A stretch of 34,911 bases of DNA, from the NCBI GenBank assembly GCA_027051195.1, contig JALUAB010000225.1, positions 1 through 34,911 of the forward strand, given 5' to 3'. The DNA is from Hyphomicrobiales bacterium (GTDB lineage Bacteria; Pseudomonadota; Alphaproteobacteria; Rhizobiales; Aestuariivirgaceae). Made by a program: the position numbers and the translations under genes. A model generated the notes under the pieces. That model worked only from the letters and a program-made list of their open reading frames with translations. It ran no database searches and was not told the DNA's origin. Shown piece after piece: positions 1 through 34,911 of the stretch. Each line of letters begins with the position of its first letter. The first letter of the stretch is position 1.

Positions 1-1
1 A

Positions 2-70
2 AATCTCGATAATCCATTGCTGATTGCCGATTTTGCGCCAGACTGGCGCCGCGCAATTTATGGGTCCTGA
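2..70 (+). CDS. C-terminal fragment of an unidentified protein truncated by the left window edge (reads NLDNPLLIADFAPDWRRAIYGS*)
   Basis: Open reading frame from the window edge to TGA at 68-70; no family recognised. Confidence 0.35.
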   Translation, partial: NLDNPLLIADFAPDWRRAIYGS

Positions 71-101
71 GCCTAGGGGCTGAACCAATCAGGGTTTCTG
101 G

Positions 102-154
102 CCGGAAGCAGTTTTCATCTGCTTCCGGAGCCCTTCGGGGGGATTTGCAATCCC
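102..154. repeat. Two adjacent REP-like hairpins: CCGGAAGCAG-TTTTCAT-CTGCTTCCGG (102-128) and GGGATT-TGC-AATCCC (140-154)
   Basis: Perfect inverted repeats read directly; GGATTTGCAATCC-type cores resemble REP elements linked to RAYT transposases. Confidence 0.55.
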
Positions 155-250
155 GCCCATCGCCCGCTGAAAAAGACCAAAACGAAACCTGTGAAGAGCC
201 TGCCCTCAGACATACAGGCAGAACTCCTTCCACAGACTATCCTCTTCCGT

Positions 251-401
251 GTCATCCCCGGCCTTGTGCCGGGGATCCATTACTCAAAACGGGCAACATG
301 CATTTGCGTGGAAGGATTTCGGAGTGCCTACGCAACACCAGGCCAAGGAACAAGCACTTCGCCTATTGCACATGGATGCCCGGGACAAGCCCGGGCATGA
401 C
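251..401. repeat. Inverted pair of alphaproteobacterial palindromic repeats (GTCATCCCCGGC..GCCGGGGATCCAT / ATGGATGCCCGGG..CCCGGGCATGAC), about 150 bp BIME/MITE-like unit
   Basis: Perfect stems at 254-276 (9 bp) and 376-398 (9 bp) in inverted orientation, with GTCAT/ATGAC at the outer ends. Confidence 0.65.
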
Positions 402-454
402 GAATGGATGAATACATCATGCCCGAAGCACACATCCGCCTCCGGGGCCGTTCC

Positions 455-474
455 GGCGGGATTTTCATCCCGCC
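455..474 (-). terminator. Hairpin GGCGGGAT-GAAA-ATCCCGCC just 3' of the cupredoxin gene; possible terminator or REP copy
   Basis: Perfect 8-bp stem with GAAA tetraloop on the minus strand, starting 8 nt past the stop codon; no U-tract. Confidence 0.45.
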
Positions 475-481
475 TTCCCGC

Positions 482-949
482 TCACGGCGCCTTCAGATCT
501 ACAATCACCCTGCCGACCATTCCTTCCGCCTTCCAATGCGGGCCACAAAGGTAGGAATACTCGCCCGGCGGACCGTCGAACTTCATCTCCACCATCTCTT
601 CCGGATCAGGGAAGATGCGCTCGGATTCCTCCTTGCCCGTATCCCGGAACCACACCGAGTGCGACGTGCGCTTGTCCACGTTCACCCAGCGCACGGTGGT
701 GCCGGGCTTCACCCGCACCTGCGGTGGGCAGAAGGTGTACTTGAACATCTTCACCACCACGATGCCCTTTTTCTTCAGGCTGCCGGAAGGGTGACCGTAA
801 ATCTTTTGATAGCGCTTTTCCGCCTCTTCGCAGATCTTCTGCTTTTCCGGCGTCATCTTCGGCGGCTCAGGCGCTTTTTCCTGCGCAGCGGCGCCACCTG
901 CGAGCATGACGACCAGCACCATGCCAAGCAGGCCAGTCAGGGGCTTCAT
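482..949 (-). CDS. Periplasmic cupredoxin (plastocyanin/pseudoazurin-like type 1 copper protein)
   Basis: Signal peptide MKPLTGLLGMVLVVMLAGGAAAQ; type 1 Cu ligand pattern TSHSVWF...YLCGPHWKAEGM; SD-like ggagggag before ATG at 949. Confidence 0.85.
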   Translation of the reverse strand: MKPLTGLLGMVLVVMLAGGAAAQEKAPEPPKMTPEKQKICEEAEKRYQKIYGHPSGSLKKKGIVVVKMFKYTFCPPQVRVKPGTTVRWVNVDKRTSHSVWFRDTGKEESERIFPDPEEMVEMKFDGPPGEYSYLCGPHWKAEGMVGRVIVDLKAP

Positions 950-1061
950 GGCTCCCTCCCTGTCTTGCATGGCCACCGCCTCGTTCCCGCTTCCTGCATA
1001 GCAAAAGAGCGGCGGCACCGCCATGCCGCCGCTCCCTGTTCCTTGCCACGGTGCAACCGCC

Positions 1062-2690
1062 TCAGGTCACGTGATTGGCGCGGTTGGACACGTTGAACTT
1101 GCCCGTCGGCGTGTAGAAGCCCTTGATGCGCTTCTTCTCCTTCAGCGTCTTGGCGTCATAGACCACGATCTCGCCGTTGGGCTTCTTCGGGTCGGAGCGG
1201 TTCCACACCGAAACCCAGAACTCCGAACCATCGGCGTTGAACTCGATGTGCACCGCCGCGTAGCCCGGCGTTTCGGTCACGACGATGGGGCCGATGAGCT
1301 TGCGCGTCTTCTTCTCCAGCGCGTAGATGGTCTGACGCACCTCCTCATCCGGCGATTTCGTCTGATCCGCCAGCACATAGGGCGAGTTCGGGTGCGTGCG
1401 GATGAACACGCCGGGACCATCCAGCGTCACGTCATAACACACCTTCCAGGCCTGATCCGGATGCCCCTTGGGATCGTTGCCCCACGTGGTGATCTTGCCC
1501 TCGCCCAGATACACCGTGCCGCCCACGGGCCCGCATTTCGGATCGACCCAGTTGGCTCCCGGGCCGGGGTGTGGCTTGCGGCCCACGTCGATGATGGCCT
1601 CCAGCTTCCAGTCCTCGGTGTCCACCACCACCATCTGGTTGGATGCGTTCGCCGCGATCTGGAAATAACGGCCGGTGGGATCGAAGAACCCGTCGTGCAG
1701 GAACCTGGAGGTCTGCATCTGCACGATTTTCAGGTTCTTCAGGTCGGTATAGTCCACCTGCCACATCTGCCCCAGCTCCTTCGCCGAAATGAGGAAGGAG
1801 GGTTGCAGCGGCGTGGTATAGACCGCGGCCACGCGCGATTCCTCGACGTAATTGCCGTTGATGTCGTAGCCGCGGGTGGATACCACGCGCAGCGGCTCCA
1901 TGGTCACGGCATCCACGATCACGAAGTGCGGCGGCCAGTAGCCACCACCCACCACGTATTTGCCGTCTCCGGAAACGGCCACGTCGCGGGCGTCATAGGC
2001 GATCTTGGTTTCCGCCACCACCATCTTGTCCGGCGTCTGCCACAGGTCGATCTTGGTCAGCTTGCCGTCGCGCCCCATGGTGTACCAGAAGCGCCCCGGA
2101 TGCTTGCTCTGCTTGATGTGGTGCTTCTCGGCCGATTTCAGCACGTGCACGGCGTACCCCGTGTTCAGGTGCGCCACGATCTCGTGCTTGTCGCCGTCCA
2201 CCACCGCCACCTTGCCCACGTCACGCTCGATGACCAGGAAGAAGTTCTTCCAGTTGCGCCCGTGCAGCGGCTTGTCCGGATAGTCCTCCGGCTTCACGTA
2301 AACCTTGGTGGCCTTCTTCATCATAGCCAGAGACATCTCCGGCGGTTTCGGCGGCGGCAGCTGGATGTATTTCGCCAGCAGCAGGATATCCTCCTTGCTG
2401 AAAATATCGCTGAACGGGTTCATGCCGCCGTCCGTGCCCTCGGTGATGATGCGGACGAGCTTTTTCGTCCCCAGCTTTTTCGTATTCTTCGGCTCCAGGT
2501 TCTTGCCCGTCGCGCCTTTGCGCAACACGCCGTGGCAACCCGCGCAACGGTCGAAATAGAGCTGCTTGGCCCGGTTGAACTCCTGCTCCGAAAGCTTGAT
2601 CTCCTCCGCCGCTCCGGAGGTTGCACCGCCCGTCAAGACCATAATGCCCACGGCGATGGCCAGAAGCGATACTTGCGCGCGTCCTTTCAT
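1062..2690 (-). CDS. nirS: Cytochrome cd1 nitrite reductase, NirS-like, divergent C-terminus
   Basis: Signal peptide; heme c site CAGCHGVLRKGATGK; d1-domain motifs TGYAVH, FLHDG, KPHPGPGANWVDP, TPTGKFNV match NirS. Confidence 0.85.
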   Translation of the reverse strand: MKGRAQVSLLAIAVGIMVLTGGATSGAAEEIKLSEQEFNRAKQLYFDRCAGCHGVLRKGATGKNLEPKNTKKLGTKKLVRIITEGTDGGMNPFSDIFSKEDILLLAKYIQLPPPKPPEMSLAMMKKATKVYVKPEDYPDKPLHGRNWKNFFLVIERDVGKVAVVDGDKHEIVAHLNTGYAVHVLKSAEKHHIKQSKHPGRFWYTMGRDGKLTKIDLWQTPDKMVVAETKIAYDARDVAVSGDGKYVVGGGYWPPHFVIVDAVTMEPLRVVSTRGYDINGNYVEESRVAAVYTTPLQPSFLISAKELGQMWQVDYTDLKNLKIVQMQTSRFLHDGFFDPTGRYFQIAANASNQMVVVDTEDWKLEAIIDVGRKPHPGPGANWVDPKCGPVGGTVYLGEGKITTWGNDPKGHPDQAWKVCYDVTLDGPGVFIRTHPNSPYVLADQTKSPDEEVRQTIYALEKKTRKLIGPIVVTETPGYAAVHIEFNADGSEFWVSVWNRSDPKKPNGEIVVYDAKTLKEKKRIKGFYTPTGKFNVSNRANHVT

Positions 2691-2758
2691 GGCACCCTCG
2701 TCCCTCTCTGGCGTTCCACTTAGCGGACAAAGAATGCAGGATGTGGAAGTGTGCGGCT

Positions 2759-2772
2759 TTGACCCCCGTCAA
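2759..2772 (-). promoter_or_regulatory. FNR/DNR/NNR-type operator TTGAC-CCCC-GTCAA upstream of nirS-like gene
   Basis: Perfect 5+4+5 palindrome; centre about 75 bp upstream of the start codon; CATTCT -10-like hexamer suitably placed for a class II site. Confidence 0.65.
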
Positions 2773-2885
2773 GCGTACGTTGCATAAGGCAGAACGCGGC
2801 CGGTCGCCCCATTGACAAGCTCGCCGCGGCAATGCATCCAGACGGCGGTTTCGCGCCCATTCCAGTAACGGAGGCCACCACCGGA

Positions 2886-3335
2886 ATGACCTTCGATCGT
2901 CCGCTGGCCACACGCCAGCCCGCCAACGGCGCGGAAGATACCCGCCATTACGACCGCATCTACGTGCGCGACCTGGTGCTGGACGCACGCATCGGCATTC
3001 ATGCGCCGGAGAAAGGTCGCCGCCAGCGCGTGCGCGTGGACGTGGCGGCGGACATCCTGCCCGCCGACCGCGCCGAGGACATCGGCCGCACGCTCTGTTA
3101 CGATTACATCATCGAGGGCATCCGCGACATCGTGAACGGCGGCCACATCAACCTGGCCGAGACGCTGGCCGAGCGAATCGCCGCCCACCTGCTGGCACAC
3201 CCGCTGGCCATGCGCGCGGAGGTGCGGGTGGAAAAGCTCGATCGCATCCCCGGCGCGCGTCTGGGCGTGCACATCGTGCGCGAAAAACCGGCGCACCCCG
3301 CCGCCGAGGTCATCTCCTTCGAGCCTGAGAGCTGA
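2886..3335 (+). CDS. folB: Dihydroneopterin aldolase FolB-like
   Basis: RIYVRDLVLDARIGIHAPEKGRRQRVRVDV ... NLAETLAERIAAHLL; upstream in-frame start at 2832 possible. Confidence 0.8.
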   Translation: MTFDRPLATRQPANGAEDTRHYDRIYVRDLVLDARIGIHAPEKGRRQRVRVDVAADILPADRAEDIGRTLCYDYIIEGIRDIVNGGHINLAETLAERIAAHLLAHPLAMRAEVRVEKLDRIPGARLGVHIVREKPAHPAAEVISFEPES

Positions 3336-3407
3336 AGCACGCCGCCCTCTTGGCTTACCGCCAAAGCCGGCATCGCCATGCGAGCGCCCGCCGCGCCTGC
3401 GGCCCGC

Positions 3408-3872
3408 CTACTTCCGCCCGACCTCCACCCGATAGCTGGCGTGGCAACCCACGCAATTGAGCATCAGTCCGGAGAGCATCTTCAGCGAGTCCTTCGCGTC
3501 CTTGCCGCTCCCGATCTCTCTTGCCAGCGTGCGAAAGGCCGCGTGCGTGTCGAATCCCAGCCTCTTCAGCTCCACCGGCAAATCGCGCAGCAACGAGGCG
3601 GGTATCTGGTTCATGTCCACCTTGCCGGCGGCTCTTGCCTCTTCCGCGGCGCTTTTCATGTCGCCACGCGCCAGTGCTTCCGTGATGCCTTGCACGCTTT
3701 CCAGCCAGGCGCGCATTTCAGCCAGCAGAAAGGCGCGGTCGGAGGCGGAAAGCAAGACCACGGTGCGCCCGTCTTCTCCCTGCACCGTATTGCCGCGAAT
3801 CACGAGGAACCACGCCATCGCCCCCAGCGCCAGCAGCAACAGGAGCACCAACACGCCACAGAGCTTTTTCAT
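3408..3872 (-). CDS. Membrane-anchored cytochrome c'-like monoheme protein
   Basis: N-terminal hydrophobic anchor, helical body, C-terminal heme motif NCVGCHASYR. Confidence 0.7.
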   Translation of the reverse strand: MKKLCGVLVLLLLLALGAMAWFLVIRGNTVQGEDGRTVVLLSASDRAFLLAEMRAWLESVQGITEALARGDMKSAAEEARAAGKVDMNQIPASLLRDLPVELKRLGFDTHAAFRTLAREIGSGKDAKDSLKMLSGLMLNCVGCHASYRVEVGRK

Positions 3873-3964
3873 CGCGTCATCCCTGTTTCAGCCGAACGCA
3901 CCCGGCGCCGCCCTCTCCGCAATGTCGCATGCCACGCCACGCAGCCTGTCCCGCTGCAAGCCCC

Positions 3965-5389
3965 TCATGAAACGACACCACGCAGGGCGGACGTGGCCCG
4001 GGCCGCCAGCTTGTGATTGCGCACGAATGTCAGGAAGGCATCCACCCACGGCGATTGCCGCGTGTGCCGGAGATGCGCGAATCCGGCAATCGCATTATGC
4101 AGCACGATGCCATCGCGCCCGCCATTTATTCCGTGGCCCCGCCGCACGTCCCAGGCGAAGGCCAGCCTCTCGCACGGACAATTCTCCAGCGCCGCGTAAT
4201 GAAATTCGTGCGCGCGAATCACCTCGCCCGCCCTGGCCGCCGGCGACCACGGCGCCGCTCCGCTGGCCGCCAGATGCACGATGCCCCGTCCCTGCGGCTG
4301 CTTGTGCATCACCGCCTCGCCCGGCAGAACACCGCACATCTCCGCCGCCTCCTCATCCCAGCGTATGCGCTCGGCCAGATACATCAGCCCGCCGCATTCC
4401 GCATAGGTGGGCAAACCGGCGCGGATGGCCGCCGCCACTGCCCGCCGCATGGCGGCATTGGCCTCCAGCTCCTTCATGTGCGTTTCCGGAAAGCCGCCGG
4501 GCAGGAACAGCGCATCGATGTTCTCCGGCAACGCGGCATCATGCAGCGGGCTGAAGAACGCCAGTTCCGCGCCCGCCTCCTCCATGCGCTCCAGATCGTC
4601 CGCATAGGTGAAGCAGAAGGCGGCGTCCCGCGCCACCGCCACGCGCAAGCCCGCCCCCGCCGGCACCGGTGTTTCCGGCGCCGGCGCATCCAGTGGCGCC
4701 GCTCTCCGCGCAATCTCCTCGATCCGCGCCATGTCCACCTGTTCCGCCACCGTGGCGCCGATGGCGGAAAGCCACGTCTCCCGCGCTGCCACATCCCCGG
4801 GTGTGGTCAGCCCCAGGTGCCGTTCCTCCAGCACGAGATCGCTGTTACGCCGCACCGCGCCCAGCACCGGAATGTCCGTGTAGCGTTCCACCGCCGCGCG
4901 CAGTTTCGCCTCGTGCCGCGGCCCCGCCACCCGGTTCAGGATCACCCCGGCGATGCGCACATCCTTGTCAAACGCCTGATATCCCTGCAGCAGCGGCGCG
5001 ATGCCGCGCGTGATTCCCTCCGTGTCTATCACCAGCACCACCGGCGCCCGCAGAAGCCTCGCCAGCGCCGCGTTGGAATCGGAACCATCCAGCGACAGTC
5101 CGTCGTGCAGCCCCTTGTTGGCCTCGACGATGGAAATGTCCGCCCCCTCCGCCCGACGGGTGAACAGCGCGGTGATCTCGTCCGCCCTCTGCGTATTGAA
5201 GTCCAGATTGTAACTGGCCCGCCCGCTGGCGAGTTTGTGCCACAGCGGGTCGATGTAATCCGGCCCTTTCTTGAACATGTGCACCCGCTTGCCGCGTTCG
5301 CCAAGCGCCCGTGCCAGCCCCACGGAAACCGTGGTCTTGCCGGAGGACTTGTGCGCGGCGGCAATGAAAATGCGCGGCAGGTGGAGCAT
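3965..5389 (-). CDS. dsrN: DsrN, cobyrinic acid a,c-diamide synthase (CobB/CbiA) family, siroheme amidase
   Basis: AAHKSSGKTTVSVGLARAL P-loop, class I GATase triad region PTYAECGGLMYLAE; FHYAALENCP; locus context. Confidence 0.88.
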   Translation of the reverse strand: MLHLPRIFIAAAHKSSGKTTVSVGLARALGERGKRVHMFKKGPDYIDPLWHKLASGRASYNLDFNTQRADEITALFTRRAEGADISIVEANKGLHDGLSLDGSDSNAALARLLRAPVVLVIDTEGITRGIAPLLQGYQAFDKDVRIAGVILNRVAGPRHEAKLRAAVERYTDIPVLGAVRRNSDLVLEERHLGLTTPGDVAARETWLSAIGATVAEQVDMARIEEIARRAAPLDAPAPETPVPAGAGLRVAVARDAAFCFTYADDLERMEEAGAELAFFSPLHDAALPENIDALFLPGGFPETHMKELEANAAMRRAVAAAIRAGLPTYAECGGLMYLAERIRWDEEAAEMCGVLPGEAVMHKQPQGRGIVHLAASGAAPWSPAARAGEVIRAHEFHYAALENCPCERLAFAWDVRRGHGINGGRDGIVLHNAIAGFAHLRHTRQSPWVDAFLTFVRNHKLAARATSALRGVVS

Positions 5390-5422
5390 TCGATCCTCAT
5401 CAATATGATTGTGACGCGAATC

Positions 5423-6061
5423 CTACCAGTCCAGCGCCGCACTTTCCATGCGCTCGAGTTGCGGCTTCACGCGTTCGATGGCCTTCTCGATGAGTCGCCG
5501 ATGCTCTTCCGGCAAGTCGAGCGACAGCGCCTCCCGATGCCCTTTCGGCGACATCTTCAGCAGCGTCTTGGCCACAATGTCGATGCGCTTGTCCTCGTCG
5601 TAATGCGCATACTTCCGCAGGAACGATTCCAGATAATGCTCCACGAACACCACGTCCACCACGTTTTCCAGCGCCTGACTCAGCCGGTCTTTCTTCAGCT
5701 GCTCCTTGCGCACCAGCTTCTGCACCTCGGCGATCTCCTCGTCCGAATAGCCATGCCGGCGCATGATCTCGCCCAGCAGCCTCGCATGATGCTCGCGGCA
5801 TGCCTTGCGCCACTGATTGTAGCCCTTGCGGCCTTCGGGAAAATCCGAGCGCGGAATGTCGAAGCGCCGGACATGCTGTCCATAGGCGGCGATTTTCAGC
5901 GTTTCGGGCGCATTCCGATACATCTTTTCCAGCCGCTCGAGCATGCGCCGGGAATAAACCACCTCGAACGGCAGTTCCTCGCCATTCAGCACCTCGCGCC
6001 GCGGGTCTTCCGCGTTCGCAGCGTCGATCTCGGCGAAGACCTTTTCCAACCGCTCGCACAT
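5423..6061 (-). CDS. DUF4202-family-like protein of unknown function
   Basis: AIDAANAEDPRRE...LERLEKMYRNAPETLKIAAYGQHVRRFDIPRSDFPEGRKGYNQWRK...VQKLVRKEQLKKD...VFVEHYL pattern; SD-like ggaaagg before ATG at 6061. Confidence 0.75.
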   Translation of the reverse strand: MCERLEKVFAEIDAANAEDPRREVLNGEELPFEVVYSRRMLERLEKMYRNAPETLKIAAYGQHVRRFDIPRSDFPEGRKGYNQWRKACREHHARLLGEIMRRHGYSDEEIAEVQKLVRKEQLKKDRLSQALENVVDVVFVEHYLESFLRKYAHYDEDKRIDIVAKTLLKMSPKGHREALSLDLPEEHRRLIEKAIERVKPQLERMESAALDW

Positions 6062-6099
6062 GGTCCTTTCCCTCACTTCACACGCACAGATCTTACGGC

Positions 6100-6178
6100 G
6101 TCATGCCGGCGAAAGCCGCATCTCGTGCAGCATACTCATGCGCGAGCGGCACGAGACTCCGGCTTGTGCCAGGGTGAC
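6100..6178. repeat. Imperfect palindromic alphaproteobacterial repeat (GTCATGCCGGCGAAAGCCGCATCTCGTGC ... GCACGAGACTCCGGCTTGTGCCAGGGTGAC)
   Basis: Long imperfect inverted repeat with GTCAT/GTGAC outer ends in the dsrP/DUF4202 intergenic region. Confidence 0.6.
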
Positions 6179-6282
6179 GCAACTGGCTCGACATGCGTTT
6201 GCCTTTGCCACCATTCATGTTCCCCCCGCGAGTATATGTGGGCACTGCCTATGCCGCCACCAGCCCGCTGCCATGATGCAGA

Positions 6283-6312
6283 AAGGCCCGCCCCCGTCGG
6301 GTGGCGAGCCTT
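6283..6312 (-). terminator. Putative terminator of the dsrA-P transcript
   Basis: AAGGCTCGCC...GGCGGGCCTTT stem (one G-U) 29 nt past the dsrP stop on the minus strand, with a short T-rich run. Confidence 0.5.
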
Positions 6313-6340
6313 CCAGCTATTGCGTTCTGGCGCTGCCAGC

Positions 6341-7585
6341 TCAGGCGGCCTTCTTCAGCTCCTCCACCTTCCCGCCGGCCAGGTGCGGATCCACTTCCGC
6401 ATCCGCCAGAGATACGGGCAGGATACGCAGCACCTTCGCCGCCAGCAGGGTTATGGCCACCCCCATCGCCACGCCGCCGATACCCAGCAGAATCTCCGGC
6501 ATAGTCGGCGCATAATTGGCCACCACGCCGTCGAGGAAGCTGCTCTTCACCTCCTTGCCCGGGAACAGCACCAGCGGATACGACTGGCCGCCGATGATGA
6601 CAAAATACATCAGCGAGATACCGCCAATGATGGTGAGAATGGAGGCGAAGATCACTGGCTTCATGCTGGTGCGGGCGGATCCGGAAAACACCATCAGCAT
6701 CGGCAGGATGGTGCCCACGCCGATGAAGCCCAGCCAGTAGAGCCAGCTGTAGACGTTGCCGGAGAAGAAAAGGTACTGGACCACCGGGCGATGTTCGGCC
6801 GCATACAGATCGGTGAGCCACCACACCACGGTGAAATAGGCCGCCGCCGCCAGGAACACGCCCAGCAGCCGCCCCATACGGTTCACCAGACCGACGCCGA
6901 CAGGCCGCTCGTCTCCGCGCATCAGCGCCGTCATCAACAGAATGAAGATGGCCAGTCCGAAGGAGAACGACAGCGCGATGAACATTGGCGCGAACACGGC
7001 CAGGTCATAGGCCTGCCGCGCCACCAGCCAGCCGAAGATGGAGCCGGTGCCCGTGGTGAGGATGAGACGCCAGACGAAAGCCAGCGTGCCCGCCGTCCTG
7101 TAGAACCGGCGCACGCGGAAGTCCTGGCTCATCTGCGTGTAGAGATACAGCAGCACCACGGCGAAGAAGCCGTTGTATAGATAGATGTTCCACGCGAAGA
7201 TGGAGTGGAAGTTGTATTCCGTCATGGCCACGATCAGCCGGTCGGGCCGCCCCAGGTCCAGCACCAGGATGACCAGACCGCCGGCCAGCGCCGCCGCCGC
7301 CATCACCGCCGAGAGCCGGCCCAGCGGCTTGTAGGCCGTGCGCCCGAACACGGTACCGATGGAGGCGACGTTCAGGATGCCGGAAGCGGCCACGATGAGG
7401 AACACGGCGAACACGTGCGGCATGCCCCACACGATCTGGTTGGTCATGCCGGTGACCACATGGCCGTGATGCTCCATGTAGTAGGCGGCCGCCAGCCCGA
7501 TGAGCATCAGCGCGCCCATGGAGAGCAGCGCCGTGTAGTAGCCCACCCTGGACTGCAGATATTCGTAGTGGAAGTGCTTCTTCAT
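6341..7585 (-). CDS. dsrP: DsrP, NrfD/PsrC-like integral membrane quinone-interacting protein
   Basis: Multi-TM protein; order dsrJ-O-P. Confidence 0.92.
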   Translation of the reverse strand: MKKHFHYEYLQSRVGYYTALLSMGALMLIGLAAAYYMEHHGHVVTGMTNQIVWGMPHVFAVFLIVAASGILNVASIGTVFGRTAYKPLGRLSAVMAAAALAGGLVILVLDLGRPDRLIVAMTEYNFHSIFAWNIYLYNGFFAVVLLYLYTQMSQDFRVRRFYRTAGTLAFVWRLILTTGTGSIFGWLVARQAYDLAVFAPMFIALSFSFGLAIFILLMTALMRGDERPVGVGLVNRMGRLLGVFLAAAAYFTVVWWLTDLYAAEHRPVVQYLFFSGNVYSWLYWLGFIGVGTILPMLMVFSGSARTSMKPVIFASILTIIGGISLMYFVIIGGQSYPLVLFPGKEVKSSFLDGVVANYAPTMPEILLGIGGVAMGVAITLLAAKVLRILPVSLADAEVDPHLAGGKVEELKKAA

Positions 7586-7601
7586 GGCGTCCACCCTCCA
7601 C

Positions 7602-8387
7602 TCACGGCAGCCGCGTGTAGCGAATGCCATTGTCCGTGCCGAGGTCGGCGCGGATCTGGTAACTGCGGATTTCCTTCAGCCGCTTGCGCAGCTCGGAGTT
7701 CGGGTCGTTCATGTCGCCGAACAGCATCGCGCCTTCCGGGCAGGCCTCGGCGCAGGCCGGGATGCGCCCCACGTCGATACGGTGCGCGCAGAAATCGCAT
7801 GATGTCACGCAGCCCTTGCCCATCGGCGCATGAAACCGCTTCTTCTCTTCCGGAATGTCCTCGTGCACAAAGGAACGCGCCTTGTAGGGACAGGCCATCA
7901 TGCAATAGCGGCAGCCGATGCAGGTGTGCATGTTCACCCGCACGATGCCGTCCTCGCGGCGCATGGAGGCACCGGTGGGACACACGTCCACGCACGGCGG
8001 GTTGGCACAGTGCTGGCACATCACCGGCAGCGACGCCATGAAGCCGGTGAGCGGATCCTTCACATCCACCTTGCGGATCCACTGCACGTCCGTCTCCGAT
8101 CCCGGCTCCGCCTCCCAGCCGTTTTCCTTCTTGCACGCTTCCACGCACTTGTCACAGCCGCTGGTGCATTTGGAGGTGTCGATGAGCATGCCCCAGCGCT
8201 TTTTCGGATCGAGCGGCTCCCCGGGCTTCTTGGCCTGCGCCTCACCGCCCATGCTGTAGAGCATCATGCCGCCGCCCAGCGAAACGACGCTGGCTGCCGC
8301 GATATTGCGCAGGAATTCGCGCCGCGCCTCGTCGATCTCATCGCGCCGCGCCTGCTCGTGCCTGTCCCTGGCGCCCTGATCGCTCAT
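7602..8387 (-). CDS. dsrO: DsrO, periplasmic Tat-exported 4Fe-4S ferredoxin-like subunit
   Basis: ARREFLRNIAAASVVSLGGG Tat-like signal; multiple CxxCxxC(x)nCP clusters. Confidence 0.92.
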   Translation of the reverse strand: MSDQGARDRHEQARRDEIDEARREFLRNIAAASVVSLGGGMMLYSMGGEAQAKKPGEPLDPKKRWGMLIDTSKCTSGCDKCVEACKKENGWEAEPGSETDVQWIRKVDVKDPLTGFMASLPVMCQHCANPPCVDVCPTGASMRREDGIVRVNMHTCIGCRYCMMACPYKARSFVHEDIPEEKKRFHAPMGKGCVTSCDFCAHRIDVGRIPACAEACPEGAMLFGDMNDPNSELRKRLKEIRSYQIRADLGTDNGIRYTRLP

Positions 8388-8857
8388 TTGCGCCCTCCCT
8401 GCACATACTCCAAAAGTTGCGCGAACTTGCTCTGCTTGCTTCCCATGCCACCCGGCAGCGCAGCCTGCGTATCCGTCTCTTCGGGCACCGACTTGTGGCA
8501 GCTCCAGCAGTCCACCTTCACTGCCGCGAAGTCATGGCATACGCGGCAGAAATGCTTCGGCGAGGCCACGGTAACAGGCTTGCCGGTCTTTTCGTCCTTG
8601 ACCATGTGGCAGGTCAGGCAGGCGGAAAGAGACGCCTTGCCGCCGCGTATGCCCTTGAACATGGTATCATCGCGCCGGTGCATGAGAATGTTCATGTGTT
8701 CCCGCCGCATCTGATCCCCGGGCAGCACACAGTCGCCCTTGGTCCTGTCGATGGGGATCTTCGGCACGATATCACCGGCCTGAGCCACCGATGTCGCCAG
8801 CACGAGGCCGGCACAAGCGGCCAGAATGGCCGGGGCTGCTCTCCCGAATGCGCGCAT
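8384..8857 (-). CDS. dsrJ: DsrJ, periplasmic triheme cytochrome c
   Basis: Signal peptide plus CLTCH, CRVCH, CWSCH; ends overlapping dsrO start. Confidence 0.92.
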   Translation of the reverse strand: MRAFGRAAPAILAACAGLVLATSVAQAGDIVPKIPIDRTKGDCVLPGDQMRREHMNILMHRRDDTMFKGIRGGKASLSACLTCHMVKDEKTGKPVTVASPKHFCRVCHDFAAVKVDCWSCHKSVPEETDTQAALPGGMGSKQSKFAQLLEYVQGGRK

Positions 8858-8910
8858 GATGCTCGCCCGCCTGTTGTCCGGTTTTCCCACTCGCCCCCGA
8901 TGGCGTCGGC

Positions 8911-8935
8911 CGGGAGCGCCAGTCCGGCGCTCCCG
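8911..8935 (-). other. Strong intergenic hairpin between dsrL and dsrJ
   Basis: Perfect 10-bp stem CGGGAGCGCC-AGTCC-GGCGCTCCCG. Confidence 0.6.
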
Positions 8936-8951
8936 CCCGCTCTCGTTCTGT

Positions 8952-10928
8952 TTACTGGCCGAGGCCCATCTTGATGTAGCCCGTCGGGCACACGTCGGAG
9001 CAGATGTGGCAGCCGACGCAGCGGGTATATTCCGTGAACACGTAACGCCCCACGGCGCGTTCCGACTTCGGCACGCGGTGCACCGCATCCTGCGGGCAGA
9101 AGATCACGCAGTTGTCGCACTCGAAGCACAGGCCGCAGCTCATGCAGCGCTCTCCCTCGTGCACCGCCTGCTCTTCCGTCAGCGGCTTGATGCGCTCCTG
9201 GAAGTTGCCCAGCACGTGTTCGGCGTCGATGGGAATCTCCTCGCGCCGGGAACGCGGATCCTCGGTGAAGTGGCCGAGGAACATCTCTTCGTGCGTGACG
9301 ACTTCCGAACCGGCACGATCCTCGTAATTGTGCACCGCCCATTCGGATTCACAGGTGCCCATCACCTGCGCGCCGTCATAGGGTTGCACGTCATGTCCGC
9401 GCTGCGCCAGTTCGTTCAGCAGGTTGAAGTGCGCCACGTCCACTTTCGGGCGCTTCTCCAGCGGCTCGCCGGAGAGATAGTGCGCGATTTCATCCGCTGC
9501 GATGCGCGCATGACCGATGGCGGTAGTCAGCAGATGCGGACGGATGATATCGCCGCCGGCAAAGTGTTTCTCCTGCCCGGCCACGCGGAAGTAGGCGTCG
9601 GTATCCATGAACCCGCGCTCGTTGGCCAGGTCCTCGAAGCCCTCGAAGTCGCCATACTGGCCGATGGCGGCGACGATCAGGTCGGCCTCCACCTCGAACT
9701 CCGTGCCCTCGATGGGAACCGGCGTCATGCCGTCCATCTTGCATTCGCACATCTTCAGGGCGATAGCCTTGCCGTTCTCGTCCTTGATCACCTCCAGCGG
9801 CATCACGCCACCGATGATGCGCACGCCCTCGCGCATGGCCTCCTGGCGCTCGTGCTCCTGCGCCACCATCTGGTCGATGGGGAACAGCGAGGTCAGCACT
9901 GCCTCCACGCCCTCGCGGCGCAGGATGCCGGCCACGTCATCGGCGGTGAAGCCGCCGATCTTGCCGTCGATGTTGTCCGGCTTGCGCACGTCCGTGATGT
10001 GGCCAAGACGGCGCGCCACGGACGCCACGTCAATGGAGGTGTCACCGCCGCCCACAACGACGATCTTCTTGGCGGTACCGTAAACCCAGCCCTGGTTGAA
10101 CGCTTCCAGGAACTCCACGCCGGTGATGCAGTTCTCGCAGTCCTCCCAGCCCGGAACGGGAAGCGGCCGCCCCTTCTGCGCGCCGATGGCCCAGAAGATG
10201 GCATCGAATTCCTCTTCCAGCTGCTCCACGGAAACGTCGCGGCCCACACGCGTGTTGGTGCGCGCCTCCACGCCCATGTCGAGGATACGCTGGATCTCCG
10301 CATCCAGCTTGTCGCGCGGCACGCGGTAGGTGGGAATACCATAGCGCATCATGCCACCCAGCTTCGGATGCTCCTCGAAGATGGTGACGTTGAAGCCCTT
10401 CTTGCGCAGGAAATAGGCTGCCGCCATGCCCGCCGGGCCGGAGCCGACTATGGCCACCTTCTTCAGCGCCTCGTTGCCGGCGGCGACGGGCTCCTCATAC
10501 TTCAGGCCCTGGTCAATGGCCCAGTCGCCGACATAATGCTCCAGTGCGTTGATGCCGACGAAATCGTCCACGACGTTGCGGTTGCAGCCGTCCTCGCACG
10601 GCGCCGGGCACACGCGGCCCATGATGGCCGGAAACGGATTGGCCTTGGACATGCGCTCGAAGGCATACTGCTGCCAGGGCATGTTTTCGTCCGCAGGCTT
10701 GTCCATGCCGCGCGCGATGGCCAGCCAGCCGCGGATGTCGTGGCCGGAGGGGCAGGACGCCGAGCACGGCGGCGTCTTCACCACATAGACCGGGCACTTG
10801 TAGGAGGTATCGCCGACGAAGATCTTTTCCTCCAGATCCCACTCCTTGGGGTTCTCGCCCTCGCGGTACCGGCGGAAGAATTTGCCGTCGGTCTTCGGAA
10901 GACCCTTTTTCTTGATCGGTGTGCTCAT
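8952..10928 (-). CDS. dsrL: DsrL, FAD/Fe-S NAD(P)H:acceptor oxidoreductase (GltD-like)
   Basis: VAIVGSGPAGMAAAYFLRKKGF, VVVGGGDTSIDVAS, C-terminal ferredoxin CMSCGLCFECDNCVIFCP and CVGCHICSDVCP. Confidence 0.93.
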   Translation of the reverse strand: MSTPIKKKGLPKTDGKFFRRYREGENPKEWDLEEKIFVGDTSYKCPVYVVKTPPCSASCPSGHDIRGWLAIARGMDKPADENMPWQQYAFERMSKANPFPAIMGRVCPAPCEDGCNRNVVDDFVGINALEHYVGDWAIDQGLKYEEPVAAGNEALKKVAIVGSGPAGMAAAYFLRKKGFNVTIFEEHPKLGGMMRYGIPTYRVPRDKLDAEIQRILDMGVEARTNTRVGRDVSVEQLEEEFDAIFWAIGAQKGRPLPVPGWEDCENCITGVEFLEAFNQGWVYGTAKKIVVVGGGDTSIDVASVARRLGHITDVRKPDNIDGKIGGFTADDVAGILRREGVEAVLTSLFPIDQMVAQEHERQEAMREGVRIIGGVMPLEVIKDENGKAIALKMCECKMDGMTPVPIEGTEFEVEADLIVAAIGQYGDFEGFEDLANERGFMDTDAYFRVAGQEKHFAGGDIIRPHLLTTAIGHARIAADEIAHYLSGEPLEKRPKVDVAHFNLLNELAQRGHDVQPYDGAQVMGTCESEWAVHNYEDRAGSEVVTHEEMFLGHFTEDPRSRREEIPIDAEHVLGNFQERIKPLTEEQAVHEGERCMSCGLCFECDNCVIFCPQDAVHRVPKSERAVGRYVFTEYTRCVGCHICSDVCPTGYIKMGLGQ

Positions 10929-11006
10929 GTTTCACCCTCCATCTGCCCGGACGCTCATGCCCGGACCATTCCTGTTGCTGTTCCTTCAGGCCTCTCGGAC
11001 CATTGC

Positions 11007-12584
11007 CTATTCCGCTGCATCCACCGCGTTTTCCGCGTCCTCGCCCATCAGCTCCTTTTCCTGCATGGAGCCGGGCAGGATGATCGCGTTCGACACCAGC
11101 TGATGCACCGACATGATGTCGTCCACCGCGTAGCCGTAATCCGGCATGACCTTGGCGAACTGCGTCTTGCAGATGGCGCAGATGGCGGCCATCTTGTTGA
11201 CACCATATTCCTCCGTGACGTGCTTGAGCGCCTTCATGCGCGGGCTGCCGCCCTTCTTCCGCAGCTCCATCAGGTCGTCCGTAAGCAACCCGCCGCCACC
11301 GCCGCAGCACAGCGTCTCTTCGCGCGTCGTGCCCTCCGGCATCTCGTAGTAATGGTTGCAGACGGCCTTGATGATGTTGCGCGGAATGTCGAACTGCCCG
11401 CCCGGATAGTCGCCCATGCGCGAGGCGCGCGCCACGTTGCACGAATCGTGATAGGTGAGCTTGATCCAGTCGTTCTGAGACTTGTCGAACTTCAAGAGCC
11501 CCTTCTGGATCGCATCCCAGGTGTATTCGCAGATGTGCTGCGGCACCGGATAGTTGGGATCCAGGAAATCGAACGGCCCGGCCAGCGTGTTCAGGAACTG
11601 ATAGGCCGCACGCCAGGCGTGCCCACACTCGCCGATGATGATGCGCTTCACGCCCAGGTCGATCGCCGCCTTGCGGATGCGCAGCGCGATACGCCGCATG
11701 TTCTCGTAGGAGCCGATGAACATGGCGAAATTAGCCGCTTCCGAGGCATAGGAGGAAAGCGTCCACTTCGCGCCGGTGGCGTGAAACACCTTGGCGTAAC
11801 CGATCAGACCATCGATGTGCGGCTCGGCGAAGAAGTCGGCCGAAGGCGTCACCAGCAGAATATCGGCCGGCTCGTCCAGCGGAATGCGCACCTTCACGCC
11901 GGTATCTTCCTCGATCTCCTCCTCCAGGTCTTCCAGCGTGGACTCCAGCGCCGGCTTGGGCAGGCCGAGGTTGTTGCCCACCTTGAACACCTTGCCGATA
12001 ATCTCGTTGGTATATTTCATGCCGACGCCGACGGAATCGAGGATCTCGCGCGCCGCCATGGTGATTTCGGCGGTATCGATGCCATAGGGGCAGAAAACCG
12101 AACAACGCCTGCATTCGGAGCACTGGAAATAGTAAGTGTACCACTCCTCCAGCACGTCTTCCGTCAGCTCCCGCGCTCCCACCAGAGACGGGAACCACTT
12201 GCCCGGCAGGGTAAAATAGCGCCGATAGACGCTGCGCAGCAAATCCTGACGCCCCACCGGCATGTTCTTCGGATCGGAGGTGCCCATGTAGTAGTGGCAC
12301 TTGTCGGTGCACGCACCACACTTCACGCAGATGTCCAGGAACAGGCGGAAGGAACGCACCTTGCCGCGCATTTCCTCCATTTTGCCAAGCACGCGCTCTT
12401 TCCAGTCCGGAGGCAGCTCGCCCGGATATCCGAGCGGCTCCTGAAACTCCGGTGCCGCCTTGTAGGACTGGATATGCGCGGATGCTCCCTCCTTCGGCTC
12501 CGGATTGAAGTAGAGCGGATCCTCCTTCGCCTCCTGCGGCAGCTCGTCCGTCACACCCTGCGCGTTCTTTTCCAGATCAGACAC
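11007..12584 (-). CDS. dsrK: DsrK, HdrD-like Fe-S subunit
   Basis: CVKCGACTDKCHYY, CSECRRCSVFCPYG, CCGGGGG catalytic cluster motif; GTG start at 12584 with SD gggagagag (longer ORF extends to 12647). Confidence 0.92.
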   Translation of the reverse strand: MSDLEKNAQGVTDELPQEAKEDPLYFNPEPKEGASAHIQSYKAAPEFQEPLGYPGELPPDWKERVLGKMEEMRGKVRSFRLFLDICVKCGACTDKCHYYMGTSDPKNMPVGRQDLLRSVYRRYFTLPGKWFPSLVGARELTEDVLEEWYTYYFQCSECRRCSVFCPYGIDTAEITMAAREILDSVGVGMKYTNEIIGKVFKVGNNLGLPKPALESTLEDLEEEIEEDTGVKVRIPLDEPADILLVTPSADFFAEPHIDGLIGYAKVFHATGAKWTLSSYASEAANFAMFIGSYENMRRIALRIRKAAIDLGVKRIIIGECGHAWRAAYQFLNTLAGPFDFLDPNYPVPQHICEYTWDAIQKGLLKFDKSQNDWIKLTYHDSCNVARASRMGDYPGGQFDIPRNIIKAVCNHYYEMPEGTTREETLCCGGGGGLLTDDLMELRKKGGSPRMKALKHVTEEYGVNKMAAICAICKTQFAKVMPDYGYAVDDIMSVHQLVSNAIILPGSMQEKELMGEDAENAVDAAE

Positions 12585-12665
12585 GGCTCTCTCCCGCCAT
12601 TGACAGATCGGTTTCCTTGTCCACGCCGGCCGCTCACGCCGGCTCAATTCCTCTCACCACCGTGA

Positions 12666-13400
12666 CTACTCCTGCGGCACCTGGTCGATGGGTGGCAGAA
12701 CCGGCGACTGATAGAAACGTTCACGCGGATCGTCCACGGCGTTGCGCGTCGGCGAGAAGAACACGCCCGGCGCATGCACCAGCTTGGAGAACGGGAAGAT
12801 GATCATCCACAGCGCCACCAGGCCGAGATGCAGCAGCAACTGCGGCGAATTCGGCAACGGCTGCCAGTTGAACGTCATCAACCCCAGAAAGAAGGCCTTG
12901 ACACCCACGACATCCGTCCTGGTCACGAACGTCATCATCAGCCCCGAAATGCCGATACCGAGAAACAGCAGCAGCATGAGATAGTCCGAGGGGGCCGAGA
13001 TGTAGCGCACCCGGGCGACGAACATCCGCCGAGCCAGAAGCCCCAGCGCGCCCAGCACGAAAGTGAGCCCGGCATACTTGCCGAACGGCTGCGCCAGCGC
13101 GATGAGCTCCGGCACCGGCTGCAGGAAGTAGCGCAAATGACGAATGATGATCAGCCACAGGGAAGCGTGGAAAAGCTGCGCGAAGATCCAGATCCACTTG
13201 TTGGACTTCCACAGCGACTCGAAAAACAGCACTTCCTTGAACATGCGCCACAGCACGCCGACGCGCGTGGTGGGAGCCGGCGTCGTCGGAATCTTAAGCG
13301 GTACCGGCGTCTTCTTGTATTCCCATATGCGATAGGCGATGCCGCCGACGAAGATAACGAAGGCGACATAGAACAGAAGTGCATACACGGTCGTCAGCAC
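12666..13400 (-). CDS. dsrM: DsrM, NarI-like cytochrome b subunit
   Basis: Hydrophobic multi-TM protein; GTG start at 13400 with SD ggaggaa (ORF extends to 13478). Confidence 0.9.
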   Translation of the reverse strand: MLTTVYALLFYVAFVIFVGGIAYRIWEYKKTPVPLKIPTTPAPTTRVGVLWRMFKEVLFFESLWKSNKWIWIFAQLFHASLWLIIIRHLRYFLQPVPELIALAQPFGKYAGLTFVLGALGLLARRMFVARVRYISAPSDYLMLLLFLGIGISGLMMTFVTRTDVVGVKAFFLGLMTFNWQPLPNSPQLLLHLGLVALWMIIFPFSKLVHAPGVFFSPTRNAVDDPRERFYQSPVLPPIDQVPQE

Positions 13401-13655
13401 CGGACTTCCTCCCACCTCTTCGCGAACCGGATGCTCCGCCCCCGGCCAGTATCGGCCCGGCACGGATACCGTCGCCATCTCCCCCGTTTGCTGCGGATGC
13501 CAGCTTCCGGCTCCGGCCTCAAGGCGACATTTTTGCGCAAGCCGCCACTCGCAACCTGCACTCTGATGGCCGACGCCCGAATACCGTCAGCCGTCACAGC
13601 GCAAGCCCGCGCCCATAAGTTTGAGCGGCCAGACGACGATGAACCGCGTGAGGGG

Positions 13656-13684
13656 TGGCGGACAGGCTTCTCGCCTGCCCGCCA
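13656..13684 (-). other. Strong hairpin immediately 3' of dsrC
   Basis: TGGCGGGCAGGC-GAGAA-GCCTGTCCGCCA, 12-bp stem with one G-U, 8 nt past the dsrC stop; no U-tract. Confidence 0.65.
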
Positions 13685-13692
13685 GCATCGCA

Positions 13693-14034
13693 TTACACGC
13701 AGCCGGTCGGCTTCGGCAGACCGGCGATCTTGCACGCCTGCTTCGCCGGACCATAGGGGAACAGCTCATAGAGATACTTGTTGTTCCCCTTTTCAGGACC
13801 GAACTTCTTCTTGATCGCCTTAACGAGCACGCGGATGGCCGGCGCGATCTGATACTCGTCGTAATACTCGCGCAGGAAGTTCACCACCTCCCAGTGCTCG
13901 TCGGTCATGTCGATGCCTTCCTGCTTCGCGATGACCTCGGCGAGCTCCTTCGACCAGTCGGAAAGGTTGGTAATGTAACCTTCCTCGTCGTGCGGAACCT
14001 GTTTGCCGTTGACCTCGTAGAAACCAGTGGACAT
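13693..14034 (-). CDS. dsrC: DsrC, sulfur carrier protein
   Basis: C-terminal arm [16 protein letters not shown] with the two conserved cysteines. Confidence 0.95.
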
Positions 14035-14082
14035 TTCGCTTCTCCTCTTCCGTTGGTCACTCGGGAGCCGCAGATGCGGTCT

Positions 14083-14125
14083 CGTATGTATATTATGATA
14101 TATTCATATAGTCCAGAGGCTTCTG
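14083..14125 (-). promoter_or_regulatory. AT-rich candidate internal promoter upstream of dsrC
   Basis: Minus-strand CTATATGAATATATCATAATATACATAC in a GC-rich operon; CATAAT -10-like. Confidence 0.45.
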
Positions 14126-14232
14126 CGTCCTCCTTGTGGAACTTCCGGGGGTTTTCCACCCTTCGAATCTGGTTGCCCTGGCGACCATGAATCACCAACT
14201 GGCAAGTGAAAACCACCCCTGCATGCCGACCC

Positions 14233-14535
14233 TTACAGCCAGGCCTGGGTCTTGTCCGTTTCCGTTACCAGATCGACGAAACCGGCGTAATCGACGACTT
14301 CCACGCCATCGATGAGCTTGCCTTCCAGGCCGCGCGCCTTCACGTCAGCGGAAAGCACGCAGACTTTCACGCCCTGCACGGCGGAGAGTACATCAGCTGC
14401 CCGCCCGCCTTTCATTGCGGCATAAACGCCATCCTCGATGAGCAGCACGACGTCGCCTTCACCCACGTGATTGAGGCAGCTTTCCAGCGTGTTGCACTGG
14501 TAGGGCGACTTGTTCACCGTATGCAGCATACCCAT
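14233..14535 (-). CDS. dsrH: DsrH, DsrH/TusB-like
   Basis: MGMLHTVNKSPYQCNTLESCLNHVGEGDVVLLIEDGVYAA. Confidence 0.93.
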   Translation of the reverse strand: MGMLHTVNKSPYQCNTLESCLNHVGEGDVVLLIEDGVYAAMKGGRAADVLSAVQGVKVCVLSADVKARGLEGKLIDGVEVVDYAGFVDLVTETDKTQAWL

Positions 14536-14549
14536 GATGTTCGCCCTCC

Positions 14550-14957
14550 TCAGAAGCTCAGGATAACATCGGAATCGCGCATGATCTGCGCCATTTCCTC
14601 ACGGGACACGATGCGAATGGACGATTTCTCCGCCCAGTCGTCATCCTCATCCTCGTAGGTCATCTCGATGAGATCGTCCTCGCTCAGTCCGCGCTCCTCT
14701 AGGGACTCGCGCTCCACATATACCTTCTGGATATCGTAGTCGCCAAGCGCGGTATAGGCCGGCTGGAAGTTCTTCACGCCCAGCTCGGACGTATCCCACC
14801 CTTTCACCAGCTGATAGACGCCGTCATCGAGGAAGGCCAGCGCCACGTCCTGCTCGAACGCAGCGCCGATGAGCACCACCTCCAGCGATTCCAGCGCATA
14901 AATGGTGCCGTGCGGCGCCTTCCGGTTCACGTAGAGAAACTTCTTCACGTCAGACAT
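14550..14957 (-). CDS. dsrF: DsrF, DsrF/TusC-like
   Basis: KKFLYVNRKAPHGTIYALESLEVVLIGAAFEQDVALAFLDDGVYQL. Confidence 0.93.
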   Translation of the reverse strand: MSDVKKFLYVNRKAPHGTIYALESLEVVLIGAAFEQDVALAFLDDGVYQLVKGWDTSELGVKNFQPAYTALGDYDIQKVYVERESLEERGLSEDDLIEMTYEDEDDDWAEKSSIRIVSREEMAQIMRDSDVILSF

Positions 14958-14969
14958 GTCCGCCTCCCG

Positions 14970-15362
14970 TCAGTCGCCAAAGAACACCACCCGGTCGCAC
15001 TGGATTTCCGCCTCGATCAACTGACCGAGGCCGGAGATCCTGAAACCCGGCGCGATGTTGTTGGCGTCCTTGCCGTGGCGCTTCATTTCCTCTTCGTCCA
15101 GGATGCCGCGCCGCTGCGCCGCCGCCACGCACACCACGAGGTCGAGATTGTGCTGCTCGGCCAGCTCGCTCCAGCGCTTCTGGATGTGACGGTCGTCCTG
15201 CGGCGGCACCATCAGGCGCGTCGCATTGTTCACACCATCGTGATAGAAGAAGACACGGAAGATCTCATGCCCCTTTTCCAGCGCGGCGACCGCGAAATTG
15301 TAAGCGGTGTCCGACGCCTCGTGCTGGTAGGGCCCCTCAAGCACGCAAATTCCCAGCTTCAC
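14970..15362 (-). CDS. dsrE: DsrE, DsrE/TusD-like sulfurtransferase subunit
   Basis: KLGICVLEGPYQHEASDTAYNFA, LVVCVAAAQRRGI active-site Cys region; GTG start at 15362 likely (ORF extends to 15422). Confidence 0.92.
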   Translation of the reverse strand: MKLGICVLEGPYQHEASDTAYNFAVAALEKGHEIFRVFFYHDGVNNATRLMVPPQDDRHIQKRWSELAEQHNLDLVVCVAAAQRRGILDEEEMKRHGKDANNIAPGFRISGLGQLIEAEIQCDRVVFFGD

Positions 15363-15427
15363 CGGTTTTATCCCCTGCCAGATCCAAGTTGAACGCAAAT
15401 CCTTGTTCTTGTTCTTGCACATGAACG

Positions 15428-15454
15428 GGCGGGCCGACCCGAAGCCGGCCCGCC
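15428..15454 (-). other. Strong hairpin in the dsrB-dsrE intergenic region
   Basis: Perfect 9-bp stem GGCGGGCCG ... CGGCCCGCC. Confidence 0.6.
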
Positions 15455-15465
15455 GCCCATGAACG

Positions 15466-16548
15466 TCAATACTGGATATGCGTGGAGTGGTTGTGCGTCA
15501 GACGCGCATAAGTCCACGTGTCGATGTGATGTTTCACGAACGGCACGTCAATCAGCTCGAAGAAACGCGGCCAGCCGATGCGCTCGATCCAGTCGCTCAT
15601 GCGCTCCCAGTCCTTCGCATTCTCCTTGTAGGCGCGCAGGATCTTCATCACCACTTCACCCACTTCCGGCCAGCGCGGCGGATTGTTGGGCAGGCCAGCC
15701 ACCACCAGCTTGTGGAAGCGCGGCTTGGAGCGGGCGTTGGAGTGCTTGCCACCCACCCACACGGCGATGCGTGTCTCTTCCTTGCCGTTAATCTGCATCG
15801 GCGGGCACGGCGCATAGCAGGCACCGCAGCAGACGCACTTCTTCTCGTCCACCTCCAGCGACGGCTTGCCGTTCACCAGCGCCGGACGGATCGCCGCCAC
15901 CGGACAGCGCGCCACCACGGCGGGACGCTCGCAGACATTGGCCACCAGCTCGTGATTGATCCGCGGCGGCTTGGTGTACTGCACGTTCACCGCAATGTCG
16001 CCCTGACCGCCACAGTTGATCTGGCAGCACGAGGTGGTTATGCGCACGCGGTTCGGCATCTCCTCGTTCACGAACTCCTCGTACATGAGGTCCATCAGGG
16101 ACTTCACGACGCCGGAAGCGTCCGTGCCGGGAATGTCACAGTGCAGCCAGCCCTGCGTGTGCGAGATCATGGACACCGAGTTACCGGTGCCGCCGACGGG
16201 GAAACCCTCCTTCTCCAGCTCCTCGATCAGCGGATCGACATTTTTCTCGTCCGCCAGCAGGAACTCGATATTGGAGCGCGTGGTGAAGCGCACATGGCCG
16301 TCGGCATACTTGTCGGCCAAGTCGCACAGCTTGCGGATGGTGAACACGTCCATCTGCCGCTGCGTGCCGGCGCGCACCGTCCAGATCCTGTCACCGGACT
16401 TGGCCACGTGGCACAGCACGCCCGGACGCGGACGGAAGTGATAGTCCCACTGGCCGTAGTTCTTCTTCATGATCGGGTGCATGTACGGGAACGGATCGGG
16501 CACTCCGACCTCGTCCGGCATGCGCGGCTTCTGAGCAGTCTCGCTCAT
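15466..16548 (-). CDS. dsrB: DsrB, dissimilatory sulfite reductase beta subunit
   Basis: TTSCCQINCGGQGDIAVNV, CERPAVVARCPVAAIRP, ferredoxin domain CVCCGACYAPCPPM. Confidence 0.96.
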   Translation of the reverse strand: MSETAQKPRMPDEVGVPDPFPYMHPIMKKNYGQWDYHFRPRPGVLCHVAKSGDRIWTVRAGTQRQMDVFTIRKLCDLADKYADGHVRFTTRSNIEFLLADEKNVDPLIEELEKEGFPVGGTGNSVSMISHTQGWLHCDIPGTDASGVVKSLMDLMYEEFVNEEMPNRVRITTSCCQINCGGQGDIAVNVQYTKPPRINHELVANVCERPAVVARCPVAAIRPALVNGKPSLEVDEKKCVCCGACYAPCPPMQINGKEETRIAVWVGGKHSNARSKPRFHKLVVAGLPNNPPRWPEVGEVVMKILRAYKENAKDWERMSDWIERIGWPRFFELIDVPFVKHHIDTWTYARLTHNHSTHIQY

Positions 16549-16587
16549 TCTCTTCCCTCCGGATTACGCCTGTTTTTCATTGACGGA

Positions 16588-16607
16588 CGCAGGCGATGAC
16601 GCCTGCG
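16588..16607 (-). other. Hairpin in the dsrA-dsrB intergenic region
   Basis: Perfect 8-bp stem CGCAGGCG-ATGA-CGCCTGCG. Confidence 0.55.
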
Positions 16608-16640
16608 CCCGAAAATCGTATCGGAAAACGAAGGGGCCGA

Positions 16641-17906
16641 TTACTCGGCGGCCTCCTTCTTGCCACCCTTCTTCGCACGCATGCGCTCCAGCTCCGCCTG
16701 GAAGTCGTCGGTGCGCACGAAGGAAACCTGGCGCGGATGAAGCACCATGTTCGGATCCGGATCGACGCCGATGGCCTCCAGGAACGCCGGCAGGCCGATG
16801 CGGTCGATGGTCTCGCCGATGCGCTCGTGCTCCAGCGCGTTCTCGGCGAAGAAGTCGATCACCTCGCCGGCGAACTCCACGAGCTCCTCGAAGTCCTCCT
16901 CGGTCTCCAGCTTCACGAACGGCTTGATGACCGTGCCCATCAGGTCGCCAATCTTCAGCGTGCGCTTGCCGCCGATGAGGATCACCGCACCCTTGTCGTC
17001 ACCCGGGGACAGCGCGCGGTTCATCACGTTCAGGCAGTGCATGCAGCGCACGCAGGCCTTGTTGTCCACCGCGAGGGTGTCGTCATCATTGAGCTTCAGC
17101 GCGCGGGTCGGGCACATATCGACGACATGCTCCTGGATATAGTCGCGACCCAGCTCGGCGACATATTCCTTCACCTTCTCCTGGTCGACCTTCATGTCGT
17201 CGCGCCAGGTGCCGATCACGGCGAAGTCCGCACGGTGGATGGCGTTCACGCAGTCGTTCGGGCAGCCGGAGAACTTGAACTTGAACTTGTACGGCAGCGC
17301 CGGACGATGCATCTCGTCCAGATACTCGTTGATGATCAGGCGCAGCGCCTTGGCCTCGTCATAGCAGGACATCTCGCAGCGCGCATGGCCCACGCAGCTC
17401 ATGGAAGTGCGCAGGGCCGGACCGGCGCCACCGAGGTCGAAGCCCAGCTCGTTCAGCGCGTCAAAGGCCGGCTGCACGTTTTCCGAGGAGCAGCCCTGGA
17501 ACATGATGTCGCCGGACTGGCCGTGGAAGGCGATAAGGCCGGAGCCGTACTCCTCCCAGATGTCGCACATCTTGCGCAGGACGTCGGTATTGTAGTGCAT
17601 GCCTGCCGGCGGCATCACGCGAAGGGTGTGGAACTCCTTGGACTCGGGGAACTTGTCCGCCACCTCGGAGAAGCGCGGAATGATACCGCCGCCGTAACCC
17701 ACCACGGTGATGGTGCCACCCTTCCAGAAGCCCAGCCGCTCCTCGTAGGAGTGCTCGAGCTGACCCAGAAGGTCGTTGATCATCGGGGAATAACGCTTGC
17801 CGGCATCACGCAGGCGTTTCAGCCCCGTCACGAAAGACGGCCACGGACCCTTCTCGAGCTCGTCGAGCAGGGGCGTCGGGCGCACGTCGAAATCCTTGTT
17901 CGCCAT
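16641..17906 (-). CDS. dsrA: DsrA, dissimilatory sulfite reductase alpha subunit
   Basis: SMSCVGHARCEMSCYDE...KFKFSGCPNDCVNAIHRADFAVIGTWRDD; ferredoxin insert; start MANKDFDVRPTPLL at 17906. Confidence 0.96.
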   Translation of the reverse strand: MANKDFDVRPTPLLDELEKGPWPSFVTGLKRLRDAGKRYSPMINDLLGQLEHSYEERLGFWKGGTITVVGYGGGIIPRFSEVADKFPESKEFHTLRVMPPAGMHYNTDVLRKMCDIWEEYGSGLIAFHGQSGDIMFQGCSSENVQPAFDALNELGFDLGGAGPALRTSMSCVGHARCEMSCYDEAKALRLIINEYLDEMHRPALPYKFKFKFSGCPNDCVNAIHRADFAVIGTWRDDMKVDQEKVKEYVAELGRDYIQEHVVDMCPTRALKLNDDDTLAVDNKACVRCMHCLNVMNRALSPGDDKGAVILIGGKRTLKIGDLMGTVIKPFVKLETEEDFEELVEFAGEVIDFFAENALEHERIGETIDRIGLPAFLEAIGVDPDPNMVLHPRQVSFVRTDDFQAELERMRAKKGGKKEAAE

Positions 17907-18096
17907 TTTCACTCCCTCTGTCGTTTGTTGAGCGAAACTGCCTCCCGTGGACCATCCACGGAAGCAGCACGCCCAAACCGGAATCACCCAGCACGTTGTT
18001 CAAGGCCATCCAAGGCCGATGACATGATAGGCGTCCCGCTATCAAGGGGCCAAATCGCCCATGCGTTTTTTGCCACCCCTTGGAAATGTGGAACCG

Positions 18097-18166
18097 CCTA
18101 TAGCACACGCATGGCACATATTCCAATATGCATATTTCATGATGCACACAACTTGACGCCTTTCAA
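18097..18166. promoter_or_regulatory. dsrA/tauD-like divergent control region: -10-like TATAGG (minus strand), 12-bp palindrome AATATGCATATT (18125-18136), FNR-like TTGAC-GCCT-TTCAA (18153-18166)
   Basis: Motifs read directly; TTGGAA-18 nt-TATAGG on the minus strand. Confidence 0.4.
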
Positions 18167-18255
18167 TGCGTTGTCGCGTGCTGGCGGCCACATTTCCGCC
18201 GTTTGAAATGAGAACGCAGCGGCAGCTCGGATAGCGTCATTACAGGGCGGGTTCC

Positions 18256-19209
18256 ATGACCGAAATCAAGATCATTCCGGAAGGCAGCCCCTTTCATCCT
18301 GAAAATGCGCGTGGTTTCGCGCGCTGGAAGGAATGGAAGCTGGCCGCGCACCCGCGTGCACCGGAAGAGCTGGTGGTGCCTCTGGGCAACTTTCCCAACC
18401 CCTCGCCGGCGGAGGAAGAGGCCATTCTGCACCTGTGCAAAAGCGCCAACATGGCCATTTACGACACCGGCCGGCGCGGTGGCGGCGATTCGCCGCAGCT
18501 GGCGGAAGAACTGAAAATCTTCGCCGCCCGCTTCGGCCTGACGAACCGCGAACACCACCGCTCCATGCGTGACCACGAACTGGTGGACATTCGCGTGGCG
18601 AGCGCGCAAGAACGCCCGCGCCAGGGCTTCATCCCCTACACGCCCCGGCGCCTGCTCTGGCACACCGATGGCTATTACAAGTTCGGCTTCCCCGGCGCCC
18701 AGCCCGTCCGCGCCATGATCCTGCACTGCGTGCGCCAGGCGAAGGAAGGTGGCGAGAACGAACTGCTGGACCCGGAGGTCGCCTACCTGCGCCTGCGCGA
18801 ACGCAACCCCGGTTACATCCGCGCCCTCATGGCTCCGGACGCCATGACCATCCCCGAATTCGTGGAAGAAGACGGCTCCGTGCGCCCGGAATCGAAAGGC
18901 CCCGTGTTCTGGGTGGACGCGGAAGGCTGCCTGAACATGCGTTACACCGAGCGCAGTCGCAACATTGTCTGGGCCGACGATCCGCTCACCCGTGAGGCGC
19001 TTGACGCCCTGCGCGACCTGCTGCACGGCGGGAACGAGCCGTTTCTGTTCCGCGTGCGGCTGAAGCCCGGCCAGGGCCTCATCTGTAATAATGTGCTGCA
19101 CACCCGCACTGCATTCGTCGATCATGACGAACCAGAAAGACGCCGCCTGCTCTACCGCGGCCGCTACACCAACCGCGTGACTGCCCCGCAACCCATGCCA
19201 ACGACCTGA
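18256..19209 (+). CDS. TauD/TfdA-like Fe(II)/2-oxoglutarate-dependent dioxygenase
   Basis: LLWHTDGYY (HxD), distal LHTRTAF and R-rich LLYRGRYTNR C-terminus. Confidence 0.75.
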   Translation: MTEIKIIPEGSPFHPENARGFARWKEWKLAAHPRAPEELVVPLGNFPNPSPAEEEAILHLCKSANMAIYDTGRRGGGDSPQLAEELKIFAARFGLTNREHHRSMRDHELVDIRVASAQERPRQGFIPYTPRRLLWHTDGYYKFGFPGAQPVRAMILHCVRQAKEGGENELLDPEVAYLRLRERNPGYIRALMAPDAMTIPEFVEEDGSVRPESKGPVFWVDAEGCLNMRYTERSRNIVWADDPLTREALDALRDLLHGGNEPFLFRVRLKPGQGLICNNVLHTRTAFVDHDEPERRRLLYRGRYTNRVTAPQPMPTT

Positions 19210-19210
19210 C

Positions 19211-20296
19211 ATGCCGCGGGAAAACGACATCGCCCGCCTGATGCTCCCGGTGCTGGAAGCGCTGGAGGATGCGGCCATCCTGCTCTCCGCGAATCTGGAG
19301 GTAATTGCCGCCAACGCCCGCGCGCTGGCGGATTTCCCGGGGCTGGAGGAAGGCACGTCCGTCTCGCAGGCCTTCGGCCAGAAGCTCCTGCTCGAGGCCC
19401 TGTGCTCCGTCGCCGCCGGCCAGCGCCGGGTGGAAACGCGCCAGGTAGAGCTCTACGAGCCGTTTCGCCGCCGCCTGAACGTGCGCGCCGTCGGACTGCC
19501 GGATACGGAAGAGAGCACTTCCCGCCCGCGCGCCATCCTTCTGCTTCTGCGCGACATCAGCGAAGAGGAGCGCCTCGCCCGCACCCGCATGGCCTTCATC
19601 GCCTCCGCATCACACGAGCTGCGCACGCCGGTTTCCGCCATACTCGGCCTGGTGGAAACCCTGCGCGGCCCCGCACGTGACGATGCCGCTGCCCGCGAGC
19701 GTTTCCTGGAGATGATGCATGCGCAGGCCCGGCGCATGACCCGCCTCATCGACGACATGCTCTCGCTCTCCCGCATCGAGGCCATGCGCCACGAGCCACC
19801 CTCCGACACCGTGGATCTCGTGCTCGCGCTGCGAACCGTCGTGCGCGACCTCGCGGACAAGGCGCGGGAAGCCGGTGTGAAAATCGAAACCGTGTTCGAG
19901 GAGGATCGCGCCCTCGTCCGCGGCGATGCCGGCCAGCTGGAGCAGATATTCCGCAACCTTCTGGAAAACGCCATTACCTACGGCGGCAGCGGCGGCCGCG
20001 TGCGCCTGCGCCTGCGCCGCCGCCGAACACGCCGCGGCCTGCCCTATTTCGCCGTTTCCGTGCGCGACTGGGGCCCCGGCATTGAGAAGAAGCACATCCC
20101 CCACCTCACCGAACGCTTCTACCGCGTGGACAAGCAGACCTCGCGCAACCGCGGCGGCACCGGGCTGGGGCTGGCCATCGTCAAGCACCTGGTGCAACGC
20201 CACCGCGGCAGGCTGCGGATCGAATCGAAACCGGGGAAAGGTGCGTTGTTCACCGTGCGCCTGCCTGCGTCGCAGGAAAGAGACCGCCGGGCATGA
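19211..20296 (+). CDS. Soluble PhoR-like sensor histidine kinase with N-terminal PAS-like region
   Basis: FIASASHELRTPVSAILGLVETL H-box, NLLENAITYG N-box, GTGLGLAIVKHLVQRH; no obvious TM segment; starts 1 nt after the tauD-like stop. Confidence 0.88.
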   Translation: MPRENDIARLMLPVLEALEDAAILLSANLEVIAANARALADFPGLEEGTSVSQAFGQKLLLEALCSVAAGQRRVETRQVELYEPFRRRLNVRAVGLPDTEESTSRPRAILLLLRDISEEERLARTRMAFIASASHELRTPVSAILGLVETLRGPARDDAAARERFLEMMHAQARRMTRLIDDMLSLSRIEAMRHEPPSDTVDLVLALRTVVRDLADKAREAGVKIETVFEEDRALVRGDAGQLEQIFRNLLENAITYGGSGGRVRLRLRRRRTRRGLPYFAVSVRDWGPGIEKKHIPHLTERFYRVDKQTSRNRGGTGLGLAIVKHLVQRHRGRLRIESKPGKGALFTVRLPASQERDRRA

Positions 20297-20483
20297 AACC
20301 CGATCGCCGCAACAATTCCGCAACAAGACGGTGACATGAAGGCGCGCAGGGACGCTCCGGCGTCCTGTGGGACACCGTCGGAGACGGGCGCGGGTTGGCA
20401 CGCGATGTGCCCCATGTGCCGACTCGCGCCATATCTGCTATGCCTCCTTCAACGGCACGTTCGGCACGGACTTGCGGATCAGC

Positions 20484-21179
20484 ATGAAGAAACGCGTTCT
20501 GCTGGTGGAGGACGAGGAGGCGCTCGTCGCCCTGTTGCGCTACAATCTCGAGGCCGAGGGCTACGAGGTGACCGCCGTCATGGACGGCGACGAGGCTGCC
20601 GAGGTGGCCGAAGCCATGCCCTTCGACATCATCGTGCTGGACTGGATGCTGCCCGGTGCCTCCGGCATCGAGCTCTGCCGCCGCTTCCGCCGCACCGAAC
20701 CCACCCGCCACACGCCCATTCTCATGCTCACCGCCCGCGGCGAGGAGGAAGATCGCGTGCGCGGGCTTGTCACCGGCGCCGATGATTACGTGGTGAAACC
20801 GTTCTCCGTCCCGGAGCTGCTGGCCCGCATGCAAGCCCTGCTGCGCCGCGCCAACCCGGCGGCGGCGGACGACACCCTGACGCTCGGCCCGCTCACCCTG
20901 CACCGCGCCAGCCGCACCGCACGCTGGCAGGAAAGGGAACTGCCGCTCAGCGGCCTGGAATTCGACCTGCTGACCCATTTCATGGAAAACGCCGGCCGCG
21001 TGCTGACCCGCGACCAGCTGCTGGACGCCGTCTGGGGCATGGACGCCGAATCCGGCCCGCGCAGCGTCGATGTCGCCGTTTCCCGCCTGCGCAAGGCGCT
21101 AGTGGGGGCCGGCGCGCCGAAGGATCTCATCCGCACCGTCTATGGCTCCGGCTACGTTCTGAGCGCGCCCGCCAAATGA
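20484..21179 (+). CDS. OmpR/PhoB-family response regulator
   Basis: MKKRVLLVEDEEALVALLRYNLEAEGYEV receiver; winged-helix C-terminus RSVDVAVSRLRKAL...IRTVYGSGYVL. Confidence 0.9.
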   Translation: MKKRVLLVEDEEALVALLRYNLEAEGYEVTAVMDGDEAAEVAEAMPFDIIVLDWMLPGASGIELCRRFRRTEPTRHTPILMLTARGEEEDRVRGLVTGADDYVVKPFSVPELLARMQALLRRANPAAADDTLTLGPLTLHRASRTARWQERELPLSGLEFDLLTHFMENAGRVLTRDQLLDAVWGMDAESGPRSVDVAVSRLRKALVGAGAPKDLIRTVYGSGYVLSAPAK

Positions 21180-21308
21180 TTCGTCCGGCATGCGCCGTGC
21201 GATTGCATGGTGGAAAAGGCTGCGCATTTCTGCTTCCTTGCCTTATATGACGTGCGAAGGCAGGAACGCGATTCCGCACATGCGCTTTCAGGAAGGGAGA
21301 AAGGCTTC

Positions 21309-21545
21309 ATGGTCAAGGTCAGCGAGCTGATGATCGCCAACCCGCAGATCGAAAAGTTCAACGAGCTGCGCGAGCTGGTGATCGAGGTCGGGCGCGCCGG
21401 CGAGGTGTTCCTGGAGTTCGACGTGAAGCCGGACTATCCGGACACGCCGCCCAACTGGCATCTGGAGCTGGAAACCGCCTTCTACTGGGGCGACAAGACA
21501 CGCGAATTGAAGAAGAAAATGGGCGATGAGGAGGGCGGCTCATGA
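21309..21545 (+). CDS. Small uncharacterised protein (78 aa)
   Basis: MVKVSELMIANPQIEKFNELRELVIEVGRAGEVFLEFDVKPDYPDTPPNWHLELETAFYWGDKTRELKKKM; SD aggaagggag upstream; ATGA overlap with next ORF. Confidence 0.75.
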   Translation: MVKVSELMIANPQIEKFNELRELVIEVGRAGEVFLEFDVKPDYPDTPPNWHLELETAFYWGDKTRELKKKMGDEEGGS

Positions 21546-21763
21546 CGCCGGAGGAGAAGGTCGAGACGCTGGATCAGTTCGTCACCGCCTTCCGCCGCGA
21601 AATGAAAGTGGATGCGGTGGACGCTGGCAACGGTGTCCACTTCCTGCGGCTGACCTACAAGGAAGGAAAACGCATCACGCAAATCGGGCTGGACGGCGAG
21701 GACGCCCGCCGCCTGGCGCGGCTGTTCACCGAATGGGCCGACCAACATTATCCGCAGGACTGA
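21542..21763 (+). CDS. Small uncharacterised protein (73 aa)
   Basis: ATGA start/stop overlap with preceding ORF; SD-like gatgaggaggg; 25 nt upstream of cysG. Confidence 0.75.
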   Translation: MTPEEKVETLDQFVTAFRREMKVDAVDAGNGVHFLRLTYKEGKRITQIGLDGEDARRLARLFTEWADQHYPQD

Positions 21764-21788
21764 TCGCAACCGGGAGCCGGGCGCCGCG

Positions 21789-23231
21789 ATGGACTTTCTT
21801 CCCATTTTCCGCGATGTCAGCGAACGCACGGTCATTGTCGCCGGCGGCGGCACCGTGGCCGCGCGCCGTGTCGAGATTGCCCTGCGCGCCGGCGCGCATG
21901 TGAAGCTGTTTGCCGAATCCATCGACGAGGACGACTTCGCGGAACTGCGCGATGACCCGCGCCTCGAACACTTCCGCCGCTGTCCGGAGCCGGCCGATTT
22001 CGAGGACGCCGCGCTGGCCTTCGCCGCCTGCCGCAAATACGAGGACGACCGCAAGATCGCCGACATGGCCCGCGCCGCGAAAGTGCCGGTGAACGTCGCC
22101 GACCGCCCGGAGCTGTGCGACTTCATCATGCCCTCCATCGTCGATCGCTCGCCCATCGTGGTGGCAGTGTCCTCTTCCGGCGCCTCGCCCATTCTCGCGC
22201 GCATGATTCGCGCGCGTTTGGAAACCATGCTGCCCGCCGCCTTCGGCAAGCTGGCCGAGTTCGCCGGCGACATCCGCGACAAGGTGATGGCGCGGCTGAA
22301 GAATCCGGAGAATCGCCGCCGTTTCTGGGAGCGCATCCTGGAAGGCCCGCTCGCCACGCTCGTCTTCTCCGGCGACGAGGATACGGCGAAGACGCTGCTG
22401 GAACGCGAGCTGACGGCGGCCGAGGCGGAGGAACGCGAGGGCATCACCGGCGAGGTCTATCTCGTTGGCTGTGGCCCGGGCGATCCGGACTTGCTCACCT
22501 TCAAGGCCCTGCGCCTGATGCAGAAGGCAGACGTGGTCCTGTACGACCGGCTGCTGGGCGACGGCATCCTCAACCTCGTACGCCGCGAGGCGGAGCGCAT
22601 TTACGTTGGCAAGCGCCGCGGCGACCACACCGTGCCGCAGGAAGAGATCTCCGACATGCTGGTGCGGCTGGCGAAGGAGGGCAAGCGGGTGCTCCGGCTC
22701 AAGGGCGGTGATCCCTTCATATTCGGCCGTGGCGGCGAGGAAATCGAGAAACTGGCCGAGAACCGCATTCCCTTCCAGGTGGTGCCGGGCGTGACGGCGG
22801 CGTCCGGCTGCGCCGCCTACGCCGGCATTCCGCTCACCCACCGCGACCATGCTCAAAGCTGCCTGTTCATCACCGCGCACGGCAAGGACGGCATCGTGGA
22901 CGTGGACTGGACGCAGGTGCTCCGGCCACACCAGACGGTGGCCGTTTACATGGGGCTGCGCCTGCTGCCGCAGTTCATGAAGCAGCTGCTGGAACACGGG
23001 GCCGATGCGGCCTTGCCCGTGGCCGTGGTGGAAAAGGGCACCCGGGCGGATCAGCGCGTCGTCACCGGAACCATCGCCAACATAGCGGACAAGGTGGTGG
23101 CGGCGCAGGTGGAAAGCCCGGCCATGATCATCATCGGCACGGTGGTGACGCTGCGCGACAAGCTCGCCTGGTATCTGCCCGAGGAAGGCGCGGAAGAGGT
23201 CACGCAAGGGCGCTTCATCGGCTCGCTGTAG
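21789..23231 (+). CDS. cysG: Siroheme synthase CysG (dehydrogenase/ferrochelatase plus uroporphyrinogen-III methyltransferase)
   Basis: IVAGGGTVAARRVEIALRAGA; VYLVGCGPGDPDLLTFKALRLMQKADVVLYDRL; VLRLKGGDPFIFGRGGEE. Confidence 0.94.
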   Translation: MDFLPIFRDVSERTVIVAGGGTVAARRVEIALRAGAHVKLFAESIDEDDFAELRDDPRLEHFRRCPEPADFEDAALAFAACRKYEDDRKIADMARAAKVPVNVADRPELCDFIMPSIVDRSPIVVAVSSSGASPILARMIRARLETMLPAAFGKLAEFAGDIRDKVMARLKNPENRRRFWERILEGPLATLVFSGDEDTAKTLLERELTAAEAEEREGITGEVYLVGCGPGDPDLLTFKALRLMQKADVVLYDRLLGDGILNLVRREAERIYVGKRRGDHTVPQEEISDMLVRLAKEGKRVLRLKGGDPFIFGRGGEEIEKLAENRIPFQVVPGVTAASGCAAYAGIPLTHRDHAQSCLFITAHGKDGIVDVDWTQVLRPHQTVAVYMGLRLLPQFMKQLLEHGADAALPVAVVEKGTRADQRVVTGTIANIADKVVAAQVESPAMIIIGTVVTLRDKLAWYLPEEGAEEVTQGRFIGSL

Positions 23232-23259
23232 GCCGCATGCCCTCTGGCGGGCCGCCCGC

Positions 23260-24363
23260 TCAGGACTTGCGGCACTTCAGCCGCTTCATCTCGCGCGGCG
23301 CCTGCAGGGTAGCGGCGCGCGATTCGGGATGGCGCTGCACCAGCGTCTGCCACGCCTTGCAGGCCTCCGTCTTCCGTCCCATGCGCTTCAGCGCCTGCCC
23401 CAGTCGCAACAGCGCCCGCGGCGCCAGCCGGCTTTCCGGCGCCGCCTTGTAGACATCCACGAACAGCCGCCCGGCCTCCTTGAACCGCCCGCGTATGTAG
23501 AGCGTCTCGCCCAGCTCGAAGCGCGCGTCCACCGCCTGAGGATTGTTCGCGAAGCGCACGAGATAGGCCCGATAGGCCTGCTCCGCCTGATCGTAGCGCC
23601 GCGCCAGGAAACTCTGCCGCGCCTGCTGCAACAGCTTGCCCGCCGGCATGCGCGCCAGCGCCGGCGAAATGTTCACCGGTTGCGGCATCGGCGTCGTCTG
23701 GGGCGCGGCTGCGCCGCCTCCCGTCCCGGGTGTGGCGGATCCGCCACCGCCGGCGCCCAATGGCGGCAGCGGCGAAACCGCCACCCGCCCCGGCGCCAGC
23801 CCATCACCGGTTTCGGCTACGCCGCCCAGCGCATCGGTAATCGTGCCGGGCAGGGGAATCGGTCCTGCCGTGCGCGGCGCCGAAGAACCACCCGGCGGCG
23901 GCCTCATGGCGGACGGCGGAGTCGTGACGGCAACACCCTCGTCCCTGATGCGCCCCAGCACCTCCACCTCCGGCCGCGCGCCACCGGCCGCACCGGGCTC
24001 CTCGATCTCCACACTCACCTGCGGAGAGCGCAGCGGCGGCAACGGCTGCAACCGCACCTGCGGCTCCGCCGTGCGCGTGGTCAGCGGCGAAGCGGCCCGT
24101 CCGCGCGGCGGCGTCGGTTGCGTCGCACCCCGCCCGCTCACCGCCGCCCGGCCGTTGCGCGCCTTGCGCAGCGCCGCTTCCAGCCGCCGGATGCGCGCCT
24201 CGTAGTCGCGCTTCATCCGCTTCATCTCGTGTTCCAGCCGGATGATACGGTCATACAGCGCATTCCAGCGCGGGTCCGACTGCGCCAGCGCGATGGGCGC
24301 ACCCGACGCCATCGACAACGCCAGCACCAGCAATCCCGGCCCGAGGTGGCGGCGTGCCTTCAT
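23260..24363 (-). CDS. cpoB: Tol-Pal system protein CpoB/YbgF (coiled coil plus TPR)
   Basis: Signal peptide, coiled coil LYDRIIRLEHEMKRMKRDYEARIRRLEAAL, Pro-rich linker, C-terminal TPR; downstream of pal. Confidence 0.85.
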   Translation of the reverse strand: MKARRHLGPGLLVLALSMASGAPIALAQSDPRWNALYDRIIRLEHEMKRMKRDYEARIRRLEAALRKARNGRAAVSGRGATQPTPPRGRAASPLTTRTAEPQVRLQPLPPLRSPQVSVEIEEPGAAGGARPEVEVLGRIRDEGVAVTTPPSAMRPPPGGSSAPRTAGPIPLPGTITDALGGVAETGDGLAPGRVAVSPLPPLGAGGGGSATPGTGGGAAAPQTTPMPQPVNISPALARMPAGKLLQQARQSFLARRYDQAEQAYRAYLVRFANNPQAVDARFELGETLYIRGRFKEAGRLFVDVYKAAPESRLAPRALLRLGQALKRMGRKTEACKAWQTLVQRHPESRAATLQAPREMKRLKCRKS

Positions 24364-24405
24364 GATGCAACACTCCGTTGATTGTGGTTCGCGGAGGGAC
24401 GGCGC

Positions 24406-24945
24406 TCAGCTGCGCGCCCCGCCGGTGATCACCGTCACCGCGCGGCGGTTCTGCGCCCAGCAGCGCTCGGCGTCGCACAGCGCCACGGGCCGTTCCTTGC
24501 CGTAGGCGATGGTGGAAATACGGCTGGCCGCCACCCCCTGCGACACAAGGAAGTTCTTCACCGCCTGCGCGCGGCGGGCGGAAAGCGCCAGGTTGTATTC
24601 CCGCGTGCCGCGTTCGTCCGCGTGGCCCTCGATGCGCACGGTCACGGACGGGTAGCGCTGCAACCACGCCGCCTGCCGGCGCAGCGTCTCCTGTGCCTGC
24701 GGCGTCAGGCTCCACTGGTCCACCAGGAAGTGCACGCGGTCACCCACGTTGAGAATGAAATCGCGCTCCGATCCGGGCACCGCCGGCCCGCCCTGCCCGG
24801 CTCCGCCGGAAAGCGCGGCGTTGCCGGCGTTGGCATCCAGCTGCGGCTTGTCTGCGCTGGAGCACGCCGCCAGCGTCAGCGCCAGCCCCGCCGCCAGCAG
24901 CCAGCGGCCGGCACGGGGCGCAATCGTTTCCTTATTCCACATCAA
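24406..24945 (-). CDS. pal: Peptidoglycan-associated lipoprotein Pal
   Basis: Lipobox LTLAACSS; OmpA-like VRIEGHADERGTREYNLALSARRAQAVKNFL. Confidence 0.94.
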   Translation of the reverse strand: MMWNKETIAPRAGRWLLAAGLALTLAACSSADKPQLDANAGNAALSGGAGQGGPAVPGSERDFILNVGDRVHFLVDQWSLTPQAQETLRRQAAWLQRYPSVTVRIEGHADERGTREYNLALSARRAQAVKNFLVSQGVAASRISTIAYGKERPVALCDAERCWAQNRRAVTVITGGARS

Positions 24946-25046
24946 GGTTCACCCCCTCATGCTCAGGTTGTGCCGCGCCCCTGTCCTCTCCCGCGAATCT
25001 GTCGAAAGCAAGACCGGATCATGATGCGCAGCATACGGTTCGCGCC

Positions 25047-26387
25047 CTATTTCAGCAAGGGCGACCACGCCGGATCGGACGCGAAATTGGGCGTCGGCAC
25101 CAGCCGCTCGTTGTAGCCCGTCAGGTCCACCGAATAGAGGTGCGGCCCGCCGTTGGGGCCGCGCTGCGTGCGGAAGAACATGATGACCCGTCCGTTCGGC
25201 GCCCAGGTGGGCCCCTCGTTGTGATAGCCCTCCGTCAGGATGCGCTCGCCGGAACCGTCCGGCCGCATGACGCCGATGGCGAAACGCCCCTTGCGCATGC
25301 GGGTGAAGGCGATCACGTCTCCGCGCGGCGACCACACCGGCGTGGAGTAGCGCCCCTGCCCGAAGCTGATGCGCCGCGCCGGCCCGCCGCCCACTGGCAT
25401 CACATAGAGCTGCTGGCTGCCATCCCGGTCGGATTCGAACACGACGAACCGTCCGTCCGGCGAATAGCTGGGCGCGGTGTCGATAGCCTGCGTGTTGGTC
25501 AGCTGCCGGATCCGCCGCGTGGCCAGGTCCATCTCGTAGAGGTTGGAGCCGCCGTTCTCCAGCAGGCTGAAGATGAGCCTGCGCCCGTCCGGCGAGAAGC
25601 GCGGCGCGAAACTCATGTTCGGAAACTCGCCGATCATCTGCCGCCGCCCGGTGGCGAGATCGAGAATATAGACCCGCGGCACCCCGGTGGCGTAGGAGAG
25701 ATAGGCGATGCGCTGCGCCGCCGGCGAAAAACGCGGTGTCAGCACCAGCGCCCGGCCATCGGTGAGATAGCGCAGGTTGAACCCGTCCTGGTCCATGATG
25801 GCCAGTCGCTTCACCCGCTTTGTCTTCGGCCCCGATTCGTCGATGAACACGATGCGCGTGTCGAAATAGCCCTCATCGCCGGTCACCGCCTTGTAAACGG
25901 CGTCCGAGATCTTGTGGCCGATGCGCCGCCACTCGCGCTTCGTGGCGATGAACTGCAACCCCAGGATCTGCCGCTGCGCGAAGATGTCCCACAAGCGAAA
26001 GGCGCCCTGCACGCGCCCGTCCGGCAGCACCGCCACCTGCCCCACGATAAGCGCCTGCGCCTTGATCACCCGCCACGAGCCGAACTGCGGCGGCGTGTCG
26101 AATCGCTGGATGCGCTCGATGTAGGCGGCCGGGTCGATGACGCGGAACAGCCCGGAGCGCACAAGGTTGTTGCGGATGATCTCCGCCACCTTCTGCCCCA
26201 ACACCTGCTCGTCCTGTGTGCGCCCCAGAAAGTCCGGCACCGCCACCGGCACCGGCTGCACCTGCCCGCGGGTGATCTGCACCTCCAGCGCCGCCCGCGC
26301 CGGCGTCGCCAGTAACGTCACCCATGCGGCGAAAACCGCAAGCAGGGCCGGCCAGCTCCTGAAAAACCCCCTCTTCCCCATATTCAT
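25047..26387 (-). CDS. tolB: Tol-Pal system beta-propeller protein TolB
   Basis: Signal peptide; repeated propeller motifs [33 protein letters not shown]. Confidence 0.94.
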
Positions 26388-26396
26388 CTTCCCGGT

Positions 26397-27383
26397 TCAG
26401 TTCACCGCCAGCATGCGGCTCGGATCGAAGGTCAGGATCACGTCCCGCCACAGGTCATAGCGATCCGGCGGCAGAAAGGCGTAGGGCGCGCACGCCAGCA
26501 CCGCCCGCACCGCGCTCTGCGCCGCCGCCGGAAAGGCAGGATGGTTCATGTTGTTCAGCACCACCGGCCCGCCTGTCACCTCGCCACCCGGCCCCAGCTG
26601 AAAGCGCACCCGCACCCTCAGGTTTTCCGCGTCGCGCACGCCCGCCGGAATATTCCAGCATTGCTCGATACGCGCGCGCAGGGCATCGGCCAGGTCGGCG
26701 GCGATTCGCGCATCCTCGCCGTTGATGTTGGCCGCCCCCTTTAGCGGCGTTCCGGTGCGCGGAGGCTGCGGCTGTGGCGCGGCGCGCTCCTCGTCGGTCT
26801 TGTTCAGCAGCGCGGCGATTTCGTCAATGGTATCCTTCGGCTTCTTTTGCGTCTCGCGCTTCGCCACCTTCTTCGGCTTCGGTTGCGGCTTGCGGCGCAC
26901 GATCTTCGGCCGCGGCCGCGGCTTCACCTTCGGCCGCGCCGCCGTTTTCGGCTGTTTCTTCGGTTGCGGCTTCTCCTCCGCCTTCGCCACCTTCTTCATC
27001 AGCGCGTCCAGCGCCGCATCGGCCTCTTCAGAAGGTTTCGGCTCGGGTTTCGGTTCCGGCTTCCTCTCCGGCTCGGGAGCCGGCTCGCGCGCCGCCTGCT
27101 TCACCTCCCGCGCCGGTTTCGGCGCCGGCTTCTTGACTTCCTTCTCGACTTCCTTCGGCGGCGCCGGCTTTTCCGGCTTCTTCGGCGGCTCCTTCGCATC
27201 CTTGCGCATGGCCGCCCGCTTCGACACTTCGGAAATGTCCACGATCTCCACCGGCAGCGCCTCCTGCGGCGGCGCGATGAGCTTCTCCGGCCCCGTGAAG
27301 CGCCACACGGCCAGCACGACGATGGCCACGTGCATGAAAAGCGATATGCCGAGCGGAATGCGCAAGAGTGCCTGTTGCGTCAA
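26397..27383 (-). CDS. tolA: TolA-like cell envelope integrity protein
   Basis: N-terminal TM, long K/P/A/E-rich central region, C-terminal domain LRARIEQCWNIPAG; next to tolB. Confidence 0.85.
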   Translation of the reverse strand: MTQQALLRIPLGISLFMHVAIVVLAVWRFTGPEKLIAPPQEALPVEIVDISEVSKRAAMRKDAKEPPKKPEKPAPPKEVEKEVKKPAPKPAREVKQAAREPAPEPERKPEPKPEPKPSEEADAALDALMKKVAKAEEKPQPKKQPKTAARPKVKPRPRPKIVRRKPQPKPKKVAKRETQKKPKDTIDEIAALLNKTDEERAAPQPQPPRTGTPLKGAANINGEDARIAADLADALRARIEQCWNIPAGVRDAENLRVRVRFQLGPGGEVTGGPVVLNNMNHPAFPAAAQSAVRAVLACAPYAFLPPDRYDLWRDVILTFDPSRMLAVN

Positions 27384-27641
27384 TGGTGACAGTGTGCCGA
27401 ATCCGACCGCCTTCTCGCCTGCAAATCCGGCATTTGCATGACAACGACAGAACCCGGCCGTTACACTCGCCCCGCCATCCCGCGCCCCCGCCCGGCCACC
27501 TGCTCACCATTTCGGGTGATTGGGCGTGGACGCGGGGTGGCGGGCGGTGCGAAATTCGCCGAAAGGCGAATCTGCGCAGGAGCGTGACAATCATTCGTTA
27601 ACACTTGACGAATGCCATGCCGGTGAAGAGCATGCCACCCC

Positions 27642-28490
27642 ATGAACGAGAATCCGAATCGCACCATTCTCATCACCGGCTGCTCTTCCGGCATCGGCCG
27701 CGACTGCGCACTGGGGCTGAAGGAACGCGGTTGGCGTGTCTTCGCCACCGCCCGCAGGGATGAAGACATCGCCGAGCTGGAATCGCTGGGGTTGGAGGCG
27801 CTCCATCTGGACTACACGGATCCTCGGAGCATCGAATCCTGCGTGCGCAAGGTGGAGGCCCGCACGAACGGCCGCCTGTTCGCCCTGTTCAACAACGGCG
27901 CCTACGGCCAGCCCGGCGCGGTGGAGGATCTAACCCGCGAGGTGCTGCGCGCCCAGTTCGAGGCCAATTTCTTCGGCTGGCACGACCTCACCCGCCGCGT
28001 CCTCCCCATGATGCGCGCGCAAGGGGCGGGGCGCATCGTGCAAAACTCCTCCGTGCTCGGCATCGTCGCCATGAAGTGGCGCGGCGCCTACAACGCCAGC
28101 AAGTTCGCGCTGGAGGGGCTTTCCGACACCATGCGGCTGGAACTGCGTGGCAGCGGCATTCATGTCTCCATCATCGAGCCCGGTCCCATCCACTCGAAGT
28201 TCCTTCAGACCGCCCTGAAGCACTTCGAGGCCAACATCGACATCGAAAGCTCTCCCTACCGCGACATCTATCTGAAACGCCGCCAGACCCTGCGCGGCGA
28301 GGGCCGGCCCAATCCCTTCAAGCTGCCACCGGAGGCGGTGCTGAAGAAACTCGTGCACGCGCTGGAAAGCCCGCGCCCGAAGCCGAAATATCACGTAACG
28401 CTTCCCACCCACGCCATGGCGCTGTTGCGTCGCGTGCTTCCCTGGCGGCTGCTGGACGCGGTGCTGAACCGCGCCTCCGACGCCAACTGA
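27642..28490 (+). CDS. Short-chain dehydrogenase/reductase
   Basis: ILITGCSSGIGRDCALGL, FNNGAYG, YNASKFALEG. Confidence 0.9.
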   Translation: MNENPNRTILITGCSSGIGRDCALGLKERGWRVFATARRDEDIAELESLGLEALHLDYTDPRSIESCVRKVEARTNGRLFALFNNGAYGQPGAVEDLTREVLRAQFEANFFGWHDLTRRVLPMMRAQGAGRIVQNSSVLGIVAMKWRGAYNASKFALEGLSDTMRLELRGSGIHVSIIEPGPIHSKFLQTALKHFEANIDIESSPYRDIYLKRRQTLRGEGRPNPFKLPPEAVLKKLVHALESPRPKPKYHVTLPTHAMALLRRVLPWRLLDAVLNRASDAN

Positions 28491-28520
28491 CCTCCCAACA
28501 GCCAAAAACCACTGCGCGAA

Positions 28521-28549
28521 ACTGAATGAAAACTGAACCGCCGGTTCAG
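28521..28549 (+). promoter_or_regulatory. Candidate OmpR/PhoB-family regulator site: ACTGAA direct repeats at 11-bp spacing plus inverted CTGAACC-GCC-GGTTCAG
   Basis: ACTGAA starts at 28521 and 28532; palindrome 28533-28549. Confidence 0.4.
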
Positions 28550-28623
28550 CGCCTTGTCATGGCCTCTGTGCATGATGCCCCTGGACAGCAACGGACGGCA
28601 AACGGCAAAAGGAGGCTATCATC

Positions 28624-29001
28624 ATGCTGCGCAAGACTCTCGTCGCTGGCGCCACCCTCATGGCCGCCACTTTTGGCACGCTCGCAACCACCACGGCGCC
28701 GGCCGAGGCCAAGGTCAACGTGGATGTGGGCATTTATGTCGGCGCACCGGGTTATGTCGCCCCCGGCTATTACGCGCCGCCGCCCGTTTACGTTCCCCGG
28801 TATGTCCACACCCCCGGCTACTATCGCCACCGCCCGCGTTATCGCACGGTGCGCGTTTACCGCACGGTCAAAAATCGCGGCCGCTGGCGCAAGGTCTGCC
28901 GCACCCGCGTGGTGAAGGAGCGCTACTGGAACGGCTGGCGCTGGCGCTGGCGCACTCTGCGCAAGAGCCGCTCCTGCCGCTGGGTGCGCCGCTGGCGCTG
29001 A
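28624..29001 (+). CDS. Small secreted, strongly basic, Tyr/Trp/Arg-rich protein
   Basis: Signal peptide ending PAEAK; YVGAPGYVAPGYYAPPPVYVPRYVHTPGYYRHRPRYR; Arg/Trp-rich tail; SD aaaggagg. Confidence 0.75.
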   Translation: MLRKTLVAGATLMAATFGTLATTTAPAEAKVNVDVGIYVGAPGYVAPGYYAPPPVYVPRYVHTPGYYRHRPRYRTVRVYRTVKNRGRWRKVCRTRVVKERYWNGWRWRWRTLRKSRSCRWVRRWR

Positions 29002-29188
29002 GGCGGAACGAATCAGGTTGTGACGTTGCGTTCGTCTGCCACGGGCCGGTGGTGTATGCACCGGCCCGTTTGCCGTGTGCTGGCGTCTTTTCAGCCGCGC
29101 GTCCGCCTGCTATGACCGCCGCAGGCGGGGTCATTCGCCCGTTTCGGCCGCGGCGGCGGCGGCACGGGCAGATCACGGGACGAATCGC

Positions 29189-30004
29189 ATGGGCAACATC
29201 AGGCTGGCGGTTGCGGGTGCGGGCGGACGCATGGGCCGCGCCATCACGCAGGTGCTGCTGCAAACTGACGGCGTGGAGGTGGCCGGTGGGCTGGAGGCGA
29301 AAGGCTCGCCCTTCATCGGCAAGGACATGGGCGAGCTGGCTGGCGCCGGCCCCATCGGCGTGGTGGTGACGGACGATCCGCTGTCCCTGCTGGCCACCGT
29401 CGATGGCCTCATCGACTTCACCACGCCGGAAACCTCCGTGTTCCTCGCCGAGCTGGCGGCACAGGCGCGCATCGCGCACGTGGTGGGCACCACCGGCTTT
29501 TCGCCGGAGCAGGAAAGGGCCTTCGAGGCCGCCGCGCGCCACGCCCGCATCGTCAAGGCCGGCAACATGAGTCTTGGCGTGAACCTGCTGGTGGCGCTCA
29601 CGCGCAAGGTGGCCTCGCTGCTGGGCGAGGAGTTCGACATCGAGATCGTGGAAATGCACCACCGCCACAAGGTGGACGCGCCATCGGGCACCGCGCTCAT
29701 GCTGGGCCGGGCGGCGGCGGAGGGCCGCGGCGTTTCGCTGGAAGAGAAAGCCGTGTATTGCCGCGAAGGCCACACCGGCCCGCGCCCGGACGGCGCCATC
29801 GGCTTTGCCACCCTGCGCGGTGGCACGGTGGTGGGAGATCACACGGTCATGTTCGCCGGCCCGGAGGAGCGCATCGAGCTCACCCATCGCGCCGGTTCGC
29901 GCGAGATTTTCGCCCGCGGCGCGGTGAAGGCCGCCATCTGGGCGCAGGAGAAGAAGCCCGGCCTCTATTCCATGATGGACGTGCTGGGCCTGGCCGACTT
30001 GTGA
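29189..30004 (+). CDS. dapB: 4-hydroxy-tetrahydrodipicolinate reductase DapB
   Basis: [45 protein letters not shown]. Confidence 0.96.
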
Positions 30005-30026
30005 AAAGGGGAAGGAGACACCATCC

Positions 30027-30659
30027 ATGACGGGCACGCTGGTGCTGGTGCGGCACGGCCAGAGCGAATGGAACGAAAAGAACCTGTTCACCGGCTGGGC
30101 GGACGTTGACCTGACCGAGCGCGGCATCGAGGAGGCGCACAAGGCCGCGCAGGCGTTGAAGGAGCGCGGCATCCGTTTTGACGAGGCCTTCACCTCCGAC
30201 CTCGTGCGCGCCCAGCACACGCTGGACATCATCCTTGAAGACCTGGGCCAGACGGACATCCCCGTGACGAAGGACAAGGCGCTGAACGAGCGCGACTACG
30301 GCAATCTCGTCGGCATGAACAAGGACGAGGCGCGCCAGCGCTGGGGCGAGGAACAGGTACACATCTGGCGCCGCTCCTACGACGTGCGCCCGCCCGGCGG
30401 CGAGAGCCTGAAGGACACCGCCGAACGCGCCGTGCCTTACTTCGAGAAGCACATCCTGCCCAGGGTGCAGGCGGGCGAGAACGTGCTGGTCTCGGCGCAC
30501 GGCAACTCCCTGCGCGCCATCATCATGTGGCTGGAGAAGCTCACGCCCGAGCAGGTGCTGAAACTGGAATTGGCCACCGGCGTGCCCATTCTCTACGAAC
30601 TGAACGAGAAGGGCGAGATCGTCCACAAGGAGGTGCTCGCGCACGACGCCGCTGCCTGA
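30027..30659 (+). CDS. gpmA: 2,3-bisphosphoglycerate-dependent phosphoglycerate mutase
   Basis: [45 protein letters not shown]. Confidence 0.95.
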
Positions 30660-30683
30660 ACGCGCGCCTGGCCGGGAGGCCGC

Positions 30684-31148
30684 ATGACCGAGGACACCGA
30701 CATCGAGGTGCGCATCTGCCGCCTGCCGCACGCGGCCGGTCTGCCCCTGCCCGCCTACGAAACGGCGCTGGCCGCTGGCATGGACCTGCGCGCCGCCGTG
30801 CCTGCTGATGAACCGCTCGTCATCGCTCCCGGAAACCGCGCGCTGGTGCCCACGGGGCTGGCCATCGCCCTGCCCGCCGGATACGAGGCGCAGGTGCGCC
30901 CGCGTTCCGGCCTGGCGCTGAAACACGGCGTCACCTGCCTCAACAGCCCCGGCACCATCGATGCCGACTACCGCGGCGAGATCGGCGTGATTCTGGCCAA
31001 TCTCGGCGATGCGCCCTTCACCGTCGAGCGCAGCATGCGCATCGCCCAGCTGGTGGTCGCCCCCGTCACCCGCGTGCGCTGGCGCGAGTCACAAACGCTG
31101 GACGATACCGAACGCGGCTACGGCGGTTTCGGCTCCACCGGCCGGTGA
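30684..31148 (+). CDS. dut: dUTP diphosphatase
   Basis: [50 protein letters not shown]. Confidence 0.96.
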
Positions 31149-31225
31149 CATGCCGCCCTTCCTTGCGCCGCCCCACCCCGCCGTGGCACAAGGCGCACAG
31201 GCAACTGGCGGGGGAGAGTCCATCC

Positions 31226-32785
31226 ATGTCCCTGATGCGCTCGGCCATGACCGTGGGCGGCATGACGCTGCTGTCACGCATTCTCGGCTTCGTGCGCGAT
31301 GTGCTCATGGCGGCGCTGCTGGGAGCGGGCGCGGTGGCGGAAGCCTTCGTGGTGGCCTTCCGCCTGCCCAACCTGTTCCGCCGTTTCTTCGGAGAGGGCG
31401 CGTTCAACGCCGCCTTCGTGCCGCTGTTCGCCCGGCGGCTGGAGGGCGAGGGCAAGGCCACGGCCCTTAAGTTCGCCGAGGAAGCATTCGCCGGGCTGCT
31501 CTTCGTGCTGCTGGCGCTCACCATCGTGGCGGAGCTGTTCATGCCCGCCTTCGTCTGGGTCATGGCCCCGGGCTATGCGCAAGATCCGGAGAAGTTCCGG
31601 CTCACCGTGCTGCTCTCCCGCATCACCTTTCCGTATCTGCTGTGCATGTCGCTGGTGGCGCTGCTCTCCGGCGTGCTCAACTCGCTGCACCGCTTCGCGC
31701 TGGCCGCCTTCGCCCCGGTGCTTCTGAACATCGTCTTCATCGCCGTGCTGATTTACGGCTGGATCGCCGGGCTGTCCGGCCAGCCGACGCTGGGCGTGCT
31801 CATCGCCTCCGGCGTCACGTTCGCCGGTTTCCTGCAACTGGCGCTGCTGTGGTGGGCGGCGCACCGCGCGGGCTTCACCGTGCGCCTGCGCCGCGCACGT
31901 TGGACGGCGGACATGAAGCGGCTGGTGGCGCTGGGCGTGCCGGGCCTCATCGCCGGCGGCATCACCCAGCTCAACCTCGTGATTTCCACCATCATCGCCT
32001 CGTGGCAGAAGGGCGCGCCGGCGTGGCTCTACTACGCCGACCGCATCTACCAGCTGCCGCTGGGGCTGGTGGGCGTGGCCATCGGCGTGGTGCTGCTGCC
32101 GGACATTTCCCGCAAGCTGCGCGCGGGCGACCACGCCGGTGTGCAGGGCAGCCAGAACCGGGCGCTGGAGTTCGCCATGTTCCTCACCATCCCCGCCGCG
32201 CTGGCGCTCATGGCCATTCCGCTGCCCGTCGTGCAGGTGCTGTTCGAGCGCGGCGCCTTCCACTTCGCCGACACGCAGGCCACCGCCGCCGCACTCGCCG
32301 CCTTCGCCGCCGGGTTGCCCGCCTTCGTGCTCATCAAGGTGTTCTCGCCCGCCTTCTTCGCCCGCGAGGACACGAAAACGCCCATGATCTTCGCTGCCGT
32401 CTCCGTGGGGCTGAACATCGCGCTGGCCATCGCCCTGTTCTTCTGGATCCGCCACGTGGGCATCGCACTGGCCACCACCGTGGCCTCGTGGGTAAACGCC
32501 CTGCTGCTGGGCCGCACGTTGAGCGCGCGCGGCTACTGGCTGCTGGACGAACCAACCCGCCGCAACCTGCCGCGCATCCTCGTCGCCGCGCTCCTCATGG
32601 GCGCCCTGCTGCTGGCGGCGAACACATGGCTGGCCGACTGGTTCACGCCCGGCGTGCCCTTCGCCTGGCGCGCCCTGCTGCTGGCGGCGATGGTCCTTGG
32701 CGGCGCCGCGGTTTATCTAGGACTGAGCTGGATGCTGGGCGTGCTGACGAAACAGATGCTCCGGCAGGCCCTGCGCAAGAGCTGA
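31226..32785 (+). CDS. murJ: Lipid II flippase MurJ (MviN)
   Basis: SLMRSAMTVGGMTLLSRILGFVRDVLMAALLGAG; 14-TM-like protein; ATG at 31226. Confidence 0.94.
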   Translation: MSLMRSAMTVGGMTLLSRILGFVRDVLMAALLGAGAVAEAFVVAFRLPNLFRRFFGEGAFNAAFVPLFARRLEGEGKATALKFAEEAFAGLLFVLLALTIVAELFMPAFVWVMAPGYAQDPEKFRLTVLLSRITFPYLLCMSLVALLSGVLNSLHRFALAAFAPVLLNIVFIAVLIYGWIAGLSGQPTLGVLIASGVTFAGFLQLALLWWAAHRAGFTVRLRRARWTADMKRLVALGVPGLIAGGITQLNLVISTIIASWQKGAPAWLYYADRIYQLPLGLVGVAIGVVLLPDISRKLRAGDHAGVQGSQNRALEFAMFLTIPAALALMAIPLPVVQVLFERGAFHFADTQATAAALAAFAAGLPAFVLIKVFSPAFFAREDTKTPMIFAAVSVGLNIALAIALFFWIRHVGIALATTVASWVNALLLGRTLSARGYWLLDEPTRRNLPRILVAALLMGALLLAANTWLADWFTPGVPFAWRALLLAAMVLGGAAVYLGLSWMLGVLTKQMLRQALRKS

Positions 32786-32799
32786 AACGGGATATTTCC

Positions 32800-33459
32800 A
32801 TGTTCTCCGACCTGCCTTTTTCTCTCCACGTGCTGCCGGTGACACCCTTCGCGCAGAACTGCTCCGTGCTCGTCGCGCCGGATGGCGAGGCGGTGGTCAT
32901 CGACCCCGGCGGCGACGTGCCGCACATCCTGCGCCTGCTCGCCGAACACAAGGCCCGCGTGCGGGAGATCTGGCTCACGCATGGCCACTTCGACCACGTG
33001 GGTGGCGCTGCTGAGCTGAAGGAGGCGCTGGGCGGCGTGCCGGTCATCGGCCCGCACGAGGGCGATGCCTGGCTGGTGGAAAACGTGGAGGAGCAGGCCG
33101 CCTTTTTCGGCCTCGCCAACGCCGGCCGCAGCATCACCCCCGACCGCTGGCTGACCGAGGGCGATGCGCTCACGCTGGGCGATGCCACCTTCACCGTGCG
33201 CCACTGCCCCGGCCACACGCCGGGCCACGTGCTGTTCATCGACGAGGCGCACCGCATCGGTTTTGTCGGTGACGTGCTCTTCGCCGGCTCCATCGGCCGA
33301 ACGGACTTCCCCGGCGGCGACCACGCCACGCTGCTGGCGAACATCCGTGCCAAGCTGCTCTCGCTGCCGGACGATTTCCGCTTCATCCCCGGCCACGGCC
33401 CGGCCTCCACCATCGGCCGCGAGCGCGCGCACAACCCCTTCCTTGCCGAAATCACCTGA
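32800..33459 (+). CDS. Metallo-beta-lactamase-fold hydrolase (glyoxalase II-like)
   Basis: LTHGHFDHVGG, CPGHTPGHVLF, FVGDVLFAGSIGRTDFPGGD, FIPGHGPASTIG; ATG at 32800 inside a longer ORF call. Confidence 0.93.
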   Translation: MFSDLPFSLHVLPVTPFAQNCSVLVAPDGEAVVIDPGGDVPHILRLLAEHKARVREIWLTHGHFDHVGGAAELKEALGGVPVIGPHEGDAWLVENVEEQAAFFGLANAGRSITPDRWLTEGDALTLGDATFTVRHCPGHTPGHVLFIDEAHRIGFVGDVLFAGSIGRTDFPGGDHATLLANIRAKLLSLPDDFRFIPGHGPASTIGRERAHNPFLAEIT

Positions 33460-33478
33460 GGCTGGCACAAATGGCCGC

Positions 33479-34111
33479 ATGGCTGGCAAAGGCGACAGGA
33501 CGGGATTGCCGCCGGAGGAAGCGGCGCTGTGGGCGCGGGTGACGAAATCTGTCACCCCGCTGCCCGGGCGCACGCCGCCCGCCACGGCCCCGCGTCCACC
33601 GAAGGCGGAGAAGAAACCCGCCGCCACCGCGCCGAAAAGAAGCGCGCCCGCCCGCCCCGGCAAGGCCACAACCCGGCCCGCGAAAGCCTCGCCAGCTCCC
33701 ACGCCACCGGCGCCGAAGCCGCATCGCACCCCTCCTGGCGGCACGCTGGACAGGCGCACCCGCCAGCGCATGCTGCGCGGCAAGATGGAGATAGAGGCCC
33801 GGCTCGACCTGCACGGCCACGGCGCGGAGGAAGCGCACGCGAAGCTGCGCGCCTTTCTGGTGCAGTCCAGACTGCGCGGCCTGCGCACGGTGCTGGTCAT
33901 CACCGGCAAGGGCAAGGCGCCGGTACGCCACACCCTGCACGGGCATGACTTCTGGCACGCGCCGGAGCGTGCCGGCCGGCTGCGCGCGCTGCTGCCCGAG
34001 TGGCTGGCCGAGTCCGGCATAGCCGAGCACGTGGCCGGCTGGACGCCGGCGCATCCGTCACAAGGTGGCGGCGGGGCGTTCTGCATCCGTCTGCGCCGCA
34101 AGGAAAGGTGA
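33479..34111 (+). CDS. Smr/MutS2-domain protein
   Basis: EARLDLHGHGAEEAHAKLRAFL, VLVITGKGK; ATG at 33479. Confidence 0.9.
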   Translation: MAGKGDRTGLPPEEAALWARVTKSVTPLPGRTPPATAPRPPKAEKKPAATAPKRSAPARPGKATTRPAKASPAPTPPAPKPHRTPPGGTLDRRTRQRMLRGKMEIEARLDLHGHGAEEAHAKLRAFLVQSRLRGLRTVLVITGKGKAPVRHTLHGHDFWHAPERAGRLRALLPEWLAESGIAEHVAGWTPAHPSQGGGGAFCIRLRRKER

Positions 34112-34115
34112 ACCC

Positions 34116-34553
34116 ATGCGCAGCCATTATGCCGAACTGACCATCGAGACTACGCGCAATTTCGAGATCATCAACGTCACAGACCGCCTGCGCAAGGTCA
34201 CAACGCAATCCGGTATCCGCGAGGGCATGGCCACGGTGCAGGCGCTGCACACCACCGTGGCGCTGACCGTGAACGAGGATGAGGAACGCCTGCGCCACGA
34301 TATCGAGAACTGGTTCCTCTCCATCGCCCCTCGGGAAGCGAAATGGCTGCACAACGACATCCACCTGCGCGACTGCCCGCCAAACGAACCGGAAAACGCC
34401 CACGCCCACATCATCCAGATGCTGCTGGGCCACGCGCAGACCATCATGGTGCACGAAGGCGCGCCGGTGCTGGGAACATGGCAATCGCTGCTGATGGTGG
34501 AGCTGGACGGCCCACGCACGCGGCGGCTGGCGGTGCAGTTGCTGGGTGTGTGA
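34116..34553 (+). CDS. YjbQ/UPF0047 family protein
   Basis: ALHTTVALTVNEDEERLRHDIENWF, NAHAHIIQMLLGHAQTIMV, LGTWQSLLMVELDGPRTR. Confidence 0.92.
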   Translation: MRSHYAELTIETTRNFEIINVTDRLRKVTTQSGIREGMATVQALHTTVALTVNEDEERLRHDIENWFLSIAPREAKWLHNDIHLRDCPPNEPENAHAHIIQMLLGHAQTIMVHEGAPVLGTWQSLLMVELDGPRTRRLAVQLLGV

Positions 34554-34570
34554 TGTCGCACCGACCGTCC

Positions 34571-34911
34571 TATTGAGCGGCGGACGCCTTCTCCACCGCT
34601 CCTTTCGCCACCACCGGAGGCGCGCTGAAATTCTCTATGTGCGGCAGTGGCGCAGCCGGCCATTCGCCCGCCTTGAACAGCTTCTCGCCAACCGATTTCG
34701 GCGCCACGGAATTGCGCAGCACGGAAACGACGTTGCGCGTGGCACCGTCCACCTCCCCCAGGTGCCGCGCCAGATATACTTCGTCGGAGCCCGGCAGGAC
34801 CGTCGTCAGCTCATACATGGGCGCGCCATCCGGCCCGGCGCGCCCCACGAACGGCTTGTCCGTGCCCGGCACCGCCGTCAGCCCGGGCACCGCGGCAGGC
34901 GCCCGTTCCGC
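34571..34911 (-). CDS. C-terminal part of an uncharacterised protein, truncated by the right edge
   Basis: Open frame from the window edge (AERAPAAVPGLTAVPGTDKPFVGRAGPDGAPMYELTTVLPGSDEVYLARHLGEVDG...) to a stop at about 34570-34575. Confidence 0.55.

Follow-up and report, generated by a model that had tools for sequence, protein, structure and literature searches.

A clade-A cytochrome cd1 nitrite reductase gene and its cupredoxin partner beside a reverse-Dsr locus in an alphaproteobacterium

Introduction

In the cytochrome cd1 nitrite reductase (NirS) of P. aeruginosa, the heme d1 carboxylates are contacted by three arginines, at positions 156, 198 and 372 (PMC7278500). Pold et al. (2024) distinguished 15 NirS clades, one of which (clade 1k) comprises marine proteobacterial, lithotrophic sulfur oxidizers, and reported several nirS copies, mostly of different clades, in 16% of nirS-bearing assemblies (PMC10999283). 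As for sulfur oxidation, dsrABEFHCMKLJOPxN, apr and sox genes have been reported for Thermopetrobacter sp. TC1 (PMC5099947).

The organism studied here belongs to the same genus as strain TC1. We analysed a 34,911-nucleotide stretch of its DNA (hereafter the window; contig JALUAB010000225.1 of assembly GCA_027051195.1), in which a cd1 gene and a cupredoxin gene lie near a reverse-Dsr (rDsr) locus, and which had been the subject of an earlier note. Judged from its sequence and genomic context, the cd1 protein is very likely a NirS with predicted nitrite-to-NO activity, the cupredoxin is its likely copper electron donor, and the pair would represent normal denitrification genes in an unusual place.

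Identity of the cd1 protein and its cupredoxin

The nirS gene, which is of the clade-A type described below, occupies positions 1062..2690 (minus strand) and encodes a 542-aa protein with a signal peptide. A Pfam search returns Cytochrom_D1 (370 bits) together with a cytochrome c domain, and the protein combines an N-terminal cytochrome c (CxxCH and a Met ligand) with a d1 propeller, as in NirS. The four motifs that the earlier note had read as the heme c site and d1-domain histidines of a NirS-like protein (i.e. CAGCH, TGYAVH, FLHDG and KPHPGPGANWV) are all present. Searched against the PDB, the sequence matches P. aeruginosa NirS best (1bl9, 435 bits), with P. aeruginosa and Paracoccus NirS at 435–419 bits, compared to 187 bits for NirN and 53 bits for NirF. 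Comparison of the predicted structure (mean pLDDT 82) likewise ranks NirS entries first (TM about 0.8, E 1e-53), followed by NirN (4e-38) and NirF (2e-20).

The second gene (482..949, minus strand) encodes a secreted, plastocyanin/amicyanin-like cupredoxin, the probable electron donor, with a Pfam Copper-bind domain and matches to plastocyanins and amicyanins in the PDB. The ATG at 949 is a likelier start than position 1024, since it has GGGAGGGAG, which resembles a Shine-Dalgarno sequence, as well as a signal peptide. The protein is secreted and has the type 1 copper motif like plastocyanin, amicyanin and pseudoazurin, and its ligand loop (CGPHWKAEGM, C-x2-H-x5-M) is, as had been noticed, one residue longer than that of plastocyanin. 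The long loop is a conserved trait rather than an oddity of the window gene because relatives share it: it occurs in the window and in most alphaproteobacterial partners, while many other operon partners, among them most gammaproteobacterial ones, have a short amicyanin-like C-x2-H-x2-M loop (loop counts 41 and 27, some duplicate loci included).

An FNR/Dnr-type box, TTGACGGGGGTCAA, lies at 2759..2772 (minus strand), and the nirS start codon follows 68 bases further downstream. The box that had been said to precede the cd1 gene is thus real, and it is the sole match to TTGAC-N4-GTCAA within the window, where 0.06 would be expected by chance. Similar boxes are found upstream of nirS in five congeners (G003, G004, G005, G007 and G008), and the gene pair may be regulated by an FNR/Dnr-type protein.

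Phylogenetic position

In a maximum-likelihood tree, the window protein falls within clade A (support 96), whose sister is clade B (support 100), which includes the NirS of P. aeruginosa, Paracoccus, Ruegeria pomeroyi and Thermus; NirN, the outgroup, lies outside both. The supports are SH-aLRT values from a quick search, and few deep NirS lineages were sampled. The placement that the earlier note had asked about, relative to NirS, NirN and NirF, is therefore with NirS and away from NirN, but the protein is sister to the sampled ordinary NirS rather than nested inside it. The P. aeruginosa and Paracoccus structures from the PDB search are both outside clade A.

Clade A is a widespread marine NirS branch, distinguished by its conserved cupredoxin partner and changed heme d1 pocket. 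It is probably the published clade 1k, with which it shares the same kind of hosts, i.e. Sedimenticola, Thiodiazotropha, Thiotrichaceae and other marine proteobacteria (PMC10999283). Among 50 clade genomes, 45 have the clade-A protein as their sole NirS-type cd1; the remaining five also carry ordinary NirS, as do several other alphaproteobacteria. Genomes that carry both clades fit the multi-copy report of Pold et al. 2024 (PMC10999283) and leave room for a division of labour.

Operon context in relatives

In relatives, the gene pair resides inside nir operons (nirE-C-F-DL-GH-J-N), often adjoining norCB. The cd1 gene, the cupredoxin gene and nirC-F-DL occur together in G003, G049, G047, G017, G012 and G018, mostly accompanied by a nirE-like gene and additional nir genes. 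G026 differs in that its cupredoxin gene leads the nir operon and its cd1 gene is on a separate contig. The norDQBC genes of G003 are located upstream of the cd1 gene and divergent from it. The annotated order in Ruegeria sp. B32 is nor genes, nnrS, cd1, NapC/NirT cytochrome, plastocyanin/azurin, cobA (nirE), cytochrome c, nirF, AsnC-type genes, nirJ and nirN. NirF is encoded in 42 and NirN in 39 of 80 clade loci; higher locus counts for both were set aside because they were inflated by cross-hits on the cd1 protein itself.

Of the clade loci, 59 extend far enough downstream to be scored; 51 of these encode a NapC/NirT cytochrome that carries a fused ethylbenzene-dehydrogenase-type heme domain (EB_dh), and 47 contain the cupredoxin gene. 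The partner of clade-A NirS is a cupredoxin, usually along with NapC/NirT-EB_dh, in contrast to nirM for ordinary NirS. The NapC/NirT-EB_dh gene is typically located between nirS and the cupredoxin gene (e.g. L081:11778-13565), and its product may be the link from quinol to cupredoxin. In the Thermopetrobacter loci examined, it does not adjoin the cd1 gene.

Clade-A and ordinary nirS also appear to occupy equivalent positions. In Ruegeria, one operon slot holds clade A in Ruegeria sp. B32 and ordinary nirS in Ruegeria pomeroyi. Within Thermopetrobacter, ordinary NirS (G001, G009 and G010) and clade-A NirS (G003–G008) are mutually exclusive, and in G001 and G009 ordinary nirS sits in the same nor-nir setting that holds clade A in G003. 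This suggests gene replacement inside one operon within the genus.

Denitrification genes in the source genome

The window contains no nirE, nirJ, nirF, nirD, nirL, nirG or nirH, as had been observed, and no nirN, with the exception of a gene for the siroheme synthase CysG (21789..23231, plus strand; NCBIfam PRK10637, 618 bits). Both heme d1 and the DsrAB cofactor have siroheme as their precursor. A genome-wide check for nir, nor and nos genes, as had been proposed, gave a mixed outcome: nirC, nirF, nirDL, nirN and norCBQD are present elsewhere, but nirJ and nosZ were not found in the source assembly. The first three are on contig C109, whose end falls inside nirDL, and nirN is on contig C9 (575 bits to 6rtd), adjoining the ABC transporter genes that in G003 lie between nirJ and nirN. 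In G003, nirG, nirH and nirJ lie exactly in the stretch that corresponds to the interval between the ends of C109 and C9, and synteny thus places these three genes of the source organism, presumably, in the assembly gap. Given the genes found and this gap, the heme d1 genes appear to be located elsewhere and not missing, and a missing d1 pathway was rejected as an explanation. A nirJ candidate on contig C50 (TIGR04051) was also discarded because it scored 55 bits, far below the cut-off, and all 14 control genomes gave similar matches. The earlier note had also envisaged a canonical nir cluster elsewhere with another NirS; nir genes do lie elsewhere, but no second NirS-type cd1 was found in the source genome.

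Of the partner pathways, napA is on contig C23 (1417 bits) and NorCBQD is encoded on contig C133 (norB, 775 bits to 4xyd). We propose that (i) electrons would pass from the quinol pool to the cupredoxin, by way of the NapC/NirT-EB_dh cytochrome in most relatives and of bc1 or another cytochrome in the window organism; (ii) the cupredoxin would deliver them to the heme c of NirS and thence to heme d1, where nitrite would be reduced to NO; (iii) heme d1 would be made by NirC, NirF, NirDL(GHJ) and NirN encoded elsewhere in the genome; and (iv) N2O would be the likely end product, because nitrite would come from NapA and NO would be consumed by cNOR, giving a route from nitrate through nitrite and NO to N2O. 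An alphaproteobacterium with reverse-Dsr sulfur oxidation thus also encodes partial denitrification to N2O (NapA, NirS and cNOR).

Genes for cbb3 oxidases are present on contig C36 (L152:4443-8316), where two cbb3-type catalytic subunit genes in tandem are followed by a ccoO-like gene and a ccoP-like gene (two c-type hemes).

Active-site and heme d1 pocket residues

To compare residues, 91 close relatives (clade A), 35 ordinary NirS and 40 NirN sequences were aligned. His51, Met88, His182, His327, His369, Arg156 and Arg198 are kept in all 91 clade members, and the heme c ligands, His182, His327, His369, Arg156, Arg198, Arg225 and Tyr245 are invariant across both NirS groups. Clade-A proteins match the NirS of P. 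aeruginosa, Paracoccus pantotrophus and Thermus in fold, operon context and order of domains, and they share with them the heme c ligands, the d1 axial ligand His182, the catalytic His327 and His369, Arg156 and Arg198. The clade-A proteins differ from ordinary NirS in their sequence (about 43% identity), their position as a sister clade, an insertion after the d1-ligand motif and the C-terminus, where the window protein has AAVHIEFN instead of RVVQPEYN and NVSNRANHVT instead of NVYNTQH. The earlier note had picked out this departure from canonical NirS correctly, but it is clade-wide rather than peculiar to the window protein.

The heme d1 pocket is also changed, above all at two positions. 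Arg372 is replaced by Pro in 90 of the 91 clade members, with Arg156 and Arg198 retained, and Gln483 is replaced by His in all 91, as in NirN; Thermus NirS and five further clade-B proteins likewise have His at 483. Contact of three arginines with the d1 carboxylates is a structural detail of P. aeruginosa NirS and does not define the family. At position 174, clade A carries a basic residue (His, Lys or Arg) and NirN an Arg, compared to a hydrophobic residue or Thr in ordinary NirS, and the basic residue may compensate for the lost Arg372.

These NirN-like changes across the clade, and the ordinary NirS also kept by some genomes, are what could be expected if the protein were a repurposed cd1 that has lost nitrite reduction and acts as a sensor, as a protein that handles NO or, like NirN and NirF, as an enzyme of d1 biosynthesis. 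We regard this reading, which the earlier note had offered as one of two, as extremely unlikely. NirN (dihydro-heme d1 dehydrogenase) shares with clade A the cytochrome c and d1-propeller domains, His 483 and the basic residue at 174, but it carries Asp at position 327, where both NirS groups have His; the window protein has neither this Asp nor a NirN position in the tree, and the catalytic His327 and His369 are present in all 91 members. In addition, the source genome encodes a separate NirN (contig C9) and a separate NirF, and the clade-A protein fills the nirS slot of nor-nir operons and is the only NirS-type cd1 in most of the clade genomes. The nitrite-reducing role that the note had proposed is instead favoured by the conserved active site, the operon context in relatives and the d1 genes, NapA and cNOR in the same genome, although it is a prediction from these features.

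Clade A could further constitute a separate functional type of NirS, which would hold heme d1 differently (Pro 372, basic 174 and His 483) and be fed by its own NapC/NirT-EB_dh-cupredoxin chain. We consider this unlikely on balance; if true, it could imply different kinetics or oxygen/sulfide tolerance and would explain why clade-A NirS is retained beside ordinary NirS in some genomes.

Relationship to sulfur oxidation

The predicted NirS and its cupredoxin had been described as lying beside a reverse-Dsr locus and, in one of two readings, as a nitrite-reducing electron sink coupled to sulfur oxidation. The two loci are indeed adjacent, but a divergent folB, a small c-type cytochrome gene and dsrN intervene. 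The folB gene (dihydroneopterin aldolase; 2832..3335, plus strand) is outside the system, and its adjacency to the cd1 gene recurs in the sister species G006. The small c-type cytochrome gene (CVGCH near the C-terminus of its product; 3408..3872, minus strand) ends the dsr locus in congeners, with synteny in G002, G003, G004 and G008. It is followed by a dsrN-like gene for cobyrinate a,c-diamide synthase (cobB; 3965..5389, minus strand) and the rDsr cluster dsrA-B-E-F-H-C-M-K-L-J-O-P (6341..17987, minus strand). The rDsr cluster is present in all 10 congeners, and its gene order is conserved in those examined.

Window positions 2265-5297 are matched colinearly, at 81% DNA identity, by a contig of the sister species (G006, L186), and the cd1-folB-cytochrome-dsrN order is therefore real but lineage-specific. 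An assembly chimera is unlikely, since the sister species repeats this order. Elsewhere the linkage does not recur: dsr genes flank none of 80 clade loci (flanks up to 10 kb a side), and nirS and dsr are on different contigs in G003 and G004. The proposed check for a pair conserved next to dsr thus finds it solely in the sister species, a conserved dsr module was rejected, and the dsr adjacency indicates no new system. We infer that the pair once resided in a standard nor-nir supercluster and was later relocated next to folB and the dsr locus in the window species and its sister.

One could still envisage a NirS wired specifically to reverse-Dsr sulfur oxidation, with the neighbours co-regulated as a single electron-sink module. 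This would agree with the adjacency in the two species and with the distribution of dsrA, which was found in 23 of 50 clade genomes and in none of 13 sampled alphaproteobacteria with ordinary NirS only, a comparison uncorrected for kinship or taxonomy. The same survey gave no dsrA hit in 27 of the 50 clade genomes, and the absence of dsr genes around the clade loci, the unlinked genes in G003 and G004 and the intervening folB and separate promoter all argue against such wiring, which seems very unlikely to us. A normal NirS that happens to lie beside dsr genes may nevertheless receive sulfur-derived electrons: because about half of the clade genomes carry dsrA, such a coupling is plausible in metabolic terms, but it is not operonic. 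The coupling idea is thus tenable insofar as rDsr is encoded in the same cell, while its physical basis is confined to one sister species.

An Rfam search of the window gave no match. Two further parts of the dsr region are shared with congeners. A DUF4202 protein gene (5423-6076) lies between dsrP and dsrN in those examined Thermopetrobacter dsr loci that reach that far. Genes for a TauD-family dioxygenase (18256-19209) and a 112-aa protein without a Pfam hit (21207-21545) are located between dsrA and cysG and are conserved in congeners.
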